This document shows, piece by piece, positions 1 to 62,345 of a stretch of 62,345 nucleotides of DNA (the first letter of the stretch is position 1; every line of letters starts with the position of its first letter). The translations under genes and the position numbers were made by a program. Source of the stretch: Cytauxzoon felis (taxonomy: Eukaryota; Apicomplexa; Aconoidasida; Piroplasmida; Theileriidae); NCBI GenBank assembly GCA_020283715.1, contig JAIQCW010000333.1:1-62345 (forward strand), read 5' to 3'. Below the pieces are notes generated by a model that was not told the DNA's origin, did not search any database, and was given only the letters and a program-made list of their open reading frames with translations.

Positions 1-225
1 TCAACACATCCTTAGCACCATCTTCCATCATTCCCATGATGGATGATCCATCACAACCCTTCGATGATCCATCACTATACTTCCGCCACGATCTCCGGGA
101 GTGGCTATACTCTTTAGAGATAGGTAATTGGAAGAGGCTCCACGCCTAGTGGAAGATAAGGTTGTAACCTCAGGTGGAGAGCTGACGGCAGGATGAAGAT
201 AGGTGGATTGGACTTCAGGTGGAAT
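1..225 (-). repeat. Modular repeat at left edge
   Basis: A copy of the dispersed repeat, sense on the minus strand. It contains the module for [16 protein letters not shown], the CTGAGGTT/CCTCAGGTGGA module and the palindromic TCATTCCCATGATGGATGA stretch. It follows the last unique part of the giant minus-strand gene but is open in a different frame from that part. The gene may therefore continue beyond the window edge. Confidence 0.85.
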
Positions 226-238
226 ATGTGTCGATATA

Positions 239-1117
239 TTATGATTGATTGGTATTATTATCATAATCGAGTAATGCTTGTGCGGCATTAAAGTATTGAT
301 TATTGTATGGTATTTTATTTTTGATGGTATGTATAATAAGATTGGTAAAATTTTCATCGATATGTTTGATATGATTGATAATGAGATGATAATTATTAAG
401 ATTGATTTCATTAAGTAATAAATATTTAAAATTTTGATAATTATCTATAGTAGTAATATCAAATGTATTAATATATTTATTAATAATATATAATAAATTT
501 AATATATTTAATGAATTTGGTTTATAAAATATATTAAATTCATTAATATAATATGGATATATTAATAATAATATATAAATATGTCTTCTCCATAATAACC
601 ATTTTTTATAATTTTTATTTTTATTATTATTAAAATATTTATTAATCTTTAATAATATCTCTATATATAATGTTATATTATAATGTAATAATAAATATAA
701 TATTTTATTTGTTAAATTTAATATATCCACATCATCATCATATATAGATGATGTAAATATATACTCATATGAATCCAATAATATCAATACATACTCATCC
801 ATAAATATACCCGATTTTATCCTATCCAATCTATAATCTATACCTATACACACACCCTCAAATATATAACCTCTTATATCATACAATGATATTTCTACTC
901 TACTTGAAGTTGCAGCTCCACCTGAGGTCTTCCACTCGCCGTGGTGGCCTCTTCTATTTAGTTTCCCCTCCGCTTCCCTGAGATCAGCTGCGGGATTTCC
1001 ACTTGACGTCTCCACTTGAGGTCCAATCCTTACCTTCACGTTCTTCCGGGTAGAATTCCTGTTCTTAGGGGTTGAATTTTCCTGTTCTTCCGGGTTAGAC
1101 AGTTTTAGTTGTTTCAC
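239..1117 (-). CDS. Giant unknown protein, fourth (C-terminal) segment
   Basis: I do not recognise this protein. About the first 75 residues are repeat-encoded ([22 protein letters not shown] modules). The remainder is an Ile/Asn/Leu/Tyr-rich, probably alpha-helical stretch like the three segments upstream on the same strand. It stops at 239, but the repeat just beyond is open in another frame. This looks like a +1 frame break, an unrecognised intron or decay. It most likely belongs to one gene with the segments up to 8124. No catalytic motif is visible. Confidence 0.5.
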   Translation of the reverse strand: MKQLKLSNPEEQENSTPKNRNSTRKNVKVRIGPQVETSSGNPAADLREAEGKLNRRGHHGEWKTSGGAATSSRVEISLYDIRGYIFEGVCIGIDYRLDRIKSGIFMDEYVLILLDSYEYIFTSSIYDDDVDILNLTNKILYLLLHYNITLYIEILLKINKYFNNNKNKNYKKWLLWRRHIYILLLIYPYYINEFNIFYKPNSLNILNLLYIINKYINTFDITTIDNYQNFKYLLLNEINLNNYHLIINHIKHIDENFTNLIIHTIKNKIPYNNQYFNAAQALLDYDNNTNQS

Positions 1118-1450
1118 GTGAATTATGGGGATTATTGTAGGGTATGTTTGAACTATGGGGATTATTATCTACGTCATGGGGATCATTATTATTGTGAGGT
1201 TTATTATCCCCATAACCCTCTTTTACCCCATCTTTCCACCTGAGGTCGTTTTTTCCCACTCGCCGTGGTGGCCTTCTCTATTTACTTCCCCCTTCGCTTC
1301 CCTGAGATCAGCTACGGGTTCCACTTGAGGTCCAGTACTACTCTTCATTCCATCTACACCTTCACCTCCACCACGATCTCCGGGAGTGGCTATACCGTTT
1401 AGGGGGAGGTAATTGGAATAGCCTCCACGGCGAGTGGGATCAATGGTTGT
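900..1450 (-). repeat. Exonic repeat cluster with His/Asn module
   Basis: Two repeat blocks flank an AT-rich module at about 1125-1220 made of degenerate units such as GATAATAAACACCAT and ATGGGGATTATT. Read on the minus strand it gives a His/Asn/Pro-rich peptide (DNKPHNNNDPHD). The frame changes on both sides of this module. Confidence 0.8.
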
Positions 1451-3223
1451 AACCTCATGTGGTTTGGATTGTACTTCGTGTGTGTTATTATGATTATAGA
1501 GTGTGAGATTGGTATATAATGAGTCGAGATGTAGGTAGATGAGTTTGATAAGTTCGAATTGATTAATGACGATGATTGGTATTTTATGAAATATATTTCT
1601 TCTATAATCGGCATCGGATATAAATTTACATATTGAGAGATTCGTATTGATATTAATAAATAAATTGAGGAAATTTATAATAGAATTGAATAATAAAATA
1701 ATATTAGAATCCCAATTTAATTTTTTAATATATTTTATTAATAATTTAATAAATTTTATATTTTCATTTATATTTAATTTATTTATTATAAAATTTGTTA
1801 ATTTTATAAATCTTCTATTCAATTTATATAAACTCAATTCTAATAATCTTATTATACCAAATTTCATATCAATCTTTAATGTATTTATTAATAATACCAT
1901 CATCGATACATTAACATCCAATATATTCTTACTCATTATCATATCATCTCTAGCTGAAGTCCAATCACCTGAGGTCTTCCACTCGCCTCCACTTGAGGTC
2001 CTGCAGACAGCTTCTCTATTTAGTTGTCCCTTCGCTTCCCTGAGATCAGCTACGGGTTTCACTTGAGGTCTAGTACTACTCTTCATTCCACTCGAGGTTA
2101 CATCCAACATATCCTTAGCACCATCTTCCATCATTCCCATGATGGATGATCCATCACAACCTTCATCACTACCTTCGCCACGATCTCCGGGAGTGGCATT
2201 ACTCTTTAGAGATAGGTAATTAGAAGAAGGCTCCACGCCTAGTGGAACAGACGTAACCTCAGGTGGAGAACTATGGGGTAAATTATCGGGTATATTAATA
2301 TTATGGTGTTTATTATTAATATAGTGTTTTTTATCCCCAGAATCCCCACCATCCCCCACATTGCCACGATCTCTGGGAGTGGCTATACTCTTTAGAGATA
2401 GGTAATTAAAGAAGCTGTCTGCAAGACCAATGTTGGACTCGGGTGAAGATGTTGATTGGATCTCAGATGGAGTGTTTGTATTATTGGTATTATGATTGAT
2501 CATGAGATTAAAATTTAGATTGATGAGTGGTGTTTGATTAAAATAATTTAAGATTGGTAATAATTCATTTGGATTAGATGAATTTTTTTTAGTATTGAAT
2601 AATTTTTCTTTAATTAAATCAAATTTATTATTTTTTTTATAAATTAAATTAATATTATCATCAACAATATTTAATAAACCATTAGTCATACTATTACTTA
2701 ATCTATTAGCAAAATTACCTATTGATGATGATGATGAAAAATTATAATATTTATTATCCCTTGTTATATCAATACCAGATAATAACTTTATCAACCCCTC
2801 ACATGATATCAATACATCATAACCATCATCTATCATATAATTCAAAAAATCATTCACAGTATAATCACATAATAATAAATCATCATCTCCACCTGAAGTC
2901 TTTTCCTTGTCTTCTCCACTAGGCGTCCCACCTGAGGTCTTTCCACCCAAGGTCGTCTTGCAGACAGCTTCTCTATTTACCTCCCCCTTCGCTTCCCTGA
3001 GATCAGCTCCGGGTTCCACTTGAGGTGTTCCACTTGAGGTTACAACCTTTACTACCTGTTCTTCCTGGTTGACTACTTTTTGTTCCTCCACGTGAATTAT
3101 GGGGTAAATTATCGGGTATATTATTTTTATGGTGTTTATTATATATATCATGGGGTTGATTATCATTATAGTGTTTTTTATCCCTATATTCCCCAGAATC
3201 CCCCACAATATTACTTCCGCCAC
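1223..3223 (-). CDS. Giant unknown protein, third segment
   Basis: Unrecognised. Two unique helical, AT-rich blocks (roughly 1490-1950 and 2470-2880) alternate with three repeat-encoded blocks (about 1225-1450, 1955-2440 and 2890-3110). The repeat peptides (ATPGDRG, ADLREAKGEVNRE, SSTRPQVKP) lie in sense orientation and keep the frame through the unique parts. The segment overlaps its neighbour at 3003-3223 in another frame. The change falls between the His/Asn-rich module (ending PHNS) and the NQEEQ module. A similar frame change between the same two modules occurs near 1120. Confidence 0.5.
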   Translation of the reverse strand: MAEVILWGILGNIGIKNTIMIINPMIYIINTIKIIYPIIYPIIHVEEQKVVNQEEQVVKVVTSSGTPQVEPGADLREAKGEVNREAVCKTTLGGKTSGGTPSGEDKEKTSGGDDDLLLCDYTVNDFLNYMIDDGYDVLISCEGLIKLLSGIDITRDNKYYNFSSSSSIGNFANRLSNSMTNGLLNIVDDNINLIYKKNNKFDLIKEKLFNTKKNSSNPNELLPILNYFNQTPLINLNFNLMINHNTNNTNTPSEIQSTSSPESNIGLADSFFNYLSLKSIATPRDRGNVGDGGDSGDKKHYINNKHHNINIPDNLPHSSPPEVTSVPLGVEPSSNYLSLKSNATPGDRGEGSDEGCDGSSIMGMMEDGAKDMLDVTSSGMKSSTRPQVKPVADLREAKGQLNREAVCRTSSGGEWKTSGDWTSARDDMIMSKNILDVNVSMMVLLINTLKIDMKFGIIRLLELSLYKLNRRFIKLTNFIINKLNINENIKFIKLLIKYIKKLNWDSNIILLFNSIINFLNLFININTNLSICKFISDADYRRNIFHKIPIIVINQFELIKLIYLHLDSLYTNLTLYNHNNTHEVQSKPHEVTTIDPTRRGGYSNYLPLNGIATPGDRGGGEGVDGMKSSTGPQVEPVADLREAKGEVNREGHHGEWEKTTSGGKMG
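1955..2440 (-). repeat. Exonic repeat cluster
   Basis: Full array of modules, sense with the giant gene: [16 protein letters not shown], a His/Asn module at about 2275-2345, [17 protein letters not shown], the ATGATGGATGAT palindrome and ADLREAKGQLNRE. Open throughout in the host frame. Confidence 0.85.
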
Positions 3224-3330
3224 GATCTCCGGGAGTGGCTTTACCGTCTACGGGGAGTGAATTGGAAGAAGCCTCCACGGCGAGTTGAAGAGTAGATAAT
3301 ACTGATTTGACCTCAAGTGGAGTGGATTGT
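2890..3330 (-). repeat. Exonic repeat cluster spanning a frame change
   Basis: Repeat block with KATPGDRG (from a variant with VDGKATPGDRG), a His/Asn module at 3095-3190, an NQEEQ module and ADLREAKGEVNREAV. The host frame changes inside it. Confidence 0.85.
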
Positions 3331-4598
3331 ACTTCGGTGGTGGTGAGAGGAATATCGGTATATTGTAGATTGGTTGTAGATTTATAATGTACATTATAGA
3401 TTTTATTGAATAAAAAGTTTGTGAGGTCATACAATTCATTTTTATGGCAATTTTGCATTAGGATAGATATTGGGATGAAATTTTGTATATCCCATAGATA
3501 TAATGCATAAATTCTAGTTATTAATGGACCAAATGTTGGGCAATTTAATATTTTACATTTATTTAATGATTCTATAGGATTTAATTTATCATTTAATATC
3601 TCAATCAATAAATCCAATATAATCACCATACCCATACCAATATCCACAGGTAATAAACATTCCAATAACCTCAAATCCTCCAATAACGATAATGATGGAA
3701 TGAAATCACAAAGATGCTCACCCACATCTACAACTGAAGTCTTTCCACCCAAGGTCGTCCTGCCGTCAGCTCTTCTATTTACTTCCCCCTTCGCTTCCCT
3801 GAGATCAGCTACGGGTAGTCCACTTGAGGTCCAATAACTACTTAGACCATCGCCACGATCTCTGGGAGTGGCTATACTCTTTAGAGATAGGTAATTGGAA
3901 GAGCTGACGGCAGGACTAACCTCGGTGGAAGAGTTGTCTGCAAGACCAACGGTGGTGGTAACGTCAGGATGAAGAGAGGATGTTGGACTGATGGGTGTAA
4001 TTTCGAGTGCATTTAGTATAAGTATGGAAGTTATTTTGATAGGTATGATGATATATTCATGTTGATAGTTGGTATTTAAATCCCATAATAATTTCGATAA
4101 TGTATATAATGATTTTGTGATTAATTCATTATATTTTTTGAATTTAATATTATAATTTAATAAATTATTTTCTTCATATATATTATTATACCCCATATAT
4201 GAAAAATTTCCCCATATATAATTATGATAATTTATATTATATAATGATTTATCTACTTTTATATTAATTATTTTTAATATAATACCTAATATTTTTATTG
4301 GTTCTATTATTTCATCATCATTAATATATTTGTTAATAATCCCCACATCATTAACAATTACCCCATTTTCATTAATACCTATGAATTTAAGAAATGAATT
4401 GATTAGATTTGTTATAGATAATGAGTTATTATTAACATTGAAATTGAATTTATATTTACATTTAAATAATTTAATAATATATTTAGATGTATTAATTAAA
4501 TATTCAATAAATATATTATTAATTAATTGTTTATTTAATGAATAAATTGTTATATATATACAAGATAATAATTTATTTATAAAAAAATTTATCCCCAT
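3003..4598 (-). CDS. Giant unknown protein, second segment
   Basis: Unrecognised, helical and Ile/Asn-rich, with a repeat-encoded block at about 3735-3985 (residues about 205-288) and another at its end. It begins in the frame that opens where the first segment stops. The two share 4573-4598, where the minus strand has a run of seven T. A one-base slip there would make the two segments continuous. No family motif is visible. Confidence 0.5.
   Translation of the reverse strand: MGINFFINKLLSCIYITIYSLNKQLINNIFIEYLINTSKYIIKLFKCKYKFNFNVNNNSLSITNLINSFLKFIGINENGVIVNDVGIINKYINDDEIIEPIKILGIILKIINIKVDKSLYNINYHNYIWGNFSYMGYNNIYEENNLLNYNIKFKKYNELITKSLYTLSKLLWDLNTNYQHEYIIIPIKITSILILNALEITPISPTSSLHPDVTTTVGLADNSSTEVSPAVSSSNYLSLKSIATPRDRGDGLSSYWTSSGLPVADLREAKGEVNRRADGRTTLGGKTSVVDVGEHLCDFIPSLSLLEDLRLLECLLPVDIGMGMVIILDLLIEILNDKLNPIESLNKCKILNCPTFGPLITRIYALYLWDIQNFIPISILMQNCHKNELYDLTNFLFNKIYNVHYKSTTNLQYTDIPLTTTEVQSTPLEVKSVLSTLQLAVEASSNSLPVDGKATPGDRGGSNIVGDSGEYRDKKHYNDNQPHDIYNKHHKNNIPDNLPHNSRGGTKSSQPGRTGSKGCNLKWNTSSGTRS
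3735..3985 (-). repeat. Exonic repeat block
   Basis: Carries [17 protein letters not shown] and ADLREAKGEVNRRADG, in the frame of the second segment of the giant gene. Confidence 0.85.
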
Positions 4599-7500
4599 AA
4601 CCCTCTAAATCTACCCAACATTTAAAATATGATTCTATATATAAAATATTATTAGTATATGTTATAATAATCATAAATATTATAGGTATTATATCATAAT
4701 TTGATAAAATACCCGACATATTAATTAACCCCCTAAAATAAATATATATATCATCTGATGTTAATATATTTTTAGAAAATATAAATATTAATAATTTTTC
4801 AATTAATTTTATTAATTTATTATAATATTTAATAGATTCTATTAATTCTATACTAGTTATATATAATTCATCATCAATATTATTCAATTCTAATAATGAT
4901 AATAAACCCAATAATGTATCCATAAATTTCATCTGCTTAAATATATATAATGAAATCATATATGATCTATCTATATTATCATCAATCAATATCCGCAATT
5001 GAGAATTCTCAATGTCAAATCGAGAATCTATAACCGGTAACTTTACATCACACGAATTAGAAAACTGATCAGTGTCATCACTTGAGGTCTTCCACTCGCC
5101 GTGGTGGCCTTCTCTATTTAGTTGTCCCTCAAGCTCCCGTAGATCGCTTTCGGGTATTTCAGTTGAGGTTATATCCTTAAGTTTACTTCCATCAATGCTC
5201 ATATGTCCGTTTTCAGGTGAAATATGGGGACTATCGTGGGGTTTATTATCTAAATCATGGGGTAAATATTCATTATAGTGTTTTTTATCCCGACAACCCC
5301 CTATTACCCCACCTTCGCCACGATCTCCGGGAGTGGCATTACCCCTTAGGGATAGGTAATTAGAAGAGGGCTCCACGCCAAGTGGAACAGACGCGTATTG
5401 GACTTCAGATGGATTGTGTGTCGATAAGTTATATGATTGATTGAATGTATTCCAGATATGGTTATTGGTTATATTATTGATGATGGTTTTGATGATGAAA
5501 GAGTGTTGTATTAGATTATATTTGGTATTGTTATTAAAGAGTATATTGATTAATAGATTAAAGAGATTATTATTATTTTCGATATTATTAAGTAATGAAA
5601 TTAATGAATATAAAATTTCAAATTCATTATTTGTTAAATTATCATTAAAATTTTTATATAATTGATCAATATAATTTATTAATGGGGTATTTATACATTT
5701 TATTAATGAATTAAAATATAAATAAAATTCCCCATTATTTATAAATTGATTATTTATATTATTTATATTATTTATATTATATTTAAAATATATCTTTAAT
5801 TTCTTTATTATTATATTACTCTTACATAATATACAACCATTATAAAATCCATACTCATCTCTATATTTATCACCACAATTACAATCATTATTTATTGTTT
5901 GTGGGGATAAATTATTAATATTACAATATAATTGTAATCTTTTATATGAATCTAATTGTATATATTCAAAAAAATTTAAATGACTACATTCATTAGATTT
6001 AATATCAATCATACTATACCTATTATCTATATACAATAAATACTGCTTCAACATATAACGTAAATACCTCAATATCACTAACCTATCATTTATAGATGAA
6101 TCAATACCTAGCTTATCAACCATTATATCTTCATTTCCACCCGAGGTCGTCGTACCGTCAGCTTTTTCACCTGAGGTCTTTCCACTCGCCGTGGCGGCTT
6201 CTCTATTTATTTCCCCCTCAAGCTCCCGTAGATCGCTCTCGGGTAGTCCACTTGAGGTCCAGTAACTACCTTCAACTTGTATTTCAGGTTTATAATGGGG
6301 TTTATTATCATTATTATGAGGTTTATTATCCCCATAACCCTCTTTTACCCCATTTTCTCCACTTGAGGTTACATCCTCACTATCTCCACGTTCTTCCGGG
6401 TTGACACCTTTTGTTCCTCCGGGTAGAATTTCTGTTCTTAGGGGTTGAACATCTTCGTTCTTCCGGGTTAACAACCTTTGTTCTTCCGGGTATAAATCGC
6501 CACGATCTCCGGGAGTGGCTATACTCTTTAGTGATAGGTAATTGGAAGAAGGCTCCACGCCGAGTGGAAGACAATGTTGACGGGTGGAAGTAGATTGGAC
6601 CTCAGGTGGAGAAGCCTCCACGGCGAGTGGATCAGAGGTGGATTGGACTTCGAGTGATGAAGACATACAATTAATAGAGGATGTAATGATTGATATGAGT
6701 GTATTGATGAATTTGAGTGTGATTATTGTAGATTTGGTATATTTGAGTATAATGAATGATCTCCATAATATCCAATCGAGTAGATTAATGATATGTTGTT
6801 GATTATTAGATGAGAAGATAATATTAAATATGAATTTATAATTATTATAATTACAAATAATGGGTAAATAACTTAAAATAATTTTCCAATAAATTTTTAA
6901 ATGTTTAATTAAACATAAATTATTAAATAATAATATTTTAATAATATTATAATTATTTAATAATAAATTATAACATAAAATAGAAAATAAATCATTACAA
7001 TTACAATTTTTATAAAATGACCATTTTATTATTAAATATTTATTATTATTATTAATATTATCATCATCACATTTCAATTCTATATCATTCTCTAATTTAT
7101 CATTCCAATATTCATTATCTATCTTAAATTTAGATTTAATATCCATATATCTAATATTATCTTCCTTTATTATATCATCACTAATACCATTATCCTCAAC
7201 CTTACCATATCTAGATAACATTATCGATAACTTCACATAATCCATAAACCTACACATCATATCATCCAAAATCATATCATAATATAATAATAATTTATTA
7301 CGGTCCAAAGTCCTGACGTCAGCTTCTCCACCTGAGGTTACATTCCTGCCGTCAGCTTCTCTATTTACTTCCCCCTCAAACTCCCGTAGATCGTTTTCGG
7401 GTAGTCCACTTGAGGTTACATCTTCTATAGTTGAAGTCTGTTCTTCCGGGTTGACATCTTTTGTTCCTCCGGGTAGATTTTCTGTTCTTGGGCGTTGAAC

Positions 7501-8124
7501 ATTTACGTTCTTCCGAGTAGATATTTCCTGTTCTTCCGGGTTGATACAATTTCTTCCACTAGCCGTGGAGGCTCTCTTATTTACCTCACCTCGACTCCCA
7601 TAGATCGTCTCGGATTCTTCGCCACGATCTCCGGGAGTGGCTCTACTCTTTAGAGATAGGTAATTGGAAGAGCTGTCTGCAAGACCAACGGTGGTTGTAA
7701 CCTCAGGTGGAGGGGCTCCACGCCGAGTGGAACAAGAGTTGGATTGGACTTTGGGTAGATTGGAATGATTATTTAGAATTAGATCTTGTTTGATTTTATT
7801 GCTGGCGTTATTGAGTAATAGGTAGATTTTATAGAGATTGAATTCGACATTGGATGTTTTAGTGAATACATCTTGTCCTAATTTAACAACAGATGATACA
7901 TCTTTTATTTTAATACCAGTACATTTTCTATTAGAATTTAATGAATTTAATTTATCATTAATATTAAATGATGATTCAGTGTATAAATCATTTTTGAAAT
8001 CGTCATCATAAGGATTATATGAAATCGCCTTGATGGCGTATTCTATAGAGTCAGAATCTGAATTTAAATTTTTACGAAAATTATATAACCATTGATCATC
8101 TAATGTAGAAAATTCATTATTCAT
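4573..8124 (-). CDS. Giant unknown protein, first (N-terminal) segment
   Basis: Unrecognised protein of 1183 residues in this segment. The N-terminus begins MNNEFSTLDDQWLYNF with no signal peptide. Most of the unique sequence looks like packed helices rich in Ile, Asn, Leu and Asp, as in large scaffold proteins. Around residues 740-770 is a cysteine cluster (CNCGD...CILC) that could bind zinc. Three repeat-encoded blocks interrupt it in frame (about 7745-7305, 6670-6135 and 5405-5085). The start at 8124 is the first Met after an AT-rich gap of 140 bp downstream of PMS1. Together the four segments would give a protein of roughly 2500 residues. Confidence 0.65.
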   Translation of the reverse strand: MNNEFSTLDDQWLYNFRKNLNSDSDSIEYAIKAISYNPYDDDFKNDLYTESSFNINDKLNSLNSNRKCTGIKIKDVSSVVKLGQDVFTKTSNVEFNLYKIYLLLNNASNKIKQDLILNNHSNLPKVQSNSCSTRRGAPPPEVTTTVGLADSSSNYLSLKSRATPGDRGEESETIYGSRGEVNKRASTASGRNCINPEEQEISTRKNVNVQRPRTENLPGGTKDVNPEEQTSTIEDVTSSGLPENDLREFEGEVNREADGRNVTSGGEADVRTLDRNKLLLYYDMILDDMMCRFMDYVKLSIMLSRYGKVEDNGISDDIIKEDNIRYMDIKSKFKIDNEYWNDKLENDIELKCDDDNINNNNKYLIIKWSFYKNCNCNDLFSILCYNLLLNNYNIIKILLFNNLCLIKHLKIYWKIILSYLPIICNYNNYKFIFNIIFSSNNQQHIINLLDWILWRSFIILKYTKSTIITLKFINTLISIITSSINCMSSSLEVQSTSDPLAVEASPPEVQSTSTRQHCLPLGVEPSSNYLSLKSIATPGDRGDLYPEEQRLLTRKNEDVQPLRTEILPGGTKGVNPEERGDSEDVTSSGENGVKEGYGDNKPHNNDNKPHYKPEIQVEGSYWTSSGLPESDLRELEGEINREAATASGKTSGEKADGTTTSGGNEDIMVDKLGIDSSINDRLVILRYLRYMLKQYLLYIDNRYSMIDIKSNECSHLNFFEYIQLDSYKRLQLYCNINNLSPQTINNDCNCGDKYRDEYGFYNGCILCKSNIIIKKLKIYFKYNINNINNINNQFINNGEFYLYFNSLIKCINTPLINYIDQLYKNFNDNLTNNEFEILYSLISLLNNIENNNNLFNLLINILFNNNTKYNLIQHSFIIKTIINNITNNHIWNTFNQSYNLSTHNPSEVQYASVPLGVEPSSNYLSLRGNATPGDRGEGGVIGGCRDKKHYNEYLPHDLDNKPHDSPHISPENGHMSIDGSKLKDITSTEIPESDLRELEGQLNREGHHGEWKTSSDDTDQFSNSCDVKLPVIDSRFDIENSQLRILIDDNIDRSYMISLYIFKQMKFMDTLLGLLSLLELNNIDDELYITSIELIESIKYYNKLIKLIEKLLIFIFSKNILTSDDIYIYFRGLINMSGILSNYDIIPIIFMIIITYTNNILYIESYFKCWVDLEGYGDKFFYK
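5085..5405 (-). repeat. Exonic repeat block
   Basis: Carries VPLGVEPSSNYLSLRG, NATPGDRG, a short His/Asn module and a divergent variant [14 protein letters not shown]. Open in the host frame. Confidence 0.85.
6135..6670 (-). repeat. Exonic repeat block with NPEEQ modules
   Basis: Carries two or three CGGAAGAAC modules (YPEEQ, NPEER), [30 protein letters not shown] and a His/Asn module. Just beyond it, at about 6655-6710 on the plus strand, is a stretch nearly identical to 57737-57790 in clathrin. Confidence 0.85.
7305..7745 (-). repeat. Exonic repeat block
   Basis: Carries [17 protein letters not shown], two NPEEQ modules and NDLREFEGEVNREADG. In frame with the first segment of the giant gene. 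Confidence 0.85.
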
Positions 8125-8266
8125 TTTAATTAAAACATAATCTCTTGTGAAAAATTTGAGATTTTTTAAAATTTCAAAACTTCAACATTCCATGAACAAG
8201 TGGTGTTATCAAATGCTCTAACACAAAGATATACAGTACATTAAAAAAATTTATAATAATTTAAAT

Positions 8267-11200
8267 TTATTTAGATAATTTATCTACAATTGAATTCAAT
8301 TGATCACAAGATATTAGACATTTCATTGATGGCCTTCCATGTGGACAATTCCAAGGATGTGTAAGAGTAGCTAAAGAGTTCTTGATAGTCTTCATTTGAT
8401 TAAATGTTAATCCATCACCTAATTTAATAGCTGTTTTACATGCTCTAATAATGTTATTTATAACTTCAATAGACATGATTATACATACCTTGATGCTAAT
8501 ATACTCCAAATTTTATTAGGCCTTGGTAATACTATACTATTACCCCAAATTAATTTTTGATCCTTTAAATTCTCCCTAGTCTTCTGAGTCGATACATATT
8601 CTGAATTTGCTAATTCATTAACAAATGATATAAAATCCTCATCATTTAATATACGACCAAATAGCAATGGAAATGATCGTACATATACACCAGGTGATTT
8701 CTTATCATCATTTTTATACACTATAAAAGCATCAAATCCATTCTGATATAACACATCTAAATTATTCTCCACCACCTATGTAATGTAAAAATCATTCATC
8801 CACAAACAAACCTGTTGATGGAATGGAGATAACTCAATCAATCTAGGAACTATCAATTGTTGACGCTTGATCTTAAAAAACTTATTATAACGCTCAAATC
8901 TATAAAGTTACATGTAAATCCACTCGAGGTCCAATCCAATCCACCTGAGGTCCATCCTGCCGTAAGCTCTTCTAATTACTTCCCCCTCCGCTTCCCTGAG
9001 ATCAGCTGCGGGTTCCACTTGAGGTTCAATTTACTAGACTCGAGGTTTGACTTCGTTGTAGAGGTTATTCTTCAATTATCAAGTTTTTGATTCGGATAAA
9101 TGAGAGTATGGGGACCGAGGTAAATTCTTCGATATAATTGTCTACCCGGAAGAACAAAGATGCTTAACCTCAAATATAGTACTGGACCTCAAGTGGAACC
9201 TGGAAGCGATCTACGGGAGCTGGAAGGGGAGGTGAATAGAAAAGCTGTCTGCAAGACGACCTCGGGTGGAGGCGAGTGGAAAGAACAACCTCGGTGAAGG
9301 GAAGGATGAGTTATTATCGTGAGTATACCTTGTTTTTTCATCGGCGGCGTGTTGATCGATGATATAGATGGAGTAGTTGAATTTATGTTTATTTTGTTGT
9401 GTATGTAGTTTGGTGATGATGAAGCTGGAGTTGAATTGTCCACAGATATCCATATTGAGGAATACGGTAGGATCCATAAGTCCATGATCATTTAATTGTG
9501 TGAATTTAGGATTATTAATAGTATATTGAATTTTATTTGCGATTGAATCTAATGTGATTGGATTATCAAAGATAATTTTTTTATTTAAATTAATTTTCTT
9601 TACATAATTATTATCGAGTTTTAATTCATTTAATTTTAAAAAACCCGACAATGATTTTGGGATACGATGGGGTTTATTATTTTTTGTATTATATTTTTAT
9701 CATTTTTAGATTTTAAAACTTCTGATAATTTACATGTGGTCATAATATTATCACTTCCTGTAGGTGTTGGAGATTCATCATCTACTTTTGGAGTTTCATT
9801 TTTTTTAATCTCCACCTCTACTTTAACTTCTACATCTCCATCTTCCTCTTTAAGTTCATTTAATGTTTGTGTAGAGTGATTAACATTCTTCAGTTGCGTT
9901 ATTGTAAGATTCTTCTGGGTTACAGCAGCCTCATCCTCCGTCTTACACAAGTAAGAGTTGAATAAATCGATACTAGCCTGCGATAATGCACGCTGCTCAG
10001 TGGGCACAAATATTTTAAAAAGTAAAGTCTATAATAATTGTATTGAAACATATAATAAGTCGAAGGATATTCTGAGGTATACATATGTGGCTCAATCCAT
10101 CTCTCTTCGTCTTGCAGACAGCTCTTCTAATTACCTATCCCTAAATGGTGATGCCACTCCCGGAGATCGTGGCGATGTCAACCCGGAAGAACAGGAATTC
10201 TACCCCGAAGAGCAAACTTCAAGTGTGGTAGATGTAACCTCAGGTATAGGTCAGTTGGATTCGTTTGATGTTAAACATACTTTGAGATTTTGTATGATGA
10301 CATCTTCTGAGCAGAGGAATGCATATCTTTTATCGGGTACTACATTGATATCTACGTTTGATTTATTGATTGATAGATTTAGTATAAATGAAGGATACAT
10401 TCTACTAGAGAATTGTTTATATACCCCAATTATACAATTACGAAATTTACGAATATTATCAATAGGACGATTATTTATATAAAAAATCTCAATCTCTTTA
10501 TAACATTTACCACCATAAGGTGATGATATCATACCATTCAAACTATAATATACATATAAATATGATGAATCCACACCTGAGGTCCAATCCAACTCTCTTC
10601 GTCTTGCAGACAGCTTCTTCTATTTAGTTATCCCTCCGCTTCCCTGAGATCAGCTGCGGGTTCCACTCGAGGTCCAGTACTACTCTCCTTTCCACTTGAG
10701 GTTACATCCAACAAATCCTTAGCATCATCTTCCATCATTCCCATGATGGATGATCCATCACTACCCTTCTCACCGCCACGATCTCCGGGAGTGGCTATAC
10801 TCTTTAGAGGTAGATAATTAGAGAAGCTGACGGCAGGACGACCTCGGGTTGAAGTGGAACAGAGGATTGGACATAAAGTGGTGTAGATAATAATATATAG
10901 ATTGATAATGTTGTTGAATATATATGTAGACAAACCTCCAGTCATCGGTGTTGATATTGACATCGATCATATTGGTGGTGAAGTCATTACCGAAGATTTC
11001 GGTAGAAACATCTTTGATATTATTAGAGTTACCGGATGTATAGAATATATTTGTTTCATTATTTGAATTTAATGGTTTATTTGATAATGAAAATCTTATA
11101 CTTGGATTTATTAATGAGTATTGCTGTAACTGATATACAATTACTGTTACATGAGATTTACTGTTCTTCACCAACATATTACGACGAACGGGATAAGGCT

Positions 11201-13659
11201 TAAATAAATCCCTACACTTCACAATCGTACCATTCTATATATAATTATATTATTATTATATTGTATACAATTCCACCTGAGGTCCAGTACTATTCCTCAT
11301 TCCACTCGCCGTGGTGGCCTCTCTATTTACTTCACCTTCCAGCTCCCATAGATCGCTTCCAGGTATGTCTACCCCGAAGAACAGACCTCATGTCGACTAC
11401 CCGTAGCTGATCTCAGGGAAGCGGAGGGGGAATTAAATAAAGGAGCTGACGGCAGGACAAAGAGTGGTGGATATATAAACGCGGAAGAACAGGAATTATA
11501 AGAATTATTTCTAATATTGAATTAATATCAGGTTCACATATCGAATTCCCAATGGTAATTGTAAATAATACGTTGAAAGCCGCAATATCTCCATTAAAAT
11601 CAAGTTCATCATCACCAGAGCTATTTCTCTTAGTCCCTTGTGCCCCGGCCCCTGCGAATCCTACAACCTCTAGCCACTCTTGCACAGTGTTAAATGAAAC
11701 AGATAAAATTCCAATGATAATGAACCTCCATTTGCGGACATGTAACTAAGGCCATCATGGGATTGTAGGTATTGAAAAATAAATAAGACATATGGTATAA
11801 TACCCAACCATCCAATCAAATGCCAAAACCATTTACCACCACCATCACTCCAATTATTTCCTGGTCCTATTCCAGCTATATCTAGTCCTGCTATAATAAA
11901 TGTTGGTATGTTAGCTATAAACTGAATGGCCAAGTCGATCTTCTTTCCAAGAACAGAGTCTACCAGCTGATAAGGAGAGATTGACGGATAAAAAAAATAC
12001 ACTGTGCCTAAAGAACAAGCGAGCATGAATATAGGAGACCAATCCTCGGCATGACCTGTATCATCACCAACATTTTTAATTTCTTTTTTCACAAAAAGTT
12101 GACCAATACCTTGATTAGGATCTTCTTTAGTAGCATCCTTAAAATCCAATCCAATGTCTACTGACCATAGGATGGCTGTTATCCCCAGGATTAATACGGT
12201 GATCCAAAACTGAACGGTTAATATACTCCAATCAAAATCCTCCCAATTAAATCTGACGGACAACCAACTGCAAATGTGGTGTTGAAAAAATGTGAAAAAT
12301 CCTGATGCTGGTATACCAGCACCATACATTGAAGCATAACGTCCTTCTAATTTAAATGAAGAGGCACAGTATAAACCATTGGTAAATGTCATGAAAATAA
12401 TGCTCCAAAAGAATTCATTAAATTTGCCGTAATCTTCACCACTTATAAATAAAATGAATGACAAAACTCCACTTATAAACATTGACCAAACAAATCCTAT
12501 AGAAAAGCTTCTAAAAACATTCTTGTGAGCTTCTTTTGCTCTAACTATCCATACGATTATGTTTGCTATATACTGCCCCAACACATTTGATAACTCCATT
12601 GGAGTATGAACTTTATATATAAAAAGTCCAACAACATCTGGAGGAAGATGATAACGCTTCAATACATGAGGAGCACATGTTAATGCAATTCTATGTGGAG
12701 TTAGCATGATAAATCCGGCTAGAAACATAGCAACCATACGTAGAGGTTTATGTTGATGTGGAGCCATTTTAACATATCCTTGGTTCCATTTTTTTTATTC
12801 CAAATTATCCACCTCCCCCGTTATTTAAAGAAATAATTTATAATATTCAGTACATCCTCTTTTCCCACTGCCGCGGAGGCTTCTTCCAATTACCTATCTC
12901 TAAAGAGTAATGCCACTCCCAGAGATCGTGGCAGTAGAGAGGTTAGTGATTGATCATCCATCATGGGAATGATGGAAGATGGTGCTAAGGATATGTTGGA
13001 TGTAACCTCGAGTGGAATGAAGAGTAGTACTAGACCTCAAGTGGAAGGTAGAATAGTAATTTTCGATGGAGTGATGTTCTATAATTACATTTGTTAATGT
13101 AGACAAACCATTGTGGGTGTTGGTTTCTTATTGACGAGATTGCCGAGATGATTGAAATTGAGTATCCATCCATAGCTACAATTTGCTTTCTTTGTTTCGA
13201 TTTCGACTGAGCTGACATTACAGATACAATTTAAAGCTTCGCCCTGGAGAGATTGGATGGTGTATGGAAGTGAGATGATATTAACATACACGGAAGCCGA
13301 ATGTATTTAGGGTGGAGTAGATATCATCAAATTCTTTAATTTTAGATGTAGCATTCTTATTGGCTATGATGTAATTGTAATAAAGAAGGAGTTATTACGT
13401 ACCTAGTAACTCGAAATCTGATTCAGAGATCCCAGTACCATTGTCTGATACCTGAATTAATTCAAAACCATTACCTAACAGTTTAACATCTATAATTTAA
13501 TATCTTTTTATAAATCTAAGATTATAAATTACCGATTTGTGTAGCCTTGGCGTCTATTGAATTCTCTACTAATTCTCTAACTACACATGCTACGTTATTT
13601 ATCACCTGTAATGACCGCGAGACATGAGCATGCTCACTGGATATTGAACCCAGGGTCAT
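8267..13659 (-). CDS. PMS1: DNA mismatch repair protein PMS1 (MutL family), about ten exons
   Basis: MutL-type ATPase and endonuclease that would pair with MLH1 after MutS recognition. Exons read in order: N-terminal ATPase with VRELVENSIDAKATQI (about 13600-13550), QVSDNGTGIS (about 13440), NTFGFR joined to GEALNCICNVS (about 13250), NGTIVKCRDLFKPYPVRR (from 11234), INNRPIDNIRKF and VDINVVPDKR (10500-10300), an acidic linker (10007-9660), the C-terminal domain with DQHAADEK (about 9340), and PWNCPHGRP near the end. The VRR and the two C-terminal motifs fit PMS rather than MLH1. The start at 13659 is the only Met after an in-frame stop. Several introns hold repeats, and the 1874-bp intron 13108-11235 holds a whole membrane-protein gene. 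Exon joins were fixed by phase where I checked them. Confidence 0.92.
8915..9310. repeat. Repeat cluster in a PMS1 intron
   Basis: Lies between the exon ending in DQHAADEK and the exon holding RQQLIVPRLIELSPF. Both orientations are present: the left part is antisense-type (CTGAGATCAGCTGCGGG) and the right part sense-type (GATCTACGGGAGCTGG, GTCTGCAAGACGACC). A unique stretch of about 80 bp separates them. Confidence 0.8.
10085..10250 (+). repeat. Repeat block in a PMS1 intron, opposite to the gene
   Basis: Sense copy on the plus strand (ADSSSNYLSLNGDATPGDRG followed by NPEEQ and YPEEQ), antisense to PMS1. Intronic copies are evidently not held to the orientation seen in exons. Confidence 0.85.
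10570..10860 (-). repeat. Repeat block in a PMS1 intron
   Basis: Almost complete module set in minus orientation: [17 protein letters not shown], the ATGATGGATGAT palindrome, SNYLPLKSIATPGDRGG and the GCTGACGGCAGGACGACC module. Confidence 0.85.
11265..11480. repeat. Repeat flanking the nested PMS1-intron gene (3' side)
   Basis: Repeat modules in both orientations. The last coding sequence of the nested membrane-protein gene runs straight into the AATTCCTGTTCTTCCGCG module here, with no stop codon of its own before the junction. Confidence 0.8.
11490..12767 (-). CDS. Multi-transmembrane protein nested in a PMS1 intron
   Basis: A membrane protein with about ten hydrophobic segments, lying wholly inside the 1874-bp PMS1 intron on the same strand. 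Exon 1 (12767-11726) begins MAPHQHKPLRMVAMFLAGF. A 47-nt intron (11725-11679) joins it in frame to exon 2, giving [18 protein letters not shown]. Segments such as NGLYCASSFKLEGRYASMYG followed by GAGIPASG faintly recall equilibrative nucleoside transporters. That is weak and not a functional call. The N-terminal motif RYHLPPD recurs as RFHLPPD in the gene at 61447. The motif DWSPIFML recurs in the SSL1-intron array. It looks 3'-truncated: exon 2 fuses to the repeat. Repeats lie on both sides, which suggests arrival as a cassette. Less AT-rich than the host exons. Confidence 0.8.
12845..13065 (+). repeat. Repeat flanking the nested PMS1-intron gene (5' side)
   Basis: Sense on plus ([17 protein letters not shown], then the palindrome CCATCATGGGAATGATGGA, then VTSSGMKSSTRPQVEG). 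It lies between the nested gene's start and the upstream PMS1 exon. Confidence 0.85.
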
Positions 13660-13869
13660 TATACTCGACGTAGATGATAATTCTATAATACATTAAGGTT
13701 TAAATATTTATAGTACATGAAATCTATAACTGACAGTATTACACATCACACTACCAACTCTAAAAATCAGGTTATAAACATACACATGTAAATTAAATGA
13801 AATTAATTATTAATCTACTATCATTTTATTACTAAATTTCACTCATGTAGTCATGTCTACACTTGAAAT

Positions 13870-13980
13870 CGAATCCACTTGAGGTCGGTCATGCAGACAG
13901 CTCTTCTAATTACTTCCCCCTCCGCTTCCCTGAGATCAGCTACGGGTTCCACTTGAGGTCCAATCACTATCTTCCACTAA
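13870..13980 (-). repeat. Repeat block upstream of PMS1
   Basis: Intergenic copy with the [19 protein letters not shown] module in minus orientation. It directly abuts the 220-bp second element. Confidence 0.8.
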
Positions 13981-13984
13981 CATC

Positions 13985-14206
13985 ATTTAACCTCGAAAAT
14001 CTGAAGGAATTTCATCATTTCTGGGGAAACTAATGAAGATTGTGCAATGACTATTGAATGAATTTATGATCTCAATACTTCATTGAAAAGGAATTTGATG
14101 ATTGTATCAAGTTTACTGAATCTAAGTTCATTCCAATTTATATTCATTGAGATATCCTTACAAACATGAATTTCATCATTTTAGTCTTATCTCTCCGAGA
14201 TTAGAA
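13985..14206 (+). repeat. Second dispersed element (copy 1 of 5)
   Basis: About 220 bp, starting near GAAGGAATTTCATCATTTC and ending near CTTATCTCTCCGAGATTAG. Near-identical copies lie at 29615, 53045 and 54870, and an inverted copy at 20125. Each is bordered by modules of the first repeat on both sides. No open reading frame of note. Confidence 0.85.
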
Positions 14207-14207
14207 A

Positions 14208-14330
14208 TTAACCTCAGGTGGAAAACCTGGAAGCGATCTACGGGAGCTGGAAGGGGAAATAAAACGAAGAAGCTGACGGTAGGACGATGATAAGGTTGAT
14301 TGGACTTCAGGTGGATTGGAAGTACATTGT
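14208..14330 (+). repeat. Repeat block downstream of ALG1
   Basis: Plus-sense modules (AACCTCAGGTGGA, GATCTACGGGAGCTGG, GCTGACGGTAGGACG) directly after the second element, ending just before the ALG1 stop codon region. Confidence 0.8.
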
Positions 14331-14342
14331 TCGATTGATGTG

Positions 14343-17267
14343 TTATTCGTTTAGAATATCTGTTAGTATTGGTTTTACTTTGAGATTCCATTCATATATT
14401 GTATCTATGAATGCCATACTTCTGGAATTGAGTGTGATGTCTAATAATTTTGATCCTGTATTATGTTTGGTAATTTTTATAACTTGATTTGTATTTGAAT
14501 TATTATTATTAGAGATTAGTGTAAATTTGTTGGACAATTTAGATTTTATAAATAATGAATCGAAATTATATGGGAAACCTTTTAATAATTTTAATAATAA
14601 TTGAAATAGTTCATTAGAATTATTGAATAGATAACCATTGAAATCATTAATAATTAATTCTGATATACATTTATAATTGAATGAGAGTACAGGTAAACCA
14701 CAACCTTGCATATTAATAATTTTCATGGGTAAATCAACACCAGAATATGATTTATGCATACTTATACCAATATCAGCTATAGAATTGATATTATAATAAT
14801 CTATAGTTGGTACATATATAAATGATATTACAGTATATTTCAGATTCAAATTATTAGCAATTTGTTTATATTTCATTAAATTATAACCATAACCTGTTAA
14901 TAATACAAATAATGGTGGGGTATAATTATCAATTGTTATATCCTTATTATTACATTTATTAATTATACCATCATCATATAATTTTAATGCTTCAAATAAC
15001 ATAAATATATCTTCATCAAGACTATATGATGTTGATGTCAATGCTATAGCAGGACGATTCTTCTTCCTCTTATATATTAATAATATACCCCTAGTCCTAC
15101 TAGGTAATAAACTAAATAACCTCAATGAATAATTGAAAACTATACATAATTTACCAAAAAGAGTCTCCTCTACATAAATAAATACATCATTTTCCGATGT
15201 ATACATAATATCATCTTTTATAAGTCTACTCGAGGTCTTTCCACCTGAGGTCCTTTCCTTGTCTCCACCTGAGGTCTTCCACTCGCCGTGGTGGCCTTCT
15301 CTATTTATTTCCCCCTCAAGCTCCCGTGGATCGCTCTCGGGTAGTCCACTTGAGGTCACCACCTGAGGTCTAGTACTACTCTTCAGTCCATCACTACCTT
15401 CTACTCCACCTCCATCTTCGCCACGATCTCTGGGAGTGGCATTACCGTTTACGGGGAAGTAATTGAAAGAGCTGACGGCAGGATTGACCTCAGGTGGAAC
15501 ATCAAGTGTCGTACGACCAGTTGTTATTTGATATTCGGTTGATTTAATACCATGTGATTTATTTGAATTTTGTGTGGTATAAGATTGGTATTTATTGATA
15601 ATTTCATTATACATTGTATCATCTTGACTAATGAACATTGTTGTTGTTGTTGTAAAATATTCATCATTGGCATCAGATAGTTTAGTTGGTATTGTAATAT
15701 TTGATTTTTTCCTTTTATTACATGATGTAACCTCACATTTCCTAGTATAAATTCCATCTAATATACTTGTATTTGAATTTTTATTTTCATTATATAATTT
15801 TATATCTGTACATTTTATATTATTATTACATCTTGATAATTTCTTTATAAATCTAAATATAAATGGTATGTGGTAACTGGGGTTTTTTATCCCCACATTA
15901 TCATAAGATTGTAGATAAGTTTTTTTATTACAAACATGATAAAGATATTTAAAATATAATATATGTTTTTCAATATCATCAAGTATATATTGTTCATTAG
16001 ATGGTTTATCTTTATAAATAATAGAATTTAAACCCCAATTATATTTCATATCATTATACATTTCATTAGATACAGTTAATATTAAATCACAATATGTATA
16101 ACATAAATATTCAAATTTCCATAAAATTTTTGATATAATAAAAAAAATGGGGTTATCATCATTATTATTATTTTTAGGTAATAAAATATTATAAAAATAA
16201 TTATGTACATCAACAATTAATTTAATACCTTTTAATTTTGATATTATAATACATAAAATTAATAATGGAAAACATGGTGGGGACATTATAATTATAAATT
16301 TTAAATTATCAATATATAATATATTTAAACTATATAATATTATAATATAAATTGATTTTAATATTTTAGATATTAATTTTAATTTAAATAATAATAATTT
16401 TATACCATAAAATATTATTATCATCTTTAAATATATCAAATCATTTATAATATATTTATTATTATATAACATTAATGAATAATCATATAATATCTTACTC
16501 AAATAATCAATAAAAAATATATAATTAAATAATAAACTTATATCAAATATATCATGAAATTTCAATCTCTCATGCAACCTATAATTCTCTAATGTACCAC
16601 ATAAATCACACGAATCATTAGATATCACATGTAATGATGATATACACACATCTCCCATCATTTTTTCATTACACATAAATACACCTCCACCTGAGGTCGT
16701 CCTGCCGTCAGCTCCTCCACCTGAGGTCTTTCCACTAGGCGTGGTGCCTTCTCTATTTACTTCCCCCTCCGCTTCCCTGAGATCAGCTACGGGTATTACA
16801 CTTGAGGTTACATCACTGCTATGGCCACGATCTCTGGGAGTGGCTATACTCTTTAGAGATAGGTAATTGGAAGAGGCTCCACGCCGAGTGGATGAAGAGT
16901 TGGATTGGACCTCGAGTGGAGAGCTCTCTACAGGAGAACGCGAGGCTGTAACATCAGGTGAAGAGTCCTCTGCAAGAGAATACGACTCTGTAACTTCAGA
17001 TGGACTGATGTTTTCATGATTAATAGAGGTAGTTGTACTTATAGTAGATGTAACTTCGAGTTTAGTGTTGTCTACATTACAAGCGATGTTAGATTTATTG
17101 GTAGAATATGGTTCGTTTAATGTATTTATTCGTGTTTCATTGGATGATGTGTATGAATTACTCTTAATTAATGATGATAGCCATGAAATTACATGATTTT
17201 GCATGCGCAGATTGGTAGAGAGTGATCCGCACATTACAATACAACCATTATAACAATCATTGTCCAT
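14343..17267 (-). CDS. ALG1: Beta-1,4-mannosyltransferase ALG1 with two repeat insertions
   Basis: Adds the first mannose from GDP-mannose to dolichol-linked GlcNAc2 on the cytosolic ER face, the start of N-glycan or GPI-related dolichol assembly. Recognised by the N-terminal SLSTNLRMQNHVISWL (compare GDVGRSPRMQYHA), IMSPPCFPLLIL and IVDVHNYFYNILLP (residues about 330-355), YCDLILTVSNEM, and the C-terminal TSTSYSLDEDIF, YSGVDLPMKIINMQGCGLPV and SELIINDFNGYLF. Single exon of 974 residues, about twice the usual length. Two repeat-encoded blocks (residues about 89-194 and 586-681) and Asn-rich loops explain the excess. Both blocks are sense and in frame, and fall between conserved motifs rather than in them. 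Confidence 0.93.
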   Translation of the reverse strand: MDNDCYNGCIVMCGSLSTNLRMQNHVISWLSSLIKSNSYTSSNETRINTLNEPYSTNKSNIACNVDNTKLEVTSTISTTTSINHENISPSEVTESYSLAEDSSPDVTASRSPVESSPLEVQSNSSSTRRGASSNYLSLKSIATPRDRGHSSDVTSSVIPVADLREAEGEVNREGTTPSGKTSGGGADGRTTSGGGVFMCNEKMMGDVCISSLHVISNDSCDLCGTLENYRLHERLKFHDIFDISLLFNYIFFIDYLSKILYDYSLMLYNNKYIINDLIYLKMIIIFYGIKLLLFKLKLISKILKSIYIIILYSLNILYIDNLKFIIIMSPPCFPLLILCIIISKLKGIKLIVDVHNYFYNILLPKNNNNDDNPIFFIISKILWKFEYLCYTYCDLILTVSNEMYNDMKYNWGLNSIIYKDKPSNEQYILDDIEKHILYFKYLYHVCNKKTYLQSYDNVGIKNPSYHIPFIFRFIKKLSRCNNNIKCTDIKLYNENKNSNTSILDGIYTRKCEVTSCNKRKKSNITIPTKLSDANDEYFTTTTTMFISQDDTMYNEIINKYQSYTTQNSNKSHGIKSTEYQITTGRTTLDVPPEVNPAVSSFNYFPVNGNATPRDRGEDGGGVEGSDGLKSSTRPQVVTSSGLPESDPRELEGEINREGHHGEWKTSGGDKERTSGGKTSSRLIKDDIMYTSENDVFIYVEETLFGKLCIVFNYSLRLFSLLPSRTRGILLIYKRKKNRPAIALTSTSYSLDEDIFMLFEALKLYDDGIINKCNNKDITIDNYTPPLFVLLTGYGYNLMKYKQIANNLNLKYTVISFIYVPTIDYYNINSIADIGISMHKSYSGVDLPMKIINMQGCGLPVLSFNYKCISELIINDFNGYLFNNSNELFQLLLKLLKGFPYNFDSLFIKSKLSNKFTLISNNNNSNTNQVIKITKHNTGSKLLDITLNSRSMAFIDTIYEWNLKVKPILTDILNE
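15225..15510 (-). repeat. In-frame repeat inside ALG1 (C-terminal)
   Basis: Encodes [34 protein letters not shown] and ESDPRELEGEINREG in the ALG1 frame. Confidence 0.9.
16685..17000 (-). repeat. In-frame repeat inside ALG1 (N-terminal)
   Basis: Encodes [39 protein letters not shown] and GGADGRTTSGG in the ALG1 frame. It separates the RMQNHVISWL motif from the rest of the N-terminal Rossmann half. Confidence 0.9.
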
Positions 17268-17599
17268 TTTTATAATAAACCGCCTTTAAAATTAAAAAAT
17301 TCCCGTCTTTTTAATATAAAATAACCATTTTAAATTAAATATTACATCCTTCATCTAATCTTCAAATCAGCCAAGGTGGTGTCTTAGGGAGGGTGTTACA
17401 TCCATTCACTATTATTACCCATAGAATCCCCAAGATTCCATAAAGTTTATAATGAATGTTTTAATTTATTGAAGGTCATTATTTTTATTCCTTCATCTAG
17501 GACGTTGAAGTGTAATTTATGTAAAGACCTCCATCAAATTCCAGGAATCCTCATACTTTTAGGTATCTTCGGTGATAAAAATGAGGGTGGTTGTTAAAC
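17268..17599. promoter_or_regulatory. Divergent intergenic region ALG1 / CDC48
   Basis: 332 bp between two divergent start codons, so it must hold both promoters. It is free of the dispersed repeats. A stretch at about 17370-17400 (CCAAGGTGGTGTCTTAGGGA) stands out as GC-rich, but I recognise no known element. A short upstream reading frame starts at 17581. Confidence 0.5.
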
Positions 17600-21517
<3,918 letters not shown>

Positions 21518-21547
21518 TATATTAAATTTATTATTATTTTAAAATAT

Positions 21548-24500
21548 TTATGGTGTTATACGTTTAGGATCTCTTGGAAATAATGATGTTCTTCTTATAT
21601 TACCCAACCCTATAATAATTATATGGGGTTAAAAATTCATGGGGTATTCTTACCTAAGAATAACATAACAACTCTTTCTAATCCAATACCAACTCCACCA
21701 TGTGGTGGTGCTCCATATTTAAAGACATTGATATATTCTTGTATAGTCTTGACATCTATACCACATTCTATAGCCCTTTGTTCTAATAGTGTAGAATTAT
21801 GTATCCTTTGTGAACCTGATAATATCTCTTCACCACGCATGAAAAAATCATAAGTTTTAGATAATTTTATACCATCCCTCTCAAGAGGCATTGAATAAAA
21901 TGGCCTCACATTTAATGGATACTCATATACAATATAATAATCCGTATCATACTTCTCACTCACTAATTTACCAAATCTCTTCTCATGCTCAGTACTAAAA
22001 TCATAATCCGATATATCCAATGGTATCTCATCACCCAATTCAGTCTCACGCAATAAATCCGTAGCCTGTATTATACATATTCATCAATCTATCTTCCATC
22101 TCTCTTCGTCTTGCAGACAACACTACACTTGAGGTCCATCTTTTCCATTGCATGGAGCTCCTCTATTTACTTCCCCCTCCGCTTCCCGTGGATCAGCTTC
22201 GGGTTCCACTCGAGGTATAATCATTAACCTCATCTTCGCCACGATCTCTGGGAGTGGCTTTACTCTTTAGAGATAGGTAATTAGAGGAGGCCTCCACGGC
22301 GAGTGGAACGGTGGTTGTAACCTCTGGTGGATAATTCCTTCGTGTTCGTCGTGACAAACCTGTTTAAATGTGAATTTTGGTGTATTGGCGATCCATTTGA
22401 AGGGTTTGATTGATGGGTTATTTTTGTAGAATATATTTAATTCATTTTCGCAGTTAGTTTTTATACCATTAAATATTGTTTTAAATAATGTATCTGCATT
22501 ATCAACCACCTCCATATAATTATCTTTAATCTCCATCTCAAAATCCAAACCCACATATTCACATAAATGACGATGCGTGTTACTATTCTCCGCACGAAAT
22601 ACAGGCCCTATAATTTTATGTGGGGGAAAATAATTGAAATATTTGACTAACCTATTTCGAATACGGCACGCATATCACCAACAATAGCCATTTGTTTATA
22701 TAATTGCGGTGATTGTGCTAAGCACGCATCTTGATCAAAATATTTAAGTTTAAATACACTTGTACCACCTTCACTTGTTCCACCTAATAACTTTGGAGTA
22801 TGGATCTCAACAAAACCCCGTGATAATAAACAGTTCCTAAACTCTTGGCAAACTTGGGATTGAATCTTAAATACAGCCAAATTCAAAAAAGCCTATAAAC
22901 ATAAATGTGAAAAAAATATATACAATATTGAAGTATGCTCGGGGTTCAATCCAACTTTCTTCGTCTTGCAGATAGCTCTTCTATTTATTTTCTCCTCCGC
23001 TTCCCTGAGATCAGCTACGGGTGTTAAGACGAAATAACAGTAAGTATCGCTATCTCATCGTTGAAGGTACCAACGCCAAAATTTATTTTACCAGTTTTTT
23101 TACCACCTTGAGCAAAGGGATTATTATTACCAGCTGTTGCATTGTGTTGTATCTGCGCACCTGCTCCTGCGAATCCAAAAATATCAATTCTAGAAATCTA
23201 CCCTGTCTATTAATCTTGGTCTTTTCATCATCAAAAAGAGTTCTAAGATTAGAGTCGGTTAGTGCATTACTCTCTTGTTTTATAAACCTCCACAATATAT
23301 TGCCTCTTGCGTAATATTTATGAGGTTTAGGGTCAGTACTGCTTGTTTGAAAGTATGCGAATAATGGCCTTGCAAGATCATCAGTCTTATAATATACATG
23401 AACTTCTGTGACACCTGAAATGGGTTCTGTGTCTACAATACCTCCTATCTCAGATCCATCATGCCTAAACTTTTCTATAGTGAATTCACCACTGGCAGTT
23501 CTAGAATGTTTGTACCCAGTGTAATCAGTAACTGAAACAGTAGCAGCTTCAACATTAATCTTTTTATTAGTAACATCAACTAAACCATAATTACCATCAG
23601 AGTTCTTCCTCTCCAATTGTATTTCCACTCTATTACTAAGTTCATTGTTAATTACAGTATTAACATCTTGTTATTTAGCATCACTAACCGGGGAGGTACC
23701 GCTATACTTCGTCCATGTACTATTGCTATTATTCATATAATAAATATAGAAGTTGGTATCCTTGTTTAACCTCAAAACCTCATGATTATCATTATTTGTA
23801 TAATGATTTAATTCTTCAACACCATTTTTCTCATTTTGAATAGCTGTATTTAGACCTTTATCATCAGGTTGAGCATCTTCAGCATCATCTTCATCTTCAT
23901 CTTCTTCCTCGTCTTGAGTTCCGGTGACTTCTATATTAAATGTTCCACCCGGATTTATATATGTTTTTTTAGTCCAACCGGTATCAGGATTATTATCCTC
24001 AGATTTCTTGGTACAATTTTCTTGAGTAATAGTCAGCGTACCATTAGTCTGAACTTCTATTGTAACTGTTGCAGTAGTAGGACTAGAAGAACTACTTCCT
24101 TGCATTTGCATCACTTGATCCCAAGTCCATAATGCGAAAGATATTTTTTATCGTCGTTTTAATATAGACTTGATAAAAGCATATCGACTTTAATCTCAAT
24201 CTTCTCTTTAATTCTATCAACAAGACGTTGAAGATCATTATCACCAGTAGGTGTAGTGGCTTCATTTGTCCATTGGCCAGTAGAAGTAACATCATCCTTA
24301 TGAAATATCTTATCACCATCCATAGTCTTAACCTTTAAAGCACCTGGGTTTCCACCATCCTTCTTATAATAATACACCTCATATACATTTGGAATATCAG
24401 AAGCTTCATCTTTTAATGGAGCAGTTCCACCACTAGCATTATACTTTATATCCTTTCTCAAAGTAAAGGGTCCTCCATTTGGTAATGAATGGATGTAGAA

Positions 24501-26337
24501 TTCGAAATTACTACCAGCGCTAAAACTTGCATCCTTATATATAACTTTCATCTTATTATTATTTCCACCTTCATAAGTTTCAGTTCCACCTACAGCAGTA
24601 GGTTTTTTACTAATATCCAATTGAATTAGTGTTGTATCAGGTTTACCGACTTTCTAATAGTTATAAGAGGACTCTCATGTCAACCAGTAAAACCAGAATA
24701 ATTATGTTTATTATCACTGGTACCATCAGTTAGTTCATAATTAGTGGCGCTAAGGCCTGCAGGAAGTGTACCATCATTCGGTAATTGGTTGTGTTTACTT
24801 CCACCTGGGTTATAGTTTGTTACGGTGGTATCATCAGTTTGACCATCCTTCCTTTGTATCCTTAAAGTACAATTTATTGGTGTCATGCTTATTACTTTAT
24901 ATTTTGAATCTGCATGATCCGTATGTTTAGCATCAGTTGCCTTATGACCAGGAGCTAATGAATTTCTAACACCGTCATTTGTTGACATTATAATTCATAA
25001 CCTGGAAGCGATCTACGGGAGCTGGAAGGGGAAGTAAATAGAAGAGGCCACCACGGCGAGTGGAACAGAGAATGTGTACTAGAAAGAGGATGTTTATTAG
25101 AAGGGACCTTCGGTAGACAACATCTCATTGTTTGATTGATTTAATATAAACAAACCCGTAGATCTAATGCTCGAAAGTCTAATCTGGTATCTTGATTGAC
25201 TCTTATTGTCTAAGTTTGGATGATTAATTTAAATTTCATAAAAATTACATTTTCATTTTTACTGACTTCTTCATTATCTGTATTGTTGGCGTCACGTATT
25301 AGGAATGGTAATGTTGAAGATGCTTTACTAACACAATAGATTTTAGAAACTAATAATTCACCTATGAATATTGGAATATAAATTTTATATTAATTGAATA
25401 TACAAGATGCAGTGGTTGATAATATTGGTGAATTAGGTACAACAACTTTCCCATATACATCAACGATGGATTCCGATGGTAACCTAACGTAAAGTAAAGA
25501 TTAAGACGAATATATATATATATATAATTCAACTCACAATGATGCCCATTTCACCATTTCACGTGATATCTCATCACGTTTACTGTCAATGACGCACTGT
25601 AATAACTCATGCTGTTGTCTAACAATTAAAAAACATAATGCACCTATAGAAAATGTGATTGATAATATCATACAGATTGAGGTCGGTCTTTCCCATTGCA
25701 TGGAGCTCTCCACTCGAGGTCGTCTTGCAGACAGCTCTTCTAATTATTTCCCCCCTCCGCTTCCCTGAGATCAGCTGCGGGTTTTCCACCTGAGGTCCAA
25801 TAACTATATTTCCGCCACGATCTCTGGGAGTGGCTATACTCTTTAGAGATAGATAATTAGAGGAGGCTCCACGCCGAGTGGAACAGACGTGGATTGGACC
25901 TCAGGTGGATAATTCATCGTGTTAAATTTGGACAAACCTTTTCCTCGATTTTCATGAACGCGTCCGCGTATGCAGACATCTTGATTGGTATATGAGTTGA
26001 GATCTTTGATATTGACTCTTTGTACGGATGGAAATTCTCCTACTAGTGAGAGGAGTCCGAATTGTTCAGTATTGAAATCGTCTACGAATTTTTGGTTATG
26101 GTTTACTTCATTGGTATTGGAAGTATCAACGGATTTAGTTTTTGATTTTGGAGGATGGAATTCACCTGATTTATCAGAGTTTGACATTTTTCTTACTCTA
26201 ATACAAGTATTTATACAATTATCTATAGACTTTGATACGATAAAATTACTACACTTTAACTTTGGGTATGATAAACAACGTTTACTTAAAGACTGTACAC
26301 CGAGAATAAAAAACATAAAGCAAATTATGCTAATCAT
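21548..26337 (-). CDS. DARS: Aspartyl-tRNA synthetase, class IIb, multi-exon
   Basis: Charges tRNA-Asp. Exons read in order: a leader, then the OB fold ([54 protein letters not shown]), then the class II core: [91 protein letters not shown], and the final [15 protein letters not shown]. The TSEGG and QSPQLYKQM context fits AspRS, not AsnRS. The first Met at 26337 opens with a hydrophobic stretch ([13 protein letters not shown]). A second Met about 50 codons in ([10 protein letters not shown]) could give a cytosolic form, so dual targeting is possible. A 2263-bp intron (25155-22893) holds a separate gene. Confidence 0.93.
22095..22345 (-). repeat. Repeat block in an AspRS intron
   Basis: Minus-sense modules ([41 protein letters not shown]). 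Lies between two catalytic-core exons. Confidence 0.85.
22940..23023 (-). repeat. Repeat abutting the 3' end of the AspRS-nested gene
   Basis: Short repeat remnant (CCCGTAGCTGATCTCAGGGA on the minus strand) that begins immediately after the nested gene's TAA. Confidence 0.85.
23024..24988 (-). CDS. Beta-domain surface/secreted-type protein nested in an AspRS intron
   Basis: A multi-exon gene lying inside the 2263-bp AspRS intron, same strand. It encodes about four related domains of roughly 150 residues, beta-rich and Thr/Lys/Asp-rich, with recurring patterns such as [40 protein letters not shown] and KYYARG. They resemble the FAINT-like or species-specific repeated domains of secreted Theileria proteins (family analogy, not a search result). 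The first Met (24988) gives no signal peptide; it lies about ten bases from a repeat, so a leader exon may be lost. The end reads GFAGAGAQ, then [18 protein letters not shown] and TAA. Reaching it needs a frame change near 23180. The GFAGAGAQ tail is shared with the PMS1-nested membrane protein. Confidence 0.72.
24998..25075 (+). repeat. Repeat abutting the 5' end of the AspRS-nested gene
   Basis: GATCTACGGGAGCTGG module and GCCACCACGGCGAGTGG module, ending about ten bases from the nested gene's first Met. Confidence 0.85.
25675..25912 (-). repeat. Repeat block in the first AspRS intron
   Basis: Minus-sense modules ([12 protein letters not shown] start, [41 protein letters not shown]) between the leader/OB-fold exon and the [13 protein letters not shown] exon. 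Confidence 0.85.
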
Positions 26338-26469
26338 ACAATTCTAATTTACTAAAATATATCAATATATAACATAAACTTCATCATCTCATTCAAAAGT
26401 AATAAATTCAGATTCTTAGTTGATGGGGTAATGTTAAATCTAATAACTGAACTCTATCGCCCAGTACTC

Positions 26470-27031
26470 TCATGATTTCGACACTTTCTTCTTCTCAGAT
26501 TTCTCCTTTGACTTTTCCGATTCAGACTTTACCTTCTTTGATGATTTATCACGACTTTTAGACTGCTGATCACGCTCTTTCATCACCCTTTTCAATACCT
26601 TCTGTTCCTCTATCAAAAATGCACGAATAATCCTATACATAAATAAACATACATAAACGAACGAGTGTAGTGAGTGAACAGTTGTCTACTTCACTTGAGG
26701 ATAAGGTGAGATGTAGAAGTAATTCGTAGGATTGACAACAGTTCGCTCATAATTCGTTTGAAACGTACCTATCTTTGACGCAAGTATGACATCTTGATCC
26801 TCCATATGCTCTTGAGACTGTGCGTTTTCTTCTCTTGAGGTTTTTATAGAGGTGTGGTCTGACGGCGGAGACTCCTTCAATTGGTCGTTTGCAATCTCCA
26901 CATCTGGGACGTCTAGCAGATTTTTTTACGTGATGGAGTACAAGTTTAGCGCCGGGTGTGACGACCTTTTTGACAATATTGGAACTGGTATTATATTTAC
27001 AGCGTCTACGATATTGTACTCTTTGTACCAT
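26470..27031 (-). CDS. RPL34: Ribosomal protein eL34 (L34e)
   Basis: Large-subunit cytosolic ribosomal protein. Exons 27031-26769 and 26632-26470 give 141 residues in frame. Recognised by MVQRVQYRRRCKYNTSSN, the zinc-type CGDCKRP and CHTCVKDR pairs, VSAVRPHLYKNL, VSRAYGGSRC and RAFLIEEQKVLK. The C-terminal tail is a Lys/Ser/Glu-rich extension. The 136-bp intron is repeat-free. The gene is divergent from the gene at 27268. Confidence 0.95.
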
Positions 27032-27183
27032 TTTTTACTGTGGAAGGATGATATAAAGGAGTAAAATGGAATTAAATATACAATTCTCCTTGAAACAGGT
27101 TTATAAAATTAATGGAAATTATGGTAATTATATAAATTTATAGATTTTCATTAGATTTACTAATGGGGTATCGATGGGCCATG

Positions 27184-27216
27184 CCTACTACCTCTTGGGA
27201 GAGGTGTAATGGTAGG
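27184..27216. other. Short GC-rich hairpin in a divergent promoter gap
   Basis: CCTAC...CCTCT TGGG AGAGG...GTAGG can form two short stems in an otherwise AT-rich gap of 236 bp between eL34 and the next gene. Function unknown. It could be a promoter element or chance. Confidence 0.35.
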
Positions 27217-27267
27217 AAGGAGCACATATATAGGAAATAATAAAAAGATGGATAGACATATCTATAA

Positions 27268-28395
27268 ATGAATTATATATTTATAGTAATTATAAACTTC
27301 ATAAATTTTAAATTTAACAGTAATTCTATAAACATCAACAGGACTTGTACAACACCCTTTTCTAAATATCCATTAGCCTATAAAACATTAGATCTTATAA
27401 AGGTATAGTATTCTTTACTATATTTATATTTATCTTCCATCCTCAATCTTCAGATTTTCGGACGTATATGCGATCCTTCACCCATCGGTAGTGTAATTTC
27501 TAATAATGTCGATACAAACCATACAAAATCCAAAGATTCTATACCTAAATGGAAAAATATACTAGCAAATTCTAAAAATGGTGTAAATTATCAACAATTT
27601 AAGCAGAATGTCACAAATTTACAATTCTTTTGGCCTAATCACTTCAGCACAAATAAAGTTGCACCCTTTCTACTACCATTTACTAGACGTAATACATATA
27701 AAATTGTATGTAGAAACAAACCTGGTATGCCTAACTTCAATCTATCATTGTTTCGTTAAATCATTACAGTTCTCTACAATCTCTTAAAACAACTCAATGC
27801 CGATAACAAAAATGCACTAGACTTCTATAAAATCATACAAAACCTACCCATCGATGATCACGCATTCAGTATGTTGACTAAAGGACTGAGGCTATCTTCA
27901 CCGAGGTCTAATCCACCTCTCTTCCACTTGGCGTTCCACCTGAGGTCCAATCCACCTTTCGTCGTCTTGCAGACAGCTCTTCCAATTACCTATCTCTAAA
28001 GAGTAGAACCACTCCCGGAGATCGTGGTGAAGGTAGTGATGGAAGTGGAGTTAAGGATCTAACCTCAAGTGGAAAACCCGTAGCTGATCTCAGGGAAGCG
28101 GAGGGGAAACTAAATAAAGGAGCTGTCTGCAAGACGACGAAAGGTGGTATTGGGAAAGTGGCGGATTGGACCTCAAGTGGAGGGCTGACTATGATTGTTC
28201 GTAAAATATATTATAATTTTAGGTAGTGTATTTGAGATGTTGAGTAATGGTGGTGATGTATTGACGGAGGAGCACATATCGGCGTTTATACATTACAAGT
28301 CTCCATTGTTAGAGATGATAAATTGGAATTGTTTTTTAATGTCATTATCGACTGGTCCCGATGATTATGATCAGATTTTAAATACTTCAACTTGA
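27268..28395 (+). CDS. Unknown protein with signal-like N-terminus
   Basis: Not recognised. Exons 27268-27402, 27454-27724, 27770-27868 and 28223-28395 sum to 225 residues in frame. The N-terminus MNYIFIVIINFINFKF is hydrophobic and is followed by a basic, Asn/Ser-rich stretch, as in apicoplast or secretory leaders. The remainder is a small mixed domain (FWPNHFSTNKVAPFLLPF, LYNLLKQLNADN, VLTEEHISAFIHYKSPLLEM). The third intron (27869-28222) consists largely of a repeat. It converges with the next gene, the two stop regions overlapping by 25 bp. Confidence 0.75.
27895..28190 (+). repeat. Repeat block in an intron
   Basis: Plus-sense modules, co-oriented with the host gene: [41 protein letters not shown]. 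Nearly fills the 354-bp intron. Confidence 0.9.
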
Positions 28396-28853
28396 ATTTT
28401 ACATAATTTACATTCTTGTATATTATCATTTACATTAATATATTCGTGTCCATTGATATTACAATCGTTGTTTACACCTTTGTCTTCATTATCTTCTTTC
28501 TTCTTTACCTTTTTCTTGTTCTTTTTAATACTTTTAACAACCTTCTCTTCACCGATTCTACTTTTACAACCTTTTAACTCTGCTAACTTCTTCAATTGGT
28601 CACGATTATATAATCTCATGGGATACATATATCCTCTTGGATTCGGTACTAGACGTAATGTCAAAGGTACTTGAGGATTCTTTACAATTTTCACATCTGG
28701 TACTTTTGTTATTTTTAAATTCCCATTTGAAATTTTAAAATCATTATTTAAATCTGATTTTATTACTGATGCTATATTAGCATTTATTAAATCTACATTC
28801 AACCCATATTCTAATATAGCATTAGTTTGCGATATCCATTTACTAGTAGACAT
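28371..28853 (-). CDS. Unknown basic protein with C-terminal zinc-like motif
   Basis: Not recognised. 160 residues, single exon, with a Lys-rich region (KSIKKNKKKVKKKEDNEDKG) and a tail NGHEYINV...CKLCKIQ that could be a small His/Cys metal site. RLVPNPRGYMYPMRLYNRDQ is the most distinctive stretch. Its stop lies inside the last exon of the convergent gene. Only 49 bp separate its start from the divergent lipid kinase gene. Confidence 0.7.
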   Translation of the reverse strand: MSTSKWISQTNAILEYGLNVDLINANIASVIKSDLNNDFKISNGNLKITKVPDVKIVKNPQVPLTLRLVPNPRGYMYPMRLYNRDQLKKLAELKGCKSRIGEEKVVKSIKKNKKKVKKKEDNEDKGVNNDCNINGHEYINVNDNIQECKLCKIQVEVFKI

Positions 28854-28902
28854 TTAAAAATTATAAATTAAATTTATGTAATTTGTTGTAATTAAAATAA
28901 AA

Positions 28903-30189
28903 ATGTTAAATGTATTATTAATACTAATTATATTGACCATCGCAACTACAAAATTAATGAGCCCATTCTATTCGAGGTAATGAATCAATTTCCATAAACC
29001 ATAATTATTATTAGGAAATTTGTACATATAGGATGTGGATTAGTTATTGCTAATATCAATATACCAAATGATCACTTAAAACTTGTTATTATCTTCATCG
29101 CAATTTCAAGTATATTAATCTTCATAATACGTCCATTAAGATTTGGCGTCAAGTATGATGTCGGTATCATCTCCTATAATCTAACCGTATTATTATTCGT
29201 ACTATTCAAACAACCACTCAGAATACTATTACCCATGTTCATAGTCGACCCCGTTGCAGCCATCGCCGGCAATATCCTTAAAACCAAAACCTGGATCCAT
29301 ACTAAAACAGTAAGTTATCTTCATACATCTATTCCACCTGAAGTCCAATCCAACTCTCTTCATCCTGCCGTCAGCTCTCCACCTGAGGTCCAGTAATATT
29401 CCTCATTCCACTCGCCGTGGAGGCCTTCTCTATTTATTTCCCCTTCCAGCTCCCCTAGATCGCTTCCAGGTACTCCACTTGAGGTCCAATCACTACACTT
29501 CCGCCACTCGCCGTGGAGGCCTCTTCTAATTAGTTCCCCCCTCAAGCTCCCGTGGATCGCTCTCGGGTATTCCACTTGAGGTCAATAATCACGGTCTTCC
29601 ACTACTTCATTTTTACTTCTAAAATTTGAAGGAATTTCATAATTTCTGGGGAAACTCGTGAAGATATCTCAATGAATATCAAATGAATTTCTAATGTCAA
29701 TACCTCATTGAAGAGGAATTTGATGATTGTATTTAATTTACTCATCCTCACTTCATTCCAATTCATATTCACTGAGATATCTTAACAAACATGGATTCCG
29801 ACACATTAGTCTTATCTCGACGAAATTAGATTTATAACCTCGAGTGGAACCCGAGAACGATCTCTGGGAGTTTGAGGGGGAAGTAAATAAGAGAAGGCTC
29901 CATGCAATGGGAAAACAAGGTGGAGATGGAGAGTTGGATTGTACATCGAGTGGATTATATATATATATATATATTTCAATAGGTATTTGGTAGTATGGTT
30001 GGTTTTATATCATGTATAATATCATTATATTATGTAAGGAATATTATGCATAGGATAATATTATCATTAGTATTGGTGATGGTAGAGGGTATAATGGATA
30101 GATATGATAACATGGGTATAACATTGATTATAATAATATATTATTATATGAGTATAAGAAATGATTATATGATTGATTTAATTTGGTAA
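28903..30189 (+). CDS. CTP-dependent lipid kinase, dolichol/phytol kinase or DGK1-like
   Basis: Small membrane enzyme, 191 residues from exons 28903-28976, 29015-29309 and 29983-30189. Family marks are SRKFVHIGCGL (the RK..H..G start), IDP-type VDPVAAIAGNIL, then KTVFGSMVGF (the K...GS step) and VEGIMDRYDNMGITLI (acidic/DN motif near the C-terminus), with hydrophobic segments between. These are the conserved blocks of the SEC59/VTE5/DGK1 group, which phosphorylate polyprenols, phytol or diacylglycerol using CTP. Which lipid is used cannot be told. The second intron (29310-29982) holds repeats and the second element. Its 3' end overlaps the convergent Sfi1-like gene by 12 bp. Confidence 0.75.
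29335..29605 (-). repeat. Repeat block in the lipid kinase intron
   Basis: Minus-sense modules including two ExDLxExEGEINRE variants (SDLGELEGEINREG) in tandem. Confidence 0.85.
29615..29828 (+). repeat. Second dispersed element (copy)
   Basis: Plus orientation, about 215 bp, from GAAGGAATTTCATAATTTC to CTTATCTCGACGAAATTAG. Bordered on both sides by first-repeat modules, inside the lipid kinase intron. Confidence 0.88.
29832..29955 (+). repeat. Repeat block closing the lipid kinase intron
   Basis: Plus-sense modules (CCTCGAGTGGAACCCGAGAA, GGCTCCATGCAATGGG), then an (AT)n tract before the splice acceptor. Confidence 0.8.
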
Positions 30190-33100
30190 TAATAATGATT
30201 TGAATATAGAGAAGATAAATTTCATTAATTTGAATTTTTTTGTATCAATAAATAATAATGATCTATGATGACATAATTTATACCATTTAGATAATAAAGT
30301 ATAATCTTTTAATAAATTAATACCATTTAATATACGATAAGTATTAATAAATAAATTAATATCATTCATAGTATTAATATCACAATAAATTAAATTACAA
30401 TGATTTTTCCATAAATGTAATATTTTTATTAATTTAATTAATATAATTTTACATTTAAATTGATATATAATACGTTGTTTAATAGGTATATCAATTAAAT
30501 TTATAATAAATATACGTTTAATCCAATAATTATTATATGAAGATAAATATTTCCAATAAATAAAATATGTTTTTATTAATCTTTTATTAAATATTAATAA
30601 TAATTTATTATAATTTTTATATAATTTTAATATATTTATACCAATATTAATACGATATATTTTTAAATTTGATAATATTTTTATATTTTTATATAATATT
30701 TTATTATTTATTAATTCATTTAATTTTATAGAATTTATTTTATATTTTATAAATTCATTTATTATTTCTTTATAAATTAATTTTTTATATTTTATTAATA
30801 TAAAATTTAATTTATTTATACCACTTATTATTCTTATTATATAAAATAAATTTGATTTTAATCTATTATTATCTATACGTTTTATTAATATTATATTTAA
30901 TATTATATTCATATAATATAATTTTATATTTTCATTATTTAAATTATTAATCATTATCTTAATCTTATTCAATTCATTATTCTTTAATATTATACCACGC
31001 CATATCAATATATAACGTATCAATATATTATTATTATATATCCTTAACACATAATCCATATTCTTACGATCTATCATTACCTCATTATATACACTCAACC
31101 ATCTACTTATCGAATTATCCAACAACATCAATTCATAACTATAGAAATATAATGAAGGTATTACACCTGAGGTTACAATCCAACTCTTCTTCCCATTGCA
31201 TGGAGCCTCCTCTATTTACCTCCCCCTCCGCTTCCCTGAGATCAGCTGCGGGTTCTACTTGAGGTCCAGTACTACTCTTCAAACACATCTTGAAGAGGTT
31301 AAAGATAAATATGAAATTAAACTTGGGGAAATTAGTCCATACACAGCACGTCCTGATGGTGGTCAAATTAGTGTTTCAGCAATAGAGCAACAAAATGGTA
31401 CCCCTCAATTTAAAGGTTTTAAACATGAAGTTGGATCAAGTGGTGTTATAAATCTTGTTACTATACATGGTCACGCAATAGTGGCCAATCCAGAAATTAA
31501 TAACACTGTCCTTCAAGGTAAAAAATACGTATTTGTATATTTTGAAAAGACTGACGCGGAGAATGATCGTAAGAAACCTCTGTTGATATGTTTATCTCAA
31601 AATGGTCAAGCAGGATCCGGTAATAAATGGTATAAACGTGTGAAGACTAGTGGTCAAAATACATGGACGGATGAGAGTATTGGTAGTACTATAGCTCCAG
31701 ATAACATTTCCGGATTTGCAACAAACCTCACTCAAATTAAAGATAACCTTGGTAATGGTGGTATTGCAGATAAAGGTTATCTTAGTAGATGTAACCTCGA
31801 GTGAAAGTGGAACCTGGAAGCGATCTATGGGAGCTGGAAGGGGAGGTAAATAGAAGAGGCCACCACGGCGAGTGGAAGAAGAGTTGGATTGGACCTCGAG
31901 TGGAGAGCTCTCTGCAAGAGGAAGGAAGGACCTAAGGTGGAACGGCGAGTGGAACAGTAGTTGTAACCTCGGGTGGAGGCGTGTGAATATCAACATACTT
32001 GTATTTGATGGTATTGAGGTTAAATTTTCGTGTAGTTTTGGTATTGGTATAATGTTTGAGTGAGAGGTATGATTTCCAGATGAGTTTGATGGGTGTATGT
32101 ATGAAGGATTTGAGTATGAATTTGCATTTGATGATAAGGTGCCAGGAGTGTAGATGTTTATATAATATAAGTTGTTGATTGATGATGTGTATATTATTAA
32201 TGATTTCATTTCTTTTATTGGTACGGAATTGTGTTAATTCATACCAATGATTGAAAATATTGGGTAAAATATATAATTTTAATGTATTAATATATAATAA
32301 TTTAATATTATTAATAATATGAATATAATTTAACCATTTTTTAATAATAATATATTTTAATTTAATAAATTTAATAAAATTATAATAATTATTAAATAAT
32401 AAACCCCATTTTGATAATTTTAATTTATTTTTCTTATATAAATTTATATTAAAATATAATTTTATAAATGGATATGATAATTGTTTTAAATAAATAAAAT
32501 TTATAATATTAAAAAATTTATTAAATTTATTAAATTTTTTATTATTTATTATATTTATTAATTTATACCAATTATTAAATATATTTAATTTATTTATATT
32601 TTTATTTATTAATTTTATATTTTCTATTATATTATTATCTAATTTACGTTTTTTATTTATTATTATTGTTATTAATTTCCATTCATAATAATATATACTC
32701 ATCATTCTTTTATAATATTTTATATATATTAATCTCCATATCGGTACTTTCAATTCTATTAATTTATTTATATTTAATGGGGTTAAATTACCCAATAACA
32801 CCACATTTTTATATAATTTATCATAATTATAATTAAATAATTTATTTAAATATAATTTATGTAATAATAATTTAATATCATTATTATAATTTATATTATC
32901 ATTAATATAATTATTTAATTTATATTCATATAATAACATAGTACATGATACACGTATATCAATCATTTCTTTAGATGATAATTTATCCAATAATTTAATT
33001 AAAAAATCATTATTATTATAACCATATTCATTCATTAATTCATTACTACGAATCTTTAAATTCAATAATAATAATATAAATGATTCAACCTCACTACGTA

Positions 33101-36100
33101 ATGGTATCGTCAATAAATATAACATATTCAATGATAATGTATATGAATCATCCAATGATTTATCATAAGGTATACTAAATATCTCATGCAATAAACGAAT
33201 ACGAATCTTGTCATTATACATTAATCTATCATATAAACAATCCAATACATACGAACATATATATAATAAACAACGATCCTTTATCATACCTATAAGCAAT
33301 TTGTATTTTCAAACCAATCAGATTCCAATCCACCTGAGGTCTTACCACCTCTTTTCGTCCTGCCGTCAGCTTCTTTATTTACTTCCCCCTCCGCTTCCCG
33401 TAGATCAGCTACGGGTATTCCACTGGATGTTACATCTACTAAGATAACCTACATCATGATCAGTAAGTCCACCTTTAATTCCTTCGAGTTTTCCTTCAAG
33501 GTCAGCATTAATTTCACCTGGATCTATAGTATTATAACTGGTATCACCACCAGGGGCTGCATTCTCCCATCTATTTTGACCGCCGGTATTCGTACGTTTA
33601 TACCATTTATTCTTCTGACTATTACCTTTTCCGCCATCTTGAGATAAACATATCAATAGAGGTTTTTTAAGTTCACCATCATTATTTGCATAATATACAT
33701 ATACATATTGTTTATCCGCAAGATCATTGGGTTGTATATATATCTTATTTCCATGTATTTTAACTTTATTTATATTCACCTGAGCGGTAAAACTGTGCTT
33801 ATAGCCCTTGAAATTTGTACCAGATTGTAATCCTTCAACAGTAACTTCTTTATTACCAGTCCGATATTTAATTGTATCAGTAGTTCCTGTACCTTTAGCA
33901 GCATAATCCAATTTTACAACAAGTTCTGGTTTTTTATAACCTGTATCTTGAGTACCACCAAGGTCATTTTTAATTCTGCTGAGGTTAGTTTCAAATGTGG
34001 AAATATTTCCTGGATCTGCATTGCTACCAATATCGGTACTAGTGCTCCATGTATACCCTCCACCATCTGATTTCTTACGTTCATACCATGTTTTACCACT
34101 ACCAGTGTCTTTCAAGCATATTAAATATGGCTTTTCATATTTTGCATCCGTATCATGAAAATATACATACACGTATTGTTTACCAGTAATAGTTCCACCA
34201 TTGTTTAACTCTGTGATACCTTTTATTGCGTGCCCATGTACCGTCATACGGTTCACAGTTTTGCCATTGATGTCATGTTTAAAACCTTTATAATTAATAC
34301 CAGCTTGTGGATTTACTGCTGTAACAGTTATTTTATCTTCATCATCGGTATCATTACCGGGTCGTGCTTTGTAACCATTCTGATTCTCAAGTTTAACTTC
34401 ATATTTATTTTTGAGACCTTCAAGATGACCTTGAAGAGTAGTACTGTACCTCAAGTGGAGAACCCGCAGCTGATCTCAGGGAAGCGGAGGGGGAGGTAAA
34501 TAAAAGAGCTGTCTGCAAGACGAAGGAAGATGTACAAGGAGATGGTGATTGAACCTCGGTGGAGGAGACGTACAAGACGGTGTATAACAAACCTTGTATT
34601 TCTTTTAATTTTTGGATTTATTGATTGCTGATTTGAAGATATTAAAGTGATAATGTAGTAGTGTATGATATCTTTTTGTATTGAAGGTATTTAAAATTGT
34701 ATTTTTTTCATTGATTTTATTTTGATAGACATTTTGTAGTGTACGGAATGTGATGGATAAAAGATATCTATTCCAACTAATATCAGCTAATAATAATAAA
34801 TCTTTTTATTATTTTTTATATTCTACATAATTTTTTAATGCATTCATAGCATTTATAATTCTTCTTCTTTTACAATAATTTATACCCAATTCTTCAATTT
34901 TTATATTATTTAATACCGATATATTATTTAATGTCAATTTTAATAATACATTACGTTTCATACCCCTAATTATTATATCAATTATAATCTCTATACTATT
35001 CATTATATTATTCTTCATCATCACCCTATTCCTCATACATAACAATACACCACTCATCCTCATACAATCCAATTCATAACGTAATAAACGCTCCTTACCA
35101 TTCAATAATATCCTCATATCCTTGTTACGCTTCCTATATATTTATATTCAAATGAACACTTATCCACTCGAAGTCCAATCCACTCCACCTGAGGTTACAA
35201 CCAGTGTTCCACTCGCCGTGGAGGCTTCTTCTAATTACCTATCTCCAAAGAGTATAGCCACTCCCGGAGATCGTGGCGGAAGTGTAGTGATTGGATCATC
35301 CATCATGTGAATGATGGAAGATGGTGATAAGGATATGTTGGATGTAACCTCGAGTGGAATGAAGAGTAGTACTGGACCTCGAGTGGAAAACCCGAGAGCG
35401 ATCTATGGGAGTCGAGGTGAGGTAAATAGAAGAGCTGTCTGCAAGACGACGAAAGGTGGACTTGTAACCTCGAGTGGAAAAAATGGGGTAAAAGAGGGTT
35501 CTGGTGATAATAAACACCATAATAATAATCAACCCCATGATATAGATAATAAACACCATAATACTAATATACCCGACAAATATCCCCATAATTCTCCACT
35601 TGAGGTTACCTCCACCGTTGGTCGTCCTGCCGTCAGCTCTTCGAATTACCTATCTCTAAAGAGTAATGCCACTCCCAGAGGAAGGTAGTGATGGATCATC
35701 CATCATGGGAATGATGAGAGATGGTGCTAAGGATGTGTTGGATGCAACCTCAAGTGGACTACCCGCAGCTGATCTCAGGGAAGCGAAGGGACAACTAAAT
35801 AGAAGAGGCACCACGCCTAGTGGAATGACCTCAGGTGGAGAAGCTGACGGCAGGACGAAGAGAGTAGTACTAGACTTCGAGTGGAGACGAGTGGAATATA
35901 TTAGACGTACAGTTCAAAGAGGCATTTGGATTTGAGTGTGTGTATATATTTATTTTTGGCGACTTTATCATTTTTGATTAGTTCCCAGCATTTCATAGTG
36001 ATTGAGAGTAATGATAAATTTAATTGATTACGTAATATATTTTCTTTCTATATGATATTTATATTAATAATTTTATTAAATTTAAACATACTGATTTTAT

Positions 36101-37440
36101 TATTGATGAATAATTTTGTAATTTATTAAATACAAGATGTAAATCTATCTTTGATATAATAAAATTCAAGATGATTACACCTTTTCTAAAATTGTATACA
36201 TTATATAATGCTTCAAGTGCTTTATATTTAACATTACTATATGAAATATTGAAGATTGATGTATGAAAAAGCTTACAATAAATTATTTAATTTAATATCA
36301 TCTTCACATAATGATAATCTTTTATTATTTTTAATTTTAATATACCAAGGAATTAATATAAATATTGAAAATGATTTCTCAATTAATTCAATTAATCTTT
36401 TAATCTATAGAGGATCGATATTTATATAGAAAATTAAATCCTTCAACAAACCATTTCATTTTTCCTTCTCTTGAAAATGACATTCTTCTTTAAAATCATT
36501 AAAGCTTTTGATGTAATAGAAGAATTATTAAATAATTTAGCAGTAATATCATTAATTTTAATAAATCTTCTAATAATTATATAATCTTTCCAACGTTTTA
36601 AAATAATATTTAAAGAATATACTTCAGCCGATTTTAATGCTAATTTAAGCCAACGACCCCTAAAAAAAAATGTATAGATAATTATCAAATGCATCTAAAA
36701 AAAAATACTTTGTAACTATTATAAATGCTTTTAATACTGCGATAATATATCTACGTCTACAATAAATAATACTCATCTGCTCACGCAGAGAGTCATATAC
36801 ATTCATCTAAATTAATATAAATTTAATTATATTTATACATACACGATATGATTCAACCCATTTAGTAAATGATCTATCCAATATTTTATAATCTTCATTA
36901 CTAGTATAATAACACTTCACATTTACTTCAGCGTCACTTGCCAAGTCCAATATTGAACCATCCTATAATGAATATAAATGAAGGCGTTCTACATGAGATC
37001 CAATCCAACTCTCCTTCCACTAGGCGTGGAGGCCTTCTCTATTTACCTATCTCTAAAGAGTGGAGCCAATCCCGGAGATCGTGGTGATGGTGTAGTAGAA
37101 GATAGTGATGGAATGAAGAGTAGTACTAGACCTCAAGTGGAATACCCGTAGCTGATCTCAGGGAAGCGGAGGGGGAAGTAATTAAAGGAGCTGACGGCAG
37201 GACGAAAAGAGGTGGATTGGACATTAGGTGGAGAGCTGTCTGCAAGACAAGGTAAGGATTGTAATAATAAATTAGGATAGGGAGTGATATGATGTATTAT
37301 TTATTTGTTAGACATACCAGTTTGAGTGTATTGGAATTGAAGGTTGAAAATTGATCATTGATAAATTCATAATCGGAATTATCATTGAAAATTGAATCAC
37401 AATTATAATTGAAGTTATTTTCGAGTATAGAGTAATGCAT
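30178..37440 (-). CDS. Sfi1-like centrin-binding W-repeat protein, multi-exon
   Basis: A large, very AT-rich helical protein read from exons at 37440-37318, about 36969-36440, 36410-36290, 35117-34600, 33299-31985 and 31131-30178. The exons carry recurring units with aromatic pairs and basic residues: RWLKLALK, ILKRWKDYIII, IFNNWYKLIN, LSKWGLLF, IFNHWYELTQF, LHSWHLIIKC, ILHLWKNHCN, LLSKWYKLC. This x-x-W spacing in a long helix fits Sfi1 repeats, each of which binds a centrin at centrosomes or basal structures. The assignment rests on repeat pattern, not a diagnostic domain. Introns hold repeats and two cassettes of a beta-domain family, one in each orientation. Exon edges between 34600 and 36290 are approximate. 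Confidence 0.62.
31155..31270 (-). repeat. Repeat at 5' boundary of plus-strand cassette
   Basis: Antisense-type modules ending ...CCAGTACTACTCTTCA, after which cassette coding sequence begins directly. Confidence 0.88.
31271..31803 (+). mobile_element. Beta-domain gene cassette (plus) in an intron of the Sfi1-like gene
   Basis: Open without a stop from the flanking repeat through one and a half domains: HLEEVKDKYEIKLGE, FKGFKHEV, VTIHGHAI, KYVFVYFEKTD, KPLLICLSQNGQ, NKWYKR, then DKGYLSRCN. It has no start codon or signal peptide of its own, so it looks like a captured exon fragment. The 5' junction is repeat CAGTACTACTCTTCA; the 3' junction is GATGTAACCTCGAGTG. A second copy of the family at 33430-34445 has the same two junctions. 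Antisense to the host gene. A surface or secreted role is guessed from similar piroplasm families. Confidence 0.75.
31800..31985 (+). repeat. Repeat at 3' boundary of plus-strand cassette
   Basis: Begins GATGTAACCTCGAGTG, then GGAAGCGATCTATGGGAG, GCCACCACGGCGAGTGG and TGTAACCTCGGGTGGA, running up to the next host exon. Confidence 0.85.
33325..33432 (-). repeat. Repeat at 3' boundary of minus-strand cassette
   Basis: On the minus strand the cassette's YLSRCNIQ runs into GATGTAACATCCAGTGGAAT and the CCCGTAGCTGATCTACGGGA module. Confidence 0.85.
33430..34445 (-). mobile_element. Beta-domain gene cassette (minus) in an intron of the Sfi1-like gene
   Basis: About 340 codons, same strand as the host, holding two tandem domains. 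Landmarks: HLEGLKNKYEVKLE, NYKGFKHDI, MTVHGHAIKG, KQYVYVYFHDTD, KPYLICLKDTG; then a second domain with FKGYKHSF, KQYVYVYYANND, KPLLICLSQDGG, NKWYKR and VGYLSRCN. No signal peptide. The apparent start Met lies in repeat-derived sequence. Both ends match the plus-strand cassette at 31271-31803. It is less AT-rich than the host exons, a sign of separate origin. Confidence 0.78.
34440..34560 (+). repeat. Repeat at 5' boundary of minus-strand cassette
   Basis: TGAAGAGTAGTACTGTACCT, CGCAGCTGATCTCAGGGAAG and GCTGTCTGCAAGACGA modules, up to the upstream host exon. Confidence 0.85.
35160..35910 (+). repeat. Long repeat array in an intron of the Sfi1-like gene
   Basis: 750 bp of plus-sense modules, antisense to the host gene: SSNYLSPKSIATPGDRGG, palindrome CATCATGTGAATGATGG, SSTGPRVENP, a full His/Asn module at 35505-35600 (DNKHHNNNQPHDIDNKHHN), [13 protein letters not shown], another palindrome, AADLREAKGQLNRR. 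The best single place to read module order. Confidence 0.9.
36985..37255 (+). repeat. Repeat block in first intron of the Sfi1-like gene
   Basis: Plus-sense modules, antisense to the host: GVEAFSIYLSLKSGANPGDRG-type, SSTRPQVEYP, GCTGACGGCAGGACG and GCTGTCTGCAAGACAAGG. Confidence 0.85.
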
Positions 37441-37744
37441 TAGTATATTTCACTAACCATCCTTCAATTCATGTCTAAATGTGCTGATTATGAAACGACA
37501 TCAATATTTTGATACATACACACAATAATAAAAAACGTTTACATTGGAATAATTATAAATATTTTAAAATCTAATTTATATATTTTATACGCTAGCAGCC
37601 GAATTTTTTTATTTTAAGGACCTAAATCAACCACTATAACCATACCCGTTCTATATATAGGCAGTAGAGATATAATGATTAAATTTGTAGAAATGTCTCA
37701 TATGTAATAAGATTTATATATAAATATCATGATCGCATCATAAA
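37441..37744. promoter_or_regulatory. Divergent intergenic region, repeat-free
   Basis: 304 bp between divergent starts, AT-rich, no repeat modules. Must contain both promoters. No motif recognised. Confidence 0.45.
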
Positions 37745-39147
37745 ATGTTAAATTGTAGGTGGATTTATAGAAATTATCGCATTGCAATCCACCACCGTCA
37801 CTTTCACACTAATGCAGAATCCGATATTATCAAAGAAAAAAAAGAACTACTATTTTGGCAATTCAAAATATTCTCAATAATAAGCTGCAGTCTTACCTCA
37901 ATTTATCTCGCCTTTCAATTCGTTAAAAACGGTTTGTTACCAACATATACCCTGTCTTGACTTTCAATATCACCTCCACCTGAGGTCCAATCCACCTCTG
38001 TTCCACTCGCCGTGGTGGCCTTCTTATTTACTCCCCCCTTCGCTTCCAGAGATCAGCTACGGGTTCTACTTCCACTTGAGGTTTTATCCCCTACACCTCC
38101 ACCTTCGCCACGATCTCCGGGAGTGGCATTACTCTTTAGAGATAGGTAATTAAAGAGCTGACGGCAGGAATGACCTCGGGTGGAGTTAGTGATGTAACCT
38201 CAAGTGGAGAATGGATTTCTTATTCATATTGTTTTTATAATAATTTACAGATTTTGACGTTGGTAGGACTAGGAGTAAGGTTGAGTATCATTGGTATAAT
38301 TTATTTTACAATGATCAATTGCCTATTAAACTTAGAGCAAGATTGAATTCTAAATTTAATAATTCACTTGACAGTTTATTGAATAAACAAATCGCAAATT
38401 ATTTCATAAATGATGATCTTAAGAAACGTATGTTCATATTACAAATCATTTAAGTAAATTGTAGAAATGGGTATAAGTCGTCGTGATGTTGTTACATTAA
38501 TTGAGAAATTTGGTATAACTAATGATAATCGTAGGGTTAAAGAGTTTATTAATTCTGGTATAGGATCATCTAAGGTTCATTGAACACTTTATACAACAGC
38601 ACTATAAAATTTTAATACCTCTCTTATCATCCTTATATAGGAAGAACAATTGAATTATGGTTGTTCGTTACAAGAATTCGGTCAATTATTGGAAAATTTA
38701 GTATTAGATGAAAAATTAAAATCTAATGATTCATTTGAATTAAAATTAACACAAGAATTTGAAAATATCAACAACTCACTAGTTTGTTTAAAAATTTCAA
38801 ATTATAAAAAAATATATTTTTACCCCATTTAGGGATATGGGGATACTGATGAAAGAGAAAATTTTTTTATATTTGGTAATCCAATGATAGTAGATACAGC
38901 TAAAGAGATGGAGATAGAATTAAGGAAAATAATGAAAAATGATGAGAATTTGAATAATGAAAATGAATTATTACAAGAATTAGAAAGGAATCAAAGATTA
39001 AAATCTAAACTTAATCAATTATCAAAAATTAGAAAATTAACAAATAATGAATTAAAACAACTCCATAAAATACAAGATGAAATCGATATCATCAATGATG
39101 AACTGAAAAAATATAATAGATTAACCAAATACCTCAAGTTTTGGTAG
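37745..39147 (+). CDS. Unknown protein: single membrane span and C-terminal coiled coil
   Basis: Not recognised. Exons 37745-37931, 38251-38427, 38465-38574, 38641-38781 and 38833-39147 sum to 309 residues in frame. The N-terminus (CRWIYRNYRIAIHHRHFHTN) is basic and lacks acidic residues, like a mitochondrial presequence. It is followed by one hydrophobic segment (IFSIISCSLTSIYLAFQFV). Then a soluble domain (YHWYNLFYNDQLPIKLRARL, MGISRRDVVTLIEKFGI) and a Lys/Glu/Leu/Asn-rich coiled coil (about residues 230-305). A mitochondrial membrane role is an inference. The first intron holds repeats. Confidence 0.75.
37975..38215. repeat. Repeat block in an intron
   Basis: Modules of both orientations (CTGAGGTCCAATCCACC; CGCCACGATCTCCGGGAGTG; ATGTAACCTCAAGTGG) in the first intron of the unknown gene. 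Confidence 0.85.
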
Positions 39148-39164
39148 CAAATATTACAATCACC

Positions 39165-39425
39165 CTTCCAGCAGAAGTCCAATCCAACTCTCTTCTCCAC
39201 TAGCCGTGGTGGCACCTTCTAATTAGTTCCCCCTCCGCTTCCCTTAGATCAGCTACGGGTTTTCCACTTGAGGTTACATAACTACTACCTCCATTATCGC
39301 CACGATCTCTGGGAGTGGCTTTACTCTTCAGAGATAGGTAATTAGGAGAGCTGTCTGCAAGACGAAAATAGTTGGTTGTAACATCAGGTGGGGTAGTGGG
39401 GGTTTCTGGGGATAAATAACACTAT
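39165..39425 (-). repeat. Repeat block between convergent genes
   Basis: Minus-sense modules ([19 protein letters not shown], CTTAGATCAGCTACGGG), followed by a short His/Asn-type module (GGGGATAAATAACAC). Confidence 0.8.
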
Positions 39426-39584
39426 AAATTTAATAACGTTACATAATTATTTAACAATTTATTTCTCATGTATATAAGTGAGATTATAACCATTCCCACA
39501 TTTCCATTATACGGAATCTGTTCTGCAGCATTACCACTACCATCAACAACTGCCTTGGGATTGCTTTGTTTTCCTCATTATTAA

Positions 39585-39705
39585 CCTCAAGTAGAAGTGG
39601 AATACCCGAAGCTGATCTCAGGGAAGCGGAGGGGGAAGTAAATAGAGAAGGCTCCACGCCGAGTGGAAAGAGAGTTGGATTGGACTTCAGGTGGAGGTAG
39701 TGGAA
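39585..39705 (+). repeat. Repeat block beside the SSL1 3' end
   Basis: Plus-sense ACCCGAAGCTGATCTCAGGG, GGCTCCACGCCGAGTGG and GGACTTCAGGTGGAGG modules, ending about 30 bp from the SSL1 stop. Confidence 0.8.
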
Positions 39706-39737
39706 GATAGATATGTATGTGTATAATATGATTAGAT

Positions 39738-42700
39738 TTAATGTTTTTTATTATTGCATAGTGGGCATTGGTGTAGTTCTTGGTGAATGTATTCATTGCA
39801 GTAGTTGCAAAAGTTATTTTTACAATCTGGACATGTGTAACCTGAAGTTTGTTATATGTGTTGTGAATGAGAATTTTCTTTATTAGACGAACTTGTATCA
39901 GATTTATAATTACAGGTTGTACATAAATTAATTTTTTCTTCCTATAAAAGAATAAATTATTAAGATTGGTATAAACAAACTTTAATAAATGTTTTAGGAG
40001 GTATAAGATGATGAAATGCTCTAGAAATAGCGGGTGGTGATGCTAAGAATAAACCACAACACTGAATAATGGGGGTTTTTAAAAAAGTTCCAATATACTC
40101 ACCTTGCATTTCGTAGGTATTGTACAATATTTTCCATTACATTGTGGACATATATAAGCCTTATGAGTCAATGTTGAATGACATGTACATAATGACGCTG
40201 TAGCCGTCATCTTCAACGGAGGGAATCCAACTTTCATCAATATCGACTCCATCCAACTCTTCCTATATAGAAAAAATAAATCACCCAAACTAGCAAAGAG
40301 AATGAGGTGTATACATCGAAGATGTCTGTCGTCTCACTTATACCAAATTCCAATTTTACCATTGCATCCACTACATCTCTTCCACTCGCCTCCACCGTAG
40401 GTCCTGCCGTCAGCTCTTCTATTTACCTATCTCTAAAGAGTAGAGCCACTCCCGGAGATCGTGGCGGAAGTGTAGTGGATGCAATGGGAAAATTAGAATC
40501 TGGTAGAAAAGGTGAAAAGACAGAAATCTCATGAGGCATAGAGGAAAAATTATGAGGCAACTAAATGAATATGGTATTAATTAGCCCCAGTTAAAATAAT
40601 TTCTTTTAATTAAATATCCATGTAGGGTGTAGTCATGTGTGATCTTTGTCAGCCCAATCAGAAAAGCAGTATTACTTTTATTAGCCTCATTAGCTTCAGT
40701 TCCATGTTCTTTATCTGTAGGATTCTTATACCATCGTCTATTTGGTCCAAAGACGTATGCATCCTTCGTTCCGGGATCAAAATCAATATCCAGAAATGAA
40801 GTAATGTTATCATTAGCTATACCTAATGTTTGAGTACTAATACTAGTGCCACTTTTAACTTGTACTGTAGGAGGATTAGGGTTACTTCCGGTTGCAGTCA
40901 CTTTAAAGTAAACTACACCAGTGCCAAGATCACTAGCGTTTACAGTATTACCATCGTATTCAGTAAGTTGACCATCAGCGGGTCCTTTGTAATATTTTTC
41001 ATAGTCCGTATATTCGAAATCAGCATTTTTAATATCAACAGCCTTAAGCTTAACTTTATCCTGGTGATTTCCGACCAATATACCACAGAATATGGAAATT
41101 ATAGCCATTAATGAAAATATCAGAGAAAGATATACAAATACCTCTGAAGCATCACTTATTCTAATTATATACATCGAGACAAATATACCGAGGAATGAAC
41201 ATCCAGCCATTCCAGCAGATATTGTAAGAGGTATTAAAATGACATCATTTTGGTCAGTAATTTGACCTTTAGCTTGTTCAATTTTTGCTCCAACTCCATT
41301 TGTTTCATTATTAAATTTATCGGCAACAAGTCCCCATCTGTTAAAAAGATCAACTCCAGCAGATACTGGTATAGCACCAGCAGGAACTCTATAATTACCA
41401 GCATTTTCAATTGCATCATCTGTACCGTATCTATATTCTATTTTTCCAAGGGTAGCTTCAGTTGTGTTTGATTATTAGAAGCTCCAATAATGCCTTTAAT
41501 CGCCCATCCTGATACTTCGGATGCAGTATATTCAAGCATTAATCATAGTTCTATAAAATGGTGGCGTAAATAGTCATTAAAATAAATAATATCGGCCTTC
41601 ACTATATCTTCTGTATGAGCGTCAATACCCGTCCAAGATGAAACTTCCACCTTGGGTTTATTAATATCATCCTCAATATAAAAGTGATTTCTATCAGTAG
41701 AAAGATTGGAAGCAGCTTGAGTTTGTTCACCAGCCCCACCTGGAGTAATATTTGAATTATTGGTATCCGTATTTGGATGCAACTTCAGTCTCTCTCCTTT
41801 ATATTGAAATGTGATGTTTCTGAATGTCATGAGTTTAAGTTGACGCTTGTCATGATCATTGGCTCTCAAAACATCACATAATATAGATGTTACTGTAAAT
41901 ATTGAAAAGAGAGTACCGATTAATACATAAATTATAGAGGATTCTATGAAACACCCCATAAGTAACCCAGTGAATATACCAACTGATGATAAACTTGCCA
42001 TTACAGCAGATATTTTAAGAGGTGTTAAAATGACATCTGTACTATCAGTAATTTTATCTTTAGCATCACCAAGTTTTTCTTTAACTTTTGTACTAATATG
42101 GAAGCCTACAGCTCCCCATCTATCGGATGTATCCTCAAGTAGGCTAACTCTTTTGTGACTGGCAGGAATACCATAATTACCGGGACTACCTGCCCTAGTT
42201 GTGTTGCTGCTATATGTATATTCCGTAGGACCACTACCACTATTTAATTTCTTTAGATTATGTGTATCTCTATTATTGGCTGATACCAAATCACCCTGAA
42301 TTTTAAATCCAAAGTAAGTCGGGTCCAATATTTTCAAGATCATCTGATATGTACAGATGGAATGATGAATACCCACGTAAGATGCCACCATTTATGATCA
42401 TTCTTCCATTCACGGTTTGGTCCTATTGCACCTTGACCTGATTTGTATTCAATATCCAATAGTGCAATGATATTATCCTCAGCTAGTTCTTCTGCCACTT
42501 GACTAGAATTATTAATAATGGCAGTGGTATTTGTAACTCTAATTTTAGGGGCATTACCACCACTCGTCTGGAAATGATTACCGGTAGTAACATTGCCGGC
42601 ATCAATTTTTTTATTACCAGTAGACCCATCATTAGTGGCATTTGTATTCTTATTGCCATCGGTATATGAATTAAATATTTCAGTAAAATTGTAATATTCA

Positions 42701-45700
42701 TATGTTATGCTTGTTTCTGTTATGTTTTCTATCTGTTTAAGTTTCATCTTGTCATGGCCATTGGCAGGTAAAAGAGCGGATAACATAGAGGTTGAAGCTA
42801 ATACAGAGATTGATATTCCAATAATGATGAATGCCCTATTTTCATTAATTAACATGGTGATAATTAACCCAATAATGAATAATAAACCCAATATTCCTCC
42901 AACAACAGATAATATAATAACTGGTACATTAAATGGTTCATCCTCCCATAATATAGTCAGATTCTTACTCAAAGTAGTCCAAACTTCTCCAAGTTTAGTT
43001 TCAACACTATTCGCTCCACTAGTTAGTTCCTGAGCTATTTTAACATATTTGGCAACTTTCCTATGACCTTTATCTTGTTCATGAGTAACATCGTTGGTAT
43101 TAGTATTTGTAGAACTACCAGGTTGATCGTTCCACGTATAATTTTTGTTACCTGTTGTTGGTGCCTGAATATTTTTATTATTAGCTGCATCAAGTATTCC
43201 TTGCATTGCCCATTCTGGATAAAATGGATGCAATATATTCAAACATTGATCGATAGTCCATATGATGGAACAAAGGCTACATGTGTACAGTGCCAATATC
43301 TACGATCACCATTATTCCAATTAGTTGTTCCAGTAATTCCACCTGGACCATTAGCATTTGCTACATCCAATAAGGCTATTAGAAGGAGTACACAACTACT
43401 ATACTTGGCTTTATTAAGAGTATCATTAGCTGCAGTAGCACCTTGACTACCTGTTAGTTCGTTGAACATGTGCATTGCAGCCGCGGCACTCGATATTGCG
43501 ATGCCTCCAAAGGTAAGGGCAGATGTAGATACAATGAAAGCAAAGAGGAACAGGGGAGCAGCGAGTGACTCATTATATCTCAGGAATAACAAATATGAGA
43601 ACATCAAAACAATCGTAAAGATAATCATCAAAACACCAATCCCAACAATACATACAAGTCTGGAAAAATCAATTTTAGCCTTCGTTTTAGTACTAGGAGC
43701 TTTAGCTGCACCAGAACCATTATGTTGATTACTTATTTTATTCAAAACCGGTTTTTCTATTTGATTTGCAATCAATACAGGAGTAAATATAAATGAAGCT
43801 GTATAAATCCCAGAGATTATCGCAAATGTTTTAGGCTTAGCATAATCTGGGTCACTAAAATCGAAAAATACCCTCATGTAAATGAAGAATGAGATTGAAA
43901 TTATTAGGAAAATTCCAAAGAATGTCCCAGAAACAGAAGCACCAATGGTAATATTCTCAATTTTAATATCATCAGCAGCAGTGGGAAGTTTATTTTTTTG
44001 TATATTATCAGGATTAAATTCTCTATTGAATGCCTGTATTGCATTGACTACAACTGTTATATCATCAGTAGTAAGACCACTATCATTAAAGATATTTTGA
44101 TGATATGCATCTGTATCTTTTGTAACTGTTTTATGGTTTGCAGCAAGGAGCATGGCTTTTATTTGAAAGTTCTCATAATTTGGATCCAATATATTCCAAC
44201 ATTGATCAATGGTCCATAGTATAGAATGATGAACACACAGATAAGATGCCACCATTCATGATCATCTTTTCTCTTTTCATTATTTTCGAGATACCATCTA
44301 CCATTTGGTCCAAATGCACCATTACCGGTATAATCAATATCCAATAGTGCAATGATGTTAAGCTCAGCTATTTCTTCCTCTTTAAGATCAGTGCCAGAAC
44401 CAGCCCCAGCTTTAATCTCTACTCTAGGAGCCGTGGTTGTAGTGGCCGTCTTTAAATGTATATCATTTCCAGTACCAAGCGTAGAATCATCTACTTCAGT
44501 AGCAGTTTGGGCAGTAGACCAATTAGTTTCAGTTTTAAGTTTTGTATTGTGTGCTGTTATTCCAGTATATTTATATGCTATAGTGGCCTCATTAAGTTTA
44601 ACCTTATTCCATCCATTAGATGATAATATACCAGCGAGTATGGATATTGTAGTTAAAACAGAGAAGGATATTCCAATAATTATGAATGCCCTATTTTCAT
44701 TAATTAATATGGTGGTAATTAACCCAATAATTAACAGGAAAATCAATACTCCTCCAACAACAGTTAATATAATAACTGGTACATTAAATGGGTTTGTTGA
44801 CCAAAATTTTTTCCAATCACGACTCAAAGTAGTTGTCCATACATCTCGAAGTTTTCCCCCAACACCATTAGTTTTGTCATTAAGTTTATCAGCTATGGCA
44901 CCTCTCCTATCATCTGCATCTTTAGAAGCTTCAACAGTAGTAGGATTACCAGTGGTGGGGTCATCGCCTGTCCCCCACGTATATTTCTTTCCAGTGTAAT
45001 CGATATTCTGATTGTTAGCCGCGGCAAGTAAACCACCAATTTCCCACGACTTATAATCCGGCTTCAATATATTCCAACATTGATCAATGGTCCATAGTAT
45101 GGAGCAAAGGCTAAATTGTACAGTGCCAATATTTACGAGTACTCCAATTATCATCTTTAGTAACTCCACCTGGTCCATTAGCACTCGGTATTATATCCAA
45201 TAAGGAGTAGTGTTAGCCTCAGTTAGATTATTAGTTCCAGCATCTTCAGCACTATAACCACTTTTTACTTCAACTTTGAAATTCTCTCCACTCTTTTCCT
45301 TGAAGTAATAATTGTTATAAGTAGACACCATAATATCTGCGGAAATAGGATTCGTATCAGTAACAGGAGCATTAGTAGTGCCAATTTGATATCTGGCTGA
45401 ATGTCCTATATATTCCAAATGGGTCCTCTGAAAGTTTACATCCTTCAACAACACTTTATCAATATAGTTTGATGAAATCATGTCGAAAAATATTATGGCA
45501 GTGGTGAAGATGGAGAGTAAAATACCGTCAATCACAAACATTTTTATAAATTCCCCATTTACTGGGGTAAATAACTCCATTAACATATAGATGAATGACG
45601 TTCCAGTCATTACAGAAATTAGAACAAGAGATAATATAATAGGACATTCATTCCAACAACTCTTCCAACAATTATCTAGTTCGTCCTTAACATCCTTCGT

Positions 45701-48700
45701 CATTCTCTTAGCGACAACATCCCATCTCATGAAAGTATCAGTTGCCTCATCAATCGTTGTATACTTATTTCCGGCAGGTAATACCCAATTTTCACTACCA
45801 TCCTTAGTAGGTGTCTCTGTACCATAGTGATAGCTTATATTCGTCCCATTGAGATTCTCTTCAGTTGTATTTTCATTATTTGCTGCTAGAAGGATCCCTT
45901 CAATATTAAATCCAAAATAAGTTGGGTGTAATATATTCCAACATTGATCGATTGTCCATAGGATGGAGTGTTAAAAAACAGTCATTAACCGAATGTAATT
46001 TACTGAAGAATACGTAAAGACATATAATATAAATTATTCCACCAAGCCATACAAAATGATAGTATTGTCTTTTTACACCATTATCTTCCACCCATTTAGC
46101 ACCTGGACCTAAGTTAACTTGTTTTAAATCTAAAATGGCATTGTCTATAATTTCAACTCAAATTGTCTCGTGAATTGAGAAAATTTTTAAAGGATGAATA
46201 GCATAAACGAATCCAATAGAGAACGCAAGCATACCAATAGGGGACCAATCATGACCATTACCCTTCCTAGCAGGATCATTACTACCTCTTGTATCAATAT
46301 CAAATAATTTCTTTATACCAGAGTCTGCGGTGACTGCGGAAACTATCGCTGCAGTAAATCCAAATGATAGGAAGCCTCCAATAGTCTGTATGATATATGA
46401 ACCTTCCATTGACATTGAAGCAGATGCAATCAATATGAAAGACATAAAGAGTATCCAACCACTAGCCAAGGCTTCAACTGTAGCAGCTTGATTAGTTCTA
46501 CCATTATCGTAAAGTACAAACACTGCTATGGTGCTTGATATTGCAATTCCAAAAGTATCATGATCCTCGCAAAATTATAAGCGGCTTTAAAATTATTAGC
46601 ATCATCTTGGGTAGTTCCTGTATATTCCTTAATGGCACATTTCTTTACATAATTGGGGAGAATTATTGGGATAATGCCGGAAAATACGTAACAAATTATA
46701 GATGTACCACCGTTTCCTTTTAAATGCGTATCAAGATCACCTTCATTTGGCCACTCTAATACTTCATTAAGTTCATTTTCATCAGGATTATCACCACTTT
46801 GGTTAGCGGCACCTCTTAGAATACCAGCCTGCCACACTGCATAATTCGGACACATTATTTGTAATAATTCATTGTCAGTCCATAGGAAGGAAGGATGAGT
46901 ACCCATGTAGAGTGCCAATATATATGATCTTTATGAGCCCAATTGAATAAAGCACCTGCTGTATTTTTATTGGCCTCAGTAGCGCTGTGAGTTCCTGGTG
47001 GATGATGATACCATCGTCTATTTGGTCCATATACATATTCCGTATTCTTGCCAGGATGATAATCAATATCCAGAAATGAGGTAATATTAACCTTAGCTAG
47101 TTCTTTAACTACAGGTGCTGTGTTAACTTCATCTTTGCTGTAACCTTTTTTGACAGCGTTTATAAGAGCATTTTCATCAAGAGCCTTCGTACTACCATCA
47201 AGAATATTAGCCTCAGTCTGATCTTTAGGATTAGAGGGATCTTTTCCTTTACCATTTTCAGGCGTAATCGTCAGAGGAGTCCCATTATTTCTCAATTTAA
47301 TTTTATCCTGATGATTATTCACGAGGATTCCAGAGAATATGCATAAATATGTGAAGTATGACAGGGTTAATGAAAGTGGAATGATGATAATATCACCAAG
47401 ATGATTTATAGCCACAAATCTACGTGTAGAAATACCAATGACAGACAACAGCATTAATAAACCAAAGACGATAGGAATAATGTAGTTGTGATTCTGAATA
47501 ACCTTTTCAATTAATTCATCTCTTGCAGTTTTAATTGTAGTTTTGTTTCCAACTTTATCCGTTAAATACGCTGCAACTAAGGAGAATCTGTTAAATGTAT
47601 CTAAAGCTTTCTGCTCGGCAAGACTTTTCTTATCAGCAGTTGCATTATAACCATCCCATTCCTTTATTTTTGAATTTAATTCATTCGTATCGTGATTTGC
47701 TGCTAAAAGAATCCCTTCAATATTAAAACCAAAATACGTCGGTTGCATTATATTCCAACATTGACTCTGTGTTGAGAATGAAAGCTACATACGTATAATG
47801 CCACAACGTATGTAACTTAGTTCTCCTATCCTTGGGTTCAGCATTGTCGTCGATACTACCCCTCCACCACCTACCTGTGGGTCCAATTATAGGCTTTTTC
47901 TCATCCCAATGGATATCCAATAATGCGAGGTGATAATTAAAGAACAGTAAGTTGTGTCCATTGAATACTTGAACATTAAAATAGGAGACCAATCCTTCCT
48001 AGCATGGGCATGACCTGCAAATAATTTCTTTATACCAGAATCTGCTGTTGTTGCAGAAACTATTGCAGCAGTAAATCCGAATAACAGGAATCCTATTATA
48101 ATCGATAAAATATTTGAATATTCCGCAGAAGATACAAAAACAACATCAAAAATGACAAATAATGATGCAAGGAGTATCCAACTACTAGTCATGGCATTAT
48201 TAAGAGTTTGATTAGCTCCAGCACCTTTTAGTTTATCATGCATATATATCCCGGCTATCGCGCTCGATATTGCAATGCCTCCGAATGCAATTCATAGTTA
48301 CATTCCACTCGCCGTACCACCTGAGGTCGTCCTGCAGACAGCTTCCCTATTTACTTCCCCCTCCGCTTCCCTGAGATCAGCTGCGGGTAATAAAATGATA
48401 CAATAGTGTTTGCCCTAATTATATTATTTGGTGTAGTATAACCACTAGTAAAATCTGGATCAAATGTTGGAGCATTTTGCATATTTTCTGTTTTTATATG
48501 ATCATCATTTTCTAGAGTAGAAGCAACAAGAGGATTACTATTATTATGATCAGTTCCTACCTTTTGCCATCGATTAGCACCGCTAGCATTCGGTTTATAT
48601 CTATGCAATTGAACAGTCACACCAGCTGCAGGTGTATATTTGTACGATAATGTAGTTCCGTTAATATTATTCTTAAGTGTCGTCTTATCATTATTATTTC

Positions 48701-51301
48701 CAACCATCAGGCATGTGAAGATGGGAATTAATCCAAGGATAGAGAATATTATGCCGATGAATACATGTGTATAAGGGGATTCCACATTCCATATGATGAG
48801 CAAACAGAGGATTATACTTGAAAATGATATACCCGCTATAACGGTTGAAGTTATAACAGGAGGTTTCATTTCAGGATCCGTCCATGGTTTACCAGCTGGG
48901 TTAAAAAAGCTATTAAAGTTCCCTACAAGTTTGGATAGTTTCTCGGCTAATGCAACCTTTCTATGATATTTATCAGCGCCTGCAGGAACTTCCTTGTAGT
49001 CTGTACCTTTTTGAAGTTGAGTAGTTCCATCAGGTTTTTTATGATTCCTAATTTCTGGAGTGGTAGGATTATCTTTATGTACAGTATTATCAGATGGGTT
49101 ATGTGTTCCCCAAGTGTATGATTTGGGTGTTGGTTCCCATTGCGTATTATTAGCAGCATCAAATAAATCATGCAATGCCCATCCTTCATATTTCGGTTTC
49201 AATATATTCCAACATTGGTCGACAGTCCAGAATTTATTCTGTCAAGCAGCCACAAAATTCGACCTAACTATATGATCGGCATTAATATCAAATGTATGTC
49301 CTGTAGTAGCCCATTGTAAGTCATTGATTTGAGTTTCATTAAGTTTAGTACCACTTTCGGCAGACCAATTAGTTTTCAACTTGATGGTAGAATTTTTAAG
49401 ATGATACCTTTCATTCTGATTGGCGATTAAAACTCCAGAGAATATTGCAATGATGGAAGTGATGGCTAAGGAAATTCCAAAATTCCTAATTTCACTTGAA
49501 AGCTCTAAATCTCCGAGCCCTAGACTTACAGTTAGAGGTATCCCATAGTTGACACTCAATATAAGGAAGAAACCAAATATACCTAAAGCTACACCACCGC
49601 CAATTATAACGGCTTGAGCTTCATTTCCATCCCAAAGATTTGTAAATTGCTCAAGTTTCTTGGCAACACCATCAGTTCCATTAAGTTTCCCTGCAATCAT
49701 TCCAGCTATAGTGAAATCAATTTTCTTCTTGGCATCAAGAGCTGTTTGATTAGCTTTAGTAACAGCTGGATTAGCACCAGTTTTAGCAGTAATATTTTGA
49801 TTACTGGTATTCAATAATTCATTGACAGCAATTTTATTTGCAGATTTAATTTCATCCTCCATCGTCATAATTACCTCAGCCTCCATTTTCACCTCAATTT
49901 TCCATTTAAAAACATACCATGTTGGCGGTGTTGTGTTTTGCATGAGTAATTCCTTCAAGTGTTGTGTATCTCTAGCAACAGAATATGTTCCACCCGTATC
50001 ATTACAAATGTGCTGTAAAGGATTTCATAATTTCAACTCCCATATTAATTCAACAAACTTTTAAAATATACATCTCTGGCGATAATGAAATTGCAGTTAC
50101 AGTAATGTGATGCAATTTTAAACTCTCTAGAGTACCCAAAATATTCCTAACATAGTCATTCAATAATACTACATACAACATACCCAGGATCCAACGTGTT
50201 ATTCGATCCAAATATTATCAATACCTCCCTTGTAGTATACGATGGCAACATCGATAATAAATTTATCGTCAACTATATAATATATATATCAAACATCTCA
50301 TCTTCCACTCGAGGTCCAATCCGCCTCTCTTCGTCTTGCAGACAGCTCTCTTCCCACTAGGCATGGTGGCCTCTTCCAATTACCTATCTCTAAAGAGTAG
50401 AGCCACTCCCGGAGATCGTGGCGAAGGTGGAGGTAAAAATGGAATGAGGATTGTAGTGGACCTCAAGTGGAACCCGTAGCTGATCTCAGGGAAGCGGAGG
50501 GGGAAGTAAATAGAGAAGGCCACCATGCCTAGTGGAAAGAAGAGTAGGACTGTAACCTCAGGTGGAACGGCGAGTGGAAGACTGGAGAGATAGTGATTGG
50601 ACCTCGTATTGATGTTAAATAGTGTTAAAGACTAACATCGAGACCATTTTGTAGAGATGCGGTTCCTTCAGCGCCATCTTTGACGGTATTTGCGAGTAAT
50701 TTTATTTGTTCTTCGGGGTTAGTTCCTAATTGTGTAATGAGGTTAGCTGATTTATTTCTGAGAGTGATTAATGCAAGTTGTGTTATTGGGCATTGATGAA
50801 ATAAATCATTGATGAACTCCTAATGGGGTAAAATAAAATGTCTAAATTTTTATGATACCTTAACAGCACCATAAGCGCAATATAAACGGTCAGGTTTGAA
50901 ATCTAATTCTCTCATATGATCACTCATATCAAATATAATGACAATATTCCTATAATTTTGATATTAATATTTACATTAAAAGTCTCATACCTTATTATAC
51001 CCCTCTTTGATATTATACCATTCGTTTCAGTAATCGTTGACTTTAAATCCAAATCATCCGTCATTAATTTGCGATTCTTTGGCGTTATAAACTGCAATAC
51101 ACCATCCTTATCTACCAATAATTCCCATGATTTATCAACATCTATAATTAATCAGTATATTATAAATACAAACACACCCTTCTCCCAAGCGTATTGAGCA
51201 TATGCTTCTTCTTCATGTTCCTCCGTTATATCAGCCGTCTGCTCAAGCTCTGATATCAACTCCTCCACAAGAAGTGATTTCTTATCCTCACTAGACATCA
51301 T
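39738..51301 (-). CDS. SSL1: TFIIH subunit p44/SSL1, split by a 9.7-kb intron
   Basis: Core TFIIH subunit for transcription initiation and nucleotide excision repair; p44 stimulates the XPD helicase. Exons: 51301-51178, 51141-50991, 50949-50859, 50819-50637, 50272-50184, 50146-50059, 50012-49918, 40262-40103, 40061-39981, 39941-39893, 39841-39738, summing to 404 residues, the usual size. Marks: vWA domain IIRNIVIIFDMSDHMRELDF and KPDRL, TTREVLIIFGSNNTLDPGN, CNDTGGTYSVARDTQHLKEL, then TPPTW joined to KSWMESILMKVGFP, zinc fingers CTCHSTLTHKAYICPQCNGK, CCGLFLASPPAISRAFHHLI and YTCPDCKNNFCNYCN. The phases close across the large intron (TG + G = W). Separating the two ends into two genes would break a single conserved protein. 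Confidence 0.93.
40315..40535. repeat. Repeat inside a 55-bp inverted duplication
   Basis: The arms at about 40322-40375 and 40473-40527 are imperfect inverted copies (both carry CCATTGCATCCACTAC in opposite senses). They enclose about 97 bp of repeat (VGPAVSSSIYLSLKSRATPG). Lies between the SSL1 acceptor and the last array unit. Confidence 0.75.
40581..41535 (-). pseudogene. Array unit 11, degenerate
   Basis: Last unit of the array. Family landmarks survive but in different frames: CLNILHPKYQDG, then GWAIKGIIGASNNQT, then YRVPAGAIPVSAGVDLFNRW, then the main block from ISAGMAGCSFLGIFVSM to FLDIDFDPG and FGPNRRWY. The C-terminal motif equivalent to DHIYWHSTW lies in yet another frame and is cut by TGA. 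At least three frame changes make it a likely pseudogene, or else several tiny introns are unrecognised. Confidence 0.6.
41543..42391 (-). CDS. Array unit 10, multi-span family
   Basis: Starts functionally at MILKILDPTYFGFKIQG, reached by a possible 29-nt intron from unit 9. Contains IPASHKRVSLLEDTSDRW, several membrane segments (VILTPLKISAVMASLSSVGI, IIYVLIGTLFSIFTVTSILC), LRANDHDKRQLKL and a Thr/Asn-rich loop. It ends before the usual GPNRRW...WH motif, so the C-terminus is shortened. Confidence 0.65.
   Translation of the reverse strand: MVASYVGIHHSICTYQMILKILDPTYFGFKIQGDLVSANNRDTHNLKKLNSGSGPTEYTYSSNTTRAGSPGNYGIPASHKRVSLLEDTSDRWGAVGFHISTKVKEKLGDAKDKITDSTDVILTPLKISAVMASLSSVGIFTGLLMGCFIESSIIYVLIGTLFSIFTVTSILCDVLRANDHDKRQLKLMTFRNITFQYKGERLKLHPNTDTNNSNITPGGAGEQTQAASNLSTDRNHFYIEDDINKPKVEVSSWTGIDAHTEDIVKADIIYFNDYLRHHFIEL
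42340..43296 (-). CDS. Array unit 9, multi-span family
   Basis: A complete unit. Opens IIWTIDQCLNILHPFYPEWA and AANN, then an extramembrane Thr-rich part and membrane segments (VPVIILSVVGGILGLLFIIG; AFIIIGISISVLASTSMLSA), ANGHDKMKLK, a variable loop, and the terminal IALLDIEYKSG, IGPNREW and WWHLTWVFI. Closest in sequence to unit 7. Its first 58 nt overlap unit 8 in another frame. Confidence 0.75.
   Translation of the reverse strand: MALYTCSLCSIIWTIDQCLNILHPFYPEWAMQGILDAANNKNIQAPTTGNKNYTWNDQPGSSTNTNTNDVTHEQDKGHRKVAKYVKIAQELTSGANSVETKLGEVWTTLSKNLTILWEDEPFNVPVIILSVVGGILGLLFIIGLIITMLINENRAFIIIGISISVLASTSMLSALLPANGHDKMKLKQIENITETSITYEYYNFTEIFNSYTDGNKNTNATNDGSTGNKKIDAGNVTTGNHFQTSGGNAPKIRVTNTTAIINNSSQVAEELAEDNIIALLDIEYKSGQGAIGPNREWKNDHKWWHLTWVFIIPSVHIR
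43239..44255 (-). CDS. Array unit 8, multi-span family
   Basis: Opens ILWTIDQCWNILDPNYENFQ and AANH. It has more membrane segments than its neighbours, including LVCIVGIGVLMIIFTIVLMF and LFLFAFIVSTSALTFGGIAI. Ends IALLDVANANGPGG and YWHCTHVAFV. The TFGGIAISS motif is shared with units 3 and 5. Its start overlaps unit 7 by 97 nt in another frame. Confidence 0.75.
   Translation of the reverse strand: MVASYLCVHHSILWTIDQCWNILDPNYENFQIKAMLLAANHKTVTKDTDAYHQNIFNDSGLTTDDITVVVNAIQAFNREFNPDNIQKNKLPTAADDIKIENITIGASVSGTFFGIFLIISISFFIYMRVFFDFSDPDYAKPKTFAIISGIYTASFIFTPVLIANQIEKPVLNKISNQHNGSGAAKAPSTKTKAKIDFSRLVCIVGIGVLMIIFTIVLMFSYLLFLRYNESLAAPLFLFAFIVSTSALTFGGIAISSAAAAMHMFNELTGSQGATAANDTLNKAKYSSCVLLLIALLDVANANGPGGITGTTNWNNGDRRYWHCTHVAFVPSYGLSINV
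44159..45184 (-). CDS. Array unit 7, multi-span family
   Basis: Opens CSILWTIDQCWNILKPDYKS and GGLLAAANNQN, with the same membrane layout as unit 9 (NPFNVPVIILTVVGGVLIFL; RAFIIIGISFSVLTTISILA). Ends IALLDIDYTGNGAFGPNGRW and WWHLICVF. The N-terminal 15 or so residues before CSILW are the out-of-frame shadow of unit 6. Confidence 0.75.
   Translation of the reverse strand: MLMDQVELLKMIIGVLVNIGTVQFSLCSILWTIDQCWNILKPDYKSWEIGGLLAAANNQNIDYTGKKYTWGTGDDPTTGNPTTVEASKDADDRRGAIADKLNDKTNGVGGKLRDVWTTTLSRDWKKFWSTNPFNVPVIILTVVGGVLIFLLIIGLITTILINENRAFIIIGISFSVLTTISILAGILSSNGWNKVKLNEATIAYKYTGITAHNTKLKTETNWSTAQTATEVDDSTLGTGNDIHLKTATTTTAPRVEIKAGAGSGTDLKEEEIAELNIIALLDIDYTGNGAFGPNGRWYLENNEKRKDDHEWWHLICVFIILYYGPLINVGIYWIQIMRTFK
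45105..45975 (-). pseudogene. Array unit 6, one apparent frameshift
   Basis: Reads openly from HSILWTIDQCWNILHPTYFG and LLAANNENTT, through RWDVVAKRMTKDVKDELDNC and membrane segments (IILSLVLISVMTGTSFIYML), to NLTEANTT. There a one-base change separates it from its expected ending LDIIPSANGPGG and KYWHCT. The unit is otherwise intact. This may be decay, a tiny intron or a sequencing slip. Confidence 0.6.
45960..46918 (-). pseudogene. Array unit 5, frame-disrupted
   Basis: Three family blocks in different frames: FLWTDNELLQIMCPNYAVWQ with AANQ, then (from about 46560) FGIAISSTIAVFVLYDNGRT to DWSPIGMLAFSIGFVYAIHP, then GPGAKWVEDNGVKRQYYHFV. Shares DWSPI.ML and GPG..W with the PMS1-nested gene, which ties the two sites to one family. 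Confidence 0.6.
46868..47770 (-). CDS. Array unit 4, multi-span family
   Basis: Opens SQCWNIMQPTYFGFNIEG and LLAANHDTN. Then FSLVAAYLTDKV, membrane segments (YIIPIVFGLLMLLSVIGIST; IIIIPLSLTLSYFTYLCIFS), LVNNHQDKIKLR, a charged loop, and the ending TSFLDIDYHPGK, YGPNRRWYHHPPG and YWHSTWVLI. A possible 22-nt intron (GTAGC...CACAG) would join it in frame to unit 3. Confidence 0.72.
47771..48297 (-). pseudogene. Array unit 3, 5'-truncated and frame-disrupted
   Basis: Begins abruptly at the repeat with IAFGGIAISSAIAGIYMHDK, the middle of a normal unit. It continues with membrane segments (SWILLASLFVIFDVVFVSSA) to DWSPILMF. After a frame change it ends LALLDIHWDEKKPIIGPTGR and LWHYTY. The repeat seems to have replaced its N-terminal half. 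Confidence 0.6.
48298..48388 (-). repeat. Repeat between array units 2 and 3
   Basis: The only first-repeat copy inside the array (CCCGCAGCTGATCTCAGGGA, GTCTGCAGGACGACC, ACGGCGAGTGG on the minus strand). Both neighbours are truncated at it: unit 2 loses its C-terminus and unit 3 its N-terminus. Fits a deletion or insertion mediated by the repeat. Confidence 0.85.
48389..49250 (-). CDS. Array unit 2, 3'-truncated by repeat
   Basis: Opens NKFWTVDQCWNILKPKYEGW and FDAANN. Has RKVALAEKLSKLVGNF, membrane segments (PPVITSTVIAGISFSSIILC; HVFIGIIFSILGLIPIFTCL), MVGNNNDKTTLK and a long loop. It breaks off at NTIVSFYY, where repeat sequence takes over in frame, before the expected LLDI...GP..RW ending. 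Confidence 0.7.
49242..49886 (-). CDS. Array unit 1, multi-span family, beside the SSL1 splice donor
   Basis: The first unit of the array. The first own Met (49886) lies 31 nt inside the SSL1 intron. It lacks the WTIDQCWNIL opening but has IAVNELLNTSNQN, the likely counterpart of LLAANNQN. Membrane segments include AQAVIIGGGVALGIFGFFLI and NFGISLAITSIIAIFSGVLI, then ANQNERYHLK. It stops early (NFVAA), and 15 nt later unit 2 opens. Confidence 0.68.
   Translation of the reverse strand: MEAEVIMTMEDEIKSANKIAVNELLNTSNQNITAKTGANPAVTKANQTALDAKKKIDFTIAGMIAGKLNGTDGVAKKLEQFTNLWDGNEAQAVIIGGGVALGIFGFFLILSVNYGIPLTVSLGLGDLELSSEIRNFGISLAITSIIAIFSGVLIANQNERYHLKNSTIKLKTNWSAESGTKLNETQINDLQWATTGHTFDINADHIVRSNFVAA
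50305..50615 (+). repeat. Repeat block in SSL1 intron 4, opposite to the gene
   Basis: Plus-sense modules ([34 protein letters not shown]), antisense to SSL1. They make this 364-nt intron about ten times longer than its neighbours. Confidence 0.9.
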
Positions 51302-51937
51302 AACATACACTATCAAACACTAAGGAGTTTAATACTGATATCTACCTGAAGTCCAATCACGATTTTTCGTCCTCTATCCAACTCGACGTTCCACCTGAGG
51401 TCCTGCCGTCAGCTTCTCTATTTACCTCTCCCTTCGCTTCCCTGAGATCAGCTGCGGGTGATTGTTGCGATTTGAATGTTAATTCGGGTGCAGTATTCCA
51501 CCAAATTCCAGTGAATATCACTGAATTATACGTGCTTTAATTAGATAACCCATAAGGCTTTCGTTATTATGGACATTTATGGGCTTAAATTCACAGTTTA
51601 TATTTATTGAGGCTGTTGCGATTAGTAAAATAGTTAGACGTATATATCAATGGAATCAGTCTCTTCAGATGAAAGAAGATAGAATATGATTCTAAAAGTA
51701 TATTTAAGTACTTGGACTTCCAGGAATCATCAGATTATACTTTAGACTACACACCTTGTAGACCCCATGAGTCGATGAAATGTATAGTAAATTTTACTTA
51801 GTATAATCATGAAATGAATCCAATATTGACGGTTAATTTATTGTTAATTTAAATATATTTATGGGAACTTAAAATTTGGATAATTTATTGGTGTAGAGAT
51901 TGTGTTATCATCCCGATTGTCTTGGTGTAATATAAAC
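51302..51937. promoter_or_regulatory. Divergent gap SSL1 / clathrin with one repeat
   Basis: 636 bp between divergent starts. A repeat block lies at 51350-51465 (minus-sense AADLREAKGEVNREA type). The remainder (51470-51937) is AT-rich with no recognised motif. Both promoters must lie here. Confidence 0.5.
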
Positions 51938-54900
51938 ATGTCTAGAAATCCTATAAAATTTTCGAATATTTTAGACGTACGTTTTATTTAAGTAAATAAA
52001 TTTTATATTTTAGTTGAGGTCTTTCAAGTTTTCTGAAAGTAGCTTCAAATTCGAATCATTGACCATAGAAGGTGGACGATTTGTATGTATAAGAGAGGGT
52101 GAGGGTTCGGATTTGAATGTTGCTATAATAGATATGCTGAATGATAATAATGTGATACGTAAGCCTATAAAGGCGGAATCGGCTATAATGAATCCTAATG
52201 AAGTTATTATAGCATTGAAAGCTAAGATGAATATGGGTTACGTTATACAAGTTTATCATTTGGAAACTAAAGAGAAGTTGGGTACACATCAATTAGATGG
52301 TAATGTAGTATATTGGCGATGGATATCTAAAGATGAATTAGCATTTGTAACGGATACGAGTATATATCATTGGGTTGTTGGTAAGAGTGATCCCAAATTA
52401 ATGTTCGAAAGATCAGGTAAAATTGCTGATCAATCTACAAAATTAGTTGGATATTCATGTGATAAAGATCGTAAATGGTGTTTGATCTATGGTATTTATT
52501 CTAATGATCAAGGTGCTACCATAGATGGTGTTATACAATTATACTCTACAGAACGTAAACAACAACAACTATTTGAAGGATATTCTGGTACTTTTGGTGA
52601 ATTACGTATCAATTCTGAATCAACACAAAAAACACGTTTACTCATATTCTGTGAAAATAAACCCGGAACCGGAAGAACAAAATTACATATTATGGATATC
52701 TATACACAAAAAGATGATAATAACCCACCACTCAAAGTCTCTGCCGATGTTGAAAAATCAATCGGTATCACCAATGACTTCCCCATCTCTATCCATCTAC
52801 TAAACTCAATCGGTATCGTCACCATACTCACCAAAAATGGATTCGCACACTTCCACCATGTCGCCACCGCCAAACATCTCTTCACGTACGTTATATTCAC
52901 TTTATAACTCCTACACTCATATCCACTTGAGGTCCTGCCGTCAGCTCTTCCTTTTACTTCCCCCTTCGCTTCCCTGAGATCAGCTACGGGTTGTCCACTC
53001 GAGGTCTCCACTTGAGGTCATATTCACTAATATCAATACGTCATTTTCACCTCCAAAATTTGAAGGAAATCCTGAATTTCTGGGGAAACTAATGAAGATA
53101 TCTCAATGACTATTCGATGGAATTCTAACCTCAATACTTCATTAAAAAGGAATTTGATGATTGTATTGAATTTACTCCTCCTCACTTCTTTCCTATCTAT
53201 ATTCATTGAGTAATCTTCTCAAACATGGATTCCATCACATTAGACGTATCTCGTCGAGATTAGGAATTACTTCGAGTGGAACCCGTAGCTGATCTCAGGG
53301 AAGCGGAGGGGGAAATAAATAGAGGAGCTGTCTGCAAGACGAAGGAAAGGTGGAATCTATCTTCAGGTGGATTGGACTTCGGGTGGATATAACATTTCAT
53401 TTATAATGTTTTATATAATTTCATTTCTATAGGCAACGAGTTAGTGAATCACCTGTATTTGCATCATGTGATAAGAGGTGTGGTGATGTTACGGTGGGAA
53501 TATTGGCTGTAAATAGATTAGGAAAGGTTATAGAGATTACTGTAGATGAGGATAATTTATTGGATTGTGTATATCATTTAGATGATGTTGCTGTTAATAT
53601 TGCTACATGTTATGGTTTGAAAGGTTCAGATGAATTATTATCAAGATCATTTGAATTATATTTCAATGAACGTAAATATAAACAAGCTGCTATTATCGCC
53701 GCTACCTGTAAATCTAATGAATTACGTAATACACAAACTATTGAACGATTCAAAAATGCAACACAAATACCAGGTTTGTTATATGAAAAATTTTCTCTTG
53801 TACCATCTCCACCTGAGGTTACCTCTACCTCTTCTTCCCACTAGCCGTGGTGGCTTCCTTTATTTATTTCCCCTTCCAGCTCCCGTAGATCGCTTCCAGG
53901 TTCCACTTCCACTTGAGGTCCAATCACTACCTTCACCACGATCTCTGGGAGTGGCTATACTCTTTAGAGATAGGTAATTGGAAGAGCTGACGGCAGGATA
54001 GACCTCAGGGGAGGAGAGTGGAATGAAAGGTTGGATTGGACCTCAAGTGGGGTTCTGAATGCTCTTCTATATACTTTACTTTCTTCCTTGATAATAAATA
54101 TATAGGTCAGCCATCTCCTGCTTCTCAGTATTTTTCTGTATTATTGGAGCATGGGAGGTTGAATAAGTATGAATCGATAGAGTTGATAAAGCCGGTAGTA
54201 TTACAGGGTAGGAAGGAATTGATAAAGAAATGGATGGATGATGATAAATTAACAGAATCAGAAGAGTTGGCAGATTTAATATGTCAGGTAGATAAAAGTA
54301 TAGCATTTAAATTATATACAAAGATACCTAATCATATGAAATCATTATTATGTTTAATTGATGCTGGACAAGTAATGAAAGTTGTACCATATATTAAAAA
54401 AGTATCTGAAACATCTACTATAACATATAATATATCAACAACTGGTGATAAAATTGCTATAGTTGAAGGCATACCATCAATTAATATATTATTAGAAAAT
54501 GTACTCTTAAATCAACCAAAAGAATTAATTAAATTTATTAATGATCTACTCAATGGTATTAGAAATGGTGATGTACTCTGTGATATCACCAATGTTACAG
54601 AACTACTCATCAAACATAATAAACTACAAGAAATCACAACCATACTACTCGATTATCTCAAACCTAATCTATCACAACATCATAAACTACAAACCAGACT
54701 ACTCGAAATCAATCTACAAAATGTACGTTAATACATTCCAATCATCATTCAACCTGAAGTCCAATGACCATCGTTCGTTGTCTTGCAGACAGCTCTTCTA
54801 TTTACTTCCCCTTTCAGCTCCCGTAGATCGCTTCCAGGTTCCACCTAGGTCTAATTTCCACTAATTTCACTACCTTCATTTTTACCTTTAAAATTTGAAG

Positions 54901-57900
54901 GAATTTCATAATTTCTGGGGAAACTCATGGAGATAACTCAGTGAATATTAGATGAATTTCTGATGTTAATACTTCATTGAAGAGGAATTTGATGATTCTA
55001 TTGAGTTTAGTAATCCTCACTTTAATCCAATTTATATTCATTGAGTTATCTGGACAATCATGAATTGCATCACTTTATCCTTATCTCGCCGAGATTAGGT
55101 TTTATACCTCAAGCGGATTACCCGCAGCTGATCTCAGGGAAGCGAAGGGGGAAATAAATAGAGGAGGCCTCCACGGCAGTGGGAACGATAGGTTGGAGAT
55201 GAAGAGTTGGATTGTACATCGAGTAGAATATCTATTTCAAATTTTCATATATATATATATATAGGATCCAAAGGTTGCGATGACGATATTGGAGTTGGAT
55301 ATATTGAGTCATTATGATAGATTATATATAGGTCGTTTATGTGAGGATTGTGGTTTATATGATGTATGTATGGATAGTTATGATCAATTGGAAGATTTAA
55401 TTCGTATAATAGGTAAATGTAATGGTAATATATCGATTAATATATTGGAGAGGTTATTTAAGAGATTAACTAGTGATGATTGTTATAATTTATTGAATGA
55501 GATGTTTATATATAAATTTCCTGATGATATATTATTGAAGTTATCATTATTATATTGGAATAAGATTGGTATGATAAGATTATTGAAATTATATGATAAT
55601 ATGAATAATAATAGATTATTATATAATTATTTAAGATTATTATCTGTTATAAATAAATGTATTACATTAAATAATGGTGATGAATTAGATAAATTGATTA
55701 CATATAAATATATAGAAGTTTGTATAGAATTAGATGAATATAATGAGATAGATCGTATTATAAATGATTCAAATTATATAGATTTATTATCTATTAAAGA
55801 ATTATTTAGAAAATATAATATGAATGATCCAAAATTAATAATAAAATTATATAATAGAATAGGTAATATAGATGAGATGATAGATTATTTATATAAGAAT
55901 AATATGATAGAATATATAGAATTATATTCTAATATAATAGATAATAAATATATAATAAATATAATATGTAGATTATTAGATGTAGGTAATTTAAATAATA
56001 TTATAAATAAATTATTAAATGAATTAAATGATGAAAATATAATAAAAGAATTAATAAAATTAATAGAAGATAGACATCAATTAATAATATTAAAAGAATG
56101 GTTAGAATTAAAGGTAAAAAATGGTAATAAAGATATAAATATAAATACAGCATTAGCAAAAATATATATTACAATACAAGAAAATTATATAGAATATATA
56201 AATAATAATAAATATTATAATTATATAGAAATTGGTAAATATTGTGAATTAATAGATATACAATTATCATATTATATATATAATAAATATAATGATGATA
56301 TAAATATAAAATTATTATGTATTAATAATAAATTATTTAAACAATTGGTATTATATTCTATTAATAAATCATCATTATTATATTGGAATGAATTATTTAA
56401 TACAAAATATTTAAATGAATTAATTAATGAATTATTATTAATCATTGATGATGATTTTAATAATGATGAGAAGATTTTAAATTGTAATAATATATCTGTT
56501 GTGTTGAAATCATTAATGAATTTAAATTTAAATTGCCAATTGATTGTTATATTAGAGAAGTTGCTATTGTGTGAGGAGGGAGTTCCAACGAACGAAGTGA
56601 GGAAGGAAGTTCCAACCGAAGATCCGAGGGAAGTTCCGAGTGAAACGAGGAACGAAGAATTTTCGAGGAACGAGGAAATTTCTACAAAGGAGGAAATTTC
56701 TACAAAGGAAGAAAATTCGAACTTAGTGAGGAAGGAAGAATTTTCTACAATGACGAATTTTCCTACATCAGAGAATTTTCCTCCTACAACGAATTTTCCT
56801 CCCTCACATCAATCGAAGAATTTTCTTCCTCCTACGACGAAAATTCTTCCTTCATCGCTACGCTCTTCAGATCCTCGTTCCTCGGAACTTCCTTCCTCGG
56901 AAAGTCCGTACATGAACAATTCTTCGTTACAGAATTTACTATTAGCGACATGTGTTAAAGTGAATCCTAGTAAATTACAATATTATTTAAATAAATTAAA
57001 CAACTACAATATCAATCCATTAATTAAATTATGTAATGAATTAAATTTAGAATATTGTAAATATCAAATTTATCATTCTACTAATAATCACATCAATGCA
57101 TTAGAATCATTATTAAAAATTAATCTCAATCAAGCTAAAAATTATGTTAAAATAATCAATAAAAAAGAATTATGGTTCAGATTAGCACAAGAATTACTCA
57201 ATGATAATCAATTAAATAATGCAATCAATTCATACATCAATTCCAATATACTCATCGATCATCAACATGTCAAAAATAAATGCATACAATATAATCAACA
57301 GAAATTATTACTCAAATGGCTCAAACATGGTAGAAATATCAATCGAAAAATACTCAAATTCCAACAAAATAATAACAATCCACCTGAGGTCCAATCCACT
57401 CCACTTGAGGTTACAACCAGTGTTCCACTAGGCGTGGAGCCTTCTTCCAATTACCTCCCCGTAAACGGTAATGCCACTCCCAGAGATCGTGGCGAAGGTG
57501 GAGGTAGGGATGTAACCTCAAGTGGAGTACCCGTAGCTGATCTCAGGGAAGCGGAGGGGGAGGTAAATAGAGAAGCTGTCTGCAGGACGACCTCGGGTGG
57601 ATCGGCGAGTGGAAAGGATGGTAGTACTGGACCTCAGGTGGAACCCGAAAACGATCTACGGGAGTTTGAGGGGGAAGTAAATAAAGAAGCTGACGGCAGG
57701 ACGACCTCAGGTGGAGATGTAACATCGAGTGGAGAAGACATTCAATTAATAGAGGATGTAATGATTGATATGAGTGGATTGATGATGAATAGAGAATTGG
57801 ATATGGATTTATTGGTATGGTTGGCTAGATTTGGTGAATATGATGAGTATTGTATTATATTATATGAATTAGTATTGGAGGGATGTACAAGTAATGATTT

Positions 57901-59572
57901 AAATAATGTAGGTGATGTGTTGATGGGATTAAATTTATATAAAGAATCTATAATATTATATAAATATATAGATAATTATAATAAATTATCAAAATGTTAT
58001 TTAAATATTAATGATTATAATAATGCATGTGATGCATCATTAAAATCTAGAAATCCTAAAGTAATGAAAATGGTATTAGATTTATGTTTAATTAATAATA
58101 ATAATAATTTATCTAATAAAATTACATTACAATTATTAAATTATCCAGAATTTCTACAAATATTAATTAATACTTATGAAAAATTAGGATTAATTAATGA
58201 TATCATCTCATTACTTAAACATACCAATAAATCCATCGCTATCAATACCGAACTTACCATACTCATCGCCAAATATCAACCTTATTATCTACTCAATCAT
58301 CTCATCACAACACTCAATCATATCAATAATCCACCTGATGTCCAATCCAACTCTCTTCCACTCGGCGTGGAGCCCTCTTCCAATTATCTATCCGTAAACG
58401 GTAATGCCACTCCCGGAGATCGTGGCGAAGGTGTAGGTAGTACAAGACCTCAACTGGAACCCGCAGCTGATCTCAGGGAAGCGAAGGGGAAAATAAATAG
58501 AGAAGCTGTCTGCAAGACGACCTCAGGTGAATCGGCGAGTGGAAAGGAGAGTAGTACTGGACCTCAGGTGGAACCCACAGCTGATCTCAGGGAAGCGGAG
58601 GGGGAAGTAATTAAAGGAGCTGACGGCAGGACGACCTCAGGTAGAGAATATAGTGTTGTAACCTCGAGTGGAAGATTGAGTTATATTGATAATTTACATA
58701 TGATGATACCATCATATAAGGATGTGAGTGGTATAATGAATATAAAGAGGGTTGCTAGAGAGTGTAGTGAATTATGGTTATGGCGTGAGGCTATATATTT
58801 ATATAGTATAGATGATTTAGATAAAGCTATATTATGTATGATAGTACATTCATCATTATCATGGGATGAGAATATATTTTTTTTATGTATTAGATCTATT
58901 ACAAATACAGAAGTTATATATAAATGTATAAATTTTATATTACAACAAAAACCATTATTAATAGAAAAATTATTTAATACTATAAGAATAAAATTAGATA
59001 TTATACGTGTTATAAAAATATTAAAAAATTATAATTGTTTATCATTAGGTAGAAATTATTTAGAATCATCACAACGTAATTATGATATTAATAATGCATT
59101 ATATGAAATTTATATTGAAGAATGTTTATATGAATTATTAGATATAGAAATTAAACACAATGATAATTATAATATTAATTTATTATGTGAATTATTAAAT
59201 AATCATTTATTACCACAAATGAGAAATATTGCTGCTTATTTATATATTAAACAAAAAAATTATATTAATGCATCATTAATTTATTATAAAAATTATAATT
59301 TTAAATTATCTATTGATACAGCTAGACAATCAAAAAATGAACAATTTATTATGTTATTATTAAATAAATTTATTAATAATCATCTTATTGAAGAATTTAT
59401 TGCTTGTATTACTATTAATTATATATATATCAATCCTGCTGATGTACTCGAACTCGCTTATCTCAATAATATCAATCATGATGCTATATTACCTTTCATT
59501 ATACATACCATCAGAAATCTACACAATCATACTACAAATACACATAAAATACAATCAATCACATTTAAATAA
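51938..59572 (+). CDS. CHC: Clathrin heavy chain
   Basis: Triskelion leg for coated vesicles; in apicomplexans clathrin works mainly at the Golgi. Exons 51938-51976, 52014-52885, 53433-53773, 54106-54722 and 55265-59572 sum to 2058 residues in frame. Marks: NPIKFSNILDLRSF, FESLTIEGGRFVCIRE, DSAIMNP-type ESAIMNPNEVIIALKA, GILAVNRLGKV, PVVLQGRKELIKKWM, LQTRLLEINLQNDPKVAMTI, SHYDRLYIGRLCEDCGLYD, NALAKIYI-type TALAKIYI and RNIAAYLYIKQ. The last exon has three in-frame insertions: a low-complexity block (56570-56935) and two repeat blocks (57375-57735, 58330-58675). Introns 2-4 carry repeats, two of them with the second element. The insertions account for the excess over the usual length of about 1700. 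Confidence 0.95.
52915..53030 (-). repeat. Repeat block in clathrin intron 2
   Basis: Antisense modules (CTGAGATCAGCTACGGG; GTCCTGCCGTCAGCTC), opposite to the gene, directly before the second element. Confidence 0.85.
53045..53268 (+). repeat. Second dispersed element (copy)
   Basis: About 220 bp, GAAGGAAATCCTGAATTTC to GTATCTCGTCGAGATTAGG, inside clathrin intron 2 between two first-repeat blocks. Confidence 0.88.
53270..53395 (+). repeat. Repeat block closing clathrin intron 2
   Basis: Plus-sense GTAGCTGATCTCAGGGAAGC, GCTGTCTGCAAGACGAAGG and GGACTTCGGGTGGA modules. Confidence 0.85.
53800..54055 (-). repeat. Repeat block in clathrin intron 3
   Basis: Antisense modules (CACGATCTCTGGGAGTGG, CAGCTCCCGTAGATCGC). 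No second element here. Confidence 0.85.
54750..54862 (-). repeat. Repeat block opening clathrin intron 4
   Basis: Antisense CTTGCAGACAGCTC and CAGCTCCCGTAGATCGCTTC modules, then the second element. Confidence 0.82.
54870..55097 (+). repeat. Second dispersed element (copy)
   Basis: GAAGGAATTTCATAATTTC to CTTATCTCGCCGAGATTAGG inside clathrin intron 4. Same order and flanks as the copy in intron 2. Confidence 0.88.
55100..55215 (+). repeat. Repeat block closing clathrin intron 4
   Basis: Plus-sense CGCAGCTGATCTCAGGGAAG and GCCTCCACGGCAGTGGG modules, then an (AT)n tract to the acceptor, as in the lipid kinase intron. Confidence 0.82.
56570..56935 (+). repeat. In-frame low-complexity inverted repeat in clathrin
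   Basis: Unrelated to the other repeats. The left half is purine-rich (EVRKEVP, RNEEFS, ISTKEEISTKEE) and the right half pyrimidine-rich (TNFPTSENFPPTTNFPPS, LRSSDPRSSELPSSE). Segments such as CCGAGGGAAGTTCCGAG and CTCGGAACTTCCTTCCTCGG are inverted counterparts, so the transcript could fold into a long imperfect hairpin. Open across about 120 codons, between leg repeats. Confidence 0.85.
57375..57735 (+). repeat. In-frame repeat inside clathrin (first)
   Basis: Encodes [61 protein letters not shown]. Sense and open. Lies between two alpha-helical leg repeats. Confidence 0.92.
58330..58675 (+). repeat. In-frame repeat inside clathrin (second)
   Basis: Encodes [60 protein letters not shown]. 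Sense and open. Confidence 0.92.
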
Positions 59573-59589
59573 TCTAATCACATATTTAT

Positions 59590-59728
59590 ATATTCTACAC
59601 TCGAGGTCAGTCCTGCAGTCAGTTTCTCCACCGAGGTCCAATCCTACTCCTTTTCCACTAGGCGTGGTGGCCTATTTAATTATCTATCTCTAAAGAGTAT
59701 AGCCACTCCCAGAGATCGTGGCAAGGAT
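59590..59728 (+). repeat. Repeat block 3' of clathrin
   Basis: CTCGAGGTCAGTCCTGCAGT, GGCGTGGTGGCC and [19 protein letters not shown] modules, within the 3' flank of clathrin. Confidence 0.82.
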
Positions 59729-59729
59729 T

Positions 59730-61446
59730 CACTCTATATCATTTAATCACTTACAATTCTCGTATAATATTATAATAATTTTATGAAATGTAATTATTTA
59801 TATAAATGTATTACTATGTTATATAGGTACTATACTTCAATCATGTTAGTAGTTATATAGTATATATATTATTATAATTTTTTATTATTACTACTTATAT
59901 AACTTCATATAACTATACTTCATCCTTCAATTGTATTATTATAAGGTATAAATTATTGGAAGTATGTTAAATTGATATAATGTAGTTAGAATATGGGGCG
60001 TGCCACATAATTATGGTGTTGTGAATTGAAGGTGGAATGAAGTGTAGTACAGGACCTCAAGTGGAGTACCCGTAGCTGATCTCAGGGAAGCGGAGGGGGA
60101 AGTAAATAGAGAAGCTGTCTGCAAGACGACCTCAGGTGAAGAAGCTCCATGCAATGGAAAAGATGGACCTACGGTGTAACGCCTAGTGGAAAGAAGAGGT
60201 TACATGTACTATGCCCGAGGTCGTTCTTCGGGTTGAAATGACAAATAATTATAAATTATATTATATAATATTGACATTAAGTTTACTAGTGATGATAGTT
60301 ATAATTATTTTCTTATATTTATAGTTTGTTTCATATTGAATTTAATTAAACATTTACATTCAATAGATTTAATTAATCTCTATATAGAAATAATGTTTAT
60401 TGTTATATATACATGTCATATTAAATGTAGGCTTTGGTGGAATTTATACAATGAGGTATGCACTTAATTCAGCACCACATATTATGGGGGGAAATATCAT
60501 CAATTAAAAAGACATAATTAAATGATGTAATTCAATGGATTATAGTATCTAATTATGAGAATATATGTCTATATGACTGTGATTGTTGTTGTTATAAGGG
60601 CAGTAATATATTAATATAGTATCAAATATGGTTTATCAGTTGATCATATTAAATCAATTGTAAATTTTCAGTAGTAGATATAATATAAGCACCAATATAT
60701 ACTGATGTAATTATAATAGGTACACTTAATTTATAAATATTCTACGCCAATGGTATCTCCCATCTCAGTGCAATACATAGTCGGGTTATCTATCATGACT
60801 GATGATAGAAGCATACTTTGTGGTATGAAATTATGTATTATAAATTTAATATATAATAGTATAACAATTATTATATCAACTAGTCACTATATTAAGTGAT
60901 AAAGTACTCTAAGTAGGCGATGAGAGGTAGTTAGTACTATGTAATTATTATCCATCAACCTACAGAAAACTCCAACATATGATATAGATTAACTATATAA
61001 TTTATTAGAATAAAAGTTTATATACTACATCAATAGGTAAACTTCATTATATGTCAATTTGTTATGATAAATGGTCAGAAATTAAATTTCCTACATCATG
61101 ATGAATATGTCTTAGAAAGGTATACTACCACAATTCACATTAGAATTCTTTCAATTTCATCACGTTAAAAATAAACATTACATGTCATTAACATCACTCG
61201 ATTCTAACACATCTAATGAATAATTATGAACTTTATAATTTATTGACCCAATATTACTAGGTAGAGCCAATAGCCTATGATGTCTAGGAATGACTGTTGA
61301 ACTTGGAGGCTCATAATACACGAAAATGAAGCCTATAGATTTAATGTATATTAGCAATGTCGGTAACGAAGCTTTTAAGTCACATGATGTTGAAATGGTC
61401 ATAAATTTTAAATGTAGTATTGTAATAGTAGAGGTATAGTAATAAA
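59730..61446. other. AT-rich intergenic region
   Basis: About 1.7 kb without a convincing gene. One repeat block at 60030-60215 (plus-sense, with GCTCCATGCAATGGAAAAG). The rest is AT-rich with no open frame or RNA gene that I can support. It presumably holds the promoter of the gene at 61447. Confidence 0.6.
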
Positions 61447-62345
61447 ATGTCGGAAAAGGGTGGAAACGACGGTATAAAGAAGGCAGCTGCCTTCTTAGGA
61501 GGATTTATAGTTCCATTTCCTCTATATACAGTGGTTAATTTCTCTTCATTTGCTGTTGAAAGATTCCATCTACCACCAGATAAGATACCATTATTCATCA
61601 ACAAATTCTTCAGTTCTATGGAAATATCATGCGTAGTTGGTATGATGATAACATGTGCAGCTGTTGTAGGACTTGGTGATAAATCAAACATTCTTTCTAT
61701 CGCTAATATATGGACATTCTTTATTACTGTCGTTATAATATTCTTTAGTTATATTTCTGGAGGTGATTTTGGAAGACTTACTCACTATTATTGGATGATC
61801 AATATGTTTGGATTTGTATTAGGAATTAATTACATCAGTATGGCAAAGGTTTCATCTAATGATGGACTTCTTGTTATCCTAGGTCGCACACTTTCCGGGA
61901 TTGCAGTCGTAATTTATCAAATGGGATTCTATTATATCGGATCCTATTATGGATTAGAAGATTTAGGTCATCGGATGTTCATTTGGTTCTTTATTTTGTT
62001 GATGTTTGTTTCACTATCCGCAGCAATAAGCTGGACAGTCGGATACAAGAAGGCAAGTACAAGCGAAAGTGAAAAGACTTCTGAAACTAAATGCTGTAAA
62101 TGCTGTAAAAAATGTGAAAATGAGGGTACTACTTGTAGATGTTGTTGCAAAGCATGCCCACAGGGGCAGGAAACTCCTTGTAAATGCTGTTGTAAGTGTT
62201 GTACAACTCCAACAGAATGTACATGTCAAGCAAGTGGAAAAAAATGTTGCTGTTGCTGTTGCTGTTGTTGTAAGGCTGAAGCTTGTGAATGTCCTTGTAA
62301 AACAGAATGCCAAGCTACCTGTACATGTAATGGATGTGCTGAAAA
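61447..62345 (+). CDS. Multi-span protein with cysteine-rich tail, 3' cut by window edge
   Basis: Open for 299 codons to the window end. Begins MSEKGGNDGIKKAAAFLGGF, then about six hydrophobic segments (for example ISCVVGMMITCAAVVG, WTFFITVVIIFFSYISGG, MFIWFFILLMFVSLSAAISW). After residue about 205 it becomes a cytosolic-looking tail of Lys/Glu/Thr with dense cysteines (KCCKCCKKCENEG, a run of nine Cys). Such a tail could be palmitoylated or bind metal. RFHLPPDKIPLFINK matches RYHLPPDVVGLFIYK of the PMS1-nested gene, so it is a family member outside an intron. Less AT-rich than the host genes. Confidence 0.8.
   Translation, partial: MSEKGGNDGIKKAAAFLGGFIVPFPLYTVVNFSSFAVERFHLPPDKIPLFINKFFSSMEISCVVGMMITCAAVVGLGDKSNILSIANIWTFFITVVIIFFSYISGGDFGRLTHYYWMINMFGFVLGINYISMAKVSSNDGLLVILGRTLSGIAVVIYQMGFYYIGSYYGLEDLGHRMFIWFFILLMFVSLSAAISWTVGYKKASTSESEKTSETKCCKCCKKCENEGTTCRCCCKACPQGQETPCKCCCKCCTTPTECTCQASGKKCCCCCCCCCKAEACECPCKTECQATCTCNGCAE

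Follow-up and report, generated by a model that had tools for sequence, protein, structure and literature searches.

Why a tandem array of membrane-protein gene segments lies between the two halves of the gene for SSL1/p44 of TFIIH, and whether these segments are genes in their own right, is the question raised by the window, that is, the whole stretch of 62,345 nucleotides analysed here. Searches for variable gene families in parasites usually concentrate on regions near telomeres or on dedicated loci.

The SSL1 gene and its long intron

SSL1 occupies the minus strand at 51301..39738, with 11 exons encoding 404 aa; all of its introns have GT..AG ends, and the frame is kept throughout. Exons 1-7 (51301-51178, 51141-50991, 50949-50859, 50819-50637, 50272-50184, 50146-50059, and 50012-49918) encode the vWA/Ssl1 part and were assigned from GT..AG introns, the Pfam family PF04056, and alignment with yeast SSL1. 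Exons 8-11 (40262-40103, 40061-39981, 39941-39893, and 39841-39738) encode the C-terminal zinc-binding part and were assigned from the splice frame and the yeast alignment. Between the two groups lies intron 7 (49917..40263, minus strand, 9,655 bp), which contains the array and has a unique donor and a unique acceptor. Its ends read GTATGT..ATATAG, and exons 7 and 8 join in frame as P-T-W-K-S-W. Eight of the remaining introns are 36-51 bp long and one, intron 4 (50273..50636, minus strand), is 364 bp long with a dispersed repeat inside, indicating that the 9.7 kb intron 7 is extreme.

The spliced SSL1 protein and yeast SSL1 (7k01) gave a single alignment over residues 34-402 with an E value of 9.6e-70, which crosses the joint at residue 274, and in which the zinc-binding C-terminal region is continuous with the vWA domain. 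At the joint (PPTW/KSW), 9 of 13 relatives from the protein library showed no insertion or gap. The B. divergens protein was one residue shorter at this point, and in the database models of T. orientalis L, B. bigemina, and B. caballi the joint region was missing or different. The full-length SSL1 proteins of piroplasms in the library were at most 66% identical to that of the window (T. equi, 66%; T. orientalis, 64% and 63%; T. parva, 57%), and a small tree placed the window's SSL1 just outside T. equi and the other Theileria with a support of 70. The assembly also contained at least 145 matches to FAINT domains, which are typical of Theileria. We take the window to come from a theileriid whose annotated proteins are absent from the library, perhaps one resembling Cytauxzoon.

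PF04056, the vWA-type Ssl1 domain, had three matches in the whole assembly (8,623,106 bases in 181 contigs), all of which were SSL1 exons above the curated cut-off. We therefore rejected a pseudogene at this locus with an intact copy elsewhere, since PF04056 is confined to this gene across the assembly. The original prediction had given the coordinates and length of intron 7 and its in-frame join to a 404-residue SSL1, and these proved exact when judged by the GT..AG ends and the yeast alignment through the joint. It had also raised the case of an intact second SSL1, and none was found in the whole assembly, where PF04056 matched only this locus. The array sits in an intron of SSL1, of which no second gene was found, so that SSL1 pre-mRNA must traverse it, and the claim that SSL1 splicing has to cross the array holds. 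The cassettes may also share the chromatin and transcription of SSL1, as the original prediction proposed. As judged from the sequence, SSL1 is a single-copy gene whose intron 7 is a true, in-frame GT..AG spliceosomal intron.

Cassettes of intron 7 and their full-length relatives

Between donor 49917 and acceptor 40263, intron 7 holds about ten cassettes of ~0.7-1.5 kb each, all on the same strand. The tandem same-strand array had been predicted correctly, but the predicted count of about eleven units did not stand; it probably arises from cassette 2, which is split by a repeat, being taken apart. The cassette map likewise led us to reject eleven separate genes in intron 7. A typical unit, though not every unit, starts with a conserved entry sequence, TCCATACTATGGACCATCGATCAATG (protein SILWTIDQCWNIL), and ends near WWHLTW or YWHCTH. 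The 28-base inner entry motif had 50 genome matches at up to 3 mismatches, compared with 0 for the reversed control, and the unit at 44162-45178 had 106 matches across the genome, itself included. The array is thus far beyond chance.

Elsewhere in the assembly, the same family occurs as single-exon genes of ~800 aa with the segment order N-A-B-C-D. Two of them, C29 (798 codons) and C86 (794 codons), each form one uninterrupted open frame. The segments are a conserved N of ~200 aa that includes the start codon, a variable A of ~250 aa, a membrane part B of ~195 aa, a short C of ~45 aa, and a conserved D. The N part had 130 genome matches, some of which are pieces of one gene, and nine of them, including the query, showed 70-100% identity; the D part had 113, of which the best nine fall at the same genes as the nine close N matches. 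These close full-length genes are C29, C172, two on C50, C160, C38, C86, C144, and C120. Two further segments of the window, at 11545-12776 (minus strand) and 61444-61953 (plus strand), are members of the wider superfamily with N parts at 42% and 28% identity. Within the window, N and D are matched at 11.5-12.8 kb and 61.4-61.8 kb, in both cases outside the array.

All cassettes of intron 7 are on the minus strand. Cassette 1 (49245..49910) lacks its 5' end and is 61% identical over 201 aa to a unit of a C33 array, the match beginning some 27 residues into that unit. Cassette 2 (47777..49241) is of the A-B-C type (A, 49232-48402; B, 48291-47947; C, 47926-47777) and is interrupted at about 48402-48291 by the dispersed repeat. 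Cassette 3 (46881..47776) is of the A-C type, with A at 47772-47077 and the C end taken from the open frame, whereas cassette 4 (45968..46880) has a divergent short A, a B (46550-46191), and a C-like end in a broken frame, the parts other than B being placed by eye. Cassette 5 (45104..45967) carries the entry motif and is 44% identical over 228 aa to the A segment of the full-length gene C50, of which it is the best-scoring match among 19 array loci and four full-length genes. Cassette 6 (44226..45103) is of the A-C type, and cassette 7 (43270..44225) has a short A with a partial B, followed by C. Cassette 8 (42359..43269), again A-C, is 50% identical over 248 aa to the A segment of C29. Cassette 9 (41540..42358) is of the A type with a degraded entry, and cassette 10 (40584..41539) is of the A-C type (A, 41471-40803; C end by eye), with 55% identity over 207 aa to the A segment of C86. 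Eight of the ten cassettes retain an open frame of 259-343 codons.

A tblastn search of 19 array loci (E 1e-5) found 62 A blocks but no N block and no D block, so the array units are headless and tailless. Cassettes contain A, often B, and C, and several omit B. The units had been taken for ordinary complete genes; this does not agree with the missing N- and C-terminal parts, nor with the unit joints described below, where the next unit is out of frame in 23 of 23 cases. Four cassettes and two full-length proteins were compared with Pfam, and none gave a match over a cut-off. A PDB profile search with two full-length proteins found nothing at E 1, and one cassette and one full-length protein had no match at E 1e-3 in the protein library. 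Some cassette-adjacent ORFs (L044:4529-5587, L056:535-1944, and L023:2341-2892) carry LWTWDQ or LWTWNE near their start and are perhaps a second unit type sharing the entry site. The L044 and L056 ORFs matched no Pfam family over its cut-off, and five neighbouring ORFs of other families had no FAINT or other Pfam domain over a cut-off.

Dispersed repeat and base composition

A dispersed repeat of ~60-130 bp was found throughout the window, with 35 matches to one 101-base core, or about one per 1.8 kb. It occurs on both strands, in introns, between genes, and within cassette 2, for example at 40380-40480, 50371-50432, 51390-51433, 39298-39363, and 48307-48391. The copy in cassette 2 (48307-48391) matches 51381-51462 at 86%, and further copies on the minus strand at 40300..40540 separate cassette 10 from the SSL1 acceptor. 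An initial genome-wide scan turned up 2128 candidates, and 40 of them were scored. Such a repeat seems unusual for so compact a genome. Parts of the window are very AT-rich, with a G+C content of 16% at 4001-5000, 12% at 30001-31000, and 15% at 32001-33000, while most of it is at roughly 30-38%.

Arrays in introns of other conserved genes

By our own count from the matches of unit 44162-45178, there are ~38 clusters in the genome, and 19 array loci and four full-length genes were analysed, with the flanks read by eye. Five of the 19 array loci sit between exons of one conserved gene, namely SSL1, CTP synthase, an M3-family peptidase, a mitochondrial carrier, and an MscS-like channel. All five arrays are in sense with the host and have GT..AG ends and an in-frame joint. 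For CTP synthase (C69 11832..14928, 3,097 bp), Pfam matches flank the array, and the joined protein aligns without a break to CTP synthase 1 (5u03) across the joint. In the M3-family peptidase (C159 23692..19869, 3,824 bp), the Pfam model is matched at 164-229 before the array and at 218-335 after it. The mitochondrial carrier (C52 14370..9719, 4,652 bp) has Mito_carr on both sides and one UCP1 match across the joint (E 3.4e-8). For the MscS-like gene (C123 14303..8672, 5,632 bp), MS_channel was found downstream of the array and no Pfam match on the upstream exon side, which makes it the weakest of the five hosts.

The host assignment covers 13 of the 19 array loci, all except C136, C75, C81, C100, C108, and C68, and at eight of the 13 no split host was recognised (two in C33, C20, C158, C162, C43, and two in C144, the C144 pair with short flanks). 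Intronic placement of the arrays recurs in five hosts; we claim recurrence, not enrichment. The four intronic arrays other than that of SSL1, and the relation of the cassettes to full-length genes, lay beyond the reach of the original prediction, which was based on the window. The units within each array are on one strand. The arrays of SSL1 and the MscS-like gene share a 1,660 bp block at 70% that spans a unit joint, and the C69 and C81 arrays share a tract of 177 bp at 97.7% over a unit joint.

These loci also bear on the possibility that the array was misplaced between the SSL1 halves by assembly through shared repeats. Dispersed repeats are common, with the 35 matches in the window, and copies stand between the array and the SSL1 acceptor. 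On the 5' side, however, the array starts beside the donor and no repeat copy was found at 48402-50371; moreover, the flanking halves belong to the same gene and join in frame at five loci, and there were 0 N bases in the window or the first set of loci. An assembly artefact is accordingly very improbable.

Are the cassettes expressed?

Each cassette might instead be expressed as a membrane protein of ~300 aa, with translation starting at an ATG of its own or with upstream exons spliced onto it; for cassette 1, retention of the intron might yield a fusion with SSL1. Two intron 7 units have an ATG directly before the entry motif (MVASY..HHSI, 44255 and 42391), but this ATG falls in a second frame of the WWHLTW end of the preceding unit, indicating that its conservation has another cause. 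Among 39 entry motifs examined at array joints, 21 had an AG within 20 bases upstream, which might permit splicing into the cassette, whereas 18 had none. The preceding unit retained its W-H end at 23 joints, and in all 23 the next unit was out of frame. A polyprotein spliced together from the cassettes is not supported by the same two counts, 23 of 23 and 18 of 39, while 21 of the 39 joints do have an AG.

Beyond the donor, the frame of SSL1 exon 7 stays open into cassette 1 (50024-49245, ~224 codons), so that intron retention would yield an SSL1-cassette fusion. In the other four host genes, by contrast, the frame closes within ~25 codons of the donor. In Theileria, tandem Tpr ORFs are annotated as genes, many of them without an in-frame Met, as described in PMC10730637, which would favour expression. 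Taking both sides together, we consider expression of the cassettes improbable.

Exchange between cassettes and full-length genes

In the N, B, and D segments, the four full-length genes pair by identity as C29-C50 (83, 83, and 72%) and C38-C86 (91, 73, and 77%), and the other pairs are lower in each segment. In the A segment, the closest pair is C29-C38 (53%), whereas C38-C86 and C29-C50 reach 36% and 38%; four genes give only six pairs, which are non-independent. The best A matches outside each of the four genes, among these genes and the 19 array loci, were array cassettes. C29 matched best in the SSL1 intron (50.4%) and the carrier intron (50.2%), C86 in the M3-peptidase intron (57%), the SSL1 intron (55%), and a C33 array (50%), C50 in the SSL1 intron (44%), and C38 in C162 (53%) and the carrier intron (53%). 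Cassettes of the SSL1 intron were among the top three A matches for C29, C86, and C50. In these 19 loci and four genes, donor-type segments without gene ends stand opposite full-length genes with conserved ends.

The PHI test was applied to three sets of A segments (26, 11, and 15), and in each set 0 of 500 permutations fell at or below the observed value. The main set comprised 26 segments of 215-300 aa from 34 found, and the other two were subsets of it; the sequences are divergent, and alignment error may inflate the signal. At the sequence level, these results show past recombination among cassettes and full-length genes, in one direction or the other. The comparison took in four of the nine close full-length genes and, from the ~38 clusters, 19 array loci. 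No near-identical pair of donor and recipient was found among them, which speaks against a fast switching system and indicates that the exchange is old, slow, or hidden outside the sequences covered. The best A matches between arrays and full-length genes are 44-57% in protein, and the best DNA tracts shared between them (139-290 bp at 87-88.5%) lie at the A/B border, not within A.

Within the four full-length genes, segment A had a median dN/dS (Nei-Gojobori) of 0.51, with all 6 pairs usable. The median was 0.59 for full-length genes against arrays, with 54 usable pairs out of 84, and 0.61 for arrays against one another, with 114 usable pairs out of 230 (range, 0.42-1.01); only open frames of at least 150 aa entered, which biases the set to intact units. 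By this measure, constraint seems only a little weaker in array cassettes than in the A segments of full-length genes, which would fit either recent exchange or inherited constraint. A whole-region comparison in which full-length genes appeared under stronger constraint was rejected, as it mixes regions and the difference is mostly gone on segment A alone.

The arrays could also be inert relics, partial copies tolerated in introns and intergenic space with no role in the making of variants. The absence of N and D parts from the 19 array loci, the repeat insertion and frame change within the SSL1 array, and the lack of recent identity between donor and recipient all agree with such a history. 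It does not account as well for the open frames of 259-343 codons in 8 of 10 intron 7 cassettes, for a median dN/dS of about 0.6 instead of 1 (in a set biased to intact units), or for the A segments of full-length genes being nearer to array cassettes than to those of sister genes. We regard inert relics as rather unlikely, though worth keeping in view.

A probable spliced-out stock of gene segments

Our preferred reading, with a probability of roughly 0.58, is that the cassettes form a spliced-out stock that is not independently expressed and that exchanged segments in the past with expressed full-length genes. A tandem array of about ten partial multi-pass membrane-protein cassettes would have colonised intron 7 of SSL1. 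The structure suggests that the cassettes ride in SSL1 pre-mRNA and are removed by splicing, without being expressed as genes of their own. At the DNA level they may serve as a sequence stock that has traded A segments with the expressed full-length genes, presumably by homologous recombination or gene conversion. Growth of the arrays was probably due to unequal exchange at the conserved joint between units, and their spread to the duplication of blocks of several units.

That five conserved genes carry such arrays in their introns suggests that spare gene segments can be stored there. A further proposal, which we offer tentatively and hold to be doubtful as a whole, is that introns of essential, constitutively transcribed genes make up a distributed, promoterless library of variant cassettes. 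Sense orientation and the need for intact host exons would protect the library, co-transcription would keep its chromatin open, and shared entry and exit sequences would be the sites at which segments are copied into some nine full-length membrane-protein genes.

Should introns of housekeeping genes contain cassette libraries, any annotation that assumes introns of ~40 bp will break up the host genes or call the cassettes genes, and part of the variant repertoire will be missed or miscounted. Intronic cassettes also make it testable whether transcription of the host gene affects donor use.

Comparison with known systems

Genes nested in introns are usually single complete genes. The SSL1 array resembles them in being a coding unit within an intron of an unrelated gene, but it consists of about ten tandem, incomplete cassettes, and the arrangement is repeated in five hosts. 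Among the papers listed in literature searches, titles and abstract openings showed nothing on such arrays in introns of host genes in piroplasms.

In the ves1 family of Babesia bovis, patches from silent copies are described as entering expressed genes and producing mosaics (PMC6630957), and our model of silent copies feeding expressed genes is similar. The ves genes are largely arranged in pairs around bidirectional promoters according to the same account (PMC6630957), whereas each array here lies on one strand. The units here are moreover partial and, in five cases, intronic, and the exchange looks old.

The Tpr/Tar families of Theileria form the Tpr locus in T. parva and small dispersed Tar arrays in T. 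annulata (PMC4413850). Like Tpr/Tar as described in PMC10730637, the present family consists of ORFs in tandem that are predicted to encode multi-pass membrane proteins and often lack a start codon, together with dispersed copies, and it likewise includes single-exon genes (C29 and C86). FAINT domains, typical of Theileria, are found in the same genome. Tpr/Tar proteins have a conserved C-terminal domain of ~245 aa with five TM helices (PMC10730637). A full-length protein searched against the library including T. parva, T. equi, and T. orientalis gave no match at E 1e-3 among 8000 candidates scored in a word-limited search. The cassettes here differ from Tpr/Tar in being without both gene ends and in that five arrays lie in introns of conserved genes; the word 'intron' does not occur in the main text of the Tpr paper (PMC10730637). 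In look, Tpr/Tar would be the closest known system, which our family resembles without being assigned to it.
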